Below, in pieces: positions 1 to 64,000 of a DNA stretch of 64,000 nucleotides. A program made the translations under genes and the position numbers. Under the pieces are notes generated by a model that ran no database searches, was not told the origin of the DNA, and saw nothing but the letters and a program-made list of their open reading frames with translations. The DNA is from Bacillus sp. NP157 (lineage in GTDB: Bacteria; Pseudomonadota; Gammaproteobacteria; Xanthomonadales; Rhodanobacteraceae). The stretch's first letter is position 1, and each line of letters begins with the position of its first letter. The DNA is taken from positions 3,844,001 through 3,908,000 of the forward strand of contig CP076546.1 of the NCBI GenBank assembly GCA_018889975.1. Direction: 5' to 3'.

Positions 1-624
1 CGCGACGACAGTGCTGGCGGGCTCACCGATCCGGACATGCGCAAGGAACTCGACAAGCGCGCCGCGGCCGACCAGTCGACCCGGAATGCATGGATCGCCT
101 CGCCGCAGGACAAGTCGCGCTTCGAGGCGATGGACAAGGTCGACAAGGACAACCTCGCCTGGATGAAGACGAACTTCGCAAAGAACGGATTCCCGCACGC
201 GAACGCGGTTGGCCTGCGTGGCGTCGCCGACGCCTTCATCCTCGTGCAGCACGCCGTGGGCGACGTACCGTTCATGGCGGCGATGCTTCCGCAGGTGCAG
301 GCACGCGGCGAAGCGGGTGAACTGAAGAAGAGCGACGTCGCGATGCTCATCGACCGCGTGCTGCGCAAGCAGGGCAAGCCACAGCGTTACGGCACCCAGT
401 ACATGAGCACCAACATGTCGAACATGGCCGACATGAAGATGGATCCCACCGAAGACATGGCGAAACTCGACGAACGCCGCGCGAGCATGGACCTCATGCC
501 GCACGCCGACTACGAGTGCGCACTGAAGATCTTCTACGCCCCGGATGCTCCGGCGACGCCGGCACCCTCCCCGGCGCCGCAGACACCGCCTTCGGACGCT
601 GGCGCGCGTCCGCCAGGGCACTAG
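1..624 (+). CDS. DUF6624 family protein, 5'-truncated by the window edge
   Basis: The reading frame is open from base 1 and the first ATG is at 37, so the N-terminus is probably outside the window. The visible part carries the signature of DUF6624: a V-D-x-x-N-x-x-W segment, then VGLRGVADAFILVQHA, then an internal D-R-V and the motif QRYGTQY. Function of the family is unknown. The C-terminal 25 residues are rich in Pro and Ala and probably disordered. Its stop codon overlaps the stop of the convergent rtcR by three bases, leaving no room for a separate terminator. Family call is from pattern recognition only. Confidence 0.75.
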   Translation, partial: RDDSAGGLTDPDMRKELDKRAAADQSTRNAWIASPQDKSRFEAMDKVDKDNLAWMKTNFAKNGFPHANAVGLRGVADAFILVQHAVGDVPFMAAMLPQVQARGEAGELKKSDVAMLIDRVLRKQGKPQRYGTQYMSTNMSNMADMKMDPTEDMAKLDERRASMDLMPHADYECALKIFYAPDAPATPAPSPAPQTPPSDAGARPPGH

Positions 625-2213
625 CCCGCCGCAGCCACGGCCTCCCAGTTGAGGCCATAGCGCGCGAGGTATTTGCGCAGGCGATCCGCGTCGTTGGTGC
701 TCGCGCGTTTCGCCCGCGATGCCGCGAATAGCTGCCGGCCTGCGTCGGAAACGCTGCGGCAACGCCGGCAAACCCGGATGACCTGAACCAGCTGCAGGCG
801 GTCGAACAGGTCGATGTCGTCCGCCGCGTCGCCGAGCAGCTCGCGCAGCACGTCGCCCTCGCCTTCCTGGCGCCAGAGCCGGCGCAGCCGGGCGATCTCT
901 TCGTCGACGCAGGCCTCGTTGATGCGGCCGGCAGGTGCCAGCGTGGCCATGCGCATGACCGAGGCACCGAGGTCGCGGAAGTTGCCCGTCCACGTGGCGT
1001 CGCCCGACACGGCGAAGGCGAGATAGCGCGTCCTCGCCTCCTTGTTGAACGTCACGCGGCGGTTCTCGTCCCGTGCAAACCGGTCTAGTTCGTAATCGAG
1101 GTTCGGCTCGATGTCTTCCATGCGCTCGGCGAGGCCGGGCAGATGGAACGACCAGATGTTGAGTCGCGCATACAGATCGTCGCGGAAGCGGCCCTCCGCC
1201 ACGCGCTTGCCGAGGTCGCGATTGGTGCCGGCGATCAACTGGAAGTCGCTGGACACTTCGCGATCGCCACCGACCGGCAGGAAGCGCTTGTCTTCCAGTG
1301 CGCGTAGCAACATCGCCTGCTCGTCGGCACCGAGTTCGCCGATCTCGTCGAGGAACAGCAGGCCCTTGTCCGCGCTGCGCAGCAAGCCGGCGCGTTCGCC
1401 CGCGGCACCGGTGTAGGCACCCTTCACATGGCCGAACAGCGCGCTCATCGCGCCGTCGCCGCGCAACGTCGCGCAATTGACCTCGACGAAACGGCCGGTG
1501 CGTTCGCGCCGCGACTGCCTGAGTTCGAACAGGCGCCGCGCGAGCTGGCTCTTGCCGGCACCGGTCGGGCCCATCAACAGGATCGGCGCGGACGAGCGGC
1601 TGCCCACGGTTTCGATCTGGTCGATCATCCGGTTGAACGCGGGGTTGCGCGTGGCGATGCCGCTCTTCAGGTGGCTGCGGTCTTCCAGCTGTTCGCCCTG
1701 GAAGCGCTGGGCGAGGCGATCGTAGCGGGACAGGTCGAGGTCGATGACGCTCAGCTCGCCGACGCTGGCACTGACGCTTTCGTTGCGCGGAGGCGACGCC
1801 TGCAGCAGGCGGCCGGGCAGGTGCCGGCTTTCGGTGAGCAGGAACAGGCAGATCTGCACCACGTGGGTGCCGGTGGTGATGTGGAAGTAGTAATCCTCGG
1901 CCTCGAGGTCGAACGGGTAGGCCCGCGCGAACGCGTACAGCGTCTCGTAGACCGACTCGAAGTCCCAGGGATTGTCGATGTAGGTGTCATGCACCCGCAC
2001 CTCGGTCTCCGGCGAGACCTGCGCCAGGTCGTCGACCACCCGGTGCAGGGTGCGTGAGGCACGTCGCGCATCCGCGAGGAGCTCGATCCGCCCGACGAGG
2101 AAGTCTTCGTGCATGCCCAACGAGACGGTCGGCCGCCAGCGCTCCCAGCGTTCCGGGCGCTCGCCGGCGTCGAGCTGGGTGCCGAGGAACCCGATCACGA
2201 CCTTGGTCTTCAT
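621..2213 (-). CDS. rtcR: RtcR, sigma-54-dependent activator of the RNA-repair operon
   Basis: 530 residues, the usual length for RtcR. The N-terminal 180 or so residues match the RtcR/CARF-like sensor domain (MKTKVVIGFLGTQLD start). The centre is a sigma-54 AAA+ domain with Walker A GPTGAGKS near residue 217 and a GAYTGA loop near residue 263, where most family members have GAFTGA. The C-terminus has a short helix-turn-helix region. RtcR in E. coli is known to switch on rtcBA after RNA damage, probably by sensing RNA ends or 2',3'-cyclic phosphate fragments. Here it is divergent from rtcB-rtcA with a sigma-54 promoter between them, so it very likely controls that operon. Confidence 0.95.
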   Translation of the reverse strand: MKTKVVIGFLGTQLDAGERPERWERWRPTVSLGMHEDFLVGRIELLADARRASRTLHRVVDDLAQVSPETEVRVHDTYIDNPWDFESVYETLYAFARAYPFDLEAEDYYFHITTGTHVVQICLFLLTESRHLPGRLLQASPPRNESVSASVGELSVIDLDLSRYDRLAQRFQGEQLEDRSHLKSGIATRNPAFNRMIDQIETVGSRSSAPILLMGPTGAGKSQLARRLFELRQSRRERTGRFVEVNCATLRGDGAMSALFGHVKGAYTGAAGERAGLLRSADKGLLFLDEIGELGADEQAMLLRALEDKRFLPVGGDREVSSDFQLIAGTNRDLGKRVAEGRFRDDLYARLNIWSFHLPGLAERMEDIEPNLDYELDRFARDENRRVTFNKEARTRYLAFAVSGDATWTGNFRDLGASVMRMATLAPAGRINEACVDEEIARLRRLWRQEGEGDVLRELLGDAADDIDLFDRLQLVQVIRVCRRCRSVSDAGRQLFAASRAKRASTNDADRLRKYLARYGLNWEAVAAAG

Positions 2214-2232
2214 CGATCCATCCGTCTAGAGA

Positions 2233-2250
2233 ACGATATCCACATATCGT
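2233..2250. promoter_or_regulatory. Candidate RtcR upstream activating palindrome
   Basis: The sequence ACGATATC-CA-CATATCGT is an inverted repeat with seven of eight positions paired. It lies in the rtcR-rtcB gap, just upstream of the rtcR start and about 90 bp upstream of the sigma-54 -24 element, the usual distance for an enhancer. Assignment to RtcR is inference. Confidence 0.5.
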
Positions 2251-2337
2251 AAACGAAGAAATGCACCGATGCGCGCGGCAGGCCGTCAGGACAATAGGTT
2301 AAGCAAATACAGTCGGTTAGGATTTTCTGGCCGCGGT

Positions 2338-2353
2338 TGGCATGGCTCCTGCT
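2338..2353 (+). promoter_or_regulatory. Sigma-54 promoter of rtcBA
   Basis: TGGCATGGCTCCTGCT matches 15 of 16 positions of the sigma-54 consensus TGGCAYRNNNNTTGCW, with GG and GC at the required spacing. Transcription would start near 2364, giving a leader of about 115 nt before rtcB. It faces rtcB and sits downstream of the divergent RtcR gene. Confidence 0.85.
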
Positions 2354-2392
2354 CTATCCCAATCATCGAGGCCAGCGATGAGCGTCTTTCTA

Positions 2393-2420
2393 CTCCCGGT
2401 GGGAATGGGCCCACCGGGAG
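2393..2420 (+). other. Perfect 11-bp stem-loop in the rtcBA leader
   Basis: CTCCCGGTGGG, a six-base loop AATGGG, then CCCACCGGGAG form a perfect hairpin between the predicted sigma-54 start point and the rtcB ribosome binding site. There is no following T-run, so it is not a classical terminator. A role in mRNA stability, translation control or processing is possible but not shown. Confidence 0.65.
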
Positions 2421-2480
2421 GGCAGGCGGATCACATGACGGGGCCATCGCAACTACCATCCGTGTCCGCAGGAGCAGACC

Positions 2481-3701
2481 ATGACCACCACCGCCTACGA
2501 AGTCATCAACGAGCCGGGCGCCGCGCCGATCAAGCTCTGGACCCGCGGCGTGCCGCTGGAGGACGAAGCCCGCCAGCAGCTCGTCAACATCGCGAAGCTG
2601 CCGTTCGTGCACGGCTGGCTTGCCGTGATGCCCGACGTCCACCTGGGCAAGGGCGCCACGGTCGGATCGGTGGTGCCGACGGTCGGCGCGATCGTGCCGG
2701 CAGCGGTTGGCGTCGATATCGGCTGCGGCATGATCGCGACCCGTACGACGCTCACCGCATCGGACTTGCCCGAGAACCTGCGTGGCCTGCGCCATGCGAT
2801 CGAGGCCGCCGTGCCGCACGGGCGCACCGTGGGCCGTCGCGACAAGGGCGCGTGGGAGACGCCGCCCGAGGCCACCAGGGAAGGTTGGGGCGAGTTGCTC
2901 GCCGATTTCCGCCTGATCACCGACAAGTACCCGAAGCTGGCGCGGACCAACAACCTGCACCACCTCGGCACGCTCGGCACGGGCAACCACTTCGTCGAGG
3001 TCTGCCTGGATGAGGACGACCGCGTATGGTTCATGCTGCACTCGGGTTCGCGTGGCGTCGGCAATGCGATCGGCACGCACTTCATCGAGCTGGCGAAGCA
3101 GGACATGCGTCGCTGGATGATCAACCTGCCGGACCAGGACCTCGCGTACCTGCCGGAAGGAAGCGAGCACTTCGGCAACTACGTGTTCGCCGTGGATTGG
3201 GCGCAGCGCTATGCACGCACCAACCGCGCGATCATGATGGCGCACGTGATCGAGGCGGCACGCAAGGTCATCGGCAAGCCGTTCGAGGCATGGGCGGAAG
3301 CGGTGAACTGCCACCACAACTACGTGAGCCGCGAGACCCACCTTGGCAAGGAAGTGCTGTTGACCCGCAAGGGTGCGGTCAGCGCGCGCAAGGGCGAGCT
3401 CGGCATCATCCCCGGCAGCATGGGGGCGAAGAGCTTCATCGTGCGCGGCCTCGGTAACGAGGAAAGCTTCAACAGCTGTAGCCACGGCGCGGGCCGCGTG
3501 ATGAGCCGCACCCAGGCAAGGAAGGAGATCACGCTGGACGAGCACCGCAAGGCGACCGAACACGTGGAGTGCCGCAAGGACCGCGACGTCATCGATGAGT
3601 CGCCGGCGGCGTACAAGCCGATCGAAGCGGTGATGAAGGCCCAGGAAGACCTGGTCGAAATCGTCCACACGCTGCGCCAGGTGGTGTGCGTCAAGGGATA
3701 G
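2481..3701 (+). CDS. rtcB: RNA-splicing/repair ligase RtcB
   Basis: 406 residues, close to E. coli RtcB (408). It joins RNA 2',3'-cyclic phosphate or 3'-phosphate ends to 5'-OH ends using GTP and Mn2+. Recognisable motifs in order are VDIGCGM (metal-binding Cys), GTGNHF, HSGSRGVG, NCHHNYV, GSMGAKS and SHGAGR; His335 in the last motif is the equivalent of the guanylylated His337 of E. coli. The ATG at 2481 has an AGGAG six bases upstream. It is the first gene of the sigma-54-driven rtcBA operon. No archease gene is nearby. Confidence 0.97.
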   Translation: MTTTAYEVINEPGAAPIKLWTRGVPLEDEARQQLVNIAKLPFVHGWLAVMPDVHLGKGATVGSVVPTVGAIVPAAVGVDIGCGMIATRTTLTASDLPENLRGLRHAIEAAVPHGRTVGRRDKGAWETPPEATREGWGELLADFRLITDKYPKLARTNNLHHLGTLGTGNHFVEVCLDEDDRVWFMLHSGSRGVGNAIGTHFIELAKQDMRRWMINLPDQDLAYLPEGSEHFGNYVFAVDWAQRYARTNRAIMMAHVIEAARKVIGKPFEAWAEAVNCHHNYVSRETHLGKEVLLTRKGAVSARKGELGIIPGSMGAKSFIVRGLGNEESFNSCSHGAGRVMSRTQARKEITLDEHRKATEHVECRKDRDVIDESPAAYKPIEAVMKAQEDLVEIVHTLRQVVCVKG

Positions 3702-3706
3702 GAAAC

Positions 3707-3728
3707 GGCCCCGCCACCTGGCGGGGCC
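3707..3728 (+). other. Intercistronic stem-loop between rtcB and rtcA
   Basis: GGCCCCGCC, loop ACCT, GGCGGGGCC: a perfect 9-bp stem starting six bases after the rtcB stop, without a T-run. It may stabilise the rtcB message or reduce rtcA expression relative to rtcB; this is inference. Confidence 0.65.
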
Positions 3729-3750
3729 ATGATGGAAAGGAACAGAGGAC

Positions 3751-4764
3751 ATGATCGAGATCGATGGCCAGGCCGGCGGCGGACAGTTGCTGCGCACGGC
3801 GCTGGCGCTGAGCTTATGCACGGGCGAGCCGTTCGCCATGGAGCGCATCCGTGGAAAACGCGAGCGCCCCGGCCTGTTGCGCCAGCACCTGACCGCGGTG
3901 GAAGCCGCCGCGCAGGTCGGCGATGCCAGCGTCGACGGTGCCACGCCGGGTTCCACTTCGCTGAGTTTCACGCCGCGTGGCGTGCGCGGCGGCGCCCATC
4001 GCTGGACCATCGGCACCGCCGGCTCGACGACGCTGGTGCTGCAGACGGTCTTGCCCGCGCTGTGGATGCATGGCGTCGAGGCCAGCCTGTCGATCGTCGG
4101 TGGCACGCATAACCCGCAGGCGCCGTCGGCGGACTTCATCGCGCACGCCTTCCTGCCGGCCATGCAGCGGATGGGACTGGACGCGTCGTTCGTGCTGGAC
4201 AGCCACGGCTTCTACCCGGCCGGTGGCGGTGAAATCCGCATGGCCCTGCGTGCAAGCGGCAAACCCCGGGAAACGCATTTCGGTGCGCGCGGTGCCGTGC
4301 TCGAGCGTCACGCCCAGGCGATCGTCTCGGCCATCCCGGCGAAGATCGGCGAGCGCGAACTCGCGGTCGTTCGTGCGCGCCTGGACCTGGCCGATGACGA
4401 AGCGTCGTTGCACGACGTGCGTCGGGCGATGGGCCCGGGCAACGCGCTGTCGATCCGCTTCCGGACCGAACACGCCTCGGCGGTGTTCACCGGCTTCGGC
4501 ATGAAGCGCGTCACGGCGGAATCGGTGGCGGAACGTGCCTGCGCGGAAGCCAGGGCATGGCTGGCGGCGGATGTCGTGGCGGATACCTATCTCGCCGATC
4601 AGTTGCTGCTACCGATGGCCCTGGCCGGCGCCGGCAGCTTCACCACGCTGTCGCCGTCCGAGCACACGCGCAGCAACGCCGCGCTGATCGAAAAATTCCT
4701 TCCCGTTGAGTTCGCCTTCAACGACGAAGGCCGTGGCCGCTGGTCGGTGTCGGTCACCCGCTAG
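3751..4764 (+). CDS. rtcA: RNA 3'-terminal phosphate cyclase RtcA
   Basis: 337 residues (E. coli 338). It converts RNA 3'-phosphates to 2',3'-cyclic phosphates with ATP, supplying substrates for RtcB. The N-terminal GQAGGGQLLRTALALS motif is typical, and SEHTRSNAA near the C-terminus contains His305, the likely AMP-accepting histidine. An AGAGGAC ribosome binding site precedes the ATG. Second gene of the operon, 49 bp after rtcB; its stop overlaps that of the convergent HxlR gene. Confidence 0.96.
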   Translation: MIEIDGQAGGGQLLRTALALSLCTGEPFAMERIRGKRERPGLLRQHLTAVEAAAQVGDASVDGATPGSTSLSFTPRGVRGGAHRWTIGTAGSTTLVLQTVLPALWMHGVEASLSIVGGTHNPQAPSADFIAHAFLPAMQRMGLDASFVLDSHGFYPAGGGEIRMALRASGKPRETHFGARGAVLERHAQAIVSAIPAKIGERELAVVRARLDLADDEASLHDVRRAMGPGNALSIRFRTEHASAVFTGFGMKRVTAESVAERACAEARAWLAADVVADTYLADQLLLPMALAGAGSFTTLSPSEHTRSNAALIEKFLPVEFAFNDEGRGRWSVSVTR

Positions 4765-5198
4765 GCGGGCATTTCCAGCCGCATGTTCATCGCACTGAGC
4801 GGGATGCCCGTGTCGCGATCGACCACCACCGCTTCCACCCGCTGGCCCGTCTCCGGGTTCACCAGCTGGCTGATCGCGCCGCCGCCGTTGTAGCGGCGGC
4901 CCCACTCGCCCATGGCCGCGAGGATCGGCAAGAACGCCGTGCCCGCCTCGGTGAGGATGTATTCGTCCCGCGGCGGGCGTTCGCTATAGCGGCGCCGTTC
5001 CAGCACGCCACCTTCGGTAAGCGACTTCAGCCGCCGCGACAGGATGTTCGGGGCGATGCCCAGGCTCGTCCGGAACTGGTCGAACTGGGTCATGCCGCGC
5101 CCGGCATCCCTGAGGATCAACGCGCTCCAGGCGTCGCCCACCAGGGCGAGGCCGCGGGAGATGGGGCAGGTGCCTGAAGAAAGTTTTTCGATGTCCAT
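4761..5198 (-). CDS. HxlR-family winged-helix transcriptional regulator
   Basis: 145 residues with the HxlR layout: a cysteine near the N-terminus (SSGTCPIS), G-D-A-W-S-A-L-I-L-R-D, then F-x-x-L-G-I-A-P-N-I-L-S-R-R-L recognition helix and a wing ending in YILTEAG. Such proteins are small dimeric DNA-binding repressors or activators, often redox- or aldehyde-responsive. It is divergent from an SDR oxidoreductase across a 79-bp gap full of repeats, the usual arrangement for a regulator and its target. The inducer is unknown. Confidence 0.9.
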   Translation of the reverse strand: MDIEKLSSGTCPISRGLALVGDAWSALILRDAGRGMTQFDQFRTSLGIAPNILSRRLKSLTEGGVLERRRYSERPPRDEYILTEAGTAFLPILAAMGEWGRRYNGGGAISQLVNPETGQRVEAVVVDRDTGIPLSAMNMRLEMPA

Positions 5199-5206
5199 TG
5201 CAAAAT

Positions 5207-5259
5207 GATAGTTCAGTCACTATCGTATGGCAACCTAGTTACTATCACTATGCAACTAA
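5207..5259. promoter_or_regulatory. Candidate HxlR operator region (inverted and tandem repeats)
   Basis: GATAGT-N6-ACTATC (5207-5224) is a perfect 6-bp inverted repeat. It overlaps the first of two head-to-tail 22-bp units (5216-5237 and 5238-5259) that match at 15 of 22 positions and both carry ACTATC followed by GCAAC. The block is notably A+T rich and lies between the divergent HxlR and SDR genes. Binding by HxlR is inference. Confidence 0.6.
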
Positions 5260-5277
5260 CCCATCCGGAGAGACGTC

Positions 5278-6072
5278 ATGAGCACTGAATCCAAAGGTAC
5301 TGCCCTCGTTACTGGCGCGTCGTCGGGCATCGGCGAGGTTTACGCGCAGCGCCTGGCCGACCGTGGCTACGACCTGATCCTGGTCGCCCGTCGCCTGGAC
5401 CGCCTGCAGGCGCTGGGCCAGAAGATCACCGAGCGCACCGGCCGCAAGGTCGAAGCCCTGCAGGCTGACCTCACCGACCGCGCCGACCTGGCGAAGATCG
5501 AAGCACGCCTGTTGTCCGACGCGTCGATCACCCTGCTGGTGAACAACGCCGGCATTTCGCTGGAAGGCAGCACGCTCGAAAACGATGCCGCCGCCATCGA
5601 GCGGATCATCGCGATCAACGTCACCACTCCGACCGTGCTCACCGCCGCCGCCGCGAAGCAGTTCGTCGGACGGAACAAGGGCGGGATCGTCAACATCGCC
5701 TCCGTGCTCGCCTTCGCGCCGGAAATGATGGATGGCATCTACAGCGGCACCAAGGCCCACCTGCTCAACGTGACCCTTGGCCTCGCTCCGCGCCTGCAGG
5801 GCACCAACGTGCGCGTCCAGGCCGTCCTGCCGGGTGCCACCAAGTCGGAAATCTGGGAGAAGTCGGGCAAGGATCCGGAAGCCCTGCTCCCGGGCATGGT
5901 CATGGAAACCGCCGACCTCGTCGACGCCGCCCTGCTCGGCTACGACCGCGGCGAAGTGGTCACCATCCCGCCCCTCCACGACGAAGCGCAGTACACCGCG
6001 TACGAGGCAGCCCGCGTCGCAATGGGCCCGAACCTCTCCCGCAAAGAAGTGGCGCCGCGCTATCGCGCGTGA
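5278..6072 (+). CDS. SDR-family NAD(P)-dependent oxidoreductase
   Basis: 264 residues of the classical short-chain dehydrogenase fold. The cofactor motif TGASSGIG is at residues 12-19, followed by NNAG, the catalytic Ser in NIAS and the YSGTK active-site pair (Tyr and Lys four apart). GGAGAG precedes the ATG. Substrate cannot be told from sequence. The divergent HxlR regulator suggests control by an aldehyde, quinone or similar stress compound, which is only inference from known HxlR/SDR pairs. Confidence 0.92.
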   Translation: MSTESKGTALVTGASSGIGEVYAQRLADRGYDLILVARRLDRLQALGQKITERTGRKVEALQADLTDRADLAKIEARLLSDASITLLVNNAGISLEGSTLENDAAAIERIIAINVTTPTVLTAAAAKQFVGRNKGGIVNIASVLAFAPEMMDGIYSGTKAHLLNVTLGLAPRLQGTNVRVQAVLPGATKSEIWEKSGKDPEALLPGMVMETADLVDAALLGYDRGEVVTIPPLHDEAQYTAYEAARVAMGPNLSRKEVAPRYRA

Positions 6073-6084
6073 AGAGTTAGCGCG

Positions 6085-6160
6085 TGAAGCGTAAAGCGTG
6101 AATAGTGAGCTGCCGCCGCCAGCCGGCGGCTCTTACTCACTATTTACGCTTCACTACTTA
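6085..6160. repeat. Long imperfect inverted repeat after the SDR gene
   Basis: Outer arms share GTGAAGCGTAAA and AATAGTGAG with TTTACGCTTCAC and CTCACTATT on the other side; AATAGTGAG (6101-6109) pairs perfectly with 6136-6144. The inner part is a GCCGCC/GGCGGC stem. It probably ends the SDR transcript. A second element with the same AAGCGTAA vocabulary lies at 25961-26062, suggesting a dispersed family. Confidence 0.65.
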
Positions 6161-6283
6161 CCGCCCACCTACTGCTTCGGCTCATACGACCCGAGCCACA
6201 ACATGCACTTAGCCACCTTTCCACACACCTGACGCACCCATGCGCGCTAAACTGGCGCACTCGCTCAGTAATTTCGGTCTGGC

Positions 6284-8896
<2,613 letters not shown>

Positions 8897-8909
8897 AAGA
8901 GCGGAGGCG

Positions 8910-8971
8910 GGAGGTGGGAGATGGGGGCGACACGACCGGTGTTGCGCGCCCACTTCCCTTCTCCCACCTCC
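8910..8971. terminator. Convergent terminator/inverted repeat between ftsK and rbsB
   Basis: GGAGGTGGGAG (8910-8920) and CTCCCACCTCC (8961-8971) are perfect 11-bp arms in the 81-bp gap between the converging ftsK and rbsB. Strongly strand-asymmetric (G-rich then C-rich). A similar G-rich/C-rich pair sits at 16955-17000. Confidence 0.6.
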
Positions 8972-8977
8972 AACGCT

Positions 8978-9913
8978 TTATTCCTTCGTCAGGAGCTTCA
9001 GCGGCACGGCGATGGACTTATCCACCGGCTGCTTGTCGACCAGCTTCTTAGCTGTCTCCACGCCAAGGCGGCCGATCTCTTCCGGCTGCTGTGCGACGGT
9101 GGCGGCCATGTTGCCGTCCTGCACGGCCTTCTTGCCGTCGGGCGTGCCGTCGAAGCCGACGACCAGCACCTTCTTGTTCTTGCCGGCCAGCGCCTGCACC
9201 GCACCGAGGGCCATCTCGTCGTTCTGCGCGAAGATCGCCTGCACGTCGCTGTTACCCTGCAGCAGGTTTTCCGAGACCGACAGGCCCTGCGCGCGATCGA
9301 AGTTCGCCGGCTGCTGCGCGACCACCTTCATGCCCGTGGTGGCGACTTCGTCGTCGAAGCCCTTGCCGCGCTCGCGTGCGGCGGAGGTACCGGCCACGCC
9401 CTGCAGCTCGATGATGTTGCCCTTGCCACCCAGTGCCTTCGACAGGTAATCGGCCGCCATCTTGCCGCCAGCGATGTTGTCCGAGGCGATGTGCGAGGCG
9501 ACTTCGGCACCGTCGACGCCACGATCGAGCGTGATCACCGGGATGTTCGCGCGCTGTGCGGACTGCACCGCGCCGGCCAGGGCCGAGGAATCGGTCGGGT
9601 TGAGCAGGATCACCGAGACGTGCTTCTGGATCAGGTCTTCGACGCTGGAGATCTGGCGGGCCGGATCGTCCTGCGCATCGACCACCACCAGCTGCACGCC
9701 CGCGGCGTCGGCGGCCTTCTGCGCGCCGTCCTTCAGTTCGACGAAGAACGGATTGTTCTGCGTGGACAGCGCGAGGCCGACCACGGCCTTGCCCGACGCG
9801 GGCGCACCGCCCGTGGAAGCCGCGGCGGGCGCGGCTTCACCCGGACCCTGCTGCGAGCAGGCGGCGGCGAGGAGGCTGGCCGCGGCGGCGGCGAGGAAAG
9901 TGAGTTTGCGCAT
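8978..9913 (-). CDS. rbsB: Ribose ABC transporter substrate-binding lipoprotein RbsB
   Basis: 311 residues of the periplasmic-binding-protein I fold (GLALSTQNNPFFVELKDGA, then VVVDAQDDPARQ, ILLNPTDSSAL, TLDRGVDGA). It captures ribose for RbsAC. The N-terminus ends in a lipobox-like LAAAC with Cys19, so the protein is probably lipid-anchored rather than freely periplasmic as in E. coli. Last gene of rbsKDACB, 19 bp after rbsC. Confidence 0.92.
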   Translation of the reverse strand: MRKLTFLAAAAASLLAAACSQQGPGEAAPAAASTGGAPASGKAVVGLALSTQNNPFFVELKDGAQKAADAAGVQLVVVDAQDDPARQISSVEDLIQKHVSVILLNPTDSSALAGAVQSAQRANIPVITLDRGVDGAEVASHIASDNIAGGKMAADYLSKALGGKGNIIELQGVAGTSAARERGKGFDDEVATTGMKVVAQQPANFDRAQGLSVSENLLQGNSDVQAIFAQNDEMALGAVQALAGKNKKVLVVGFDGTPDGKKAVQDGNMAATVAQQPEEIGRLGVETAKKLVDKQPVDKSIAVPLKLLTKE

Positions 9914-9932
9914 GGTGTGTTCCCTCGTGTTT

Positions 9933-10877
9933 TTACTGCCGCCTGTCGAGCAGGACGGCGATCAGGATGACGATGCCCTTGACGACCTGCTGGTAGAACG
10001 AGCTTACGCCCAGCAGGTTCAGGCCGTTGTTCAGGAATCCGATGAGCAGCGCGCCGATCAGCGTGCCGAACAGCCAGCCGCGGCCGCCGGCCAGGCTGGT
10101 GCCGCCAAGCACCACGGCAGCGATCGCGTCGAGCTCGTAGCCTGCGCCGGCGGTTGCCTGCGCAGAGTAAAGACGCGAGGTAAGCACGATGCCCGCGAAT
10201 GCGGAGAGAAGGCCGGACAGGCCGTAGATCGCCACCTTCATCGGCGAGATGCGCACGCCGGAAAGACGCGCCGCTTCTTCGTTGCCGCCGATCGCCACCA
10301 CGTGGCGGCCGAACACCGTGCCGCGCAGCAGGAAGCCGCAGACGACGAAGGCGATGAACATCCAGATCACCGGCAGGGGCACCAGGTTGGCCACGTAGCC
10401 GCCGCCGACCAGCGCGAAGCCCTGGTTGGTCACGGGGATCGGGCTACCGCCGGTGTACGACAGGGTCAGGCCGCGCAACAGCGTGAGCGTGCCCAGCGTG
10501 GCGATGAAGGGCGCGACCTTGCCCCACGAAACCAGCACGCCGTTCACCATACCCAGCAACAGGCCGAGGCCGAGGCCGGCAAAGATGCTCAACAGCATGC
10601 CGTGGCCGGCGGCCATCAGGCCCGCGGTGACCGCGCCGGTCAGCGCGAGGATGGCGCCCACCGACAGGTCGATGCCGCCGGCGAGGATCACGAAGGTCAT
10701 GCCGAAGGCGATCAACGCGTTGATCGACACCTGGCGCAACACCGTCAGCAGGTTGCCCGTGGTGAGGAAGTCGGGACTCATCACCGAAAGCACGATGAAC
10801 AGCAGGATCAGGCCGATCACCGAGCCAAGCCGCTGGAGCAACGTGGTTGCCCGGCCCCAGTTCATTTGCAGCGTCAT
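9933..10877 (-). CDS. rbsC: Ribose ABC transporter permease RbsC
   Basis: 314 residues, almost wholly hydrophobic, of the BPD_transp_2 family. The conserved stretch GGIDLSVGAILALTGA and the later GGTSLAGGRG are typical of ribose/xylose-type permeases. It starts one base after the rbsA stop, so the two are translationally coupled. Confidence 0.94.
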   Translation of the reverse strand: MTLQMNWGRATTLLQRLGSVIGLILLFIVLSVMSPDFLTTGNLLTVLRQVSINALIAFGMTFVILAGGIDLSVGAILALTGAVTAGLMAAGHGMLLSIFAGLGLGLLLGMVNGVLVSWGKVAPFIATLGTLTLLRGLTLSYTGGSPIPVTNQGFALVGGGYVANLVPLPVIWMFIAFVVCGFLLRGTVFGRHVVAIGGNEEAARLSGVRISPMKVAIYGLSGLLSAFAGIVLTSRLYSAQATAGAGYELDAIAAVVLGGTSLAGGRGWLFGTLIGALLIGFLNNGLNLLGVSSFYQQVVKGIVILIAVLLDRRQ

Positions 10878-10878
10878 G

Positions 10879-12360
10879 TCACTTGCCTCCGGTCGCGGCG
10901 GTCATCACGGCTTCCTGGGTGGCGCCGTGGGCATCGAGCAGGGCCGTCGCATGGCCCTCGTGCATCACCAGGATGCGGTCGCTCATCGCGAGCACCTCCG
11001 GTAGTTCCGAGGAAATCATGAGGATGGCCACGCCCTGCTCCGCGAGTTGATTGATGATGTGGTAGATCTCGGCCTTGCCGCCGACGTCGACGCCGCGGGT
11101 GGGTTCATCGAGGATGAGCACGCGTGGCTTGAGCGCCAGCCACTTGGCCAGCACGACCTTCTGCTGGTTGCCGCCCGACAGGGCGCGCACATCCAGTTCC
11201 ATGTCGCGGGTGCGGATCTTCAGCGCGTCGATCAGGCCGAGGGTCTGTTTCTTTTCGCCGCCGCGATCGACCAGGCCGGCGTGCGCAGGCACGCGCGGCA
11301 GGCTGACGTTCTCACGCAGGCTCATGTCGAGCACGAGGCCCTGCGCCTTGCGATCTTCGGTGACGAAACCGAAGCCGGCATGGATCGCTTCGGTCGGTGT
11401 CTTCGGCGTCACCAGCGTGCCGTCCAGCGTGACCTTGCCGGTTTCCAGCTTGTCCAGGCCGAATAGCAGGCGCGCCAGTTCCGTGCGGCCCGCGCCGAGC
11501 AGGCCGGCCACGCCGAGCACCTCACCCGCGTGCAGGTCGAAGCTGACGTCCTTCACCATGCCCCCGCCGACGTGCTCCACCTTCAGACGGATGTCGCCGA
11601 TGCGTGGCGTGCGGGTGGGATAGCGCGCGTCGAGCGTGCGCCCGACCATCATCTTCACCACTTCGTCGAAGGCCAGGCCCGGCACGTCGCGCGTGCCGAC
11701 GAATTTGCCGTCGCGCAGCACCGAGATGCGATCGCACAGCGCGAAGATTTCTTCCATGCGATGCGACACGTAGACGATGCCGGTGCCCTGCTCGCGCAGT
11801 TCGCGGATCAGCTTGAACAGCGTGGTGGTTTCGCTTTCGGTGAGCGCGGCGGTGGGCTCGTCCATGATCAGCACGCGAGCCTTCTGGCCCAGCGCGCGGG
11901 CGATCTCCACCATCTGCTGCTGGCCGACCGAGAGTCGCTCGATGCGCGTGTCCGGATCGAGCCGGCTCATGCCGACGGCCGCCAGCCACTCCATCGCCTG
12001 CTTCGCCATCGCCTTGCGATTGAGCAGGCCGAAGCGATGCACTTCGCGCCCGAGGAACAGGTTGTCCGCGATGCTCAGCGCCGGGATCAGGTTCAGTTCC
12101 TGGTGGATGATGGCGATGCCGTGCTTTTCGGCGTCGGCCGGCGAGCTGATCGACACGGGCTGGCCATCCACTTCGATGCTGCCCGCATCGGGCGCGTAAA
12201 TGCCCGTGAGGATCTTCATCAGCGTGGACTTGCCGGCGCCGTTCTCGCCCATCAGGGCATGCACTTCGCCGGGCAGCAGCTCGAAGTCGACGCCTTCGAG
12301 CACCTTCACCGGACCGAACGCCTTGTGGATGCCTTGCATGCGGACAAGCGGCGTGGCCAT
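10879..12360 (-). CDS. rbsA: Ribose ABC transporter ATP-binding protein RbsA
   Basis: 493 residues with two nucleotide-binding domains. The first has a full Walker A (GENGAGKST) and signature LSVGQQQ; the second has a degenerate Walker A (GLLGAGRT) and an intact LSGGNQQ plus LILDEPTRGVDVG, as in known RbsA. The start was set at the ATG whose A overlaps the rbsD TGA; a longer open frame upstream is only rbsD read in another frame. Confidence 0.95.
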   Translation of the reverse strand: MATPLVRMQGIHKAFGPVKVLEGVDFELLPGEVHALMGENGAGKSTLMKILTGIYAPDAGSIEVDGQPVSISSPADAEKHGIAIIHQELNLIPALSIADNLFLGREVHRFGLLNRKAMAKQAMEWLAAVGMSRLDPDTRIERLSVGQQQMVEIARALGQKARVLIMDEPTAALTESETTTLFKLIRELREQGTGIVYVSHRMEEIFALCDRISVLRDGKFVGTRDVPGLAFDEVVKMMVGRTLDARYPTRTPRIGDIRLKVEHVGGGMVKDVSFDLHAGEVLGVAGLLGAGRTELARLLFGLDKLETGKVTLDGTLVTPKTPTEAIHAGFGFVTEDRKAQGLVLDMSLRENVSLPRVPAHAGLVDRGGEKKQTLGLIDALKIRTRDMELDVRALSGGNQQKVVLAKWLALKPRVLILDEPTRGVDVGGKAEIYHIINQLAEQGVAILMISSELPEVLAMSDRILVMHEGHATALLDAHGATQEAVMTAATGGK

Positions 12361-12758
12361 CAGAAGGTCACGCCCGCATGCAGGATGATGTTCGCGTAGG
12401 GCGAGGTCTCGCCGGTGCGCACCACGGCCACGGCACGTGCGCTGGCGGCCTTGAAGTCCTCGTGGGCCAGCTCGTGCACCGGCACGCCGGCGTCTTCGAG
12501 GCGCGCCTTCAGCGCGACCATGGCCGGGTTGTGCGTACGCGTTTCGCTGGCGACGGTGGCGTATTCCACCGCGAGCTCGGCGTAGATCGCTTCGAACACC
12601 GCGGCGAAGCCCGGCAAGCCCGGCAGGATCGCCAGGTCGATGCACGGCACGCCGGGCGGTACGGGCAGGCCGACGTCGCCGATGACCAGCGTATCGGTGT
12701 GGCCCATCGCGGCGATGACGCGGTTCAGTTCGGCATGCAGCAGGCCGCTACGTCTCAT
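12360..12758 (-). CDS. rbsD: D-ribose pyranase RbsD
   Basis: 132 residues beginning MRRSGLLHAELNRVIAAMGH, which aligns with E. coli RbsD from its first residue, and ending GETSPYANIILHAGVTF, the conserved C-terminus. It interconverts pyranose and furanose forms of ribose. Overlaps rbsK by ATGA and rbsA by one base. Confidence 0.95.
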   Translation of the reverse strand: MRRSGLLHAELNRVIAAMGHTDTLVIGDVGLPVPPGVPCIDLAILPGLPGFAAVFEAIYAELAVEYATVASETRTHNPAMVALKARLEDAGVPVHELAHEDFKAASARAVAVVRTGETSPYANIILHAGVTF

Positions 12759-13651
12759 GGATGGCTCCGGAGGAAGGCCGCCACTTCGTCGGCGGTCGGC
12801 ATGCCGCCCTGCGCACCCAGCCGCGACACGGCGATGGCGGCGGTCGCGCATGCCTTGCGCACCGCCACGTCGAGGCCCTCGGCGAGGTACACCGCGAGGG
12901 CGGCGTTGAAGGTGTCACCGGCGCCCGTGCTGTCCACGGCGTCGACCTTGAAACCGGCCTGGTGGCGCGGCTCGTCGTCCTTGTCGCGGAACCACGCGCC
13001 GTCCTCGCCACGGGTCAGCACGACCGGGCAGGGAGCACGCCGCATCAGTTCGCGGAAATCGGTATCGCCGTCGGCGCCGAGCACCATCGCCAGCTCGTGC
13101 TGGTTGGGGGTGAGGAAGCGCACGCGCTGCAGCCATTCCAGCGGAAGGCGCTGCGCGGGGGCCGGGTTGAGGATGACCGGCACGCCCTCTTCCTGCGCGA
13201 TGCGCAGCGTCGCGTCGACGGCATCGAGCGGGATTTCCAGTTGCACGAGCAGCGCATCGGCGCCGCGGATCACCTCGCGGGCGGCCTCGACCTGCGCGGG
13301 GGTGACCCGGCCGTTCGCCGCGGGCACCACGATGATCTGGTTTTCGCCACCGGCGACGGTGATCGATGCGGTGCCGCTGCCGATGCCGTCGATGCGGGTG
13401 ACGTGGCTGACATCGATGCCTTCGGCTTCCAGCCCGTCGTAGAGCGACTGGCCGAAGGCGTCGTCACCGATGTTGCCGACCATCGCCACCTGCGCACCGA
13501 GGCGAGCCGCGGCCACGGCCTGGTTGGCGCCCTTGCCGCCGGGGATGGTGAGGAAGCGGTCGCCCGTGATCGTCTCGCCCGGCCCGACGAAGCGGGGCGA
13601 GAGTGTCACGAGGTCCATGTTGATGCTGCCGACGACAACGATACGCGTCAT
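12755..13651 (-). CDS. rbsK: Ribokinase RbsK
   Basis: 298 residues of the PfkB family. N-terminal VVGSINMDLV, the GGKGANQAVAAARLGA motif and the C-terminal anion-hole/catalytic motif DSTGAGDTFNAALA are all present. It phosphorylates ribose to ribose 5-phosphate. The start chosen has AGGAG about nine bases upstream. First gene of the operon, and no LacI-type rbsR is next to it, unlike in enterobacteria. Confidence 0.95.
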   Translation of the reverse strand: MTRIVVVGSINMDLVTLSPRFVGPGETITGDRFLTIPGGKGANQAVAAARLGAQVAMVGNIGDDAFGQSLYDGLEAEGIDVSHVTRIDGIGSGTASITVAGGENQIIVVPAANGRVTPAQVEAAREVIRGADALLVQLEIPLDAVDATLRIAQEEGVPVILNPAPAQRLPLEWLQRVRFLTPNQHELAMVLGADGDTDFRELMRRAPCPVVLTRGEDGAWFRDKDDEPRHQAGFKVDAVDSTGAGDTFNAALAVYLAEGLDVAVRKACATAAIAVSRLGAQGGMPTADEVAAFLRSHP

Positions 13652-13765
13652 GCCACGTGGCTCCTGTGGGGGGATCGCGGAACGTCCGACGTCCGCCGGG
13701 GGGATGGGGATGGCGCGCAAATATACGCCCTGGCCGCGCATGTTGCTTTCATGCGCGTGCTTCCA

Positions 13766-14119
13766 TCAGCGGGAAAGGTCCTTCGCTGCCAGCTCGGCGA
13801 GGTAGGCCGGCCATGCGGTGTCGTAGGCACGGCCGAGGTCGTGCAGCGTGTCCCAGCCGAAGATGCCGCTGGCATGGCCATCGTCGAAGCGGATGAGGAT
13901 GCCGTAGTGGCCGGTGGGCTCGACGGCGCTGATGCCGACGTGCTGCTTGCCAGCGACGAGGACCTTCTGGCCCGGGCCGTGGCCCTGCACTTCCGCGCTG
14001 GGGGAATTCACCCGCAGGTATTCGTAGGGAAGCCGGAACTGCTCGCCGTTGTCGAAGCTGACCTCGAGGACGCGCGATGCCTGGTGCAGGGTGATATCGA
14101 TGGGGCGCGGGCGGGTCAT
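13766..14119 (-). CDS. DUF971 (gamma-butyrobetaine hydroxylase-like N-terminal domain) protein
   Basis: 117 residues. The order DITLHQASRVLEVSFDNG, then F-R-L-P-Y-E-Y-L-R-V-x-S-P-S-A-E-V-x-G-H, and later G-Y/H-Y-G-I-x-I-x-F-D-D-G-H-x-S-G-I is the DUF971 signature. Function unsettled; the fold may bind metal. It commonly accompanies hslVU in Gammaproteobacteria, as here. The longer open frame upstream reads through a REP element and was not used. Confidence 0.88.
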   Translation of the reverse strand: MTRPRPIDITLHQASRVLEVSFDNGEQFRLPYEYLRVNSPSAEVQGHGPGQKVLVAGKQHVGISAVEPTGHYGILIRFDDGHASGIFGWDTLHDLGRAYDTAWPAYLAELAAKDLSR

Positions 14120-14136
14120 CGGAGCCTGGAGCAGAT

Positions 14137-14297
14137 GTAGGAGCGCGCCTGCGCGCGAACGGGTGGCCTCGGGGGTGGGGCCCTGGATGGGCCTTTCCTC
14201 TATGGACCTTCCTTTGATGATCTGCCCCCCCGTGGAAAAACCATCTGAGGATGGAAAAACCATCTGAGGGGCAGGTCGCGCGCAGGCGCGCTCCTAC
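14137..14297. repeat. REP pair (BIME) with internal 18-bp tandem repeat
   Basis: GTAGGAGCGCGCCTGCGCGC at 14137 and its inverted copy ending at 14297 face each other. Between them TGGAAAAACCATCTGAGG occurs twice (14233-14250 and 14252-14269), one base apart. Non-coding spacer between the DUF971 gene and the next gene. Confidence 0.85.
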
Positions 14298-14313
14298 AGG
14301 GAGTTGGTGGGGG

Positions 14314-14937
14314 TTAGCTCAGCGGGGCGTGGCCGAAGCCGCCGCCGGTGCCTTGCTCGAGCGGCGGCGGATCGCCCGCCACGGCCAGCAGCGAGGTGGC
14401 GTAGGCGTCTTCCATGCTCACCGTGGAAACCTCGTCCCAGGAGAAGAACGACGGCTCGCGCAGCCATTCCGCATCGGGGGTGATTTCCTGCATGTTGAAG
14501 CCATCGTCTTCCACGCTGACCAGCCGGCCGATGTAGCAGACCTCGGACTCGTCTTCGCTGTCGACGTGCACGCCGATCACCGGCGCATGCGCGGCGGCCG
14601 CCTTGATCACGGCGTTGATGTCGTCGAGCGGGAAGTCCGCCGGCGGGGTCGGGGCGATGCCCTTCAGCGCCAGCGCCTTCTCGAGGAACACGGCGTGCTT
14701 GTCCGGCGCCTCGAATTCGGAGATGTCGCGGTGCCGCATGATGTACATGCCGTCGTACGACACGCCATCACCGATGACCCACAAAAGGAAGTACTCGCGG
14801 CCGACTCCGCCCACGTAGCCACAGAAGCTGCCGTGTTCGAGTTCGCCGCGCCAGATACGAACGAGCTGGCCGCTTTCCTGCGCTTCACGCAGGGACGCCC
14901 GCTGGCCGTTCGTTTTGAGTTGGATAACCTTGCCCAT
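14314..14937 (-). CDS. Hypothetical cytoplasmic protein
   Basis: 207 residues from ATG 14937 (a TTG three codons earlier is also open). No family recognised. The sequence has no signal peptide or membrane segment, is acidic, and starts MGKVIQLKTNGQRASL, followed by a beta-rich stretch RIWRGELEHGSFCGYVGG and a second (VIGVHVDSEDESEVCYIGRL) that look like small beta-barrel units. It lies between hslU and the DUF971 gene on the same strand and may be co-transcribed with them. Confidence 0.8.
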   Translation of the reverse strand: MGKVIQLKTNGQRASLREAQESGQLVRIWRGELEHGSFCGYVGGVGREYFLLWVIGDGVSYDGMYIMRHRDISEFEAPDKHAVFLEKALALKGIAPTPPADFPLDDINAVIKAAAAHAPVIGVHVDSEDESEVCYIGRLVSVEDDGFNMQEITPDAEWLREPSFFSWDEVSTVSMEDAYATSLLAVAGDPPPLEQGTGGGFGHAPLS

Positions 14938-14991
14938 AGTGGTCAATAGTTTACCGGAAGGAGGGCCACTCGATGTTCAGAGGACGTAAGT

Positions 14992-16332
14992 TCACAGGAT
15001 GTAACGGCTGAGGTCCTCGTCCTTCACGAGCGAAGCAAGGTTTTTATCGACATAATCGGCGTCGATCACATACTTTTCGCCGGATTTATCAGCCGCTTCG
15101 AACGAGATCCGCTCCAGCAGGCGCTCCATCACCGTATGCAGGCGGCGCGCACCGATGTTTTCGGTCCGCTCGTTGACCTGGAAGGCCACGTCGGCCAGGC
15201 GGTCGATGCCGGTGTCGGTGAAGTCCAGGGTCACGCCCTCGGTATGCAGCAGCGCAACATATTGCTTGGTCAGGGCGTTGTTCGGCTCGCGCAGGATCCG
15301 CTTGAAATCGTCGACCGAGAGAGCCTGCAACTCCACGCGGATCGGCAGGCGGCCCTGCAGCTCGGGGATCAGGTCGGAAGGCTTGGCCAGCGAGAAAGCA
15401 CCCGAGGCGATGAACAGCACGTGGTCGGTCTTGATCGCGCCGTACTTGGTCGACACGGTGGAGCCTTCGACCAGCGGCAGCAGGTCGCGCTGCACGCCTT
15501 CGCGGCTCACGCCCGCGCCGCCCCACTCGGAGCGCTGGGCGACCTTGTCGATCTCGTCGATAAAGACGATGCCGTTCTGCTCGGCGCTATCCACCGCGCG
15601 GGCGCGCAATTCGTCGTCGTTCATCAGCTTGCCAGCCTCTTCCTCGACGAGGAGCGGGCGGGCCTGGCGGATCGTGGTCTTGCGCTTCTGCGACTTCTGG
15701 CCGCCGAGGTTCTGGAACATCTTGCCCAGCTGCTGGCTCATTTCCTCCATGCCGGGCGGGGTCATGATCTCCACGCCCACGTTGGTGGCGAAGTCCAGCT
15801 CGATCTCGCGGTCGTCCAGCGCACCTTCGCGCAGCTGCTTGCGCAGCTTCTGGCGGGTGTCGTTGTCGATCGCCGGCACGCTGCTGCCGGTGTCGTCCCA
15901 ACCGGTGGCCGGCTGGCGGCGCGGCAACAGGGCATCGAGCAGGCGGTCTTCCGCGGCGTCCTCGGCCTGGCTCTTCACCCGGGCCTTGGCCTGCTCGCGG
16001 ACCAGCTTGTACGACACGTCGGCCAGGTCGCGGACGATGGATTCGACGTCCTTGCCGACATAGCCCACCTCGGTGAACTTGGTCGCTTCCACCTTCACGA
16101 ACGGCGCATTGGCCAGCGTGGCCAGGCGCCGGGCGATCTCGGTCTTGCCCACGCCGGTGGGACCGATCATGAGGATGTTCTTCGGCGTCACTTCTTCGCG
16201 CATGCCCGGTTCCAGCTGCATGCGGCGCCAGCGGTTACGCAGGGCGATGGCCACGGCGCGCTTGGCGTCCTGCTGGCCGACGATGAAACGGTCGAGTTCG
16301 TTGACGATCTCGCGGGGGGTCAGTTCGGACAT
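14992..16332 (-). CDS. hslU: ATP-dependent protease ATPase subunit HslU (ClpY)
   Basis: 446 residues (E. coli 443). Clp/Hsp100 AAA+ unfoldase that feeds HslV. Walker A GPTGVGKT, the pore-loop region [14 protein letters not shown], the Walker B FIDEIDK and the C-terminal sensor region [16 protein letters not shown] are all visible; the very C-terminus LSRYIL is the tail that docks into HslV. Start set at [10 protein letters not shown] four bases after the hslV stop. Confidence 0.97.
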
Positions 16333-16336
16333 CGGC

Positions 16337-16870
16337 TCAGAGCTCTTCGATCGAGACGTTGTGATTGGTGTAGATGCAGATATCGCCAGCGATCTTGAGC
16401 GCTTTTTCGGCGATCGTGCGTGCATCCATCTCGGTGTTCTCCAGCAGCGCAAGCGCGGCGGACTGGGCGTAGGGGCCGCCCGAACCGATCGCGATCAGGC
16501 CGTGCTCGGGTTCGAGCACGTCACCGTTGCCGGAGAGGATCAGCGACGCCTCCTTATCGGCCACGGCGAGCATGGCTTCCAGGCGGCCCAGGCGGCGATC
16601 GGTACGCCATTCCTTGGCCATCTCCACCGCGGCGCGGGTGAGGTTGTAGCCGTGCTTCACCAGCTTCTCTTCGAACAGCTCGAACAGGGTGAAGGCATCG
16701 GCGGTGGCGCCCGCGAAGCCGGCGAGCACGTCGCCGCGGCCCAGCCGACGCACCTTGCGGGCGTTGGCCTTCATCACCGTGTTGCCGAGGGTGACCTGGC
16801 CGTCGCTGGCGATGACGACCTTGTCGCCGCGCCGAACGCAGACGATGGTCGTGGCATGCATCGATTCCAT
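16337..16870 (-). CDS. hslV: ATP-dependent protease peptidase subunit HslV (ClpQ)
   Basis: 177 residues as called. Threonine protease of the HslVU complex. The catalytic threonine is the first T of [13 protein letters not shown], preceded here by MESMHA; a second ATG (16861) would give MHA before it. Either way a short propeptide must be removed, unlike E. coli where only Met precedes Thr. [13 protein letters not shown] and [11 protein letters not shown] are further signatures. Upstream of hslU with a 4-bp gap. Confidence 0.95.
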
Positions 16871-16954
16871 GGAGTCTTCGTTTTGGTATGGGGAACGAAG
16901 AAGGTGGGGCGCGACGGCACGGGAAGCAAGAGAGCGGGAGATGGGGGATGGGAA

Positions 16955-17000
16955 GTGGGGGCGCTACAACCCACTGCTGCGCGTATTCGTGCGCCCCCAC
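16955..17000. repeat. G-rich/C-rich inverted repeat between xerC and hslV
   Basis: GTGGGGGCGC (16955-16964) and GCGCCCCCAC (16991-17000) form a perfect 10-bp stem, inside longer imperfect purine-rich and pyrimidine-rich flanks from about 16925 to 17020. It may terminate xerC transcription or separate it from hslVU. Same style as the element at 8910-8971. Confidence 0.55.
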
Positions 17001-17023
17001 TCCCCACCCCCCCACCCCCTCTT

Positions 17024-17926
17024 TCAGCCCTTCCGCTTCGCCCGCGGATGAGCCGCGTCGTAGACCCGGGCCAGGTGCTGGAAGTCCAGGTGGGTGTAGA
17101 TCTGGGTCGTTGCGATGTCGGCGTGGCCGAGCAGCTCCTGCACCGAGCGCAGGTCGCCGGAGGATTCGAGCATGTGGCTGGCGAAGGTGTGCCGGAGCAT
17201 GTGCGGGTGGACGCGCTTGGCCTGGCCGCTGGAGAGTTTGGCCAGCCTGGCCTGCACGGTGCGCGGGCTGATCGGGCCGTCGCCGCGGCCCTTGAACACG
17301 GCCTGGCCAGGACCGACGCCCCCCAGGGCGGCCAGCGCGCGCAGGGCCGCGATGGCGAACCGGCCCACTGGCAGGATCCGCGTCTTGTTGCCCTTGCCGA
17401 GCACGCGGACCATGCCCTCTTCCATGTCCAGGTCGTCCCAGCGCAGGCCGCAGAGTTCGGACAGGCGCAGGCCGCTGGAATAGAACAGTTCCATCATGGC
17501 GGTGTCGCGCGGGGCCAGCGATCCGCCCAGGTTGGTCTCGACCAGTTCCTTGGCCTCGTCGGCATCCAGCACCTGGGGCAACTTGCGGCGCACTTTGGGA
17601 CCGCGCACGCCGGCGGCCGGGTCATGCGCCAGCTGGCCTTCGCGGGTGAGGTAGCGGAACAGGCTGCGGCAGGCGGAGAGCAGCCGCTGCAGGCTGGCCG
17701 GCTCCAGGCCGTCGTCGTGGCCCTTGCCACTGCCACGATGCTCGCGCGCCACCATGCTGCGTAGTCGCTCGGGCGACAGCGCATCGAATGAGCCAATGCC
17801 TTCGTGCTCCATGAAGCGGAGCAGTTTCTCCAGGTCGCGCCGGTAGGCGGCTAGGGTGTGGACAGACGGCGCGCGCTCGGCGGCGAAGTGGCGCAGGAAG
17901 GCCTCGACGGCCTCGCGCGGGATCAC
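17024..17926 (-). CDS. xerC: Tyrosine recombinase XerC
   Basis: 300 residues. N-terminal SAM-like core-binding domain, then the catalytic domain with Arg in SSGLRLSELCGLRWDD, Lys in GKGNKTR, HxxR in HMLRHTFASH, His in LLGHADIATTQIYTH and the nucleophile Tyr in IYTH. With XerD it resolves chromosome dimers at dif, activated by FtsK (also in this window). Overlaps the DUF484 gene by ATGA. Confidence 0.95.
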   Translation of the reverse strand: MIPREAVEAFLRHFAAERAPSVHTLAAYRRDLEKLLRFMEHEGIGSFDALSPERLRSMVAREHRGSGKGHDDGLEPASLQRLLSACRSLFRYLTREGQLAHDPAAGVRGPKVRRKLPQVLDADEAKELVETNLGGSLAPRDTAMMELFYSSGLRLSELCGLRWDDLDMEEGMVRVLGKGNKTRILPVGRFAIAALRALAALGGVGPGQAVFKGRGDGPISPRTVQARLAKLSSGQAKRVHPHMLRHTFASHMLESSGDLRSVQELLGHADIATTQIYTHLDFQHLARVYDAAHPRAKRKG

Positions 17927-18609
17927 GCGGCCTTCCGGGCCCGGTCGATCGCGGAGCCGACCGTGGTCGAGATCATGTCCAGGAACAGCGTGCCCATGCC
18001 CGGGTGGAACCGGTCGGCATCGGCGCTGCCGATGGCGAGCAGGGCATCGGGGCCGATCCGCATCAGCGCGGCCGAGCGCACGTCGGGCGCGGCGTCGCCG
18101 AACAGGCGATGCAGCTTGTCGGGCGCGAGGCGCCCGGCGACCGGGTCGCCGTGCTCGAGGAACGAAGCGAACTCTGGCAGGCCGGCCGGGCCACGGGCTT
18201 CGCGCAGCAGCCAGGGTTCGTCGGGCAGGCCGGCCAGGTCGCCGAAGAAGACCAGGCGAACGCGCTCGGACTTGAAGTCGTCGGTCAGGCGGCGGACCAC
18301 GTGGCGCACCGTCTCTTCGATATCGCTGGCGCCCAACAGGGCGAGCATCAGCCCATGGACGCGGCGCATGAGGGCTTCGTTGTCGCCGGCGATGCCGGAG
18401 AGGTCGCGCAGGCGCCCTTCCAGCTCGGCGTTCTTTTCCCGCAACACGCGCAGCTGGTGCACCGACAAGGCTGCCGCCGGCCCATTGGCACTGGGCATCA
18501 CCAGCGCGTTGGCCAGGTCCGGGTAATCGATCAGGAAGTCCGGATGCCGGCGCAGGTACGACGCCACGGTGGCTGGCTTGATGTCGCCGTCGATCGCGGT
18601 GTCGGTCAT
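17923..18609 (-). CDS. DUF484 family protein
   Basis: 228 residues. Starts with a short helical region (VASYLRRHPDFLIDYPDLANAL) typical of DUF484, a coiled segment LRVLREKNAELEGRLRDL, and then a GAF-like domain. Function unknown. It occupies the place of E. coli yigA between dapF and xerC and overlaps xerC by four bases, so the two are co-translated. Confidence 0.92.
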   Translation of the reverse strand: MTDTAIDGDIKPATVASYLRRHPDFLIDYPDLANALVMPSANGPAAALSVHQLRVLREKNAELEGRLRDLSGIAGDNEALMRRVHGLMLALLGASDIEETVRHVVRRLTDDFKSERVRLVFFGDLAGLPDEPWLLREARGPAGLPEFASFLEHGDPVAGRLAPDKLHRLFGDAAPDVRSAALMRIGPDALLAIGSADADRFHPGMGTLFLDMISTTVGSAIDRARKAA

Positions 18610-18672
18610 GGTGTGCTGTCCTTCGTCATGCTTCTTGCTGGCGTCGAGTGTGCACGCTTTAGCGTGTGTTCG

Positions 18673-19500
18673 TCACACTTCGCCTTCGAAAACGAACGCG
18701 GCCGGCCCGGTCATCCACAGCGAATGACCCGGTCCGTGCCATTCGATGCGCAGCGTGCCGCCGGGCAGTTCCACGGCGACCACCGGTGCGGCGAGGCCCA
18801 GGGCCTGGGATACGGCGGCGGCCGCACAGGCCCCCGTGCCGCATGCGCGGGTCCAGCCACTGCCGCGTTCGTGCACGCGCAGGCGCAGCTGGTCGACCGC
18901 CACCCGCTGGACGAAGCCGATGTTGGCTCCCTGCGGGAAGATCGGATCGGCAGTGAGCAAGGGCCCAAGCCGGTCGATCCGCGGGTCGGCCAGGTCGTCG
19001 ACGAAGACGACGCCGTGCGGGTTACCCATGGATACGGCGCCAAAGCTCACGTCCTCGCCGTCCACGTGGACGGTGTAGGTCGCGTGCGCCGCGTGGTCGA
19101 GTGGCACGTGGCCCGGATCGAAATCGGGCTCGCCCATGTCGACGGTCACCGTGTGTTCGTCGACGACCTTGACGGTGACCGGGCCGGACGGGCTTTCCAG
19201 CCGCACCGGCGTGTCGCGTTCGATCACGCCATCGCGATACAGCCAGGCGGCTACGCAGCGAACGCCGTTACCGCACTGCCCCGAGGCCGAACCATCGGCA
19301 TTCCAGATGCCGTAGTAGAACTCGCAGGACGGGTCGCGCGGTGGCTCGATGCTGATCAGCTGGTCGAAACCGACCCCGGTGTGGCGATCGGCCAGCGCCG
19401 CGATGCGCGCCGCGTTGGGCACGCGCCCGGCGTCCTCGCGCCAGTCCACGATGACGAAATCGTTGCCGATCCCATGCATCTTGGTAAAGCGGGACGGCAT
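18673..19500 (-). CDS. dapF: Diaminopimelate epimerase
   Basis: 275 residues. Interconverts LL- and meso-diaminopimelate for lysine and peptidoglycan. The two catalytic cysteines lie in ASGQCGNGVRC and GTGACAAA. N-terminal FTKMHGIGNDFVIVD is diagnostic. Seven bases after the lptM stop and followed by the DUF484 gene, the order seen in many Gammaproteobacteria. Confidence 0.97.
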   Translation of the reverse strand: MPSRFTKMHGIGNDFVIVDWREDAGRVPNAARIAALADRHTGVGFDQLISIEPPRDPSCEFYYGIWNADGSASGQCGNGVRCVAAWLYRDGVIERDTPVRLESPSGPVTVKVVDEHTVTVDMGEPDFDPGHVPLDHAAHATYTVHVDGEDVSFGAVSMGNPHGVVFVDDLADPRIDRLGPLLTADPIFPQGANIGFVQRVAVDQLRLRVHERGSGWTRACGTGACAAAAVSQALGLAAPVVAVELPGGTLRIEWHGPGHSLWMTGPAAFVFEGEV

Positions 19501-19507
19501 GGCGGCG

Positions 19508-19777
19508 TTACTGATGGATGATCGGGTTGAACGGCATCATCGTGGTGCTGGCGGGCGCCGGCGAATCCACGGTGGATGCACGGGCCGGCTGCACGGCGGG
19601 GCTGGTCGCCTGCTGCAGCGTCTGTCCCTGGTGGCCCTGCGGCGGTGCAGCCGCGGGCTTCGCCGTGGTACCCGGCGCGGGCGGCGGCGGCAGGTAAAGA
19701 TCACCCTTGTTGCCGCAGCCCTGGAGGCTGGCGGCGGCGCAGGCGATGGCGACGAGGGGCAGGATCAGTCGGCGCAT
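19508..19777 (-). CDS. lptM: LptM-like small lipoprotein (YifL family)
   Basis: 89 residues from the ATG that gives a lipoprotein signal MRRLILPLVAIACAAASLQGC with Cys21. The following GNKGDLYLP is the LptM/YifL signature; the rest is a Pro/Ala/Gln-rich disordered tail longer than in E. coli. LptM is known to help LptD mature at the outer membrane. Its place directly upstream of dapF matches E. coli yifL. The longer open frame starting upstream was not used. Confidence 0.85.
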   Translation of the reverse strand: MRRLILPLVAIACAAASLQGCGNKGDLYLPPPPAPGTTAKPAAAPPQGHQGQTLQQATSPAVQPARASTVDSPAPASTTMMPFNPIIHQ

Positions 19778-19821
19778 GGGCGTCTTCCCGGAAACGGCGG
19801 CCAGTATAGCCCCCGGTCGGC

Positions 19822-20292
19822 TCAAAGCGCCTTTTCCAGGCGCAGGGCATCGGCGCCGTCGCCGTAGTACTTCACGTACTCGCCGATGCGACGGTAACCA
19901 AGGCGCTCGTACAGGCGGATGGCGACGGCGTTGTCCTTGCGTACTTCCAGGCGAAGCGCCCGGCAGCCGCGCAGGCGGGCGGCATCTTCGGCGGCTTCGA
20001 TCAGCGCCGAGCCGACGCCCTTGCCGCGGGCCTCTGGCTTGGTCGCGATCGAATACAGACGCGCCACGGTGGTGGCCCTGCGGAAGAACACCACGGCGGT
20101 GCCAAGGAAGCGGCGATGGTTCGCGCTGGCGACGAGCACCTGCGCGGTTTCGCTATCGAGGTGCTTGCGGTACTGGGCGCGGCTCAGGCGATCCGTGTCG
20201 AAGGTCGCCTCTTCGAGGGCGACCAGGTCGTCAAGGTCACTGACCTCGGCACGACGAACGCGTACCGCGGCGGTTACCGGGGGTGGACGCAT
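19822..20292 (-). CDS. GNAT N-acetyltransferase, RimI-like
   Basis: 156 residues with the acetyl-CoA loop KPEARGKGVGSALIEAAED and the C-terminal LEVRKDNAVAIRLYERLGY typical of RimI-type N-terminal acetyltransferases. Its start is 221 bp from the divergent ATP-grasp gene. GNAT and RimK-type ATP-grasp enzymes are known to co-occur in predicted peptide-modification clusters, so a joint role is possible; a general metabolite or protein acetylase is equally possible. Confidence 0.85.
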   Translation of the reverse strand: MRPPPVTAAVRVRRAEVSDLDDLVALEEATFDTDRLSRAQYRKHLDSETAQVLVASANHRRFLGTAVVFFRRATTVARLYSIATKPEARGKGVGSALIEAAEDAARLRGCRALRLEVRKDNAVAIRLYERLGYRRIGEYVKYYGDGADALRLEKAL

Positions 20293-20513
20293 GCGCTTTG
20301 CTGACTCCGGCGCGAAGTGGGGGGGGGCGGGGCAAGCGCGGCACTGTAGACCCGGCAGGCTGACGGATCAATGACTTTTTCCTAAATTCGTCGTCATGCC
20401 GTCCGGCGCTGCCGCCTTGTGCCTTGTTGCAACCCGGCACACACTGCGCCACCGGCGAACGATCGGCCCCGGGCGGGGTCGATGCAAGGTATACGCCGTG
20501 GAATCGAGGTCAC

Positions 20514-21998
20514 ATGAGCCGGCTTGTCATCGTCGTGGAGAAAGCCTCGGACTGGGGCTCGTATTACCCGTCCGTCGATGTCGTCAGCGCCATGGACTAC
20601 CTGCGCGAGCCGGTTGGCGGCGACGACGAACGCACCCACGTCATCAACCTGTGCCGCAGCTACAAGTACCTGGGCACCGGCTACTACGTGTCCTTGCTGG
20701 CCGAAGCCCGCGGGCACAAGGTGATCCCGTCGGTGCGCACGGTGAACGACCTGCGCCGCCGTTCGCTGTATGGCCTGCAGATCGACGACCTCAACGAAAA
20801 GCTGGAAAACTTCCTGCCGGCCGGCGGTCGCGACACCACCGACTTCGGCGTGCTGGTGTACTTCGGCGAAACCGCCTACCCCGACCTGCAAGATCTTGCG
20901 CGGCAGATCTTCGACCACTTCCCCTGCCCGCTCATGCGCATCGAGTTCGAGCGCGAGCGCTTCTGGCAGATCTCGTCGGTGAAGGCGGTGGGCCTGCATA
21001 CTTTGGACGATGCGCAGGAAGACGCCTTCGCCGCGGCACTGGAGAAGTTCTCGCGGAAGATCTGGCGCCGGCCGCGTGCACGCCGCCAGTATCGCTACGA
21101 CATCGCCATGCTGGTCGATCCGAACGAGGCGATGCCGCCGTCGAACAAGAAGGCGTTGAAGCACTTCATTGAAGCGGGAAAGCACCTCGGCATCGAGGTC
21201 GACCCGATCGGCAAGAACGACTTCCAGCGCCTCGCCGAGTACGACGGCTTGTTCATCCGCGAAACGACGGCCATCGCCAACCATACGTATCGCTTTGCCC
21301 ACCGTGCCGAGCGCGAAGGCATGGTGGTGATGGACGATCCGACGTCGATCCTGCGTTGCACGAACAAGATCTTCCTCAACGACTTGATGGTCGCGCGCAA
21401 GCTGGCCACGCCGAAGACGGAGATCCTTTACCGCGACGACGCGAAGCGCCTGCGTGACCTGCCCGAACGCCTGGGCATGCCCATCGTGCTGAAGATTCCC
21501 GATGGTTCGTTCTCGCGAGGCGTGGTGAAGGTGGAGACGCCCGAGGCGCTGGAAAAGGCAGCCTCCGAGTTGTTCTCGCATAGCGCGCTGGTGATTGCGC
21601 AGGAGTTCCTCTACACGGAGTTCGACTGGCGCATCGGCGTGCTGAACCACGAGCCGCTGTATGCCTGCCAGTACTTCATGTCGCGCGGCCACTGGCAGAT
21701 CTACAACCACGGCGCGAAGGGCACGGCGAAGTCGGGTGGCTTCCGCACGGTGCCGGTGCGCGAGGCACCATCGGATGTGGTGAAGCTGGCGCTGAAGGCG
21801 ACGCAGACCATCGGCGATGGCCTATACGGCGTGGACCTGAAGCAGGTCGGCGACCGCGCGGTGGTGATCGAGGTGAACGACAATCCGTCGATCGATGCCG
21901 GTGTCGAGGATGCCTACCTGGGCGAGGACCTTTACCTGCGGATCATGCAGGAGTTCCTGCGGCGGCTGGAGATGAAGCGGTTGGGGATTCAGTTGTGA
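20514..21998 (+). CDS. RimK-type ATP-grasp ligase with RLAN N-terminal domain
   Basis: 494 residues. The N-terminal 150 or so residues (SRLVIVVEKASDWGSYYPS...YKYLGTGYYVSLLAEARGH) match the RLAN domain found ahead of RimK-like ATP-grasp domains. The C-terminal half is ATP-grasp with IVLKIPDGSFSRGVVKV (ATP-binding Lys and Gly-rich loop), AQEFLYTEFDWRIGV and VIEVNDNPSIDAGVED (metal-binding Glu-Asn). Such enzymes add amino acids, often Glu, to peptide or protein ends; the substrate here is unknown. Start chosen at the ATG with GAGGT four bases upstream. Confidence 0.87.
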   Translation: MSRLVIVVEKASDWGSYYPSVDVVSAMDYLREPVGGDDERTHVINLCRSYKYLGTGYYVSLLAEARGHKVIPSVRTVNDLRRRSLYGLQIDDLNEKLENFLPAGGRDTTDFGVLVYFGETAYPDLQDLARQIFDHFPCPLMRIEFERERFWQISSVKAVGLHTLDDAQEDAFAAALEKFSRKIWRRPRARRQYRYDIAMLVDPNEAMPPSNKKALKHFIEAGKHLGIEVDPIGKNDFQRLAEYDGLFIRETTAIANHTYRFAHRAEREGMVVMDDPTSILRCTNKIFLNDLMVARKLATPKTEILYRDDAKRLRDLPERLGMPIVLKIPDGSFSRGVVKVETPEALEKAASELFSHSALVIAQEFLYTEFDWRIGVLNHEPLYACQYFMSRGHWQIYNHGAKGTAKSGGFRTVPVREAPSDVVKLALKATQTIGDGLYGVDLKQVGDRAVVIEVNDNPSIDAGVEDAYLGEDLYLRIMQEFLRRLEMKRLGIQL

Positions 21999-22008
21999 TG
22001 CTGGTTCA

Positions 22009-22078
22009 TCCGCGATGCCGGCTGATCGGGTGATTCCGGTTACTCGTGATGACGGCTGAATCCGCGATGCCGGCTGAT
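22009..22078. repeat. 18-bp direct repeats downstream of the ATP-grasp gene
   Basis: TCCGCGATGCCGGCTGAT occurs at 22009-22026 and 22061-22078, 52 bp apart, with degenerate copies between. Non-coding spacer; no function evident. Confidence 0.7.
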
Positions 22079-22091
22079 TCTGGGGTATCGG

Positions 22092-22113
22092 TCGCGCGCG
22101 GGCGCGCTCCTAC
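22092..22113 (-). repeat. Single REP element
   Basis: Inverted-orientation copy of the 22-bp REP (variant with CGCGGGCG core). The TAG stop of the small membrane protein gene at 22110-22112 lies inside it. Confidence 0.85.
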
Positions 22114-22328
22114 AGTTTGAGGAGGGTGCGGAGGAGGTCGAGGGGGAGCCTTGGCTTCATGGCCAGCAGGATGCTGATCGGTGCGAGCAGAAGCCAGAAG
22201 GTGGGCGTCCAGCCCAGGGTCTCGCTGCGGGCGGATAGCGGGGTGAGCAGGAGCAGGAGGGTGCCGGCGGCCAGCCAGGCCATGGCGATGAGGGCGGTGA
22301 GGCGGCGCGGGGTCAGGCTGTCGTGCAT
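22110..22328 (-). CDS. Small two-helix membrane protein
   Basis: 72 residues starting MHDSLTPRRLTALIAMAW with two hydrophobic segments (about 12-30 and 42-58) and a charged C-terminus. AGGAG lies about seven bases before this ATG. The longer open frame upstream is antisense to the lipocalin gene and was rejected. No family recognised. Its stop codon is supplied by a REP element. Confidence 0.6.
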   Translation of the reverse strand: MHDSLTPRRLTALIAMAWLAAGTLLLLLTPLSARSETLGWTPTFWLLLAPISILLAMKPRLPLDLLRTLLKL

Positions 22329-22433
22329 GGCGGGCTCCTGGCGGGTGTCGTTGGAGCGATCGTGTGCGCCGGCTGTCTCACGGATCGCGACCCGTTGACC
22401 CGGCGTTGACCCCAGAGGTCGCAGCCTCGGTCC

Positions 22434-22982
22434 ATGAACCGTCTCCCTGCTGCCTTGCTTGTGATGGCCGGCGTCGCCGCCGCCAGTTGTGCGGCCAATG
22501 CGCCGCTGAAGACGGTCGATCACGTCGACCTGCCCCGTTACATGGGTACCTGGTACGTGATCGGGAACATCCCGAACATGTTCGAGAAGGGCAAGGTGGA
22601 GACGGCCGACGAGTACCGGCTGCGCCCCGACGGGACCATCGACAACTGGTTCCATTACCGGAAGGGTTTCGACCAGCCGGCGAAGAGCTGGCATGGCAAG
22701 GCGTGGCTGCCGGACGAAAAGGATGCCAGCCGCTGGAAGGTCCAGTTGCTTTGGCCGTTCCGCGCCGACTACGCGATCCTCGCCCTGTCGGACGACTATC
22801 GGGTGAGCCTGGTAGGCCTGCCCTCGCGGAAGATGCTCTGGGTGCTGTCGAAGGACAAGGCGATCGACGACGCGGTCTACCAGCGCCTGCTCGGGGTCGC
22901 CCGGGCCCAGGGCTATCCGGTGGAACAGATGCGCAAGGTGCCGCAACGGCCCGACGACCAGGGCAAGCCGGGATTCCAGTAG
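22434..22982 (+). CDS. Lipocalin (Blc-type), probably a lipoprotein
   Basis: 182 residues. Signal sequence with a possible lipobox AASC (Cys19), then the lipocalin signature YMGTWYVIGNIPNMFEKG and the family's later motif YAILALSDDYRVSLVGLPSRKMLWVLSK. Bacterial Blc proteins sit in the outer membrane and bind fatty acids or lysophospholipids. Stands alone before aroE. Confidence 0.92.
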   Translation: MNRLPAALLVMAGVAAASCAANAPLKTVDHVDLPRYMGTWYVIGNIPNMFEKGKVETADEYRLRPDGTIDNWFHYRKGFDQPAKSWHGKAWLPDEKDASRWKVQLLWPFRADYAILALSDDYRVSLVGLPSRKMLWVLSKDKAIDDAVYQRLLGVARAQGYPVEQMRKVPQRPDDQGKPGFQ

Positions 22983-23038
22983 GGCTTGCTAGAATCGCCC
23001 CACCGGGCATGCCGTCCGGCGTCGAGCCAGGAGAGTCC

Positions 23039-23875
23039 ATGAGCGCTGAAGCGCATCGTTTCGCCGTCTTTGGCCACCCCATCGCCCATTCGCTGTCGCC
23101 CCGCATCCATGCGGCGTTCGCCGGACAGCTGGGCCTGCGGCTGAGCTACGAGGCCATCGACGCCGAACCCGCGGCCTTCGAAGCCACGGTGCGTCGCTTC
23201 TTCGCGGAGGGTGGCCTCGGCGCCAACGTCACGTTGCCGCACAAGCACGCGGCCTTCGGCCTGGCCGGTGAGCGCAGCGAGGCGGCGCTGCGCACGGGCG
23301 TCGCCAACACGCTGACGCCGCTGGTCGACGGCCGCATCGCCGCGCATAACACCGATGGCAGCGGCTTCGTCCGCGACATCACCGAACGGCACGGCTTCGA
23401 CCTGCGTGGCCACGATGCCCTGCTACTGGGTGCCGGCGGCGCGGCCAAGGCCGTGGCATGGGCATTGATGGACGCGGGCGTGCAGACGCTCACCATCGTC
23501 AACCGCACGCCCGACCGTGCCGACGAGATCGCCGATGCCATCGGCGATCCCGCACGCTGCCACACGCGTTACTGGGACGGCCTGGAAGGCGAATGCTTCG
23601 ACCTGATCGTCAACGCCACCTCGATCGGCGTGGTCGGTGGCAGCTTCGACCTGCCGATGTCGATCGTCCAGGATCACTCCACGGCTTACGATCTTTGCTA
23701 CGGCGCCGCCGCGGCCGGATTCAAGGGCTGGGCCCTGGCCGCCGGCGTCCGCCCGGACTGGTTCCGCGACGGCCTGGGCATGCTGGTGGAACAGGCGGCC
23801 GACGCGTTCGAACGCTGGCATGGCCAGCGCCCGGATACCGATCCCGTCTATCGCGAATTGCGCCAGCAGTATTGA
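23039..23875 (+). CDS. aroE: Shikimate dehydrogenase
   Basis: 278 residues. N-terminal FAVFGHPIAHSLSPRIHAAF binds shikimate; GANVTLPHKHAAF contains the catalytic Lys, and LLLGAGGAAKAVAWAL the NADP-binding loop, followed by NRTPDRADEIA. The start has CAGGAGAG upstream; a longer frame through the lipocalin gene was rejected. TAGAAT at 22990-22995 may be a -10 element. Aromatic amino acid pathway. Confidence 0.96.
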   Translation: MSAEAHRFAVFGHPIAHSLSPRIHAAFAGQLGLRLSYEAIDAEPAAFEATVRRFFAEGGLGANVTLPHKHAAFGLAGERSEAALRTGVANTLTPLVDGRIAAHNTDGSGFVRDITERHGFDLRGHDALLLGAGGAAKAVAWALMDAGVQTLTIVNRTPDRADEIADAIGDPARCHTRYWDGLEGECFDLIVNATSIGVVGGSFDLPMSIVQDHSTAYDLCYGAAAAGFKGWALAAGVRPDWFRDGLGMLVEQAADAFERWHGQRPDTDPVYRELRQQY

Positions 23876-23905
23876 TCGCGCTCGCTCGCCGCTACGGCGG
23901 CGGCA

Positions 23906-24211
23906 TCAATGCGGTGCGACGAGCGCTCCGTGGACCGGGGGGCAGGTGTACGTGGCCTGGTACTTGAAGGCGGCCTTGTCGCCTTCCGGCTGGCGCAGCA
24001 CCAGGTGGATCGTTTCGACCGAGGGCCGCGGGCAGTCGCGGCGGGCTGCGCCGAGGCATGGCGCATCGCTGATCGCGTCCTCGGTGCACGACACCGAGAT
24101 CGTTCCCGTGGTGGGTGCGGCGGCGACGGCGGGCGCGACGGGTGCGGCGGCACAGCCGGCGAGCGTGGCCAGCATGAGGGTGGGGCAAAGGACACGGAGC
24201 GGATGACGCAT
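23906..24211 (-). CDS. Hypothetical small lipoprotein
   Basis: 101 residues. Lipoprotein signal MRHPLRVLCPTLMLATLAGC (Cys20) followed by an Ala/Pro stretch and a short domain with three further cysteines near SCTEDAISDAPC and RRDCPRPS. A very strong GGAGGTG lies before the ATG. No family recognised. Confidence 0.72.
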   Translation of the reverse strand: MRHPLRVLCPTLMLATLAGCAAAPVAPAVAAAPTTGTISVSCTEDAISDAPCLGAARRDCPRPSVETIHLVLRQPEGDKAAFKYQATYTCPPVHGALVAPH

Positions 24212-24261
24212 CGGACACCTCCATGGGCCGAAGGCTAGGCTCGCCGGATGACGCAAACGTT

Positions 24262-24876
24262 TCAGCGAACCAGTTGGCGAATCCCGAGAGCCACGATCAC
24301 CGAGCCGCACACGCGATCGATCGCCTTCTTCCATTGCCGGTAGCGCGCGGCAACCCGGGGCGCGGCGAAGAACACGGCGACCAGCGAATACCAGGTGGAC
24401 GAGACGGCGGCGACGGTGCCGAGCATGGCCAGGAAGGTCGCGGGGTTCACGTGCGGCGGCGCGGCCGCGGCGAACACGGCGGCGAAGAACGCCATGGACT
24501 TGGGATTGGCGATGTTGGTGGCGACGCCCGCGCGGAACGACTGCCATACGGTCGGGCCGCCCTCGGCCACCCGCGCCGCGTTGCCCGTGCCGGCCTTCAC
24601 GATCAGCCGGCCACCGAACCAGACGAGGTAGGCGGCGCCGGCGATTTTCACGGCCAGCGCGATCCACGGGAACGTGGCAAACACGATGCCGACGCCGAGG
24701 ATCGAGCAGGTTGCCCAGAACAGGTTCACCACCACGATGCCGCCGACCATGGCCAGCGCATCGGCCGTGTTCGTCGACGCGGCCTTGTGCGCCACGGCGA
24801 CGAAATTCGGGCCAGGGATGACCACGCCTACGACATAGACGGAGAGGACGACGGCAATGGCATGCAGGTCGAGCAT
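24262..24876 (-). CDS. LysE/RhtB-family amino acid exporter
   Basis: 204 residues, about six hydrophobic helices. IPGPNFVAVAHKA near residue 25 is the LysE/RhtB signature, and A-A-Y-L-V-W-F-G-G-R-L follows the third helix. Probably exports an amino acid such as homoserine or threonine; substrate unknown. The ATG at 24876 has AGGA at good spacing, better than the ATG at 24885. Confidence 0.9.
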   Translation of the reverse strand: MLDLHAIAVVLSVYVVGVVIPGPNFVAVAHKAASTNTADALAMVGGIVVVNLFWATCSILGVGIVFATFPWIALAVKIAGAAYLVWFGGRLIVKAGTGNAARVAEGGPTVWQSFRAGVATNIANPKSMAFFAAVFAAAAPPHVNPATFLAMLGTVAAVSSTWYSLVAVFFAAPRVAARYRQWKKAIDRVCGSVIVALGIRQLVR

Positions 24877-25022
24877 GCCGCCCATCCTACGTCAGGTCGA
24901 AACCGTCGTGGCCGTCACGTTTGTCGCCGATCTGCAACACGCGCCGGGGAAGATGTCACGCCCGCCGGGGCCGCGCCGACAGGGGGCCGGTCTGGTCGCG
25001 GGCTGTGCCACGGAATTCCCCC

Positions 25023-25553
25023 ATGATCTCCGCTACCCGATTCGCCGCGGTTCCCCGCCGCGCGATCATCGTCATTGCCGTCACCGTCGTGTTGCTGGTG
25101 GCCGCCGTCGTGCTGTCCATGCGCCAGCGCTCCGAGCTGGCCGAGGCCGACGCCCCGGCGCAGTTGCCGGAGCCCAAGGTCACCAAGGGCAGCTCGCCGG
25201 AAATCGACATCCTCCTCGGCCTCGCCCGCGATGCCACGAAGGAAGGCCGGCTGGTCGCGCCCCAGGGCAACAACGCGTACGAGTACTACCTGTCGATCCT
25301 CCAGCTCGATGCGGCCAACGCCACCGCCCAGGATGCCCTGCGCGAAACGCTCCCGTTCGCCTCCAAGGACATCGAGCGCCAGATCAACCGCCGCGAACTG
25401 GAAGAGTCGCGCCGCGAGATCGCCCTGCTGCGCGACTTCGACCCGACCAACTACACGCTGATCATCCTCGGCGCCAAGCTCGACGCCCAGCAGCAGGTCG
25501 TCACGGCCGAGGACGAGGCGAAGGCTGACGCGATCCGTCGGCGCAACGGCTGA
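25023..25553 (+). CDS. Single-pass membrane protein with TonB-associated repeat-like domain
   Basis: 176 residues. One membrane helix (about residues 15-32), then a helical soluble part with ILLGLARDATKEGRLVAPQGNNAYEYYLSILQLD and ALRETLPFA. This pattern resembles the region before the C-terminal domain in TonB-like proteins of Xanthomonadales, but no TonB C-terminal domain follows. Function unknown. Upstream ATGs give a longer but poorly supported start. Confidence 0.7.
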   Translation: MISATRFAAVPRRAIIVIAVTVVLLVAAVVLSMRQRSELAEADAPAQLPEPKVTKGSSPEIDILLGLARDATKEGRLVAPQGNNAYEYYLSILQLDAANATAQDALRETLPFASKDIERQINRRELEESRREIALLRDFDPTNYTLIILGAKLDAQQQVVTAEDEAKADAIRRRNG

Positions 25554-25562
25554 ACGACACCG

Positions 25563-25587
25563 CGCGGAAGGGGCATCCCCTTCCGCG
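25563..25587 (+). terminator. Perfect 11-bp hairpin after the membrane-protein gene
   Basis: CGCGGAAGGGG, loop CAT, CCCCTTCCGCG, starting ten bases after the stop. No T-run follows, so termination would be factor-assisted or the loop only protects the RNA end. Confidence 0.6.
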
Positions 25588-25657
25588 ACCCGGTTCATGG
25601 TCCGTCAGTTCTTGCGGTCGCATAATCCACGCTCCCCCAAGGCAAGGAGCCTGCCCC

Positions 25658-25966
25658 ATGTCCCGCATCGGAACGTTGTTCTTCATGGCCGTCCTCGGCG
25701 GCGCCGCACTCAGCGCCTGCCAGACCGCGCCCGCGACCTCCAAGGCCGCCACCCCGGCCCCGGTCCACGGTTTCGTGACCGACACGAAGGCGTTCGACGC
25801 CTTCATCGCCACCCACCCCACCGCCGACCAGTTCCACGCGGCCTACCCCGACGTCACCCTGGTCACGCCCGACATGATGACCACCCGGGAAATGCGGATG
25901 AACAACAGCCGGTATTTCCCGCAGCTGGATGGGGATGGGCGGATCGTGGGCGGGAAGTTTCAGTAG
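25658..25966 (+). CDS. Hypothetical small lipoprotein
   Basis: 102 residues. Signal MSRIGTLFFMAVLGGAALSAC (Cys21), then a short domain with DTKAFDAFIATHPTADQFHAAYPDV and NNSRYFPQLDGDGRIVGGKF. AAGGAG precedes the ATG. Not recognised; the compact form suggests an envelope protein. Confidence 0.75.
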   Translation: MSRIGTLFFMAVLGGAALSACQTAPATSKAATPAPVHGFVTDTKAFDAFIATHPTADQFHAAYPDVTLVTPDMMTTREMRMNNSRYFPQLDGDGRIVGGKFQ

Positions 25967-26062
25967 GGTAAAGCGGTAAGCGTAAATCGCCGGCTGCCGC
26001 CGGGCGCGGGTGCCGGGCGGCAATGATCGGGGCGATGGCTTACGCTTGGCGCTTTACTACTG
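25961..26062. repeat. Long imperfect inverted repeat before the carbonic anhydrase gene
   Basis: The left arm CAGTAGGGTAAAGCGGTAAGCGTAA pairs, with gaps, with a right arm containing TTACGCTTGGCGCTTTACTACTG; a GCCGCC/GGCGGC stem lies inside. It begins in the last codons of the lipoprotein gene, so it probably ends that transcript. Related in sequence to 6085-6160. Confidence 0.6.
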
Positions 26063-26077
26063 ACGCTCCGCGCCCCC

Positions 26078-26611
26078 ATGCCCATTCGTCCTTTCAACGG
26101 CATCTTGCCCACCCTCGGCGCCCGCGTTTACGTGGATCCTGCCGCCACGCTTATCGGCGCGGTGGAGCTGGGCGACGACGCCTCGGTCTGGCCGGGTGCG
26201 GTGGCGCGCGGCGACGTGCACCACATCCGGATCGGTGCGCGCAGCAACCTGCAGGATGGCGCGATCATCCATGTCACCCACGACGGTCCGTATAGCCCGG
26301 GTGGGTTCCCGACGATCATTGGCGACGACGTGACCATCGGCCATGGCGCGGTCATCCACGCTTGCACCATCGAGGACGCCTGCCTGATCGGCATGCATGC
26401 CACCGTGCTCGACGGGGCCGTGGTGAAGAAGCATGCCTTCGTGGCCGCGGGTGCGCTGGTGCCGCCGGGCAAGGTGGTCGGCGAGCGGGAGCTGTGGGTG
26501 GGTAACCCGGCAAAGATGGTGAGGGTGCTGAGCGATGCGCAGGTGGAGCAGCTTTATTACTCGGCGGCTAATTATGTGCGGTTGAAGGATTCGTATTTGC
26601 GGGAGGGGTGA
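26078..26611 (+). CDS. Gamma-carbonic anhydrase family protein (YrdA-like)
   Basis: 177 residues of left-handed beta-helix hexapeptide repeats. GDVHHIRIGARSNLQDGAIIHV, then IGHGAVIHACTIED and GMHATVLDGAVV carry the three metal-binding histidines of the family. Related proteins YrdA/PaaY are thioesterases or have weak anhydrase activity, so the exact reaction is open. Confidence 0.9.
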   Translation: MPIRPFNGILPTLGARVYVDPAATLIGAVELGDDASVWPGAVARGDVHHIRIGARSNLQDGAIIHVTHDGPYSPGGFPTIIGDDVTIGHGAVIHACTIEDACLIGMHATVLDGAVVKKHAFVAAGALVPPGKVVGERELWVGNPAKMVRVLSDAQVEQLYYSAANYVRLKDSYLREG

Positions 26612-26698
26612 GGGAAAACAGGGGCTTAGCGGGGTGGTGCGGGGCGGCTTGATTTGGGCTCGCGAGAGCACCACGCTGGGTGTCCAAAGGAGACACCC

Positions 26699-28747
26699 AT
26701 GGATAGCACTACCAACCCGCTTCTCGATCCCAGCGGCGACCTGCCTGCCTTCTCGGCCATCCGCCCGGAACACGTCGAGCCTGCCGTCGATCGCCTGATC
26801 GCCACCCAGCGCGCCGGCATCGACCAGATCACCGCGGGCGGCGCCGAGCGCGATTTCGAGCACGTGATCCTCGCCCAGGAGCGCCTCGACCAGGCCCTGT
26901 CGCGTGCGTGGGCGCCGGTCAGCCACCTGCATTCGGTGGCCGATTCCGAAGCGCTGCGCAAGGTCCACGGCGCCGCCGAGGAAAAGCTGACCGACCACGG
27001 CATCGAGGTCGGCCAGAACCGTGAGCTTTACGCCGCCACCCAGGCGGTTGCCGATCGCGAGGATTTCGCCGGCCTGCCCGTGGCCGCGCGTGCCGCGGTC
27101 GAGCACGCGTTGCGCGATTTCCGTCTCTCCGGCGTGGCGCTGGAAGAGCCGGCGCGTACACGGTTCCGCGAGATCGGCGTCGAGCTGTCGCGCCTGACCA
27201 CCGAGTTCTCCAATGCCGTGCTCGATGCCACCGAGGCCTGGCACAAGCACATCACCGACGAGCGCGACCTCGCCGGCATCCCTGCTTCCGGCCGTGCCGT
27301 GCTGCGCGAGTACGCCCGCGAGCAGGAGCTCGACGGCTACCTGGTGACGCTCAAGCAGCCGAGCGTGCAGGCCGTGCTGACCTACGCCGAGAATCGCGAC
27401 CTGCGCTTCGACGTGTACTACGCCTACCAGACGCGTGCCTCGGATCAGGGTCCGAACAAGGGCAAGTTCGACAATTCCGAACGGATCGAGAAGATCGTCG
27501 CGCTTCGCCACGAAGCCGCGCAGTTGCTCGGTTTCGCCAACGCCGCCGAGGAATCGCTCGCGACGAAGATGGCGACGTCGCCGCAGGAAGTGCTCGATTT
27601 CCTGCGCAACCTCGCCGCCAAGGCCCGTCCGCGCGCCCGCGAGGAACTCGCCGAACTGCGCCGCTTCGCCACCGAGACCCTGAAGATCGACAACCTCGAG
27701 CCGTGGGACGTGGCCTTCGCCGCCGAGCGCCTGCGCCAGGAACGCTACGCGCTGGACGAGGAACAGCTGAAGCCGTATTTCCCCGCGCAGCAGGTGGTCG
27801 ATGGCCTGTTTGCCGTAGTCCAGCGCCTGTACGGCGTGACCTTCAATCCGCGCGACGACGTCGACACCTGGAACAAGGACGTCCGCTATTACGATCTCTG
27901 CAACGCCGACGGCAGCGTGTTCGCTGGCGCGTACGTCGACCTCTATGCCCGCTCGGGCAAGCGTGGCGGCGCGTGGATGGACGTGTGCGAGGCGCGCTTC
28001 CGCGACGGCGACCGCATGCAGCTCCCGGTTGCCTTCCTCACCTGCAACTTCCCACCGCCGACCGACGGCGCACCGGCCTTGCTGACGCACGACGACGTGC
28101 TCACGCTGTTCCACGAATTCGGCCACGGCCTCCATCACATGCTGACCGAAGTGGACATCCCGTCCGTCGGTGGCATCGACGGCGTGGAATGGGACGCGGT
28201 GGAACTGCCCAGCCAGTTCATGGAGAACTTCGCCTGGGACCTGGAAGCCCTGCGGCTGTTCGCGAAGCACTACCAGACCGGGGAGCCGCTGCCGGACGAC
28301 CTGTACGAGCGGATGCTCAAGGCACGCTACTTCCAGACCGGCATGTTCCTGGTCCGCCAGCTGGAATTCGGCCTGTTCGACTTCCGCCTGCACCTGGAAT
28401 ACGACCCGGCGCGCGGTGCGCGTCCGATGGAGGTGCTTGAGGAAGTGCGCAAGGAAGTCTCCGTCCTGCACCCGCCCGTGTGGCAGCGTTTCCCCCATGC
28501 CTTCACCCACATCTTCGCTGGCGGCTATTCGGCCGGTTACTACAGCTACCTGTGGGCCGAGGTGCTCTCGGCCGACGCCTTCGAGCCGTTCGAGCAGGCC
28601 GGCGTGCTGGATCGCGCCACGGGCGACCGCTTCCGCCGCGAGATCCTCGCCGTGGGCGCGACCCGCCCCGCCCTGGCCTCGTTCACGGCCTTCCGTGGCC
28701 GCGCGCCGGAACCCGATGCGCTGTTGAAGAGCTACGGGCTGGCCTGA
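26699..28747 (+). CDS. prlC: Oligopeptidase A, M3 metallopeptidase
   Basis: 682 residues (E. coli OpdA 680). Zinc motif FHEFGHGLHHML near residue 472 and the downstream Glu in VELPSQFMENFAWD are the M3 signature; FAGGYSAGYYSYLWAEVL is the conserved substrate-binding segment. Cytoplasmic degradation of peptides, including cleaved signal peptides. Start chosen at MDSTTNPLL, after a ribosome binding site AAAGGAG. Confidence 0.95.
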   Translation: MDSTTNPLLDPSGDLPAFSAIRPEHVEPAVDRLIATQRAGIDQITAGGAERDFEHVILAQERLDQALSRAWAPVSHLHSVADSEALRKVHGAAEEKLTDHGIEVGQNRELYAATQAVADREDFAGLPVAARAAVEHALRDFRLSGVALEEPARTRFREIGVELSRLTTEFSNAVLDATEAWHKHITDERDLAGIPASGRAVLREYAREQELDGYLVTLKQPSVQAVLTYAENRDLRFDVYYAYQTRASDQGPNKGKFDNSERIEKIVALRHEAAQLLGFANAAEESLATKMATSPQEVLDFLRNLAAKARPRAREELAELRRFATETLKIDNLEPWDVAFAAERLRQERYALDEEQLKPYFPAQQVVDGLFAVVQRLYGVTFNPRDDVDTWNKDVRYYDLCNADGSVFAGAYVDLYARSGKRGGAWMDVCEARFRDGDRMQLPVAFLTCNFPPPTDGAPALLTHDDVLTLFHEFGHGLHHMLTEVDIPSVGGIDGVEWDAVELPSQFMENFAWDLEALRLFAKHYQTGEPLPDDLYERMLKARYFQTGMFLVRQLEFGLFDFRLHLEYDPARGARPMEVLEEVRKEVSVLHPPVWQRFPHAFTHIFAGGYSAGYYSYLWAEVLSADAFEPFEQAGVLDRATGDRFRREILAVGATRPALASFTAFRGRAPEPDALLKSYGLA

Positions 28748-28755
28748 CCGCCCCC

Positions 28756-28793
28756 GGAAACCCGCGTGACGCCCAGCCGTCACGCGGGTTTCC
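28756..28793 (+). terminator. Strong bidirectional terminator after prlC
   Basis: GGAAACCCGCGTGACG, loop CCCAGC, CGTCACGCGGGTTTCC: a perfect 16-bp stem nine bases after the prlC stop, ending 14 bases before the xthA ATG. Confidence 0.85.
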
Positions 28794-28795
28794 AT

Positions 28796-28801
28796 TACAA
28801 T
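28796..28801 (+). promoter_or_regulatory. Candidate -10 element for xthA (possible leaderless mRNA)
   Basis: TACAAT (one mismatch to TATAAT) ends six bases before the xthA ATG, so transcription would begin at or next to the start codon. No Shine-Dalgarno sequence is present and a strong terminator lies immediately upstream. The matching -35 region is poor. Confidence 0.4.
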
Positions 28802-28807
28802 GGCGCC

Positions 28808-29575
28808 ATGAAGATCGCTTCGTGGAACGTCAATTCGCTCAAGGTCCGCCTGCCGCATCTCCAGCAGTGGCTGGCAGAAGCGCAGCCGGACATCGTCGCG
28901 CTGCAGGAAACCAAGCTCACCGACGACAAGTTCCCGGTCGATGAGATCGCAGCCATGGGCTATCGCTCGGTGTTCTCCGGGCAGAAGACCTACAACGGCG
29001 TCGCCATCCTCGCGAAAGACGAACTGCGCGACGTCGTCACCGACATCGCGGGCCTCGACGATCCGCAGCGCCGTATCCTCGCGGCGACCGTGGGCGACAT
29101 CCGCGTCATCGACCTTTATGTGGTGAACGGCAAGGCGCTCGGCGACGAGAAGTACACCTATAAATTGCACTGGCTGGAGAAGGTGCGCGACTTCGTGGCG
29201 CAGGAAATGGCGAAGCACCCGAAGCTGGTGGTGCTGGGCGATTTCAACATCTGCCGCGACGACCGCGACGTCTACGATCCGGTCGCCTGGGGCGAGGACA
29301 TTTTCTGCTCACCGCCGGAACGCGCGGCCTTGCAGGCGATCTTCGACACGGGGCTTCACGACAGTTTCCGCCTGTTCACCGAAGATGCCGGGATTTTCAG
29401 CTGGTGGGACTACCGCCAGGCCGCGTTCCGGCGCAACATGGGGCTGCGGATCGACCTCATCCTGATCAGCGATGCACTCAAGGCCGTCGCCACTTCGTCG
29501 ATCATCGACAAGGGGCCGCGGAAATGGGAGCAACCGTCCGACCATGCGCCCGTCGCGCTGGAGTTGAACCTTTGA
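28808..29575 (+). CDS. xthA: Exodeoxyribonuclease III
   Basis: 255 residues of the exonuclease-endonuclease-phosphatase fold. N-terminal MKIASWNVNSLKVRLPHL, ALQETKL with the metal-binding Glu, VLGDFNICRDDRDV with Asp/Asn, and the terminal QPSDHAPVALEL with the catalytic Asp-His. Repairs abasic and oxidised 3' ends. Start is the ATG directly after the terminator. The next gene begins by overlapping its stop codon. Confidence 0.95.
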   Translation: MKIASWNVNSLKVRLPHLQQWLAEAQPDIVALQETKLTDDKFPVDEIAAMGYRSVFSGQKTYNGVAILAKDELRDVVTDIAGLDDPQRRILAATVGDIRVIDLYVVNGKALGDEKYTYKLHWLEKVRDFVAQEMAKHPKLVVLGDFNICRDDRDVYDPVAWGEDIFCSPPERAALQAIFDTGLHDSFRLFTEDAGIFSWWDYRQAAFRRNMGLRIDLILISDALKAVATSSIIDKGPRKWEQPSDHAPVALELNL

Positions 29576-30243
29576 ACGTACCCAAGTCCGAATGGCCCAG
29601 TTCCCTCGACGATAAGGAACTGGAGGAACTCGACACCTACCTGCGCGTGCACGGTAGTGACGGCGACCTCATGCTCGACGGCGTGCACGGGCTGCTCTCG
29701 GCCGTGGCCGTGGGCCCGCTCGAAGTGAAGCCGGAAGAATGGCTGCACGAAGTGCTGCACGATGCCTTCGACGACGAGAACGAGGGCAACCGCGTGCTGG
29801 CGCTGCTGGCCAAGCTCAACGACTCGGTCAGTGCCGAACTCGACGTCGATGCCTACGAACCGATCCTCGGCGAAATCGACACCGAAGAAGGCCCGCTGCT
29901 TTCGGCGGCCGGCTGGTGCGAAGGCTTCAGCCGCGGCATCGACATGCGCGCCCAGCTGTGGGAATCGCGCCTGGCCGAAGACCCGGAGCTGATGCAGTTG
30001 CTCGGCCCGGTCATGGCCCTCGCCGTGGACGAAGGCGTGCTGCAGGCCGATGCCGAATTCGAAAAGCTCACCGACGACGAATACGACGAATGCCTGGGCC
30101 AGTTGCCCGAGGTCCTCGCCGCCGTCGGCGACTACTGGCGCCAGCGTCCGCCCACCGACGAAGAACTCCGCGCGATGACCCACCCGCGCCGCGACGGCGA
30201 GGAATATCCGCCGCGCCAGCGTTCGGGGCATTGGGTGCATTGA
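29572..30243 (+). CDS. UPF0149 (YgfB/YecA-like) family protein
   Basis: 223 residues from a TTG start that overlaps the xthA TGA (TTGA), with GGAG eight bases upstream; no ATG fits as well. The acidic helical sequence LDDKELEELDTYLRVHG, MLDGVHGLLSAVAVGP, GWCEGFSRGID matches UPF0149. Function uncertain. Translational coupling with xthA is likely. Confidence 0.85.
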   Translation: MNVPKSEWPSSLDDKELEELDTYLRVHGSDGDLMLDGVHGLLSAVAVGPLEVKPEEWLHEVLHDAFDDENEGNRVLALLAKLNDSVSAELDVDAYEPILGEIDTEEGPLLSAAGWCEGFSRGIDMRAQLWESRLAEDPELMQLLGPVMALAVDEGVLQADAEFEKLTDDEYDECLGQLPEVLAAVGDYWRQRPPTDEELRAMTHPRRDGEEYPPRQRSGHWVH

Positions 30244-30280
30244 GGTAACGCGGCAACGCCGTCACCGTGTCGTGGGATGT

Positions 30281-30292
30281 TCGCGCGCAGGC
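30281..30292 (-). repeat. Left part of a REP element split by the IS
   Basis: TCGCGCGCAGGC, which continues as GCGCTCCTAC at 31519-31528 after removal of the IS and one copy of GGC. Together they restore a perfect 22-bp REP. Confidence 0.9.
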
Positions 30293-30352
30293 TGTAGTGG
30301 CCTAATTCCCATGGACCACGAGGTAGGAGCAAACTTTCTACCGAGGTGATCC

Positions 30353-30649
30353 ATGGGATATCGAGTTGTAGACCCTTCTGTGCAGAAGGAAGCCGTACGC
30401 CTGGTGGTGGACCAGGGGCAGCCGGTGTTGGCTGTGTGCAAGATGTTTGGGCTGGGTCCCACTGCGCTTAGGCGCTGGGTGGCTGCCGAGCGCGAGCGTC
30501 GGAGCCATCCGCCTGGCAAGGCCGAGCAGGACAAGGAAATGGCCGCGCTTCGCAAACGCGTTGCCCAGTTGGAGGGCGAGGTCGAATTCCTAAAAAAATT
30601 CGATGCCCTTCTCCAAAATCCGCCGCCTGGCTGGTCACGCAAGCGGTAG
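30353..30649 (+). CDS. IS3-family transposase OrfA (helix-turn-helix)
   Basis: 98 residues. N-terminal helix-turn-helix (VQKEAVRLVVDQGQPVLAVC...GPTALRRWV) binds the IS ends, followed by a leucine-zipper helix (MAALRKRVAQLEGEVEFLKK). Near its end the gene contains seven consecutive A residues where ribosomes can slip into orfB. Confidence 0.9.
   Translation: MGYRVVDPSVQKEAVRLVVDQGQPVLAVCKMFGLGPTALRRWVAAERERRSHPPGKAEQDKEMAALRKRVAQLEGEVEFLKKFDALLQNPPPGWSRKR
30592..30598 (+). other. A7 programmed -1 frameshift site
   Basis: Seven A residues in the FLKK codons of orfA. The -1 frame is open without stops from here into orfB, so slippage would make the OrfAB transposase fusion, as known for the IS3 family. 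Confidence 0.75.
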
Positions 30650-30690
30650 ATGCGGCGAGGGGCACGATCCCGGTAAGGCGGGCTTGCGCG

Positions 30691-31476
30691 GTGGCGGGCG
30701 TGTCCCGCAGCAGCTACTACGCCGGGCGGCGCGAGCGACGCGAGCGGACGATCGGGCCGGTGCTAGCCAAGGCTGCGCGGACGTTACACGAGCAGGGGCG
30801 ATGCAGCCTGGGGTCGCGCCGGCTGTCGGCGAGCTTGCGTAATCAGGGCCATGACGTTGGTCGCTACAGGGCCCGGACCCTGATCAAACAGCTGGGCCTG
30901 AAGCGTCGGCGCCGCCCGTACGCCCACTATCGACGAGCGACCAAGCCAGCCATCGTGGCCGACAACGACCTCAATCGCGAGTTTGATCCTGCCGCGCCGG
31001 ATGTGGCCTGGGCCGGTGACATCACGCAGGTTCGGGTGGGGCGGCGATGGCTGTATATCGCCATCGTGATGGACCTGTTTTCCCGGCGCATCGTGGGCTG
31101 GGCAACCGGCTCGATGGCCGATGCCTACCTGGCCGAGCAGGCTCTGGAGCTGGCACTGGCGCACCGGCAACCGCAGGGGCCACTGCTGTTCCACTCCGAC
31201 CAGGGCTGCCAGTACAGCGCGCAACGATTCGTCGACTTCCTCGCCCGGCGATCCATCCGGCAGAGCATGAGTCGCCGCGGAAACTGCTGGGATAACGCTG
31301 TCGTCGAACGCTTCTTCCACACCCTGAAACACGAATGGATGCCGACCAGTGGCTACGCGACGTTCGACGAGGCCACGAAGGACTTCTCCAGCTTCCTGAT
31401 CTATTACGACCAGCAGCGGCCGCACTCGCGGCTAAACGACGTGCCGCCAGCCACCTTCGAGTGGCTGGCGGCATAA
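30691..31476 (+). CDS. IS3-family transposase OrfB (DDE integrase domain)
   Basis: 261 residues from GTG 30691, but normally made as the C-terminal part of OrfAB. After a HTH_21-like region (HYRRATKPAIV) comes the rve domain with DDE residues: Asp in WAGDITQVR, Asp in LLFHSDQGCQYS and Glu in NAVVERFFHTLKHE. No internal stop or frameshift, so the enzyme looks intact. Confidence 0.92.
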   Translation: MAGVSRSSYYAGRRERRERTIGPVLAKAARTLHEQGRCSLGSRRLSASLRNQGHDVGRYRARTLIKQLGLKRRRRPYAHYRRATKPAIVADNDLNREFDPAAPDVAWAGDITQVRVGRRWLYIAIVMDLFSRRIVGWATGSMADAYLAEQALELALAHRQPQGPLLFHSDQGCQYSAQRFVDFLARRSIRQSMSRRGNCWDNAVVERFFHTLKHEWMPTSGYATFDEATKDFSSFLIYYDQQRPHSRLNDVPPATFEWLAA

Positions 31477-31515
31477 AACGCCTACGGCGTGGTCCACGAG
31501 GACTTGACCACTACA

Positions 31516-31568
31516 GGCGCGCTCCTACACGGGCATGCAGGCTGATGTAGGAGCGCGCCCGCGCGCGA
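31516..31568. repeat. Remainder of split REP plus a second REP
   Basis: Right part of the interrupted REP (to 31528) and, 18 bp further, a complete REP in the opposite orientation (31547-31568). Before the IS arrived this was a REP pair (BIME) between the UPF0149 and pirin genes. Confidence 0.85.
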
Positions 31569-31680
31569 TCCCACACCCTCAACATTCCCCCAGAAACACA
31601 TCGTTCACCCCAGGCCCCTACCCCTAGCGTTCCCCAAGCGTCATCTTGACGGGCATTCCCGAACCCTCCAGGAGCCCACC

Positions 31681-32511
31681 ATGACCCACCGCAGCATCGT
31701 CCGCCGCGTCCGCGGCATGGACACCTCCGACGGCGCCGGCGTGAAGCTGAAGCGCGTCATCGGCCAGCCGGCGCTCGACATGGTCGATCCGTTCCTGATG
31801 CTGGACGAATTCCGTTCGGACCAGGCCGGCGACTACATCGAAGGCTTCCCCGACCATCCGCATCGCGGCTTCGAAACGGTGACCTACATGCTCGCCGGGC
31901 GCATGCGCCACGGCGACAACAAGGGCAACACCGGCGACCTCGGCCCGGGCAGCGTGCAGTGGATGACGGCCGGCAGCGGACTGGTCCACTCGGAGATGCC
32001 GCAGCAGGAAGAAGGCCTGATGTGGGGCTTCCAGCTGTGGGTGAACCTGCCCGCGACGGACAAGATGACCGCGCCGCGCTACCAGGACATCCCGCCGTCG
32101 GAGATCCCCGTGGTCGAGCCGGCACCGGGCGTCACCGTGAAGGTCGTCGCCGGCGAGCTGGCGGGCGCACGCGGTCCGGTCTCCGGTATCGCCACCGAGC
32201 CGGTCTACCTGGACATCTCGCTGGCCGCGGGCGCCGGGTTCGAGCTGGACCTGCCCGAGGGCCACAGCGCGTTCGCCTATGTCTTCGATGGCCCGGCGGC
32301 CACGGTGGCCGGGCAGTCGCTGGCGCGTAGCGAACTGGCGGTCCTGTCGAAGGGCGACAAGGTTGCCTTCGCCGCCGCCGAGCCCGCACGGATCCTGCTG
32401 GTGGCCGGTCGGCCGCTGGCGGAACCCGTGGCCCGCTATGGCCCGTTCGTGATGAACACGCCGGCGCAGATCCACGAGGCGATCGCCGACTTCCGAGCCG
32501 GCAAGTTCTGA
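31681..32511 (+). CDS. Pirin family protein
   Basis: 276 residues, bicupin. Metal ligands are visible in DHPHRGFETVTYMLAGRM and SGLVHSEMP (two His, then His and Glu), as in YhhW. Some pirins oxidise quercetin or similar flavonols; others act as redox regulators. AGGAG precedes the ATG. Confidence 0.92.
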   Translation: MTHRSIVRRVRGMDTSDGAGVKLKRVIGQPALDMVDPFLMLDEFRSDQAGDYIEGFPDHPHRGFETVTYMLAGRMRHGDNKGNTGDLGPGSVQWMTAGSGLVHSEMPQQEEGLMWGFQLWVNLPATDKMTAPRYQDIPPSEIPVVEPAPGVTVKVVAGELAGARGPVSGIATEPVYLDISLAAGAGFELDLPEGHSAFAYVFDGPAATVAGQSLARSELAVLSKGDKVAFAAAEPARILLVAGRPLAEPVARYGPFVMNTPAQIHEAIADFRAGKF

Positions 32512-32639
32512 CGGCAGTACGCGGGCGGGTGGCTTCCGAAACTGAACGAACCCCGGAAGTTCCCTGCCCCGTTTAAGTCCCGGAAGGGCATGGGTTTGTA
32601 GGCTTACGGCCATTCGCACTCGCGAGGCCTTCATTGCCC

Positions 32640-32999
32640 ATGCGCTTCCTGCTCACAGTCGTACCGCTAACCGCCGCGATGATCATCGCGGCCTGCTCCC
32701 CGCCCGACGCGCCGACCCCGGCCGCCAGCGGCCGCGCGACCGCCAGCACGGCGGCATCGCCGGCACCCGGCCGCACCGCGCCAGCCACCGCTGCCCTCGG
32801 CACCCCGGAATGGTACGACTGGGTCGACAAGACCCTCGCCATCAGCGATGACGGCCACGGCCCCAAGACCAACACCCCCGCGTGGGACCAGGCGGTCAAC
32901 GCCAAGCTGGGCCAGGAAGCCCCGCAGGCGGAACCGGGCTCGGCAGAGTGGCAGCAAGCCGTCGACGCGCTGCTGCGCACCCGCGTCGCTACCCACTAA
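32640..32999 (+). CDS. Hypothetical lipoprotein
   Basis: 119 residues. Signal MRFLLTVVPLTAAMIIAAC (Cys19), a Pro/Ala/Ser/Thr-rich linker, and a small C-terminal domain in which GTPEWYDWVD and GSAEWQQAVDALL look like two copies of one short helical motif. Family not recognised. An in-frame TTG two codons earlier is less likely as start. Confidence 0.72.
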   Translation: MRFLLTVVPLTAAMIIAACSPPDAPTPAASGRATASTAASPAPGRTAPATAALGTPEWYDWVDKTLAISDDGHGPKTNTPAWDQAVNAKLGQEAPQAEPGSAEWQQAVDALLRTRVATH

Positions 33000-33061
33000 G
33001 CCCGCTTTTGGATCGCTCGTTGGATCGCTGGGGATCGATGGCTTCATCGCTCCGTAGGCTT

Positions 33062-33083
33062 TCGCGCGCGGGCGCGCTCCTAC
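33062..33083 (-). repeat. REP element supplying the stop codon of the glycosidase gene
   Basis: Inverted-orientation REP variant. The TAG of the minus-strand glycosidase (33080-33082) lies inside its conserved CTCCTAC end. Confidence 0.85.
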
Positions 33084-35866
33084 AGGGGGGCGGTCAGGGT
33101 CTTCTTGCCTTTGGGTAGCTGGATGTCGCCGCTGGGTAGCGACAGCACCAAACCACCCGGTGGATCGATCGGCTGGGTGATGGTGAGCACGGCCTTGCCG
33201 CCCTTCGCCTTCAGCGTGTAGCCGAGTCGGCCGTAGGGCGTGCGCAGGTCGCGCACCGCGATGCCGTCGCCGTCGAGCCACGTGGGTTGTACGCCGGCGG
33301 CGAGGACCATGGCCTGGTCTTCGTCGCGGTCGTAGGCGAACAGGTCGAGCGCCGAGCGCACGTAGTCCGATGCGATCCACGCGTGCGGCATGTCGCCGAC
33401 GAAGCGCGGCTTGCGCGGGTCGTGGCCGACCACTTCGGCCCACTGGTTCCAGGCGGCCGGGCGGCGATCGGCGAAGAAGAAGGCGATCAGGCCGTTCACC
33501 CGGTCACGCCAGCCGAGGCGGACGAAGGTCGCTATCGTGCGCAATTCGTAGGGCGTGTAGTCCTCCCACGCGAGCTTGCCGTCGCGGCGGTCCACGAAGG
33601 CCTGCCAGTATTTCTCGAACGTGCCTTCGACCAGCGCCTTTGGCAGGCGCGAGCCTTCGCCACCCGGCGATAGTGCGATGGTGGTCGACGTCGCATCGAA
33701 GTCGCCCAGTTCGGCAGAACCCGGGATGAAGTCCAGGCCCTTCGCCTTCACTGCCGCGTCGATCGACGCATGCAGGTCGGTGCGGAACGCATCGCGTGAG
33801 GCGCCGTACTTCGTGGCGTCGTCCGCATGCCCGAGCGCGGTGGCCAGGTCGGCGGCGTCTTCGTAACCCTTCAGTGCCCAGAAGTCGTCCCAATATGAAT
33901 GCATCGGCTTGGCCGAATAGCCTTCGTGGCTGATCGATGCGGGCATCAGGCCGTACAGTGCGCGATCGGCGCCTTGCAGGCGCGCCGGCTGGCGCTCGCT
34001 CTCGCGCAGCGTGTCCATGTAATCGGCCGCCTTGCGTACGTGCGGATACAGCGCCTCGACCGTCGCGCGGTCATGCGTGTAACGCCACAGCTCGGCCACG
34101 CTGAAGACCAGCTCACCATGGCTGTCGTTTTCCGGCACGGGATCCGAACCACGCGCATCCACGCAGCAAGGCACCTTGCCGTTGCTGAACTGGTGTGGCG
34201 CATACCAGGTGATGAATTCGCGCGCGACATCGTCATGGCCCGTGCGCAGCAGGCCCTCGAGCATCATCGCGCCATCGCGTACCCACGTCCGCGAATACGA
34301 ACGCGTGCCCGGCTGCAAGGCCGGACCATCGCGTGAAATCAGGATCTGCGCGACGCCACTCTTCATCGTGTCGACGATCGGTTGCGCGACCGACGGCACG
34401 CGCACATCGACGCGATTGAGCTTCTCGCGCCACAGCGCGGCGACGGCATCCGCATGCTCACCCAGCCACGCCGAAGCGTCCGCCGGCATCGCGACGGCAT
34501 CGTCCTGCTTCACCGGCACGACGAGGCCGAGGTCCACGTGCCCATGCGCCGGCACATGCACCGTGTAAACCAACGCCCCCTGCGCAAACCCCGATTCATC
34601 CACCAATCCAGCCGCCGCACCCGCACCCCCTGTAGGAGCGGGCCCGCCCGCGACATCTTTTAGCGAAAGCACGCCAATCCCCTCACCCCCCTCAACCCGC
34701 TCCACCAACATCTTCGGCAGGTTAGCCGACCCAATCACCCCGTCGGTCTTCTGCAGGGGAACGATCTTCCGATCCCCGTTCACCACCAGCGCCTTGCCAT
34801 CCCACGCCAGCTTGCGGATCGAAGCGATCCCACCCGGTGCATTGAGGAACTGCGTCGGCGGATTCACCTGGAACGGCCGTGCCGCCAGCATCAGGGTGAC
34901 GTCACGCGCTGCCGCGCCGTCATTGCCCACCCGGTACGACAAAACGAGCTCCGATGAGCCGGGCTCCCCTTGCGCGAAGGCCGTGGTCGTCAACGACAGC
35001 TCGCCCTTCTGCCACGCCACCGACGGCATCGGCAGGTAACGATCGCGCAGCGACTGCGTCGTGGTGACATCGGCCCACGTGACCAGCTTGCCGCCATCGA
35101 GCAGGAAGGGTTCGATGGAAAAACCGCCCCGAACGACTTCGACGGCGCCATCTTCGGAAATCAGCGCCGAATCACGGCTGCCGCCGTCCACGCCGACGAT
35201 GGTCCAGTACGACTGCTCGCCGGAGAAGCCGCGCGGATACAGGCCGCGACGGACCGCCTTCGCGCGCTGCTCGAACACGGCGTTCGGCGTCGGCGGCGGC
35301 ACGGGCACGGCTTCGGGCTTGCGTGGCACCAGGCGGAGGTTGTCGAAGCAGACCTCACCCTTGTCCGGGCCCATGCCTGGCTGCGCTTCCTTGTAGACCA
35401 TGAACTCGACCTCGCGCGTGTGGCGCAGGGTGCGGTCCTTGATCGGGCCCCAGGCAAACTCGACCTGGCGGCTGCTTGCGTCGATCGACTGCCATTGCGC
35501 CGACGGTACGAAGCCGGGCTTCTGGTACCACCACACGTTGTCACCGCTGTCGTCGATCAGTTTCAGCTGCAGCGTGTTCGCCGGCATGTCGCCGCGCACG
35601 TCGAAGCTCAGCGCGAAGCCATCGGGGAAATCGATCGGCAGCGTCTTGCGGATCGACGCGGCACCGGAGACACCGTTGAAATTGAACGCCAGGCAGACCG
35701 ACTGGCCGTTCTTGCCGGGCGCGGCATGCAGCGACGCGGAGACATCGTCGGTGTGGGTGGCTTGCCAGCCGGTGGTGGTGTCCAGGCCGTCGAGGGTCGC
35801 GGCGTGGGTCGCGCCACCCATGAGAAGCAACGCAATGCCCAGGAACAATGCACAGCTCTGGGACAA
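33080..35866 (-). CDS. Putative secreted (alpha/alpha)6-barrel glycoside hydrolase
   Basis: About 928 residues from a TTG at 35866 that keeps the hydrophobic signal ALFLGIALLLMGGATHA; the exact start is uncertain because the frame continues upstream through a REP element. Residues after the signal form a jelly-roll, carbohydrate-binding-like domain (LDGLDTTTGWQATHTDDVS...GFALSFDVRGDMP). Then come a beta-rich linker domain and a C-terminal six-hairpin region with SRTWVRDGAMMLEGLLRTG, GLMPASISHEGYS and WNQWAEVVGHD, resembling glucoamylase/GH63/GH78-type enzymes. Last gene of the minus-strand glycan operon, so probably an exo- or debranching enzyme on the same substrate as GH144. The precise family could not be fixed. 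Confidence 0.75.
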   Translation of the reverse strand: MSQSCALFLGIALLLMGGATHAATLDGLDTTTGWQATHTDDVSASLHAAPGKNGQSVCLAFNFNGVSGAASIRKTLPIDFPDGFALSFDVRGDMPANTLQLKLIDDSGDNVWWYQKPGFVPSAQWQSIDASSRQVEFAWGPIKDRTLRHTREVEFMVYKEAQPGMGPDKGEVCFDNLRLVPRKPEAVPVPPPTPNAVFEQRAKAVRRGLYPRGFSGEQSYWTIVGVDGGSRDSALISEDGAVEVVRGGFSIEPFLLDGGKLVTWADVTTTQSLRDRYLPMPSVAWQKGELSLTTTAFAQGEPGSSELVLSYRVGNDGAAARDVTLMLAARPFQVNPPTQFLNAPGGIASIRKLAWDGKALVVNGDRKIVPLQKTDGVIGSANLPKMLVERVEGGEGIGVLSLKDVAGGPAPTGGAGAAAGLVDESGFAQGALVYTVHVPAHGHVDLGLVVPVKQDDAVAMPADASAWLGEHADAVAALWREKLNRVDVRVPSVAQPIVDTMKSGVAQILISRDGPALQPGTRSYSRTWVRDGAMMLEGLLRTGHDDVAREFITWYAPHQFSNGKVPCCVDARGSDPVPENDSHGELVFSVAELWRYTHDRATVEALYPHVRKAADYMDTLRESERQPARLQGADRALYGLMPASISHEGYSAKPMHSYWDDFWALKGYEDAADLATALGHADDATKYGASRDAFRTDLHASIDAAVKAKGLDFIPGSAELGDFDATSTTIALSPGGEGSRLPKALVEGTFEKYWQAFVDRRDGKLAWEDYTPYELRTIATFVRLGWRDRVNGLIAFFFADRRPAAWNQWAEVVGHDPRKPRFVGDMPHAWIASDYVRSALDLFAYDRDEDQAMVLAAGVQPTWLDGDGIAVRDLRTPYGRLGYTLKAKGGKAVLTITQPIDPPGGLVLSLPSGDIQLPKGKKTLTAPL
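34632..34653 (+). repeat. REP-like sequence inside the glycosidase coding region
   Basis: GTAGGAGCGGGCCCGCCCGC and the next two bases match the REP head and palindromic layout, with CG pairs changed. It encodes a Gly/Ala/Pro-rich insertion (AGGPAPTGGAGAAAG) at a predicted loop of the glycosidase. Confidence 0.65.
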
Positions 35867-35877
35867 CGCAAACCCGT

Positions 35878-35970
35878 GTAGGAGCGCGCCTGCGCGCGAA
35901 CGATTTTCGCGCTGTACAGCAGGCCGTGAAGCGCCCTTCAAAAAGATGTCGCGCGCAGGCGCGCTCCTAC
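35878..35970. repeat. REP pair (BIME) between glycosidase and permease genes
   Basis: Perfect REP at 35878-35899 and inverted copy at 35949-35970, with a spacer that can form an imperfect hairpin. It lies inside the operon, between permease and glycosidase, and could reduce expression of the latter or protect the upstream mRNA. Confidence 0.88.
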
Positions 35971-35990
35971 GGGGGGTGTACGGCATGGGA

Positions 35991-36812
35991 TCAACCTTTG
36001 ACGCTGCCCAGCAGCAGGCCTTCGAGGTAGTAACGTTGCAGCGCGAGGAACAGCACCAGCACGGGCAGGATGGTGACGACCGAACCGGCCATCATCAACT
36101 CACTGTCCTGCACGTGTTCGCGTGACAGCGAGGCCAGTGCGATGGGCAGGGTGTAATGCTCCTGCCCGGTCAACGCGATCAGCGGCCACATGAAGTCGTT
36201 CCACGCGGCAAGGAAGGTGAAGATCGCCAGCGTCACCATGATCGGCTTCAGCAGCGGCATCACGATGGTGGCGAAGATGCGGAACTCGCCCGCGCCGTCG
36301 ATCCGCGCGGCTTCCATCAGGTCGTCCGGGATGCCGCTGGCATACTGGCGCACGAGGAAGATGCCGAAGATCGTCGCCAGCGCCGGCACGATGATCGCGC
36401 CGTAGGTGTTGACCAGGCCCATGTACTTCAGCAGCAGGAACAACGGCAGCATCGCCACCTGCGCGGGGATGACCAGCGCGCCGAGCAGCACCTGGAAAAG
36501 CCGTGCGCGCCCCTTGAACTCGAGCTTCGCGAACGCGTAGCCCGCCATCAGGTTGAACGCCAGCGAGACCAGCGTGATCACGGTGGAGATCAGCAGGCTG
36601 TTAAACAGGTAGCGGCCCATGCCCGCGTTCATGAACAGCTCGCGGTAGTTCGCCAGCGTCGCGTGCGTCGGCAGCACGGGCGGCGGCAGCGCGCTCGCCT
36701 CGCCCTGGGTCATGAACGATACGGAGACCATGTACAGCAGCGGCGCGATCGCGATGATCGACGCGGCGATGAGCAGGCCGTTGATGACGGCCTTGGCGAT
36801 GCGCGGGCTCAT
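35991..36812 (-). CDS. Carbohydrate ABC transporter permease (MalG type)
   Basis: 273 residues, six hydrophobic helices. The EAA loop EAARIDGAGEFRIFATIVMPLLKP is typical of the MalG/UgpE side of CUT1 transporters. ATGA overlap with the upstream permease gene shows coupling. Second inner-membrane half of the glycan oligosaccharide transporter. Confidence 0.94.
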   Translation of the reverse strand: MSPRIAKAVINGLLIAASIIAIAPLLYMVSVSFMTQGEASALPPPVLPTHATLANYRELFMNAGMGRYLFNSLLISTVITLVSLAFNLMAGYAFAKLEFKGRARLFQVLLGALVIPAQVAMLPLFLLLKYMGLVNTYGAIIVPALATIFGIFLVRQYASGIPDDLMEAARIDGAGEFRIFATIVMPLLKPIMVTLAIFTFLAAWNDFMWPLIALTGQEHYTLPIALASLSREHVQDSELMMAGSVVTILPVLVLFLALQRYYLEGLLLGSVKG

Positions 36813-37687
36813 GCCGGCTCTCCCCGCTTCGACAGGCGAAGCATCGTGGCGGTGACGGCGAACATGATGACGAACAGGATGAAGGCGACGGCGGAGGCCG
36901 AGCCGAGGTTCCACCACTTGAAGCCTTCCTCGTACATCAGGTACAGCACCGACGTCGTGCTCTGCAGCGGGCCGCCCTCGGTCATGACGTAGGGTTCGGC
37001 GAACAGCTGGAAGTAACCCGACACCGTGAGGATGCTCACCATCAGCATCGTCGGCCGGAGCATGGGCAGGGTGATATGGCGGAACTGCGCCCACGAGGAC
37101 GCGCCATCGATGCGCGCCGCCTCGTAAAGGTCGGCGGGAATCGCCTGCAGGCCAGCCATGAAGATGATCATGTTGTAGCCGAAGTTCTTCCACACCGCGA
37201 ACAGGATGATCGTCGGCATCGCCCAATGCGGATCGCCGAGCCAGTCCACCGTGGGCAGGCCGAGCGAACCCAGCGAATAGTTGACCAGGCCGTACTTGGT
37301 GTTGAACAGGTAACGCCAGATCACCGCAACGGCGACGACCGTGGTCACCACCGGGGCGAACAACGCCGTGCGGAAGAAGGGCTTGAACCGCGCCAGCGGC
37401 GAATTCAGCAGCATGGCCGCGCCCAGCGAGGCCATCAGCGACAGCGGCACGCCGACGACGACGAAGTACACGGTGTGGCCGAGCGCCGACCAGAACAGCG
37501 GACGCTGCAGCAGCGCCCAGTAGTTCTGCAGCGCGACGAAACGCAGGTTGCGGATGTCGGCCAGCGCGTAGAGGTCATAGTCGGTGACCGACAGCACCAG
37601 CGCGGCGACCACCGGCAGCAGGAAGAACAGGCCGAGGATGATCATCGCGGGGGTGATGAACAGCCACGCGGCGCGGGATGTGTTCAT
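36809..37687 (-). CDS. Carbohydrate ABC transporter permease (MalF type)
   Basis: 292 residues, six helices, with EAARIDGASSWAQFRHITLPMLRP as EAA loop. Start set at MNTSRAAWLF, overlapping the binding-protein stop by ATGA. No ATPase gene is in the locus, so a shared UgpC/MsmK-like ATPase elsewhere is expected. Confidence 0.94.
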   Translation of the reverse strand: MNTSRAAWLFITPAMIILGLFFLLPVVAALVLSVTDYDLYALADIRNLRFVALQNYWALLQRPLFWSALGHTVYFVVVGVPLSLMASLGAAMLLNSPLARFKPFFRTALFAPVVTTVVAVAVIWRYLFNTKYGLVNYSLGSLGLPTVDWLGDPHWAMPTIILFAVWKNFGYNMIIFMAGLQAIPADLYEAARIDGASSWAQFRHITLPMLRPTMLMVSILTVSGYFQLFAEPYVMTEGGPLQSTTSVLYLMYEEGFKWWNLGSASAVAFILFVIMFAVTATMLRLSKRGEPA

Positions 37688-38970
37688 GGCGTTGCCTTGT
37701 GGCCGTGGTCGAGCATCCAGCGGCGCTTTTCGAGGAGGCGGTCGGCGCGGCGGTCGATCTCTTCCGCGGCCTGGTCGATCGTGAGGTCGCCGTGCGCGGC
37801 TTGCGCGGCGACCAGCTGCATCTCGGTGACGATGCGTTCCCACTCCGCCACCGGCGGCGTCGGCTTCACCCGCTCGAGCTGGTCACGGAACGCCAGCGCC
37901 TTGTCGTCGTCGCGCAGCGCCGGGGCCTGCCACGAGGAACGACGCGGCGGCATGTCGCCGAGGATCTGGTAGAAACGGTCCTGGATCTCGGGACGCGAGA
38001 GGAATTCGATCAGCGCCCACGCATCGTCCTTGTGCTTCGACGCGCGGTAGATCACCAGGCTGGAGCCGCCCGCATTCGACGCACCGGGACCATCGGGGCC
38101 CGGCAGCGGCGTGGTGCCCCAGTCGCCCTGCTGTTCCGGCGGCAGGCGCTTGCGGAATTCGCCGATGTTCCACGGCCCGGACAGGTAGAACCCGTAGAAG
38201 CCCTGGCCGAACGCCGCCCACGGATTGCCGATGCCGACGTTGGTCATCATCGGCGCCTGCTGGTCCTTGAACAGCGAGACGTAGAACGCCAGCGCCTTCT
38301 TGAAGCCGGCGCTGCGGAAATTGCCGTAGCGGCCGTCGTCGCGCAGCAAGGGGTCCGGCTGCTGCAGGGCCAGCGCGAGCAGCTGTTCGAACTCGTTGGT
38401 CGGCAAGAGAACGCCATAGGCCTTGCCCCGCGGCTGGGCCATCTTCGCCATCATCGCCTGCCACTCCGCCCAGTCCTTCGGCGGGTGGTCGTAGCCGAGC
38501 TTCGCCAGCATGTCCTTGCGATAGAACAGCAGGCGCGTGTCGACGTACCAGGGCACGCCATACAGCGTGCCGTCGATGACGTTGGTCGACCAGATCGCCG
38601 GGAAGTAGTCCTTGCGGTCGACCACCTTCGACGCATTCACCCGTGAATCCAGCGGTTCCAGCGCGCCGAGCGCCACCATCTCCGGGATCCACGTATTACC
38701 CAGCTGGGTGATGTCCGGCGTGGAATCGCCGGCGTAGGCGGTCAGCAGCTTCTGGTGCGCCGCCGTCAGCGGCAGCTGCTGCACCACCACGTGCACGCCC
38801 GGGTGCTCGCGTTCGAACTCGGGCAGCAGCTTCTGCACGGCTTCGCCTTCGCGGCCGATCGTCCACAGCTGCAGTTCGCGCGAACCGTTCTCCGGTTGCG
38901 CGCACGAGGCCAGCGCCGCGCCGGCGAAGGCCAGCGCGACGGCAACGCGAATACGACGGGCGGCGCGCAT
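37684..38970 (-). CDS. Extracellular sugar-binding lipoprotein (CUT1 ABC transporter)
   Basis: 428 residues. Lipoprotein signal ending LASC (Cys23). The family-1 binding-protein sequence includes LLTAYAGDSTPDITQLGNTWIPE, LYGVPWYVDTRLLFYRKDML and AAFGQGFYGFYLSGPWNIGEF. Probably binds the oligosaccharides released by the GH144 enzyme. Start overlaps the GH144 stop (TGATG). Followed by two permeases. Confidence 0.93.
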   Translation of the reverse strand: MRAARRIRVAVALAFAGAALASCAQPENGSRELQLWTIGREGEAVQKLLPEFEREHPGVHVVVQQLPLTAAHQKLLTAYAGDSTPDITQLGNTWIPEMVALGALEPLDSRVNASKVVDRKDYFPAIWSTNVIDGTLYGVPWYVDTRLLFYRKDMLAKLGYDHPPKDWAEWQAMMAKMAQPRGKAYGVLLPTNEFEQLLALALQQPDPLLRDDGRYGNFRSAGFKKALAFYVSLFKDQQAPMMTNVGIGNPWAAFGQGFYGFYLSGPWNIGEFRKRLPPEQQGDWGTTPLPGPDGPGASNAGGSSLVIYRASKHKDDAWALIEFLSRPEIQDRFYQILGDMPPRRSSWQAPALRDDDKALAFRDQLERVKPTPPVAEWERIVTEMQLVAAQAAHGDLTIDQAAEEIDRRADRLLEKRRWMLDHGHKATP

Positions 38971-40457
38971 CACCACAGGGTGGAAGCCGTCTCGGCGTCG
39001 AGCCAGCCACCAGTGAAGCCGGCGCGCTGCAGGCCCTTGCGGACATACGGGTTCTTCTTCATCACGTTCCAGACGAACTCGCTGCGGTAGTTCTCGATCA
39101 TCAGCACGATCGGGCCCTGGTCGATGCCCAGGTGCACGGTATCGGCCCAACCGAAGCCCGGCACCAGCTGGCCGGTACGCAGGTCGGTGCGCGTATCGAA
39201 GCTGAGGTTGAACGCGTCGACGAAGCCGTACTTGGTGAAGATGTACTTGCCGTACTTCTTCTTCATCTCTTCCAGCGCCGGGATCACGATTTCCGGGGCG
39301 AAGGCGATCGAACCACCGGCCGCGGTCGGCACGATGGTGCCGTCGTCGGAGATGTAGTCCAGGCCGGCGCCGCGCGCCGTATAGCCCTGGAACGTGCGTT
39401 CCTTGTCGCCCTGCTTGATGATCAGGCCGCCGGGGCCGTTGCTGGCGGTGAGGCCCCATGTGTTCTTGTCGTAACCCTTCCAGCCGCCGGGGTTAGCGAT
39501 GGCATAGGCCTGCTGCGAATACGTGGCGCGACGGCTGTTCTCGAAATAGTCCAGGCCCTTCTCGCGGTTCCACGCATCCTTGATGCCGCGGAAATCGACC
39601 CACGCATGGCTGTACTGGTGGCCGAACATCGGCGCGAAGTTCAGGAAGGTCTGCCCGTGGAATTCGCCCCAGGTCCTGTCGTAGGTCTTCGTCCAGGCCT
39701 GCCATGCATCGTCGCCCAACGGGTGGGTCGGCGAGCCCAGCGCGAGGATGTAGACCAGCATGCCTTCGTTGTAGCCCTGCCAGTCGTGCGGGATGGCCTT
39801 GCCACCCGGCGTCCAGCCCATGCTGATCAGCGGCGCGTTGTGCTGCAGCCAGGTCCAGTCGACGCGACGGTAGATCTGGTCGGCGAGGTCGCGGATTTCC
39901 TTTTCCTTCGCCGTGTCGTGGTCGTAGTAGCTCTGCGCGAACAGCACGCCGCCGAGCAGCAGCGTCGTATCCACCGACGACACTTCGACCCAGCGCGCGA
40001 AGCGCTTGCCGGTCTTCATGTCGAGGAAGTGGTAGTAGAAGCCATGGAAGCCGGTGGCATCGTCTTCCGAATCGTTCTGCGCCGACTCATTGAAGAACTT
40101 CAGCGTGGCCAGCGTTCGATCCACCGCCTGCTCGCGGGTGACGTACCCACGCTCGACGCCGACGCCGTAAGCGGTGAGGCCGAAGCCCACCGACGCGATC
40201 GAAGCAAACGAGTTGGTCGGGTAATGGTCGGGGATCAGGCCGTTGTCGGGGTTGGCGCTGTCCCAGAACCACTGGAAGGTGCGCTTCTCGAGGTCAGCGA
40301 TCATCGGCGATACCGGGTGCAGGTCCTTGCCGATCGCGGCCGCCGGGGTATGTCCCTTCGCGGCTTTCTGCGCGTCGCGGGCCATGGCCATCGGTGCGGT
40401 GCAGGCCAGCAGGGCGGCCAGGGCGAGGGTCAGGCGCTTGGTGGTCGAAGCTTTCAT
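38970..40457 (-). CDS. GH144-type glucanase (glucoamylase-like domain, PF10091)
   Basis: 495 residues. Sec signal peptide (cleavage near AMAR, residue 26), then the glucoamylase-like domain: RTFQWFWDSANPDNGLIPD, VGFGLTAYGVGVERGYVTRE, GFYYHFLDM, VSSVDTTLLLGGVL, ILALGSPTHPL, YSHAWVDFRG and TASNGPGGL. These match GH144, whose characterised members are endo-beta-1,2-glucanases. First gene of a five-gene operon (this, binding protein, two permeases, large glycosidase) with a LacI-type operator upstream. Specificity for beta-1,2-glucan is inferred from family. Confidence 0.88.
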   Translation of the reverse strand: MKASTTKRLTLALAALLACTAPMAMARDAQKAAKGHTPAAAIGKDLHPVSPMIADLEKRTFQWFWDSANPDNGLIPDHYPTNSFASIASVGFGLTAYGVGVERGYVTREQAVDRTLATLKFFNESAQNDSEDDATGFHGFYYHFLDMKTGKRFARWVEVSSVDTTLLLGGVLFAQSYYDHDTAKEKEIRDLADQIYRRVDWTWLQHNAPLISMGWTPGGKAIPHDWQGYNEGMLVYILALGSPTHPLGDDAWQAWTKTYDRTWGEFHGQTFLNFAPMFGHQYSHAWVDFRGIKDAWNREKGLDYFENSRRATYSQQAYAIANPGGWKGYDKNTWGLTASNGPGGLIIKQGDKERTFQGYTARGAGLDYISDDGTIVPTAAGGSIAFAPEIVIPALEEMKKKYGKYIFTKYGFVDAFNLSFDTRTDLRTGQLVPGFGWADTVHLGIDQGPIVLMIENYRSEFVWNVMKKNPYVRKGLQRAGFTGGWLDAETASTLW

Positions 40458-40516
40458 GGGGGGAGGTCCTTGGAACTGTTTCGAGGCTAACGCGAACCGC
40501 GTGGGGACGGTGTTCG

Positions 40517-40530
40517 CGTAAACGTTTACG
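40517..40530. promoter_or_regulatory. LacI-family operator upstream of the GH144 operon
   Basis: CGTAAACGTTTACG is a perfect 14-bp palindrome with the central CG of LacI/GalR-family sites. It lies 60 bp before the GH144 start. A near-identical site precedes the lacI gene at 46575. Confidence 0.8.
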
Positions 40531-40540
40531 TCGCGAGGCC

Positions 40541-40561
40541 AGAAGAAGGCCCCGAAGGGCC
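40541..40561 (-). terminator. Intrinsic terminator of the halogenase gene
   Basis: Read on the minus strand: GGCCC, UUCG tetraloop, GGGCC, then TTCTTCT. It lies about 60 bp after the halogenase stop and before the GH144 operator, so it separates the two transcription units. Confidence 0.65.
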
Positions 40562-40620
40562 CTGGTCGAAGCCAAAACCATACGGGGCGCCACCCCCGGT
40601 GTCCATGGCCGGGACAGCTT

Positions 40621-42141
40621 TCATGCGGCCACCGGCGGCGCCGCGCACTCGCGGGCGATGAATTGCTCGTGGGTCGGCATCAGGTCGACGTTTTTGGAGA
40701 CGATATCGCGCACGCTGGCGAGGAAGCGGGGCAGGTCCGCGTCCGGCATCTGGTCCACCAGCGGGTGGTAGCCGGTGGGCATGATCCCCTGGCCGACCAT
40801 CACCTGGACCCAGCTTGTCAGGGCGAACATTTCCTCAGCATTACGGAAGAAGCGGCCGCTGTGCCGGAACAGGTCGATGTTCGCCTGCAACGACTCCGGG
40901 ATCGGCATCGTGCGGCAGTGGTTCCAGAACGCGCTGTCGTCGCGCTCGGTGGCCTTGTAATGCAGCACGAGGAAGTCGCGGATCCGCTCGGCTTCGAAGC
41001 GGGCCTGCTCGTTGTAGCGGTCGACCAGCACCGGATCGATGTCACCCGTGGCCGGGAACAGCTGCAGCAGCCGCGAGATGCCCGACTGGATCATGTGGAT
41101 CGAGGTGGATTCCAGCGGCTCCATGAAGCCGCTCGACAGGCCCAGCGCCACCACGTTGCGCATCCACGCCTTGCGCCGGATACCGGTGGTGAAGCGCAAC
41201 GGACGCGGATCGGCCAGTGCCTCGCCATCGAGGTTGGCCAGCAGCGTGGCGGCCGCCTCGTCGTCGCTGATGAACCGGCTGGAGTAGACGTAGCCGTTGC
41301 CGGTGCGATGCTGCAGCGGGATCCGCCACTGCCAGCCGGCGCTGCGCGCGGTGCTACGCGTATACGGCGTCGGCGGGCCCACCTTGGCGCAGGGCACGGC
41401 CAGCGCGCGATCGCACGGCAGCCACTCGCTCCAGTCTTCGTAGCCGGCCTTGCAGGTGCCTTCGATCAACAGGCCGCGGAAGCCGCTGCAGTCGATGAAC
41501 AGATCGCCTTCCACGCGCTCGCCGTTTTCAAGGCGCACCGCGGTGACATGGCCATTGTCCGGATTGGTCTCGACCTCGCGCACCTTGCCTTCGGTACGGC
41601 GCACGCCAAGCTGTTCGGCGTACTCGCGCAGGAACCGCGCATAGAGCGCCGCGTCGAAGTGATAGGCGTAGGCGATGCTACCGAGCGGGTTGCTCGCGGG
41701 TACGTCCACCGGCGCCGGCATGAACTTGCCGCGCATCGCGGCCACGGTGTTGACCGAGTAATCGAGCAGGTCGGCAGCCTGTCCACGCAGGCGGCCTTTG
41801 ATCCAGTACTGGTGGAACGGCACCATGCCCACGTCGTGGCCCATCGTGCCAAAGCCGTGCACGTAACTGTCGCCGATGCGATTCCAGTCACGGAACTCGA
41901 TGCCCATCTTGAAGGTGCCCTGCGTGCGCGCGACGAACTGCGCTTCATTCAGGCCCAACAGCTGGTTGAACGCCTTGATATGGGGAACGGTGGCTTCACC
42001 GACCCCGACGATGCCGATCTCGTCGGATTCGACCAGGCGGATCGTCGCCTGCCGGTTCAGTGTGCGCGCAAGGGCCGAAGCAGCCATCCAGCCGGCGGTA
42101 CCGCCGCCGACGACAACGATATTCGTGATGCCAGTGCCCAT
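40621..42141 (-). CDS. Flavin-dependent tryptophan-halogenase-like protein
   Basis: 506 residues. FAD motif GGGTAGW (12-18), GEATVPHIKAFNQLLG, the catalytic-lysine segment GTFKMGIEF (Lys78, equivalent to PrnA Lys79), the halogenase signature GWQWRIPLQHRTGNGYVYS, and FMEPLESTSIHM with the conserved Glu. All key residues for halogenation are present. It follows the TonB-dependent receptor on the same strand; such pairs are common in Xanthomonadales and Caulobacter carbohydrate loci, where the natural substrate is unknown. A few homologues halogenate indole in vitro. Confidence 0.93.
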   Translation of the reverse strand: MGTGITNIVVVGGGTAGWMAASALARTLNRQATIRLVESDEIGIVGVGEATVPHIKAFNQLLGLNEAQFVARTQGTFKMGIEFRDWNRIGDSYVHGFGTMGHDVGMVPFHQYWIKGRLRGQAADLLDYSVNTVAAMRGKFMPAPVDVPASNPLGSIAYAYHFDAALYARFLREYAEQLGVRRTEGKVREVETNPDNGHVTAVRLENGERVEGDLFIDCSGFRGLLIEGTCKAGYEDWSEWLPCDRALAVPCAKVGPPTPYTRSTARSAGWQWRIPLQHRTGNGYVYSSRFISDDEAAATLLANLDGEALADPRPLRFTTGIRRKAWMRNVVALGLSSGFMEPLESTSIHMIQSGISRLLQLFPATGDIDPVLVDRYNEQARFEAERIRDFLVLHYKATERDDSAFWNHCRTMPIPESLQANIDLFRHSGRFFRNAEEMFALTSWVQVMVGQGIMPTGYHPLVDQMPDADLPRFLASVRDIVSKNVDLMPTHEQFIARECAAPPVAA

Positions 42142-42172
42142 CGCGTATGAACCGTCAGGTGGGAATAAGAAA

Positions 42173-42238
42173 GGCGCCCGCGGGGAGACTCGCGGGCGCG
42201 AAGGGGATGCATCCGGCTTTTGCCCACCGGATGCATCC
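42173..42238 (-). terminator. Two tandem stem-loops between receptor and halogenase genes
   Basis: GGATGCATCCGG (42205-42216) and CCGGATGCATCC (42227-42238) form a perfect 12-bp stem; GCGCCCGCG (42174-42182) and CGCGGGCGC (42191-42199) a 9-bp stem. On the minus strand the second stem is followed by CTTTCTTATT, so it probably terminates part of the receptor transcript and lowers halogenase expression. Confidence 0.7.
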
Positions 42239-42261
42239 GTACCACGTACGCTTTTCGAACC

Positions 42262-45200
42262 TTAGAACTTGAAGCCGGCGGTGAAGCGCGCTTCGCGGGG
42301 AACGCCCGTGATGTTGCCCTTCTTGTTGTACGCGACTTCGGTACCGGTACCGTTCGGGGTGTAGTCCGCGTAGTTCTTCCAGTTGAACACGTTGAGCACG
42401 TCGAAGCGGATGTAGAACTTGGTCTGGTCGTTCTCGCTGAGCAGGAAGTCCTTGGTCGCCTGGATGTCGATCTGGCGATAACCCCAGATCTTGCCGCCCA
42501 GCAGGAACTTCGAGCCGCCCGGCACGCCCGAGGTCGGGAACGAACCTTCGCCGTGTTCGAACGTGCAACCCGTGCCGCAGGTGAGGAAGCCGTTCCACGG
42601 CAGCGGGGTGGCGAGGATCAGCTTGCTCGAGAAGGTGAAGCCCCACGGACCGTCCAGCGAGCCAGTGGCGACGAAGCGATGCTTCGCGGCCGCGTTCGAG
42701 GTCACGAACGGATAGTCGAAGATCGTGGCTTCGTCGAACGAGTAATGCTCGTTGATGTCACGGTTCTGGCGCGAGTGGGTGTAGGTGTAGGCGAAGTTCG
42801 CGCTCCAGCCCGACTCATGCGTGTACGGCTTGTCAGCCGACAGCAGGACCTGGGTGGTGGCGGTGCGGATGCCGTTGTTGCCGACGATCATCGAACCGAA
42901 GCCCGGGATGCCGTTGTTCCACGGCTGCGAGCCTGCCTGGAAGAAGTCGCCGTTCGGGTAGCGGTTGCCGAGGGTGAAGGCGAAGCCGTCGTACGACAGC
43001 ACGCGGGTCACCGTGGCGTCCGTGTTCCAGTCGCCGACCTTGTTCGACATGCCGATGCTGAACTGGTCCGAATACGGAGCCTTCAGGTTGTTGTTGAGCA
43101 TGTCAACTTCCTGGCCCAGGTTCGTGCCGTTGACCAGGCCCTGGAGCACCGGGAGACCGTTGAGGAACGACGGATCCCACGCGAAGCAGCTGTTTGCGCC
43201 CACGGTGCAGGGGTGGCTGGCCGTGTTGATGTTGATCGTCTGGTACGGCAGCGCGGACTTGGTCTGCTCGAGCTGCAGGTAGTCGTACAGGTTACGGTCG
43301 TAGGAACGGCCGGCACCCGCATGGATCACGTGCGCTTCGTCGGCGAACAGGTCATACGACGCACCGAGGCGCGGGGCCCACTGGTTCTGCGCATGGCGGT
43401 TGCTGCCGTTGCTGATGTAGTCCTGGTAGTTGATGCCACCCTTCGCCAGCGTCTGCGCGTAGGTCTGGCCCGGGAACAGGCCCTGGGCGTTCGGGTCAAG
43501 CGAGTTGAACGCGTTGACCACGTTCTCCGGGGTCACCCAACCGAGGTACGACGGGGTCTTTTCCTTGTCCCAGCGCACGCCGATGTTCAGGGTCAGGTGG
43601 TCGTTGACCGACCAGTCGTCCTGCAGGTATGCGCCGTACTGCTTGTCCTTCGTCTCGGACACCGCGTTCAGGCCCGGCACCGGGTTGGAGAACTGCACCT
43701 TGTACGGGATAGCTTCGACGCCATTGGTATCGACGTTGTAGGTGTACTGCGGGTTGACCGACTGTGCGTCCTGCGCGTGCAGGGTCACTTCCTTCACCTT
43801 GAAGCCGGTCTTGATGACGTGGTCGCCCATCCATTCAAGATCGTTGAAGGTGAAGTCGTCCTGCAGCGACGGTCCTTCCTGGCCCTTGATCTGGGTAGCC
43901 AGCGGCGACGCGGCGCCGATGCCGATGAAGGTGGCGTCGTTCGACGGGTGCCAGCTGTAGTTGTAGCCGTTGCCGTAGTTGAGCGGGAGCGGATCGTTCG
44001 AGGAGTTCTCGTACGTCGCCTTCAGCTCGTTGAAGTACCAGTCACCACTGTGCTGCCAGCGGAACGCGCCACGGGTGTCGTGGTTCGCGGTGAGGATGGA
44101 CTGCGACAGCGACTGGCCCGGGCCGATATTGTCGGACTGGGTTTCGCGGCGGACCTGGGTGCTGATCTCGATACGATCGCGGTCGCTGAATTCCCAGTCG
44201 ATCTTGCCGAAGTACAGCTTCTCGTCGAACGGCAGCGAGGCCGGGCCGAACGCGCTCTGCACGTTGGCCGGCAGCGCGCTGACGGCGGCATCGGGTACGC
44301 CACCACCCGGGCTGACCGTGATCGGCGTATCGAACTTCTTCTGCTCGAAGGTCACGAAGAAGTGCATCTGGTCCTTGATGATCGGACCACCGAGGGCGAA
44401 GCCGTATTCCTTCTCGAACGAACGGGCCTTGTCGCCGTCCTCTTCGGCCGGGGTGCGGCTGCGGTACTTGTCCGAGGTGTAGGTATCGAACACTTCACCG
44501 TGGAACTCGTTCGTGCCCGACTTGGTCTCGGCGGTGATCGCCGCCGAGGATACCTGGTCGTACTCGGCCTTGTAGTTCGTGGTGATGACCTTGTACTCGC
44601 CGATGGCGAGCTGCGGGAACGGGTTGCCCTGGCTGTTGACCTGGCCCGACACGCCGCCTGCCTTCACGTAGCTCTTCTGGCCCACGCCGTCGATGAAGAC
44701 GTTGACCGAGCTGTCGTTCTGCGCACCACCGCGCAGCGAGGTGTGGCCCTGCGCGTCCACGCTGAACACCATGCCCGGCACGGTATCGGCGAATTCGAGG
44801 AAGTTGCGCGACACCTGCGGGATGGTCTGGATCTGGCGCAGCGAAATCGTCTTCGAGACTTCCGGCGTCTTCACTTCGGTCAGCGTCGATGCGTTGACCG
44901 TCACGCCTTCCATCGAGGTGGCGTTGGCTGCAGTGGCAGCGGCCGGCGACGACGCGGCGAGGTTGAGCGAGGCGGTGGACGCCACGGTCAGCGTCACGTT
45001 CTGCTGCGTGCCCGGGCCGGCATCGACCTGGTAGGTCGCCGGCGGCAGGCCGTTGATGATGTAGTTACCGTCGGAGCCCGCGGTGGCCTTGCGGGTGAGG
45101 CCGGTCTGCGGGTTGAACGCAGTGACCTGCGCGCCCGGCGTGGCCTTGCCCTTCAGGGTGGCGGTGACGGTCTGGGCCATCGTGGCGGTCGGCGCAACGA

Positions 45201-45267
45201 CCGCGGCGATGCTGGCGGCGATGACGCCGCACAGCAGTTTCTTCTTCATCTGCATCGGAGCTTTCAT
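42262..45267 (-). CDS. TonB-dependent receptor, Oar-like with N-terminal carboxypeptidase-regulatory domain
   Basis: 1001 residues from MKAPMQMKKKLLCGV, which has a purine-rich ribosome binding site. Signal peptide to about residue 32, a CarboxypepD_reg domain (TATLKGKATPGAQVTAFNPQTG...GSDGNYIINGLPPATYQVD), a plug (VSRNFLEFADTVPGMVF...LRGGAQNDSSVNVFIDGVGQ) and a beta-barrel ending in aromatic F-K-F. Outer-membrane uptake of large ligands; by context the glucan or its oligosaccharides. Upstream open frame beyond this ATG has no signal logic. Confidence 0.93.
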   Translation of the reverse strand: MKAPMQMKKKLLCGVIAASIAAVVAPTATMAQTVTATLKGKATPGAQVTAFNPQTGLTRKATAGSDGNYIINGLPPATYQVDAGPGTQQNVTLTVASTASLNLAASSPAAATAANATSMEGVTVNASTLTEVKTPEVSKTISLRQIQTIPQVSRNFLEFADTVPGMVFSVDAQGHTSLRGGAQNDSSVNVFIDGVGQKSYVKAGGVSGQVNSQGNPFPQLAIGEYKVITTNYKAEYDQVSSAAITAETKSGTNEFHGEVFDTYTSDKYRSRTPAEEDGDKARSFEKEYGFALGGPIIKDQMHFFVTFEQKKFDTPITVSPGGGVPDAAVSALPANVQSAFGPASLPFDEKLYFGKIDWEFSDRDRIEISTQVRRETQSDNIGPGQSLSQSILTANHDTRGAFRWQHSGDWYFNELKATYENSSNDPLPLNYGNGYNYSWHPSNDATFIGIGAASPLATQIKGQEGPSLQDDFTFNDLEWMGDHVIKTGFKVKEVTLHAQDAQSVNPQYTYNVDTNGVEAIPYKVQFSNPVPGLNAVSETKDKQYGAYLQDDWSVNDHLTLNIGVRWDKEKTPSYLGWVTPENVVNAFNSLDPNAQGLFPGQTYAQTLAKGGINYQDYISNGSNRHAQNQWAPRLGASYDLFADEAHVIHAGAGRSYDRNLYDYLQLEQTKSALPYQTININTASHPCTVGANSCFAWDPSFLNGLPVLQGLVNGTNLGQEVDMLNNNLKAPYSDQFSIGMSNKVGDWNTDATVTRVLSYDGFAFTLGNRYPNGDFFQAGSQPWNNGIPGFGSMIVGNNGIRTATTQVLLSADKPYTHESGWSANFAYTYTHSRQNRDINEHYSFDEATIFDYPFVTSNAAAKHRFVATGSLDGPWGFTFSSKLILATPLPWNGFLTCGTGCTFEHGEGSFPTSGVPGGSKFLLGGKIWGYRQIDIQATKDFLLSENDQTKFYIRFDVLNVFNWKNYADYTPNGTGTEVAYNKKGNITGVPREARFTAGFKF

Positions 45268-45445
45268 GGTACCCCTCTCTCCCAATCTTCTTCTGTGTGT
45301 ATGACCCGGTCCGGCTGGGCGTGGGCACGGCGGGCAGCCTTGCGGCTGCGTCGCGGTGGTCATCGCCACCTCTTTGAAAGGCGATCTGTCCCCGTACCCC
45401 CGCCCGTTCCGCATCGCGGACCGAATGGTTTTCGCTATCCATCAA

Positions 45446-45506
45446 TGACGCCGTCCTGGGTTACTGCCACGGCCCGGCAAGCCGCGTACTGCCAACGACG
45501 GCGTCA
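45446..45506. terminator. Perfect 10-bp inverted repeat at the lacI end
   Basis: TGACGCCGTC (45446-45455) and GACGGCGTCA (45497-45506) enclose 41 bp and overlap the lacI stop. Either the lacI terminator or part of the receptor leader; no T-run. Confidence 0.45.
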
Positions 45507-46526
45507 GCCGTGTCGTCGCGCCTTGTCGTTGGCGCCACACGAGGCGCGTACGACGAGTTCGGTGCCGACGACGACGCGCGGTTCGGGCGCGGCGTCCTCG
45601 GGTGCTTCGATCATGCGGGCCAGGCGATCCAGCGCGGCCTCGCCCAGTTCGGCGATACGCACGCGCACCGTGGTGAGCGGCGGCGAGACGTAACGCGACA
45701 TCGGGATATCGTCAAAGCCGGTCACGGCGATGTCGTCGGGCGCCGGTACGCCCGCTTCGGCCAGCGCGGAAAGCGCGCCAATGGCCATCATGTCGTTGGC
45801 GGCGAAGATCGCATCCGGGCGCGGCGACATCGCCAGCACCTGCTTGGCCATGCGATAGCCGGACTCTTCGGTGAAGTCGCCCTGCAGGACCACGGCGGTG
45901 TCGCCCAGGCCAGCGGCCTCGAGGCCTTCGCGGTAACCGCGGCAGCGCTCCTGCACGTCGTGGTTCACTTCCGGGCCGGCGATGAACACGATGCGCTTGC
46001 GGCCGCTGCCGATCAGGTGATCGACCATCGCCTTCGCGCCGCCGAAATCGTCGACGTCGAGCGCGGCATGGCGTTCGCTGCGTACGTGGCTGTTGATCAG
46101 CACGGTCGGCAGGACGATCGGCAGGTTCTCGTCGAGGAAGGCAGCATCGGCGTGCGGCGACATCACCAGCAGGCCGTCCACGCGGCCCTGCATCGCACGC
46201 AGGGCGATCGCGGCTTCGGTGGCGTCGCCGTGCGAACTGGACACCAGCAGGTAGAGCCCACGTGCCCGGGCGGCCAGGTCGATGCCGCGGATCAGTTCGG
46301 AGAAGAACGCGCCATGCAGGTCGGGTAGCAGGGCGCCGATGGTCTGGGTGCGACGGGTGATCAGGCTACGCGCCGCGCTATGCGGCACGTAGCGCAGGCG
46401 GGTGGCGACCTCGCGAATGCGCTTCTGCGTTTCGGCCGTCACGCCACCGTGCCCATTCAGGGCACGCGATACGGAGGCCACCGACACGTTGGCCATCCTC
46501 GCGACGTCTTTGATCGTCACACTCAC
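45504..46526 (-). CDS. LacI-family transcriptional regulator
   Basis: 340 residues, GTG start. N-terminal helix-turn-helix VTIKDVARMANVSVASVSRALNG with the hinge helix VPHSAARSLITRRT, then a periplasmic-binding-protein-like sensor domain. Probably represses the receptor/halogenase and GH144 operons until a glucan-derived sugar binds. Its own promoter region contains the same operator type as the GH144 operon, implying autoregulation. Confidence 0.94.
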   Translation of the reverse strand: MSVTIKDVARMANVSVASVSRALNGHGGVTAETQKRIREVATRLRYVPHSAARSLITRRTQTIGALLPDLHGAFFSELIRGIDLAARARGLYLLVSSSHGDATEAAIALRAMQGRVDGLLVMSPHADAAFLDENLPIVLPTVLINSHVRSERHAALDVDDFGGAKAMVDHLIGSGRKRIVFIAGPEVNHDVQERCRGYREGLEAAGLGDTAVVLQGDFTEESGYRMAKQVLAMSPRPDAIFAANDMMAIGALSALAEAGVPAPDDIAVTGFDDIPMSRYVSPPLTTVRVRIAELGEAALDRLARMIEAPEDAAPEPRVVVGTELVVRASCGANDKARRHG

Positions 46527-46571
46527 GTATGCCTGCCCCTACCCCTAGCCCATCCGGGCTTGATGGCGCGG

Positions 46572-46600
46572 AACGTAAACGTTTTCAGACAACGTGTAAA
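46572..46600 (-). promoter_or_regulatory. lacI promoter with overlapping LacI operator
   Basis: On the minus strand TTTACA (46595-46600) and TACGTT (46572-46577) are spaced by 17 bp. The operator-like GTAAACGTTTTC (46575-46586, two changes from the perfect GTAAACGTTTAC) overlaps the -10 and spacer, the position expected for autorepression. The -10 is weak. Confidence 0.55.
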
Positions 46601-46634
46601 GCTTGTTAAATCAACGGCTTGTTGCACTGCACGA

Positions 46635-46646
46635 GTAAACGTTATT
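46635..46646. promoter_or_regulatory. Second, weaker LacI-type site
   Basis: GTAAACGTTATT keeps the left half and centre of the operator. About 60 bp upstream of the first site; could support DNA looping. Confidence 0.35.
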
Positions 46647-46780
46647 TCGGGCAATACCACTCGGGTGTCGCGTATAAAAATGCGATATGTGGCAGGCGTT
46701 TATGTGGTCTGCACCGGGTTATTGCGCTGCATCACGAGTCGTGACGTAACCTTCACGTTTTTGAATGGCTGTCGCGGCTA

Positions 46781-47527
46781 TCAAACGGGCGTTTCGCCGT
46801 GCAGGTAAACGTCGTTTTCATGCGTGGCGGCGTCGGCGACACGCGCCTGGTAGAGCATCGAAACCTCCGCGAGGCGGAAGCCGAGGCGTTCGTACAGGCC
46901 GATGGCCGAACGGTTCTCGCCGAAGACATGCAGGAAGGCGGTGTCGCCGCGTCCTTCGATCCCGAGGCGGACGATATCCATGAGCCGACCGGCCAGGCCC
47001 TTGCCCCGGAAGGCGTCGTCGACACACACGGCGCTGACCTCGGTGTGGCCGTCGAAGCGCATGCGCTCGCCGGCCATGGCGATGAGCCGGCCATGGTCGC
47101 GCAGGCCGATGTAACGCCCCATGGCGATGGTCCGTCGCAGGAACGGGCCCGGCTTCGTCCGCTGGGTCAGCTCGATCATCTCGTCGACATCGGCCTCGCC
47201 CAGCTCGATCACTCCCCCGTCGTCAGGCACCGCGTCGACCCGACGGGTGGCAACCATCCGGTGCACGGCGCCGACGGGCGTGATGCGCAGGCCGTCGACA
47301 TCCGTCGGCGCCTCGGGTGCCAGCAACGCGGCGACGTCACCGGGCCGCAGCAACGCGCGCAGCGCCGCGAACGCCTCCGGCGTCATCCCGGCAAGCGCGG
47401 CGAACGGCGCGACATCGCTTTGGTAGCGGTGCGCGAGTGCGTTGCCTTCACCGAGGCCGGCCTGGTGGCCGGTGAGTGCTTTCCAGATCGGCGACGCCGT
47501 GGCGTCGGAATACGTGTCCTGGTTCAT
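46781..47527 (-). CDS. GNAT acetyltransferase with FR47-like domain
   Basis: 248 residues. N-terminal half is a degenerate acyltransferase-like domain; the C-terminal half has VSAVCVDDAFRGKGLAGRLMDIV (acetyl-CoA loop) and HVFGENRSAIGLYERLGFR. Substrate unknown. The start codon and lacI lie on the same strand with lacI downstream, but a 254-bp gap with its own promoter separates them. Confidence 0.88.
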   Translation of the reverse strand: MNQDTYSDATASPIWKALTGHQAGLGEGNALAHRYQSDVAPFAALAGMTPEAFAALRALLRPGDVAALLAPEAPTDVDGLRITPVGAVHRMVATRRVDAVPDDGGVIELGEADVDEMIELTQRTKPGPFLRRTIAMGRYIGLRDHGRLIAMAGERMRFDGHTEVSAVCVDDAFRGKGLAGRLMDIVRLGIEGRGDTAFLHVFGENRSAIGLYERLGFRLAEVSMLYQARVADAATHENDVYLHGETPV

Positions 47528-47658
47528 GGCGTGCCGTGGTTCCCCGCCGATGGCGGGACGTACGACAGATCATGATGGTCGCCGCCGTCGATTCAAGGGT
47601 CCGCAGCTCTTCGTCGCGGTAGACTGGCGTCCGCGATACGTGCAGGGAATGATTGCCC

Positions 47659-47910
47659 ATGCGAAAAATGAAGGTCATCGAGCGGATGTGGCTCCGCCTC
47701 GTTTTTATTTTTTTCCCCGTGCTAGCGATCCTGTTCGGTATATCATGGTGGCTGTCAACGTGGTTCGTCAGTCACGACTTCGGCAGGTGGCGCTTCCTCG
47801 CCGGATTGCCTCTCCTCTACGGAGGTTATTTTCTGGCGTTCAGGCTTTTTGCCGATGATCTCGAAACGTTGAAGCAAGAGCGTCTGCGCAAACGCGCAAG
47901 GACTGATTAG
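47659..47910 (+). CDS. Small two-helix membrane protein
   Basis: 83 residues with hydrophobic segments at about 10-30 and 43-60, and a strongly charged C-terminal helix (DDLETLKQERLRKRART). Composition is more A+T rich than surrounding genes. Ten bases before the next gene, so likely co-transcribed. Not recognised. Confidence 0.65.
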   Translation: MRKMKVIERMWLRLVFIFFPVLAILFGISWWLSTWFVSHDFGRWRFLAGLPLLYGGYFLAFRLFADDLETLKQERLRKRARTD

Positions 47911-47920
47911 GACTGCGCGA

Positions 47921-48349
47921 ATGAAAATGCCCCCGCTAGTCCTGCCCTTTTTACTGCTGTCGATGACCAGCGTCACTTTCGCAGCAGACGCCCCATTGGA
48001 CATACAGGCGCTAAACGCCAACCGCGCAACCTATGACGGTAAGCAAGTCACCCTGCACGGCTTCCTGGTTATCGGGCCGGAGTCGATGTACCTGGTGAAA
48101 CGTCCAGGTTACGACAAGGACTATTGGGCGAACGATTCCGGCTGCCTGAGCCTGCTGGATACCGGCGACCTTGGCAGTAAAGAAGAGTTATATAACGGCA
48201 AATATGTCGAGATCACGGGCGTGTTTCGTGCGAATAATCATTCGTATGGCATCAGCCTGGCCGAGTGCGGCTTGACCGGGCTGGACATCAACGGCGAGCC
48301 CGATAAGCACATCGTGATCGAGCATCGCCATCATGGTGAGCAGCATTAG
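47921..48349 (+). CDS. Secreted OB-fold-like protein
   Basis: 142 residues. Signal peptide MKMPPLVLPFLLLSMTSVTFA, then a short beta-rich domain: YDGKQVTLHGFLVIGPESMYL and YNGKYVEITGVFRANNHSYG read like the strands of an OB-fold. Two cysteines (SGCLSL and AECGLT) could form a disulfide. Lower G+C than neighbours. Function unknown; a similar fold is common in periplasmic nucleic-acid- or sugar-binding proteins. Confidence 0.7.
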   Translation: MKMPPLVLPFLLLSMTSVTFAADAPLDIQALNANRATYDGKQVTLHGFLVIGPESMYLVKRPGYDKDYWANDSGCLSLLDTGDLGSKEELYNGKYVEITGVFRANNHSYGISLAECGLTGLDINGEPDKHIVIEHRHHGEQH

Positions 48350-48377
48350 CCGGCCGGGCCATTGCCCGTCATCCGCC

Positions 48378-49121
48378 TTACTGCGCAGGCGGCACCGTCT
48401 TAGGATCCTGGAAGGCCACCGGGATGTTCACGGCGGTGCCTTTCGCGGCGCCCGGCCGGAACGTCCACTGCTTCACCGCGGCGATGGCGGCGGCGTCGAG
48501 GTTCGCATCGCCGCTGCTCGTCTCGACGGTGGCGCTGGAGACGATGCCGCGGCTATCCATCGTGGTGTGCACGATCGTCTTGCCTGCGGGACGGCTGCCA
48601 TCGGCCAGGCTCGGATACACCGGCGGCGGCGAATAGGTCGGGCCGTGGATGCGCCGGCGATCCTGCATCGCCATGCCGCTCTCATCGGCGGGCAGGAAGG
48701 GGTCGGAGATCTTGCCGGACGGCACCTCGACCAGCCATGCCGCGAAGAAGCGGCCGATGCTCGCCGGCGGCGCCGGCATCGGATGGCGGGCCACGGCGGC
48801 GCCGACGCATTGGGTGAACGGCGTGTCCGGCACGATGTTCGCGTCGCGCAGGCCACCGTCCGCACGAACCTGCGCGCTGACGACCAGGGCCTGGGTGTTC
48901 GCCGCCGAGTACACCTTGCTGCATTGCTCGACCACGGCCTGCATGCCGGAGTCGAGTTCGTCCTGCATCAGGGCAAGGTATGCGGGGGCCTGGGGATGTG
49001 AGCGCAGGGCCGCAGCCTGGGCCATGATGTCTTCCTGGCTGGCCTGCGCGGCGTTGGCGCCGTACGACAGCAGCGTGCCGAGCGCGAATGCGCCATAGCG
49101 AACCTTTCCTGCGATACCCAT
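48378..49121 (-). CDS. TonB C-terminal-domain protein with signal peptide
   Basis: 247 residues. A Sec signal (ALGTLLSYGANAAQA) is followed by a helical domain and then by the TonB C-terminal fold: PPPVYPSLADGSRPAGKTIVHTT, DSRGIVSSATVETSSGDANLDAAAIAAVKQWTFRP. It lacks the proline-rich spacer and uncleaved N-terminal anchor of true TonB, so it is probably a periplasmic protein that does not couple to ExbBD in the usual way. Confidence 0.78.
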   Translation of the reverse strand: MGIAGKVRYGAFALGTLLSYGANAAQASQEDIMAQAAALRSHPQAPAYLALMQDELDSGMQAVVEQCSKVYSAANTQALVVSAQVRADGGLRDANIVPDTPFTQCVGAAVARHPMPAPPASIGRFFAAWLVEVPSGKISDPFLPADESGMAMQDRRRIHGPTYSPPPVYPSLADGSRPAGKTIVHTTMDSRGIVSSATVETSSGDANLDAAAIAAVKQWTFRPGAAKGTAVNIPVAFQDPKTVPPAQ

Positions 49122-49223
49122 GCCCTGCTACCCCCACCGTCGACGACTGATCGAGGCGACTCTAGCAGGGCCCTTGCGTGGCGGACAGGCGAGCGCCAGA
49201 AGCACCTCGCGCCGTTCGCGCGA

Positions 49224-50819
49224 TCACGCCGATGCGGTGGCCTGCGAGGCCGGCCGATGCGACCGGCCATACCACACGCTGCACGGGTCGCCGTCGATCG
49301 CGCGCTTGCGCGTGGCCACGCCGAGCCACGCGAAGCCCGCGCCCATCGCCATCGCGACGAGGTCGACGCCGAGCACGTCGTAACGGCCTTCGGCCAGCGT
49401 GCGGGCGAGGCGGTCGCCATGTAGCGCGATGTCGAGCACGCCCACCGCGACGGATGCCACGGCGGTGACGAACAACAGGTCCACCGCGGCGCGTGCGGGT
49501 CGGCGCCAGAACGTCCACGCGATGGCGGCGAAGAAGGTGACGAAGCACACCGGCTGCACCACATGCGTGGGCGCGAGGCCGACATACGGGGCGAGGTGGT
49601 TGGCGATGAACATCACCGAGATGGCGAAGCAGCTGCCGAGGCACACACCCACCGTCGCCGTCGCCATCGCGCGTACCTTCAGGGGCTGCTCGGCGGCGCG
49701 ACGCTTGCGCCGCGATTCGATGTAAAGCAGGTTGCCCGAATAGAACAGGAAGGCACCGGCGAGGCCGAGCAGGAAATACAGCCAGCGTAGCGACAGGCTG
49801 CCGAAGGTGCCGAAATGCAGGCCGAAGATCGCCGAGTACGTGGCATGGTTCGCGTCGCGCACGCCGGTCAGCTGCATGTTCAGCACCCGCCCGGTGGTGG
49901 CATCGAGCGCGACCATGCCGTACTCACCCAGCGTCTTCGTCGACGTGCCACGCACTTCCGCCGCCGCGCCGGGCTGGCCGTAATGCACGTAGCGCATGTA
50001 GTCCGGCTCGAAGCTCGCCGCACCGGCGGCAAGCGCCGCCTGGCGTGCACGCGCACCCAGCTCCACCGGCGACAGCATCGTGGCCACGCCCGGGGTCGCC
50101 TTCGTTTCGGGCAACGCGCTGGTCATGCGGTCGAAGGCACCCATCAGCTTCCCGTCGAACGACAGCGTGTTGAAGGCGAACAGCGTGACCATGGTCAGGC
50201 AGAGCAACGCGCCGGTGACGGCGAAGATGATGTGGAAGGGCAGGCTGAGGATGCCGATGACGTTGTGCGCGTCCTGCCACAGGCGCTTGAGGTTGTGCCC
50301 CGGGCGCAACGCGAACATCTCGCGGGCGAGGTTCGGCAGGTGGATCAGCACGCCGGTCAGCAGGGCCAGGCCGTAGATGATGCTGACGATGCCCATCAGG
50401 TAGATGCCGATCTCGGGGATGCCGAGGTCGTAGTGCAGTTCGTAGACGAAGTCCGCGAGGCCGTGTTCGTGGTCTTCGGCGTCATGCGCGGCCGGGTCGT
50501 CCAGCGACTGGCTCAACCAGGTGCCGTCGGCTTCCATCCAGTACGCCGCCACTTCATGCGAGCGATGGCCCGCGGCGTAGGTGACGCCCACCGATTCCTT
50601 CGCCGCGGGATGCTTTGCCACGATGTCGGCGAGCATCGGCCCGGTGCGCTCCATCAGGCGGGCGTCGGCCAGCTCCGCCTTCGGCAGCGCCCAGGTGTCG
50701 ATCGGGTCGTGGAACATGGTGATCGCGCCGGCATAGAACGCGATGAACAGCGCGAAGCCCGCGAGCAGTCCGGTCCAGGTGTGCACGGTGGTGAAGGTGC
50801 GGATGGTGGAGGACTTCAT
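49224..50819 (-). CDS. PepSY-associated transmembrane protein
   Basis: 531 residues with about eight hydrophobic helices. The first helix region TVHTWTGLLAGFALFIAFYAGAITMF, the H-x-x-x-G-I-x-S-L-P-F-H-x-x-F-A-V-T-G segment and LHFGTFGSLSLRWLYFLLGL with conserved His are typical of PepSY_TM proteins, some of which reduce ferric siderophores. Last gene of an apparent Fur-controlled operon. Confidence 0.9.
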   Translation of the reverse strand: MKSSTIRTFTTVHTWTGLLAGFALFIAFYAGAITMFHDPIDTWALPKAELADARLMERTGPMLADIVAKHPAAKESVGVTYAAGHRSHEVAAYWMEADGTWLSQSLDDPAAHDAEDHEHGLADFVYELHYDLGIPEIGIYLMGIVSIIYGLALLTGVLIHLPNLAREMFALRPGHNLKRLWQDAHNVIGILSLPFHIIFAVTGALLCLTMVTLFAFNTLSFDGKLMGAFDRMTSALPETKATPGVATMLSPVELGARARQAALAAGAASFEPDYMRYVHYGQPGAAAEVRGTSTKTLGEYGMVALDATTGRVLNMQLTGVRDANHATYSAIFGLHFGTFGSLSLRWLYFLLGLAGAFLFYSGNLLYIESRRKRRAAEQPLKVRAMATATVGVCLGSCFAISVMFIANHLAPYVGLAPTHVVQPVCFVTFFAAIAWTFWRRPARAAVDLLFVTAVASVAVGVLDIALHGDRLARTLAEGRYDVLGVDLVAMAMGAGFAWLGVATRKRAIDGDPCSVWYGRSHRPASQATASA

Positions 50820-50822
50820 CGC

Positions 50823-51086
50823 TCAAAGGCCGGGCAGGGTGTGTCGGGCAAGGAACAGCGCGGCGAACGCGCCCACGTTGGCCACGGCAAGCCACGCCCA
50901 GGCACGGGCGCCGCTGCGATACATGAAGGTGGCGGCCATCACCACGACCCAGATCGGGAAGAAGGCCACCAGCCAGGGGATGACCACCGCCTCGCCGCCG
51001 CCCGGCCACAGGTAGATCGCCAGGCTGACGATGGCCATGGACAGCGGGCAACCCAGCAGGATGCCGGCGAACGTCCTGGCGAGCAT
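50823..51086 (-). CDS. DUF3649-like small membrane protein
   Basis: 87 residues, three hydrophobic helices (RTFAGILLGCPLSMAIVSLAIYLWP, WLVAFFPIWVVVMAATFMY, WLAVANVGAFAALFLA). Resembles the small membrane proteins that accompany PepSY_TM genes in iron-uptake operons. Overlaps the preceding gene by one base (TGATG) and is three bases before the next. Confidence 0.75.
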   Translation of the reverse strand: MLARTFAGILLGCPLSMAIVSLAIYLWPGGGEAVVIPWLVAFFPIWVVVMAATFMYRSGARAWAWLAVANVGAFAALFLARHTLPGL

Positions 51087-51355
51087 CAGCGGGCCTTCCG
51101 TTCGGCCGCCGGCTTGAACAGCCAGGCCACGTAGGGGAAGACCACGGCGCCGAACATCACCGCCGTCAGCGTTGAGAAAATTCCGGGAAGGGTCGTCTCA
51201 CCGACCATCCAGCAGGCCAGCGCCAGCACCGTCAGGATCCCCGCCACGAGCTTGCCGCCACGGCCCAGGGGCCGCGCCAGCGCTCGCTGGTTGCGGGAAG
51301 AAAGGTAGGCGAGCGCCATGGCGGCGAACGCCAGCAGGCAGCCAAGGACGTTCAT
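51086..51355 (-). CDS. DUF3325-like small membrane protein
   Basis: 89 residues from ATG 51355, three hydrophobic helices: LLAFAAMALAYLSSRNQRAL, LVAGILTVLALACWMVG and LTAVMFGAVVFPYVAWLF. Pattern and position fit DUF3325. First gene after the Fur box. An in-frame GTG two codons upstream is possible. Confidence 0.75.
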   Translation of the reverse strand: MNVLGCLLAFAAMALAYLSSRNQRALARPLGRGGKLVAGILTVLALACWMVGETTLPGIFSTLTAVMFGAVVFPYVAWLFKPAAERKAR

Positions 51356-51379
51356 GGGCACGACCGGCGAAGAAGTTAT

Positions 51380-51394
51380 TGATAATTGTTATCA
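51380..51394. promoter_or_regulatory. Fur box
   Basis: TGATAATTGTTATCA is nearly palindromic and matches the core of the Fur consensus GATAATGATAATCATTATC. It is about 25 bp before the first gene of the DUF3325/DUF3649/PepSY operon, pointing to repression by iron. Confidence 0.8.
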
Positions 51395-51415
51395 CTTACG
51401 GTGAGTCGGTCAATT

Positions 51416-51529
51416 GTAGGAGCGCGCCTGCGCGCGATTGGGGTTTCCCCAGGTATTCATCGGATGCAGGCAGGTTTCAGATGCAGGCAGGTTTTCGCCA
51501 GGATCCATCGCGCGCAGGCGCGCTCCTAC
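51416..51529. repeat. REP pair (BIME)
   Basis: Perfect REP at 51416-51437 and inverted copy at 51508-51529, surrounding two imperfect direct repeats (ATGCAGGCAGGTTT). Confidence 0.88.
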
Positions 51530-51546
51530 ACGGTCGTCCTGCCCCG

Positions 51547-51620
51547 TGGTCAAGAAATGAGCGCCGCCACGGCCGCCCTGTCGGCTGGTCAGAAAGTGAC
51601 CAGCGCTTAAGTTTTGACCA
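51547..51620. promoter_or_regulatory. Cluster of four TGGTCA/TGACCA hexamers
   Basis: TGGTCA at 51547 and 51586, TGACCA at 51597 and 51615; the middle two form CTGGTCA-N5-TGACCAG, a perfect 7-bp inverted repeat. Upstream of the SPFH gene; could be a regulator site or short terminator. Confidence 0.35.
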
Positions 51621-51769
51621 ACCCGACCGCTAACTGAACATGGGGGTTTGGTAAAACTAGCGTTAACCCGCCTGTTAAATTAGAATTAACTCCCCGATCC
51701 ATCAGGGTGGTGCCGCATCTCGCTGCACCACGAGACAGGAAAAGAACCCAAGTCTTTGATGTAGCAGCC

Positions 51770-52204
51770 ATGTTGACTATCGCCCTCCTCGCCAGTGTCC
51801 TTGCAGCCAGCGTCCTCGCGGTCGCTTCGTTCCGGCGTGTTCCCGAGGGGCAGGTTTACAGCGTGCGTCGCTTCGGCCGGGCCCCGGCCCTGCTCACCGC
51901 CGGCACCCACGTGCTGCTGCCGGTATTCGACCGGATCGCCCACAAGATCGACCTCGGCGGCCAGGTCCTGCGTTTCGAGGGCGGCACCGTCTACTGGCAG
52001 GTGCTCGAGCCCGAAGCCGCCGACCCGGTGATCGACGAAGCGCCGGAACTGATCCGCAGCAACGTCGTCGCCGCCCTGCGCGACAGCGCCACCGCCCACG
52101 CGGCCGATCGCCGCGCCGTCGGCACCCAGCTTAAGCACGCCGTGAACGGTTCGCTCCGCGCCCGCGGCATGCTCGTCACCCGCGTCGAGCTCGACGCGGC
52201 ATAA
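51770..52204 (+). CDS. Miniature SPFH/stomatin-like membrane protein
   Basis: 144 residues. One N-terminal membrane helix (MLTIALLASVLAASVLAVASF), then VPEGQVYSVRRFGRAPALLTAGTHVLLPVFDRIAHKIDLGGQVLRF, the start of a band-7 (SPFH) domain, and a shortened remainder ending in a helix with VVAALRDSATAHAADRRAVGTQLKHAVNGSL. Full-length relatives have 250-300 residues and form oligomeric membrane rings. Whether this is a functional short form or a truncation is unknown; a good terminator follows. Confidence 0.75.
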   Translation: MLTIALLASVLAASVLAVASFRRVPEGQVYSVRRFGRAPALLTAGTHVLLPVFDRIAHKIDLGGQVLRFEGGTVYWQVLEPEAADPVIDEAPELIRSNVVAALRDSATAHAADRRAVGTQLKHAVNGSLRARGMLVTRVELDAA

Positions 52205-52228
52205 CTCGAAGAAGTTCGTGTGCGTATT

Positions 52229-52256
52229 AAAAGCGGCGGAAACGTCGCTTTTTTTT
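52229..52256 (+). terminator. Intrinsic terminator of the SPFH gene
   Basis: AAAGCGGCG, loop GAAA, CGTCGCTTT with eight T residues at 52249-52256. Classic rho-independent form with one G-U pair. Confidence 0.88.
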
Positions 52257-52268
52257 CGTTCGAATTTT

Positions 52269-52307
52269 CCGGTACCTCAAAAGTCCCTCATATCTTTGAG
52301 GTGCCGG
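52269..52307. repeat. 13-bp inverted repeat flanking the ATP-binding gene
   Basis: CCGGTACCTCAAA and TTTGAGGTGCCGG pair at 12 of 13 positions around 13 bp. Lies downstream of the minus-strand ATP-binding gene in an A+T-rich 150-bp stretch; may be its terminator or an insertion boundary. Confidence 0.5.
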
Positions 52308-52420
52308 TGATAATCCATACGAGGCAATTTGCTGTTTTTGTTGGCTTATTGGGGGCATGTGCACCGCGCAAGAGCACGCAACAAACCGCATAACTCCCCA
52401 AATCTCGCACCGCGACGAGA

Positions 52421-54088
52421 TCAGCCGGCCTGGCCGAGCGAGTAGTAAGCCCCTCGACGCGTCCCGTGCTGGATGAGTTTCTCCTCCAGCGTGAGTTTCT
52501 TCAGAAGCGACCTCGCCTGTTCCGCAGTCAGTCGGCAAAGCTCTGTCACATCCGACCGACGGATCCGGCCATGCTGGCGAACGAAGTTAAGAATCATCTG
52601 CTCGTTTTGGATGGCCCCGAAGCCAACTTGACGAGTAAACGCGGCATGGTCGCCAGACGCTCGGTAGATCCGGGCTGAAAGGGTGTAGCTGCGAGTTCGG
52701 GGTGTACCCCCATGTGCCTCGACGATGCCAGTCTCGACGAGCGCTTCGACTGTACGTTTAACCTGAGCGACGTCGCGGTTCAGGGTCCTCGCAAGCTCGT
52801 CCGTCGCGACACGCTTTGCTTCCTTGAGCACAGAAAGGACGAGAAGGCTGTCGAGTGGCAGGGGCCGTCTCAGTCGGCTCTCCTCCTCCACGATCATCCT
52901 CAAAAACGATCTGTCGGCAGCGCCAACAGAGAGGCGAAGGACAACACTTCTTCTGTCGGTCGACCCGTAGTCCGGAACGGACCTTCCGAAACGGAGCATT
53001 CCTCGATAGATCGCGTCGACCCCTCGACCAGCCCGCTCGACGATACCAATCCGCTTCATGATGTCAGCCAGCCGCGGATTTCGGGGGCGGGGCTCGGTGG
53101 TGAGAAGGCTAGCTACGGTAACGCCGTCAACCAGACCTCCAGGATTGCTTATGGTCAGGGAATGTTCTTCGAGCCGTACATGGATGGCACCGATGGCCAT
53201 GTAGTCGCGGTGGACCAAAGCGTTCGCTACAGCTTCGCGGAACGCCCTTTCGTCCACACGAGGTACCTTGACGCGGAAAAGGTCGATTTGAAGTTCGTCT
53301 TCGTCCGGGTTGTGTGGGTGAAAACTGGACTCCAGCCAGCTCAGTGCTTTGAGAAGCGGAATGTGCTGAAAATCGTTGAACCGGACCGATTCGTCGGAAA
53401 GCACCTGAAAGGCAATCTCATGTGTTGGAACGAGGCGCCGCAATGACTCTTCGCGCCCGATAAGAAGCAGTCCGGCGAGTGTTGGTACGCGTCTGCCGTC
53501 GGGCAGCCGGGTGGATAAACCCATCGCTCCCTCAAGCTTTTCATCATTTAGGTCGATCAGCGAGCTATCCCCGCCGTATCTTTCGATGCTCTGTCTGAGG
53601 CGTTCGCGTTCGAGGGGATCGAAATCCGAAAGATCCGCGCCAGTGACAGGCTGAGCGGAAAGGTCTGTCAGGCCGAACGATGTGGATCTGCTCGCCCTAT
53701 CGTGAGGGTGCATCGGCGCGCTTTCCGGCGAACCGTCACTTTTCAGCTTTCGCCACAGATACTTGCCGCTGGTGGTGCAGACATCGCCAGGCATCTGGGG
53801 GACGATGATTTGGGCCACCAGCACGCCATTGGCCTGAATCTGGCTAACCCCCACTCGCACAGACGGGGAGGTGCGAGCTGCCACCAGACCAGCGAGCCCG
53901 TCCAGATTGAGATGATCACGATGGAGCCCTGTTGGTCTGCCGTCATCCTCAACGCCTAGCCATAGTTCACCGCCGTCGGTATTGGCCAGGGCGACGATCG
54001 CTTCGGCCAAGTCGTTGTCCGACAGCTTCGCGCGGTCGCTCTTGAATTCAACCGTCAAGGATTCCGAGGTGGGCAGGGTTCTGGCCAT
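52421..54088 (-). CDS. ATP-binding protein with AlbA_2 (Schlafen-like) and HATPase_c_4 domains
   Basis: 555 residues. N-terminal AlbA_2 domain: ESLTVEFKSDRAKLSDNDLAEAIVALANTDGGELWLGVEDDG. Middle: HATPase_c_4-type region with REAVANALVHRDY, ISNPGGLVDGV and NPRLADIMKRIGIVERAGRGVDAIY. C-terminus: two winged-helix units. Usually annotated as putative DNA-binding or transcriptional regulators; relatives occur in accessory regions and some defence islands. G+C is lower than in neighbouring genes, consistent with horizontal gain. No partner gene adjacent except the SPFH gene. Confidence 0.85.
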   Translation of the reverse strand: MARTLPTSESLTVEFKSDRAKLSDNDLAEAIVALANTDGGELWLGVEDDGRPTGLHRDHLNLDGLAGLVAARTSPSVRVGVSQIQANGVLVAQIIVPQMPGDVCTTSGKYLWRKLKSDGSPESAPMHPHDRASRSTSFGLTDLSAQPVTGADLSDFDPLERERLRQSIERYGGDSSLIDLNDEKLEGAMGLSTRLPDGRRVPTLAGLLLIGREESLRRLVPTHEIAFQVLSDESVRFNDFQHIPLLKALSWLESSFHPHNPDEDELQIDLFRVKVPRVDERAFREAVANALVHRDYMAIGAIHVRLEEHSLTISNPGGLVDGVTVASLLTTEPRPRNPRLADIMKRIGIVERAGRGVDAIYRGMLRFGRSVPDYGSTDRRSVVLRLSVGAADRSFLRMIVEEESRLRRPLPLDSLLVLSVLKEAKRVATDELARTLNRDVAQVKRTVEALVETGIVEAHGGTPRTRSYTLSARIYRASGDHAAFTRQVGFGAIQNEQMILNFVRQHGRIRRSDVTELCRLTAEQARSLLKKLTLEEKLIQHGTRRGAYYSLGQAG

Positions 54089-54215
54089 GGCGCCTTACGT
54101 GCAGAAGTAGGTTCGCCGATGGTCCACATCTTAACGACGTCACGCAATTCCAAGAATGGCGAGATGGTGTGGCCTGGGCGATAATTAGCACCTTGTTTGA
54201 CGACTTTGGCCGCTG

Positions 54216-54860
54216 ATGACCAACCGCGACGACCTCAAATCCGTGCTCGAACGCGGCATCGACCAGCTGGATGTCGACCTGCCCGAGGGCGCTGTCGATC
54301 GCCTGCTCGACTACCGCGAGCTGCTGGAGCGCTGGAACGCCGCCTACAACCTCACGGCCATCCGCGACGATCGCTCGCAGATCACCCTCCACCTGCTCGA
54401 TTCGCTGGCCATCCTGCCTTACGTGCACGGCCGCTCGCTGGCCGACCTGGGCACCGGGCCGGGGCTGCCGGGTATTCCGCTGGCCATTGCCGAGCCCGCG
54501 CGCGAAGTGCTCATGGTCGATTCGAACGGGAAAAAGGTGCGCTTCCTCCGCGAGGCCATCCGCTCGCTGAAGCTGGGCAACGCCAAAGCGCTGCAGAGCC
54601 GGGTCGAAGAGGTCGAAGGCACCTTCGAATGCATCACCGCCCGCGCCTTCGCCTCGCTAGCGGACATGCTCGGCTGGGGAGGCCACCTGCTGGCACCCGG
54701 CGGCACCTGGCTGGCCATGAAGGGCAAGCACCCGGCAGACGAACTGGCCGGTGTCCCGGCAGGCTTCACCGTCGAGGCGATCCACTCACTGGCCGTGCCC
54801 GGGGTGGAGGGCGAGCGCCACCTGGTGGTGGTACGCCGCAGTGGGGCGGTCAGCGATTAA
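54216..54860 (+). CDS. rsmG: 16S rRNA (guanine527-N7) methyltransferase RsmG
   Basis: 214 residues (E. coli 207). LLERWNAAYNLTAIRD, LADLGTGPGLPGIPLAI (SAM-binding) and DSNGKKVRFLREA are diagnostic. It sits near parAB, as in the origin region of many bacteria. Confidence 0.95.
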   Translation: MTNRDDLKSVLERGIDQLDVDLPEGAVDRLLDYRELLERWNAAYNLTAIRDDRSQITLHLLDSLAILPYVHGRSLADLGTGPGLPGIPLAIAEPAREVLMVDSNGKKVRFLREAIRSLKLGNAKALQSRVEEVEGTFECITARAFASLADMLGWGGHLLAPGGTWLAMKGKHPADELAGVPAGFTVEAIHSLAVPGVEGERHLVVVRRSGAVSD

Positions 54861-55236
54861 CAAAGCTCTGCTTCAGCGCCTGGCCCTGGGCGTCGAAGAT
54901 ATAGGTGATGGCACGCCCCCGTGCGCCGATCGGCGCGGGGCTCAAGGTGACCGCGACACCGTCGCCCGCCATCCCCAGCACCGCCGAGAAGTCCTTTGCT
55001 GCCAGGGGATCGCGACGATAAAGGGCCGAGGCATTGGCTAGCGCGCGCACCTGCGCCGCGCCCACGGCGCAATCGATCGCCGTGCACAGCTCCATGCGCT
55101 TGCCATCGTCCTGGAGGGAAGACGGGGGGAGTGGCGGAAGCGTGGGGACGGCCTGGGCCAGCGCTGCGCAAGAGAACACCGACAAAAGCGTGGCGGCGAG
55201 CCACGGCACGCCCGGCAGAGCTGGCTTCTCCCGCAT
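54850..55236 (-). CDS. Hypothetical secreted protein
   Basis: 128 residues. Signal peptide (WLAATLLSVFSCAALAQA), then a Pro-rich stretch and a small domain with a cysteine pair (ELCTAIDCAVG). GAGAGG precedes the ATG. It overlaps rsmG by 11 bases at the 3' ends and interrupts the usual rsmG-parA neighbourhood. Not recognised. Confidence 0.75.
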   Translation of the reverse strand: MREKPALPGVPWLAATLLSVFSCAALAQAVPTLPPLPPSSLQDDGKRMELCTAIDCAVGAAQVRALANASALYRRDPLAAKDFSAVLGMAGDGVAVTLSPAPIGARGRAITYIFDAQGQALKQSFVNR

Positions 55237-55410
55237 AACCTCTCCCCTGAGTCATCCGTGTGCGCGCCGTGCTGGCACGGGGCATCGTTTTCGATGGTGT
55301 CGCGCTGGCGGAGTACGCGCAAGAGGGACGGTAAAAGCGTTGGCCTGCAGCCGCCGGCCCCTAGATGCTACGCTAGCGCCCCTTCCGTGCACGGTAGCTA
55401 GCGACTTTCC

Positions 55411-56247
55411 ATGGCCCGCATCCTCGCAGTCGCCAACCAGAAAGGCGGCGTCGGCAAGACCACCACTTCCGTGAACCTCGCCGCGGCCCTCGCCGCCGCG
55501 AAGCGCAAGGTGCTGCTTGTCGACCTCGATCCGCAGGGCAACGCCACCATGGCGTCGGGCGTGGATAAGCACGAGGCCAAGCCGAACGGCTGCGAAGTGT
55601 TGCTGGGCGAAGTCGGCATCGACGACGTGCTCAGGCGCACCGAGGCCGGCTTCGACCTGATGCCCGGCAACGGCGACCTCACCGCCGCCGAGCTCAAGCT
55701 GATGGACGGCATGGCCCGCGAGCATCGCCTGAAAGAGCAGCTTGCCCGGGTCTCCGACCGCTACCACACGATCCTGATCGACTGCCCGCCCTCGCTGCAC
55801 CTGCTCACGCTCAACGCGTTGACGGCGGCCGACGGCGTGCTCATCCCCGTCCAGTGCGAGTATTTCGCGCTGGAAGGCCTGTCGAGCCTGCTCGACACGA
55901 TTTCGGCGGTACGCCAGCGGCTGAACCCGAACCTGGAAGTCGAAGGCCTGCTGCGCACCATGTACGACGTGCGCAACAACCTCGGCAACGAAGTCTCGGC
56001 CCAGCTCACCACCCATTTCGGCGACAAGGTGCTGCGCTCGATCATCCCGCGCAACGTTCGCCTGGCCGAAGCGCCCAGCCATGGCCAGCCGATCCACCTG
56101 TACGACCGCGGTTCGCGCGGTGCCATCGCCTACATCGGCCTGGCCGGCGAGATCATCCGCCGCGAGCGCCAGATGAAGGGCGCCGAGGCCGCGGCGGAAG
56201 CCGAGGACGCGCCAGGCACCACCGACGCCGCCCCGACGACGCCTTAA
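55411..56247 (+). CDS. parA: Chromosome-partitioning ATPase ParA
   Basis: 278 residues. Deviant Walker A QKGGVGKTTTSVNLAAAL at the N-terminus, LIDCPPSL and VEGLLRTMYDVRNNL typical of Soj/ParA. Forms ATP-dependent gradients that move ParB-bound origins. The last 25 residues are Ala/Glu-rich. Confidence 0.96.
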   Translation: MARILAVANQKGGVGKTTTSVNLAAALAAAKRKVLLVDLDPQGNATMASGVDKHEAKPNGCEVLLGEVGIDDVLRRTEAGFDLMPGNGDLTAAELKLMDGMAREHRLKEQLARVSDRYHTILIDCPPSLHLLTLNALTAADGVLIPVQCEYFALEGLSSLLDTISAVRQRLNPNLEVEGLLRTMYDVRNNLGNEVSAQLTTHFGDKVLRSIIPRNVRLAEAPSHGQPIHLYDRGSRGAIAYIGLAGEIIRRERQMKGAEAAAEAEDAPGTTDAAPTTP

Positions 56248-56256
56248 GGAATCCCC

Positions 56257-57132
56257 ATGGCAGCAGCGAAGAAACGTGGACTTGGCCGCGGCCTGGACGC
56301 CCTCCTCGGGGGTGGCGCCGGCCCGGACGCCGCACCCTCGGTGATCGAGCAGGAAGGCGAGCTGCGTACGCTGCCCATCCACCACATCCAGGCCGGCAAG
56401 TACCAGCCGCGCCGCCACTGGAACGACGAGGCGCTGGACGAACTGGCCGCGTCGATCAAGGCCCAGGGCCTGATCCAGCCGGTGGTCGTGCGTGCGATCG
56501 GCAAGAACAGCTACGAACTCATCGCCGGCGAACGTCGCTGGCGCGCCGCCCAGCGTGCGCAGATGAGCGAGATCCCGGCGCTGGTCAAGGACGTGCCCGA
56601 GCAGTCCGTGCTGGCCATGGCGCTGATCGAAAACATCCAGCGCCAGGAACTGACCCCGCTGGAAGAGGCCCAGGCCCTGCAGCGCCTGGTCGACGAGTTC
56701 GACCTGACCCACCAGCAGGCCGCCGACGCGGTGGGCCGCTCCCGTGCCTCGGTGTCCAACCTGTTGCGCCTTAACGAGCTGCCTGCATCGATCAAGCAGC
56801 TGCTGGACGAAAGCAAGCTGGAAATGGGCCACGCCCGCGCCCTGCTCACCCTGCCGGCGAATGTCGCCGAACCGCTGGCGCTGGAAGCCGCCCGCCACGG
56901 CTGGACCGTGCGCGAGCTGGAAGAAGCCGCACGCAAGGCGCAGTTGGCCCCCAAGGGCAAGGCGAAGAGCGCCACGGCGCAGGACCCGAACGTCGCCAAC
57001 CTCGAGCGCGAGCTGGCCGAACGCTTCGCCACCCGCGTCGAACTGGCCCAGGGCCGGGGCGGCAAGGGCAAGCTCGTCATCCATTACCACAGCAATGACG
57101 AGCTCGACGGCATCCTCAGCAAGATCCGCTGA
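56257..57132 (+). CDS. parB: Chromosome-partitioning protein ParB
   Basis: 291 residues. Starts KKRGLGRGLDALLGGG; the CTPase motifs GKYQPRRHW and LIAGERRWRAAQRA, then the helix-turn-helix LTHQQAADAVGRSRASVSNLLRL, and a C-terminal dimerisation domain. Binds parS; no parS site was seen in the window. Nine bases after parA. Confidence 0.96.
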   Translation: MAAAKKRGLGRGLDALLGGGAGPDAAPSVIEQEGELRTLPIHHIQAGKYQPRRHWNDEALDELAASIKAQGLIQPVVVRAIGKNSYELIAGERRWRAAQRAQMSEIPALVKDVPEQSVLAMALIENIQRQELTPLEEAQALQRLVDEFDLTHQQAADAVGRSRASVSNLLRLNELPASIKQLLDESKLEMGHARALLTLPANVAEPLALEAARHGWTVRELEEAARKAQLAPKGKAKSATAQDPNVANLERELAERFATRVELAQGRGGKGKLVIHYHSNDELDGILSKIR

Positions 57133-57152
57133 CCGCGCCCCGGTGTAAGGAA

Positions 57153-57692
57153 ATGGCCAAGGCTCCGGTCAAAGGGGATGTGAACCCGAAGCAGCGCCAG
57201 TACGAAGCGATGGTGCGCGCCCTCTCGGCCGACCTTTACCGGTTTGCCTGGTGGCTGACGCGCTCCGAGACCGTGGCCCAGGACCTGGTCCAGGAAACCT
57301 TCCTGCGCGCCTGGAAAAACCTCGACGCCCTGCGCGACGCCGAATCGGCCAAGCCGTGGCTATTCACCATCCTGCGCCGGGAACACGCCCGCCTCTACGA
57401 GCGCAAGCGCCTGGACACCGTGGAGCTCGACGACGACATCGCCGAAGACACCGTGTTCGCCAGCCCCGAGCGCAGTGGCGACGCCGCCCAGGTGCGCGAC
57501 GCGATGCAGAAGCTGCCGCTGAAGTACCGCGAGCCGCTGGCAATGCAGGTCCTCGGCGGCATGAGTTCCGACGAGATCGCCGCCAGCACGGGCCAAAAGC
57601 CCGGTGCGGTGATGACCCAGTTATTCCGTGCCCGCCAGCAGCTGAAGCGCCTGCTGGGTGGGCGCGCCGCGGCCGAAGGGGGCCGGACATGA
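57153..57692 (+). CDS. ECF-type sigma-70 factor
   Basis: 179 residues. Region 2: YRFAWWLTRSETVAQDLVQETFLRAWKNLDALRDA; region 4: LPLKYREPLAMQVLGGMSSDEIAASTGQKPGAVMTQLFRARQQLKRLL. 20 bp after parB and overlapping the next gene by ATGA, so apparently in the parAB operon. Its regulon is unknown. Confidence 0.93.
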   Translation: MAKAPVKGDVNPKQRQYEAMVRALSADLYRFAWWLTRSETVAQDLVQETFLRAWKNLDALRDAESAKPWLFTILRREHARLYERKRLDTVELDDDIAEDTVFASPERSGDAAQVRDAMQKLPLKYREPLAMQVLGGMSSDEIAASTGQKPGAVMTQLFRARQQLKRLLGGRAAAEGGRT

Positions 57693-58423
57693 ATTGCCTC
57701 GACTTCCGCCGCCGGATCGGTGCCGAACCGCGCTCGCGCGACCCCGAACTGCTGGCCCACCGCGACAGCTGCCGCGAAGGCTGCGCCGCGTTCTGGCAGC
57801 GTGCGCAACGCTTCGACGACGACCTCGAAGCGGCGATGGCGGTGCCCGTGCCCGACGGCCTGGCCGAACGCATCCTGCTGGCCCACGCCACCGGCGAGCG
57901 CCAGGTGCAGCGCGGCCACCGTCGCGCGTGGATGGCCATGGCGGCGTCGGTGCTGCTCGCCTTCACCGGTTTGGGCATGTTCTGGCGCTACACCGACAGC
58001 CATTCGCTGCAGGCGCTGGCCGTGGCGCACATGCCGGTCGAAATCGACGCGCTGGCGCTCACCCGGCCGATGACCGATGCCGAAGTGGAAGCGGGTTTCG
58101 TCGGCCGCGCAACCCACCTGAAGGGCCCGGCCCCAGGCATGGTGACCTACGTGCACGACTGCGTGGTTGGCCAATATCCGGTGGTGCATGCGGTGACCCG
58201 GATGGACGACGAGCCGGTGGTGGCCTTGTACATGCCCGGGAAGATGGACGGCACGCCCGGCACCTTCCATCGCGACGGCTGGGACGGTCGCGAGGTGAAG
58301 TTGCGCGACGGCACCCTGCTGCTGCTCGCCCAGGGCGCCAGCCACAAGGCCATGGACCTGGCCGAGCGCGACTGGCGCGCGGCCATCGAAGGCTCCAGCG
58401 GCGTCACGGTCGGCCAGATCTAG
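57689..58423 (+). CDS. DUF3379-type candidate anti-sigma factor
   Basis: 244 residues. MNCLDFRRRIGAEPRSRDPELLAHRDSCREGCAAF resembles a zinc-binding anti-sigma N-terminus; one membrane helix at about residues 75-95, then a periplasmic domain with THLKGPAPGMVTYVHDCVVGQYPVVHAVTR. Co-encoded with the ECF sigma factor. The start used overlaps the sigma stop. Confidence 0.88.
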   Translation: MNCLDFRRRIGAEPRSRDPELLAHRDSCREGCAAFWQRAQRFDDDLEAAMAVPVPDGLAERILLAHATGERQVQRGHRRAWMAMAASVLLAFTGLGMFWRYTDSHSLQALAVAHMPVEIDALALTRPMTDAEVEAGFVGRATHLKGPAPGMVTYVHDCVVGQYPVVHAVTRMDDEPVVALYMPGKMDGTPGTFHRDGWDGREVKLRDGTLLLLAQGASHKAMDLAERDWRAAIEGSSGVTVGQI

Positions 58424-58514
58424 CCTGTCTGAACGGCGGCGAGATCCACGACCCCATGCGGCGCTTGTTGGGCGATAATGCCGCCCGACCCCCGCTGACC
58501 GTCCCGGAAACACG

Positions 58515-59231
58515 ATGACCGACCTCGCCGTGGTCGTGCCCGTCTTCAACGAGCGCGACAACATCCCGCCCCTCCTCGCCGAGATCGCCGCGGCCCTGCG
58601 TGGACGGATCGACTTCGAGATCATCTACGTCGACGACGACAGCAGCGACGACAGCGTCGCCGTGCTGAAGGCGGCGCAGAAGGACTACCCCGAGCTGCGC
58701 ATCATCCACCACGTGACCCGCAGCGGGCAGAGCACCGCGGTGTGGAACGGCGTCCGCGCCGCGCGCGCGCCGTGGATCGCGACCCTGGACGGCGACGGCC
58801 AGAACGACCCGGCCGACATCCCGAAGCTGCTTGAGGCCCGTGCGGGCGCCGGCGCTGACCTGAAGCTGTTCGCCGGCTGGCGCGTCACCCGCCGCGACAG
58901 CTTCAACAAGCGCATCTCGTCGAAGGTCGCCAACGCCGTGCGTTCGCGCATGCTCCAGGACAGCACCCCGGACACGGGCTGCGGCCTGAAGCTGTTCGAG
59001 CGCGAGACCTTCATGCGCCTGCCCTACTTCGACCACATGCACCGCTACCTGCCGGCCCTGGTCAAGCGCGCCGGTTATGCCAGCCAGAGCGTGCCGGTCG
59101 GCCATCGCCCGCGCACCGCCGGCACGTCGAAGTACGGCATGCTCGACCGCCTGTGGGTGGGCCTCGCCGACCTGCGCGGCGTGGCATGGCTGATGCGCCG
59201 CGCCAAGGTCACCCGCACCGAAGAGCTCTAA
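58515..59231 (+). CDS. GT2 glycosyltransferase (dolichol-phosphate mannosyltransferase-like)
   Basis: 238 residues. VVVPVFNERDNIPPLL, then IIYVDDDSSDDS, TLDGDGQNDP (metal-binding) and DTGCGLKLF. No C-terminal membrane helices, so it resembles DPM1 rather than GtrB. Probably loads a sugar onto undecaprenyl phosphate for envelope glycosylation. Confidence 0.9.
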   Translation: MTDLAVVVPVFNERDNIPPLLAEIAAALRGRIDFEIIYVDDDSSDDSVAVLKAAQKDYPELRIIHHVTRSGQSTAVWNGVRAARAPWIATLDGDGQNDPADIPKLLEARAGAGADLKLFAGWRVTRRDSFNKRISSKVANAVRSRMLQDSTPDTGCGLKLFERETFMRLPYFDHMHRYLPALVKRAGYASQSVPVGHRPRTAGTSKYGMLDRLWVGLADLRGVAWLMRRAKVTRTEEL

Positions 59232-59238
59232 GTGGCAC

Positions 59239-60183
59239 CTACCGCCCCGGGATAACCCGCGGCACCCACTTGTCCAGCATTTCCTCGGTCCGCACGCGCC
59301 CCAGCTCGATCAACTCACGCGCACGATAGAACTCGTACACGGCCGACACATTTCGCGGCATCTCGATCAACAGGTCGGGCTGGTAGGCGGCAAGGCGCAG
59401 GCGCGACAGGTTGGCCTGCATCAGGTCCATCGCCTGGGTCATCAGTTCGAACGCACCCGGATCGCGCAGCTTGCCCTCGGAGTGTGGCAACACCCGGCCA
59501 AGCAGGCGGCCAAGCTTCGCCGCATAGCCCTGGTCGGGCACGACGGCGACGTCTTTTTCCGGGGCTTTCTGCAGTTCCGCCGCGCCATCGACGCTCACCG
59601 CCACCAGGTAATCCGCGTCTTCGCGCATCAACGGCAACACCGGCAGCGGATTGAGCAGCGCGCCATCGACGAGGCGGCGGCCTTCGTGGGTGTATGGACG
59701 GAACAGGGTGGGGATCGCGATCGACGCACGGATCGCATCGAACAGCGGCCCACGGGTCAGCCACACTTCGCGCTCGCGGTCGATGTCGGTGGCCACCGCG
59801 GTGTAGGCGATGTCCAGCTCCTCGATATTTACCTCGCCGATGAGTTCGCGCAGCGCGGCCATGATCCGGTCGCCCTTGATGAAGCCACCGCCGGAGAAAC
59901 TCCAGTCGACCAGGCGCAGCACGTCGAAGCGCGCCAGCGTGGACACCCAGTCGCGGTACACGTCGAGCTTGCCCATGGCGTACACGCCGCCGACCAGCGC
60001 CCCCATCGAGGTGCCGGCGATCGCGACGATCTCGAAGCCGCGTGCTTCCAGCGCTTCGATGGCGCCGATGTGGGCAAGGCCTTTCGCCGCACCCGCGCCG
60101 AGGGCGAGTGCAACGCGGGGCTTGCGCGGGTAACCGCTGGTGGCGGGAACGGCGCCGGGATCGGCAATATCGAGGTCGCTCAT
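59239..60183 (-). CDS. Patatin-like phospholipase (RssA type)
   Basis: 314 residues. Oxyanion motif ALGAGAAKGLAHIGAIEAL, nucleophile GTSMG, and the catalytic DGALLNP. Ser-Asp dyad phospholipase/acylhydrolase. Its start lies 16 bp after the WYL regulator, so the two are probably co-transcribed. Confidence 0.92.
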   Translation of the reverse strand: MSDLDIADPGAVPATSGYPRKPRVALALGAGAAKGLAHIGAIEALEARGFEIVAIAGTSMGALVGGVYAMGKLDVYRDWVSTLARFDVLRLVDWSFSGGGFIKGDRIMAALRELIGEVNIEELDIAYTAVATDIDREREVWLTRGPLFDAIRASIAIPTLFRPYTHEGRRLVDGALLNPLPVLPLMREDADYLVAVSVDGAAELQKAPEKDVAVVPDQGYAAKLGRLLGRVLPHSEGKLRDPGAFELMTQAMDLMQANLSRLRLAAYQPDLLIEMPRNVSAVYEFYRARELIELGRVRTEEMLDKWVPRVIPGR

Positions 60184-60199
60184 GGAACCTGGCGCATGT

Positions 60200-61192
60200 T
60201 CAATGGTGGTTGCCGTTACCGTTCTGATAGCCGGACAGGGCGAGCTGCAGCAGGATCTTCATCTCTTCGCGCAGTGGCAGGGGCGAGACGATTTCCGCAT
60301 CGGGGCCGTACTTGAGCACGTCCATCAGCAGTTCGCGCGAATTCGAATAGGGCAGGCGCAATTCGTAACGGCCGTCCGCCAGCCACTCGCCCTTTTGCTG
60401 CGAATGCCAGTGTTCGTCCGCGACCCAGCGCGCCGCGTGTGAGGTGAAGCGGATGGTCGCCCAGGCCTTCGGCTTGCCGGCGAAGATGCCGTAGCTGGAG
60501 GCGAGCAGGTCGTTGAGCTCGGCCTCTTCCACGTCCTTCGCCTTCGCATCCAGCGCCTGCGGTTCGGCGATGCGATCCACGGCGAAGCTGCGCAGCGCTT
60601 CGCGATCATGGTCCCACACGTCGAGATACCAGTTATCGCGGTAGTGGGTCAGGCGCTGCGGTGACACGGTGCGCCGCGTATCGGAATTGGTCGTGCGGGC
60701 GCGGTAACGGAAGGTCACCTGGCGACGCTCGAGCACGGCGCCGGCGACGATCCGGAACACCTGCTGGTCGAGCTTGCGCGCGCCCCAGGAGATCACCCGG
60801 ATGCGGTCGACCGGCAGGGCCTTGCCGCTGCCGTGGTCGGAGAGCAGGCGCTCGATGCGAGCCTTGAACGGCGCCAGCGCCCCGGCGAGCACGCCAGGGT
60901 CGGAGCGACCGATCAGCTCGTTCAGCGCCATCAGCGCGGCCAGCTCGTCGCTGGTCAGCCACAGGCCGGGGAGTTCGAAGCTGTCGCCTTCGCCGGCCTC
61001 GTAGCGGAACGACGCCTGGTCGCCGGCCACGCTCTGCACGGGCGCCCCGAGGGCGTCGCGCAGGAAGGCCACGTCGCGGTAGAGCGTCGCGCGCGAGCAC
61101 TCGAGCTCGTCCATCAGCCGCGACAGCGGGACCGGATAGTGCGCAGACTTCAACAGTCGGTGCAGGGTGAGAATGCGCTCGTAGCGGTCCAT
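60200..61192 (-). CDS. WYL-domain transcriptional regulator (HTH_11)
   Basis: 330 residues. N-terminal winged helix RYERILTLHRLLKSAHYPVPLSRLMDELECSRATLYRDVAFLRDAL; WYL domain with VTFRYRARTTNSDTRRTVSPQRLTHYRDNWYLDVWDHDREALRSFAVDRI. WYL regulators sense nucleic-acid-type ligands in several cases; here linked to the patatin gene. Confidence 0.92.
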   Translation of the reverse strand: MDRYERILTLHRLLKSAHYPVPLSRLMDELECSRATLYRDVAFLRDALGAPVQSVAGDQASFRYEAGEGDSFELPGLWLTSDELAALMALNELIGRSDPGVLAGALAPFKARIERLLSDHGSGKALPVDRIRVISWGARKLDQQVFRIVAGAVLERRQVTFRYRARTTNSDTRRTVSPQRLTHYRDNWYLDVWDHDREALRSFAVDRIAEPQALDAKAKDVEEAELNDLLASSYGIFAGKPKAWATIRFTSHAARWVADEHWHSQQKGEWLADGRYELRLPYSNSRELLMDVLKYGPDAEIVSPLPLREEMKILLQLALSGYQNGNGNHH

Positions 61193-61381
61193 GGGTCTCG
61201 CCGGCAGGTGGAGCTGTGCAAAGTGTGTCTGCGCGGGCGTGACGCCCGTATCTACGCGGGTAAAGCATGGCGTTGGGCGGGGCCGTCCGCAAGGGTAGGC
61301 GCACTACGCCAGATGGCCGGGTTTGCGCCGGGGAGCCGAACAGGGCGAAAATGGCGTTTTGCCATTGCCGAAACCCCGACC

Positions 61382-62311
61382 ATGGCGGAATCCGACGACG
61401 CGCCGTCCGTCGCGCTGGGCCCCGATGGCCAGCCCGATGCCCGGTCGCGTGCGCACAAGCTGTTCTCCGTTCCCGGCGTGATCGTCCAGGTCGCCACGGC
61501 GACCGGTTACGGCCTGTGGATGGTGCTGGGCACCGCGGTGGCCCTCGGTACCTACCCTGACGGGCGTGGCGACGTGCTGGTACCGCTGTCCTTCGGGCTG
61601 GTGCTGGTCAGCCTCGGCCTGGTCGCGACCTGCCTGCGCCTGCGCTTTGCGCGCGAATGGCATGGTTGGGACCCATTGCGGCGCATGTTGCCGACCATCG
61701 AGGGCATGGTGGCGATGGCCAATTACCTGCCGATGCTGGCCTTGGGCGGCCTGGCGCGCGGCGACAACGATTTCTGGGCGACCCGGCTGGCCGGCGCCGC
61801 CCTGATGCTGTGCAGCCTGGCCACCCTGATCTACACGGCGCGCAGCACGGCCCGCGACATGCCTCCCGCGCTCGCCGCGGTGGCGAATGCGCAGCCGATG
61901 GGGCGGACGGTGTCGGCGGTGTTCGCTGGCGGCCTGTGGTTCTGGCTCTGCGTCGCATTGCAGAGTGAGACCGACGTGGCGCCGCTGAACCCGTGGCGGC
62001 TGTCGATGCTGGCCGTGGGACTGGTGCTCGGCGTGATCGAAGGCATGCGCTGGCGCGCGCTGCGCCAGCTGGCCGGGGATCGTGGCGATGGCGCCGCCCT
62101 CGGCGAAGGCCGCGAGGCGGCGACCTTGCTGGCCTGGTGCTTCGGCATCGCGGTGTTGTCGGTCGGTTTGCCGTGCGTTTTGCTGGTGTCCCATCCGACC
62201 GGACCCCTGGTCGCCGTGGCCGCCGGTTTGGCCGCGTTAAGCTGCGTTATCGGTCAATGCCTCGAGCAGCGGTTGTATGGGCGCGCATGGGCGCAGCTCT
62301 TCAACGGCTGA
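61382..62311 (+). CDS. Hypothetical multi-pass membrane protein
   Basis: 309 residues from ATG 61382. About eight hydrophobic helices in pairs (e.g. VIVQVATATGYGLWMVLG, LVPLSFGLVLVSLGLVATC, LAGAALMLCSLATLIYTA, TLLAWCFGIAVLSVGLPCVL). The longer open frame upstream is antisense to the WYL gene and was rejected. No family recognised. Confidence 0.75.
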   Translation: MAESDDAPSVALGPDGQPDARSRAHKLFSVPGVIVQVATATGYGLWMVLGTAVALGTYPDGRGDVLVPLSFGLVLVSLGLVATCLRLRFAREWHGWDPLRRMLPTIEGMVAMANYLPMLALGGLARGDNDFWATRLAGAALMLCSLATLIYTARSTARDMPPALAAVANAQPMGRTVSAVFAGGLWFWLCVALQSETDVAPLNPWRLSMLAVGLVLGVIEGMRWRALRQLAGDRGDGAALGEGREAATLLAWCFGIAVLSVGLPCVLLVSHPTGPLVAVAAGLAALSCVIGQCLEQRLYGRAWAQLFNG

Positions 62312-62400
62312 ACGTTGCAGTCCCCCGGCGCGTGGGCGCGCCATCGGCCGTCCAGGCGGCCATACGAATACACACTTTTCCCTCCACATCCGGGTAGACG

Positions 62401-63246
62401 ATGAAAAAGATCCTTCTCGCCTCGCTCGTCCTCGCCGCGCTGCCGTTTGCCGCGCAGGCCCAGGACGCCACCGCCGCTCCGAACACGACGCCGAGCTCCG
62501 ACGCCTCGAAGAATGGCGGCTGGACCGGCACCGGCGAATTCGGCTTCGCCTCCTCGCGTGGTAACTCGCGCACCGAGAACGCCAACGCCAAGCTCGGCCT
62601 GTCGCAGGAAAACGAGGTGTGGAAGAACAACTTCTACCTCAACGGCCTGCGTTCGAAGGGCGACGTCGACGTGGACGACGGCGCCGGTAACACGGTCGAC
62701 AAGTTCAGCACCACGGCCAACCGCTACGACAGCGGCGCCTCGGTCGGCTACAAGTTCGATCCGCGCAGCTACGTGGTGACCGCCGCGCGTTACGAGCACG
62801 ACGATTTCGGCGCCAACCTGTGGCAGGGCATCGTCTCGGTCGGCTACGGCTACATCGCGCTGAAGAACGAACGCGCCGAGCTGTCCTTCGAAATCGGTCC
62901 CGGTTTCAAGCGCTACCAGCCGGCCAAGACCACGGTTGAAGTCGACCAGGGCAATGGCACCACGCTCCCGGTGACCACGACGCCGAGCGCGGAAAGCGAA
63001 GTCGTCGGCCGTGGCCTGGTCAACGCGAAGTACCGCATCACCGATAACACCGCGCTGGAAGATACGTTCCTGGTGGAAGCGGGTTCGAAGAACCAGTACT
63101 ACCAGAACGACATCGGCCTGTCGGTGAGCATGACGAAGAAGATGGCGCTGAAGCTGGGCTACCAGATCCGCTACAACAGCGACACGCAGCCGGGCACGGT
63201 GAGCACCGACAAGCTCATGACCACCAACCTCGTCTACAACTTCTAA
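62401..63246 (+). CDS. DUF481 outer-membrane protein (YdiY-like)
   Basis: 281 residues. Signal peptide MKKILLASLVLAALPFAAQAQ, then a beta-barrel of the DUF481 type: WTGTGEFGFASSRGNSRTENANAKLGL, ... SVGYKFDPRSYVVTAARYEHDDFGANLWQ ... and ending in LVYNF. Function unknown, possibly alkaline-stress related by analogy with YdiY. Confidence 0.92.
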   Translation: MKKILLASLVLAALPFAAQAQDATAAPNTTPSSDASKNGGWTGTGEFGFASSRGNSRTENANAKLGLSQENEVWKNNFYLNGLRSKGDVDVDDGAGNTVDKFSTTANRYDSGASVGYKFDPRSYVVTAARYEHDDFGANLWQGIVSVGYGYIALKNERAELSFEIGPGFKRYQPAKTTVEVDQGNGTTLPVTTTPSAESEVVGRGLVNAKYRITDNTALEDTFLVEAGSKNQYYQNDIGLSVSMTKKMALKLGYQIRYNSDTQPGTVSTDKLMTTNLVYNF

Positions 63247-63259
63247 CCTCGCCGCCTCG

Positions 63260-63331
63260 TCGCGGCGCTCGGGCGTGGTCGCAGGACCAGGCCTCGACGC
63301 GTCTTCGCGGCGCTCGGGCGTGGTCGCAGGA
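63260..63331. repeat. 27-bp direct repeats
   Basis: TCGCGGCGCTCGGGCGTGGT plus CGCAGGA at 63260-63286 and again at 63305-63331 (45 bp apart), directly after the DUF481 gene. Confidence 0.85.
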
Positions 63332-63576
63332 AGAGCCCTCGGCGCCTACCCTCGCTGCTCAGACAGCGTTCTGGCGTGCGATAGGGAGGGGCTGCTCCGC
63401 AGCCCATCTTCTTATTGGCCTACGGCCGCGCACCGGGTGCCGGGCGGAGGTTCTTGATTCGGCATCCTGCCTCAACAAGAACGGCCGGCCATCGTGGCCG
63501 GCCCCCTGCGGGCTTCTTCCGCCCGGCCCCCTCGCCGCCACGAACTCGCCTCGAGGGTAGGCGCCGAGGGCTCTTC
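63330..63576. repeat. Non-coding element with perfect 25-bp terminal inverted repeats
   Basis: 63330-63354 (starting GAAGAGCCCTCGGCGCC) and its exact inverse at 63552-63576 enclose about 200 bp, which contain smaller stems (GGCCGGCCATCGTGGCCGGCC, CCGGGTGCCGGGCGG). No open frame with coding character. A related element follows at 63854. Confidence 0.8.
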
Positions 63577-63627
63577 TTCCACGTTCCCGCAATCCGGTTT
63601 GGACGGCCCGACGCAACGGCGGCTCGT

Positions 63628-63787
63628 GTAGGAGCGCGCCTGCGCGCGAATGGGATTGCCTAAACACAGCAGGTACCAGCGCCCAAAATCACCACGTCGA
63701 TATGAGTCGAAGGCGTTTGTACGGGTCTGCGAATCGAGTTCCATCATCTACGCACTGTTGGCCAATCGCGCGCGGGCGCGCTCCTAC
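63628..63787. repeat. REP pair (BIME) between the two inverted-repeat elements
   Basis: REP at 63628-63649 and inverted variant at 63766-63787. Confidence 0.88.
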
Positions 63788-63853
63788 AACACCAGGCAGC
63801 GTCGGGTCAGGCCCCAGGCCGGTTTCCCGCACGTCGCGCGCGGGCTGCAAGAA

Positions 63854-63993
63854 CAGACCTCGGCGCCCACCCTCGAGGCGAGTTCCGCACAAGAGAGCGC
63901 CCGTAGGGCAATAGGTACACGGGCCGCGGCTGCGGCCAACCTTGTCGAGCGCGGAGGACCTGTCTGAGCAGCGAGGGTGGGCGCCGAGGTCTG
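63854..63993. repeat. Second non-coding element with perfect 22-bp terminal inverted repeats
   Basis: CAGACCTCGGCGCCCACCCT and the next two bases at 63854-63875 are exactly inverted at 63972-63993. Both ends match those of the 63330 element, but in opposite order, with the inner flanks (CTGCTCAGACA and GAACTCGCCTCGAGGGT) also shared. So the two are inverted copies of one element family. Confidence 0.8.
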
Positions 63994-64000
63994 GTCCTGC

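Follow-up and report, generated by a model that had tools for sequence, protein, structure and literature searches.

Bacteria produce beta-1,2-glucans, which play a part in symbiosis, osmoregulation and plant disease, and in the parts of the literature drawn on here their consumption is treated mainly enzyme by enzyme. According to the sections of PMC12369401 on two Gram-positive clusters, the lin1839 cluster of Listeria innocua takes up beta-1,2-glucooligosaccharides by ABC import, with the solute-binding protein (SBP) Lin1841 and the GH3 enzyme Lin1840, and Streptomyces griseus SGR_2423-2427 encodes an ABC importer, a beta-1,2-preferring GH1 and an endo-beta-1,2-glucanase of family GH193. 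In X. campestris, XCC2207 (XcSGL, PDB 8XUL) is an assayed beta-1,2-glucanase with the clan-defining residues E239, F286 and Y367, and in the relevant part of that account GH144 alone was assayed (PMC12102758). The sux-type CUT loci of Xanthomonas, as outlined in PMC1790865, each bring together a TonB receptor, a transporter of the inner membrane, a degrading enzyme and a regulator.

The window, a stretch of 64,000 nucleotides, comes from a Luteibacter genome. ORF and Pfam matches confirmed the eight-gene block that the sequence-only reading had described at 33080-46526, in the claimed order and on a single strand (minus). It consists of a LacI-family regulator (45504..46526; PF00356/PF13377), which is RbsR/PurR-like with scores under the NCBIfam cut-offs, a TonB receptor with an N-terminal CarboxypepD_reg domain (42262..45267; Pfam barrel match 2.8e-47), a flavin-dependent Trp_halogenase-like protein (40621..42141; PF04820, 1.3e-201), a predicted GH144 endo-beta-1,2-glucanase with a signal-like N-terminus (38970..40457; PF10091, 2.4e-82), a solute-binding lipoprotein with the lipobox-like motif LASC (37684..38970; 2.2e-43), two CUT1 permeases assigned by family match, of UgpA/MalF type (36809..37687) and UgpE/MalG type (35991..36812), and a predicted secreted six-hairpin glycosidase related to GH15 (33080..35986). 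A codon-usage gene finder calls the same eight genes, having been trained on five of them. GH144 and SBP genes overlap by one base, SBP and first permease as well as the two permeases by four bases each, and the arrangement is thus operon-like. The core five (GH144, SBP, two permeases, six-hairpin enzyme) co-occur in 76 of 80 related loci, which argues against a chance grouping. An SBP with two distinct permeases identifies a CUT1 importer, and the block, with a receptor, a transporter of the inner membrane, a degrading enzyme and a regulator, has the composition of a TonB CUT locus; a SusD-like partner, as in SusC/SusD PULs, was not found among the eight block proteins at E up to 0.1.

The best PDB homologue of the GH144 protein is 8XUL (E=3e-187), followed by 5z06 (1e-50) and 5gzh (4e-48), and its E231, F278 and Y359 match E239, F286 and Y367 of XcSGL with equal spacing. 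The string GYNE is found in 71 of 77 GH144 loci, the other six lacking it in literal form. For the SBP, 3UOR (2e-155) is followed by Lin1841 (2.5e-64), as against 1.9e-35 for the acarbose/maltose binder GacH; its nearest ligand-characterised homologue is thus Lin1841, a binder of beta-1,2-glucooligosaccharides. 3UOR itself, the nearest PDB homologue, is labelled a putative maltose/trehalose binder. A single Duganella locus was scanned, and a GH94 protein there has as its closest counterpart the GH94 portion of cyclic beta-1,2-glucan synthase. By these three homologies the beta-1,2-glucan proposed by the sequence-only reading is well supported as the predicted substrate of the locus; for Luteibacter itself it is the presumed one. 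The description of the system as new may hold for the whole, since in our PMC literature searches neither the entire locus nor the operator nor the six-hairpin enzyme was found described, but not for the core enzyme, as GH144 is already known.

The palindrome GTAAnCGnTTAC suggests a regulon. In the window, an exact operator GTAAACGTTTAC is located at 40518..40529, 60 bp upstream of the GH144 start, and a LacI-type site with one mismatch to GTAANCGNTTAC at 46575..46586, upstream of lacI, neither being assigned to a strand. The 80 loci hold 69 exact sites, compared with 0-14 for 11 palindromes of the same composition, and 190 sites with one mismatch, compared with 4-71, all counts being inflated by the kinship of these non-independent loci. 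A single control palindrome reached 14 exact and 71 one-mismatch sites. Allowing at most one mismatch, the operator lies near the gene start of lacI in 53/55, of GH144 in 40/77 and of the receptor in 17/65 cases, with 1/77 for the SBP, 2/79 and 1/79 for the permeases, 0/79 for the six-hairpin enzyme and 0/13 for the halogenase. It also stands at the gene of a separately transcribed MalK ATPase (28/30) and at that of GH1 (19/31), versus 3.5% of random windows, where MalK proteins less than 55% and GH1 proteins less than 50% identical to those of Lysobacter were left out (e.g., MalK of the Duganella locus L059). GH1 genes without the operator occur in 12 of the 31 loci.

The host genome carries nine exact sites, as opposed to one for the reversed pattern. 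One of them precedes GH144, one lies between malK and glk, and a third is found some 100 bp ahead of a GH3 gene; the six others adjoin genes without an evident link, judged from N-terminal sequences only. The malK gene is unlinked to the block, approximately 410 kb away beside the glucokinase gene, and its product (3464549-3465646), with the operator in its promoter, is 66% identical to Lysobacter MalK. For the GH3 protein, 6r5i, described as a 'periplasmic beta-glucosidase', is a closer match (7e-178) than Lin1840 (6e-149), which is beta-1,2-active. Flanks of related loci hold GH1, GH94 and MalK (L059), glucokinase, GH1 and MalK (L067), or MalK and an ILVD_EDD dehydratase (L119). Consequently the locus is not self-contained, contrary to the earlier claim: its block has neither an ATPase nor a beta-glucosidase gene, and candidates for both lie elsewhere behind matching operators. 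The statement that the CUT1 importer lacks its ATPase is correct for the block, but a candidate MalK exists in the host, and on that ground a transporter without any ATPase was rejected. This MalK would serve the importer of the block, and the ATPase and last enzyme missing there probably lie elsewhere behind the same operator.

Gene content, homologies, operator conservation and the sites at unlinked host genes make a beta-1,2-glucan utilization pathway of the TonB-receptor CUT kind, the six-hairpin step excluded, a highly probable reading. The receptor would be the entry point for the glucan, which periplasmic GH144 would cut to short beta-1,2-glucooligosaccharides. These would be imported by the lipoprotein and the two permeases, powered by the unlinked MalK-type ATPase, and degraded to glucose by the GH3 beta-glucosidase in the cytosol, with GH1 in its place in many relatives and GH1 plus GH94 in the Duganella locus scanned; glucokinase would then phosphorylate the glucose. 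LacI would repress these units via GTAAnCGnTTAC until oligosaccharide is present. The periplasmic six-hairpin enzyme would take off alpha-linked glucose beyond the reach of GH144 and the beta-glucosidases. In this scheme we infer repression, inducer, the choice of ATPase and beta-glucosidase, the cell locations and the six-hairpin activity.

The six-hairpin ORF, read from its start at 35986, runs through a REP-like inverted repeat (35878-35970); by eye, a position close to 35800 is the probable start of the mature protein, which would comprise 906 residues. The proposed catalytic residues Glu688 (SISHEGYS) and Glu851 (WNQWAEVV), in ORF numbering, are invariant in 43 sequences. In profile comparisons with hhalign, GH15 matched the catalytic domain with 89.6% over 326 columns, placing W-x-RD on W-x-RD and WAEV on the Glu of the GH15 'SEE', the acid being less surely aligned than the base; for both motifs we presume the roles that they have in GH15. 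A mixed GDE set gave 95.6% together and 11.2%, 65.3% and 1.5% for its three parts alone, and GH94 gave 3% from a single sequence. The profile set was uneven (17 GH15, seven mixed GDE, four GH78 and one GH94 sequences), with a query Neff of 2.0. TIGR01577 and PF17389 matched the window protein only marginally, and among 27 matches of a PDB sequence search at E up to 1 none covers the catalytic domain, all being to N-terminal binding domains; another PDB search with the protein gave chance matches. An F5/8C-like domain is present in 31 of 43 aligned homologues and absent from the window protein. In comparison with the glucoamylases and glucodextranases of GH15, the enzyme shares the catalytic profile with both motifs in register but differs in its N-terminal domains and has no match to PF00723, which is also missing from the ten families matched by the 43 homologues. 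The label 'glycosidase of unclear family' therefore remains apt as regards Pfam, but a relation to GH15 is now seen by profile. The enzyme is probably a GH15-related, inverting glycosidase. That it removes alpha-linked glucose, e.g., at the alpha-1,6 bond of alpha-1,6-cyclized beta-1,2-glucans, is a guess which we advance tentatively. With the same reserve, it may represent a new, inverting and periplasmic GH family that cuts the single alpha-1,6 bond or alpha-capped ends after ring opening by GH144 and completes a dispersed LacI regulon of Xanthomonadales and Duganella.

The halogenase is an optional member, present in 13 of 70 loci holding receptor and GH144. Among Luteibacter loci, receptors are 75-87% identical to that of the window where it is present (seven loci) and 56-66% where it is absent (five loci). 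Its PF04820 match is that of a tryptophan halogenase, with a predicted halogenating function; a role in glucan chemistry was dropped as unsupported, since the gene is found in so few loci and, in Luteibacter, tracks the receptor type. The receptor has no Pfam match for a plug domain, and X. campestris XCC2208 is also listed without a canonical one in the part of PMC1790865 concerned.

The distribution of the six-hairpin enzyme bears on a different role for it. It was found in GH144 genomes only (53/53), within a set of 151 GH144 genomes out of 197, 98 of which lack it; the host also has a paralogue, with no operator within its 19-kb stretch. This confinement would suit a periplasmic exo-acting beta-1,2-glucan hydrolase that releases glucose or sophorose behind GH144, rather than an alpha-glucosidase, and some (alpha/alpha)6 enzymes do act on beta-glucans. 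All 19 Luteibacter genomes searched carry the enzyme and none a GH1 orthologue, as if it partly replaced GH1; in Luteibacter G047 there is a GH1 homologue with 46% identity. The idea of replacement arose from GH1 and MalK lying near six of eight GH144 loci without the enzyme (L170-L174, L176). Among the 151 genomes, 30 have both, 23 the six-hairpin enzyme only, 73 GH1 only and 25 neither, a weak opposition (Fisher p 0.029) that disappears without Luteibacter (30, 4, 73 and 25; p 0.15), so a general replacement was rejected. Carriers without a GH1 orthologue are the 19 Luteibacter genomes and G011, G128, G158 and G184, some genomes being incomplete; 30 of 34 carriers outside Luteibacter also have the orthologue. 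For these counts, 110 genomes passed the GH1 threshold of 1e-60 and seven whose sole match was 37-46% identical were dropped (G047, G059, G079, G103, G114, G141, G189); the remaining 103 all have GH144, and with the seven restored the figure is 105/110. Furthermore, the catalytic domain is closer to GH15/GDE alpha-glucosidases than to GH94, the latter judged from its one sequence, and the operator-bearing host GH3 could do the exo-acting job, so that we regard this role as rather unlikely.

Two further readings concern the pathway as a whole. Import of maltodextrins or another alpha-glucan is implied by the name Xac-MalE for X. citri 3UOR and would agree with MalFG/Ugp-like permeases and a GH15-like enzyme. 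However, two tables list 3UOR either with an unknown ligand or as an apo structure, and the enzymes that have operators or occur in the flanks belong to GH1, GH3 and GH94. As GH144 is a beta-1,2-glucanase family and the SBP is far closer to Lin1841 than to maltose binders, a maltose importer was rejected as the main reading and is very improbable. Recycling of the cell's own cyclic beta-1,2-glucans, instead of the scavenging of other bacteria's glucans that the sequence-only reading had suggested as a possibility, is better placed, albeit doubtful. The host encodes a cyclic-glucan-synthase-like protein of 2767 residues with GH94 and PF10091 parts, and in X. citri, according to the portion of PMC9108719 on these responses, just two genes are shared by the phoP and low-osmotic-stress responses, encoding the GH3 XAC1448 and membrane protein XAC2312. 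In print XAC2312 is a 109 kDa TonB receptor, and for two receptors of Xanthomonas loci a mass of 108.5 kDa was calculated; the identity of XAC2312 with the receptor of this locus is a putative match, and its deletion or overexpression had no clear growth effect according to PMC9108719. What speaks against recycling is the presence of a TonB receptor and of a LacI regulator, which fit a supply from outside the cell.

Our findings propose a whole Gram-negative pathway, composed of receptor, endoglucanase, importer, unlinked ATPase, last beta-glucosidase, glucokinase and operator, and single out the six-hairpin enzymes as one conserved, unassigned glycosidase family. They also suggest beta-1,2-glucooligosaccharides as the ligands of 3UOR, the Xanthomonas 'MalE'. 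Should the six-hairpin enzyme prove to cleave the Xanthomonas cyclic glucan at its alpha-1,6 bond, it would become possible to test what happens to a known infection factor; if the reading as a new family with this activity holds, Xanthomonadales and Duganella would consume alpha-1,6-cyclized glucans, including one that Xanthomonas needs for infection. Compared with the described systems, the proposed pathway shares import by ABC transporter, a homologous SBP and a GH3 beta-glucosidase with L. innocua, which has no TonB receptor and for which the sections on the cluster name no GH144 or six-hairpin gene; S. griseus likewise combines an ABC importer with an endo-beta-1,2-glucanase but differs by the family of the latter, GH193. 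X. campestris XCC2207 is a close homologue sharing the clan-defining residues, with receptor XCC2208 adjoining by number, and five Xanthomonas loci (L068, L071, L074, L075, L081) cluster lacI, receptor, GH144, SBP, two permeases and six-hairpin gene like the present block. The Xanthomonas loci examined have no halogenase and a diverged receptor (approximately 40-47% identity). Finally, the locus resembles the sux-type CUT loci in composition, but has an ABC importer whose presumed ATPase, together with the candidate last enzyme, is unlinked in the host.

The block consists of eight minus-strand genes (window 33080-46526) in a host genome of 4.88 Mb that forms a single contig: lacI, a TonB receptor, a halogenase-like gene, GH144, a solute-binding lipoprotein (SBP), two permeases and a six-hairpin glycosidase, in the order and on the one strand that the sequence-only reading had proposed. 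Signal-like N-termini are visible by eye in GH144, the six-hairpin enzyme and the TonB receptor, as is a lipobox in the binding protein. A REP-like inverted pair, GTAGGAGCGC and GCGCTCCTAC (35878-35970), falls between the genes of permease 2 and the six-hairpin enzyme; the ORF start of the latter runs through it. Further pairs are located at 14137/14288, 51416/51520 and 63628/63778, with the order swapped at 31519/31547, and an IS3-type transposase-like ORF with rve and HTH_21 domains (30691-31476) lies about 1.6 kb off the locus end.

We conclude that this is a genuine and widely conserved locus whose role is most probably the utilisation of beta-1,2-glucan. For the six-hairpin gene, a scan of named genomes confirmed at least 567 relatives, of which the best 80 loci were chosen; most of these belong to Luteibacter, Rhodanobacter, Dyella, Xanthomonas, Lysobacter, Stenotrophomonas, Pseudoxanthomonas, Luteimonas and Duganella or to metagenome bins. 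GH144, SBP, both permeases and the six-hairpin gene co-occur in 76 of these 80 loci. Three of the exceptions (L058, L111 and L114, pieces of 7-16 kb) are devoid of a GH144 match, and the fourth (L092, a 12-kb piece) of a six-hairpin ORF match. The host's family was covered by 197 genomes: GH144 is matched in 151, the six-hairpin protein in 53 and the GH1 orthologue in 103, seven weak GH1 matches having been dropped. All 53 six-hairpin genomes fall within the 151 (hypergeometric p 5e-8, uncorrected for relatedness), as do all 103 GH1 genomes. Phylum-wide, the six-hairpin profile matches 21 of 398 genomes, and in 12, host included, the match is strong (E below 1e-200). The halogenase-like gene (40621-42141) was found in 13 of 70 loci; within Luteibacter it accompanies the receptors closest to that of the window, hinting that it is tied to the receptor and not to the sugar.

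As to the substrate, the nearest match of GH144 is 8XUL, XCC2207 of X. campestris (E=3e-187), an enzyme with detected beta-1,2-glucan hydrolysis and with E239, F286 and Y367 as clan-defining residues (PMC12102758). E231, F278 and Y359 of the window protein lie at equal spacing in the same ungapped stretch. This homology and the kept clan residues back the earlier prediction that the enzyme would cut beta-1,2-glucans. The SBP is most similar to 3UOR, the Xac-MalE of X. citri (2e-155), followed by Lin1841 of Listeria (2.5e-64), which binds beta-1,2-glucooligosaccharides (PMC12369401); acarbose and maltose binders rank behind both (1.9e-35 and weaker). Judged by these similarities, Xac-MalE is likely to need reassignment. 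In a Duganella locus (L059), GH1, GH94 and a MalK ATPase follow the six-hairpin gene on the same strand, and this GH94 has its closest match in the GH94 portion of cyclic beta-1,2-glucan synthase (2.4e-256).

A palindromic, putative LacI-type operator, GTAAnCGnTTAC, occurs as an exact match 60 bp upstream of GH144 (40518-40529) and with one mismatch upstream of lacI (46575-46586). The best 80 loci hold 69 exact copies and 190 copies with at most one mismatch; eleven control palindromes of similar composition gave 0-14 and 4-71, respectively. These counts and those that follow are non-independent as they come from related loci. When sites with at most one mismatch were scored from -250 to +150 of ORF starts, excluding ORFs starting less than 260 bases from a locus edge, they were found at lacI in 53 of 55 loci, GH144 in 40 of 77, the receptor in 17 of 65, SBP in 1 of 77 and the permeases in 2 and 1 of 79; in the same interval none was found at the six-hairpin gene (0/79) or the halogenase gene (0/13). 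For MalK and GH1, 89 loci were counted (in addition to the 80, the malK region of the host and eight loci with GH144 only), with MalK defined by at least 55% identity to Lysobacter MalK and a range of -300 to +60 of the start. Here the site is present at MalK in 28 of 30 loci (misses L110 and L174) and at GH1 in 19 of 31; random windows of this size contain it in 3.5%. The GH1 misses include the Duganella loci, where GH1 is placed after the six-hairpin gene. In L176, a GH39-family gene (16222-17715, minus strand) with an exact operator upstream (17840) adjoins a GH144 locus without a six-hairpin gene.

The locus had been regarded as self-contained, a view contradicted by unlinked candidate genes for ATPase, glucokinase and GH3 that carry operators. 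The host ATPase nearest to that of the Lysobacter locus (66%; about 3464549-3465646, the match extending four codons beyond the gene's stop) is encoded divergently from a glucokinase gene, with an exact operator between them. A second exact operator precedes, by about 100 bp, a GH3 gene (about 3700232-3702409) whose product has no visible leader, and the Lysobacter GH1 found no match in the host genome. Therefore, both the ATPase that drives the importer and the final enzyme probably come from unlinked genes controlled by the regulator of this locus. Exact operators occur nine times in the host genome and the reversed pattern once. However, six of them (339406, 1594559, 2440626, 3326789, 3559288 and 3672008) lie near genes that appear unrelated by their N-termini, which speaks against a clean regulon, as does the GH3, which is nearer to 6r5i, called a periplasmic beta-glucosidase, than to the beta-1,2-active Lin1840 of Listeria. 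Because of this closeness to a general beta-glucosidase we lowered our confidence in the pathway reading, six-hairpin step excluded, which we still consider quite probable. The site at 1594559 lies 64 bp upstream of a short regulator-like gene.

The six-hairpin protein matches PF17389 (1.7e-4, under the cut-off) and TIGR01577 (6.5e-5) only marginally, in keeping with its earlier description as a large glycosidase of unclear family. Among 43 homologues, PF17389 is found in 31 (best 8.4e-7), F5/8C in 31 and GDE_C in 13 (best 2.5e-6). Comparison of catalytic-domain profiles gave 89.6% over 326 columns for GH15, 95.6% over 182 columns for a mixed GDE set (11.2, 65.3 and 1.5% for its parts singly), 20% for GH78, 3% for GH94 and at most 1% for GH1, GH144 and three unrelated controls, from unequal sets (17, 7, 4 and 1 sequences for GH15, GDE, GH78 and GH94) whose inequality favours GH15. 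The GH15 alignment brings the two W-x-RD motifs into register and sets the 'SEE' glutamate, the catalytic base of GH15, against WAEV; for the proposed acid, the Glu of SISHEGYS, it is less sure. Both proposed catalytic glutamates are invariant among the 43 sequences. Given this GH15/GDE likeness, its presence in some but not all GH144 genomes, and the fact that alpha-1,6-cyclised beta-1,2-glucans exist (PMC11842490 and PMC11228985), the enzyme might act on the alpha-1,6 bond of such glucans, a tentative proposal that we think somewhat improbable. A host paralogue with an F5/8C domain (contig positions 1286813-1289881; 33-39% identical) has no nearby operator. Its counterpart in another genome (G057; L132 8191-11328) is divergent from the lacI of the same locus kind, with one exact and one one-mismatch operator in between.

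The host may itself make the type of glucan that it degrades, as suggested by a 2767-residue protein (contig positions 1319544-1327847) with GH94 and PF10091 parts like those of cyclic glucan synthases; it gave no glycosyltransferase family match at the 1e-6 limit. The locus may serve either to recycle the cell's own glucan or to scavenge that of other bacteria.

In X. citri, XAC1448 (GH3) and XAC2312 (a membrane protein) are the only two genes common to the phoP and low-osmotic-stress comparisons, and alteration of XAC2312 brought no clear change in growth (PMC9108719). XAC2312 is tabulated as a TonB receptor of 109 kDa (PMC7748154), and its level was reduced when quorum-sensing conditions were compared (PMC6337780). 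According to PMC10714752, X. citri is without GH1. The host GH3 has GH3 and Fn3-like domains, like XAC1448, and the receptors of two Xanthomonas loci have a computed mass of 108.5 kDa. Going by a guessed locus number, XAC2312 may be the receptor of this type of locus. The suggestion of an undescribed system in the sequence-only reading stands in part: PMC full text, which omits many papers, yielded nothing that describes the locus as a system, but its endoglucanase is already known. This analysis adds a putative regulon with dispersed members, a ligand for Xac-MalE that probably differs from the one its name implies, and a glycosidase family still without assignment.
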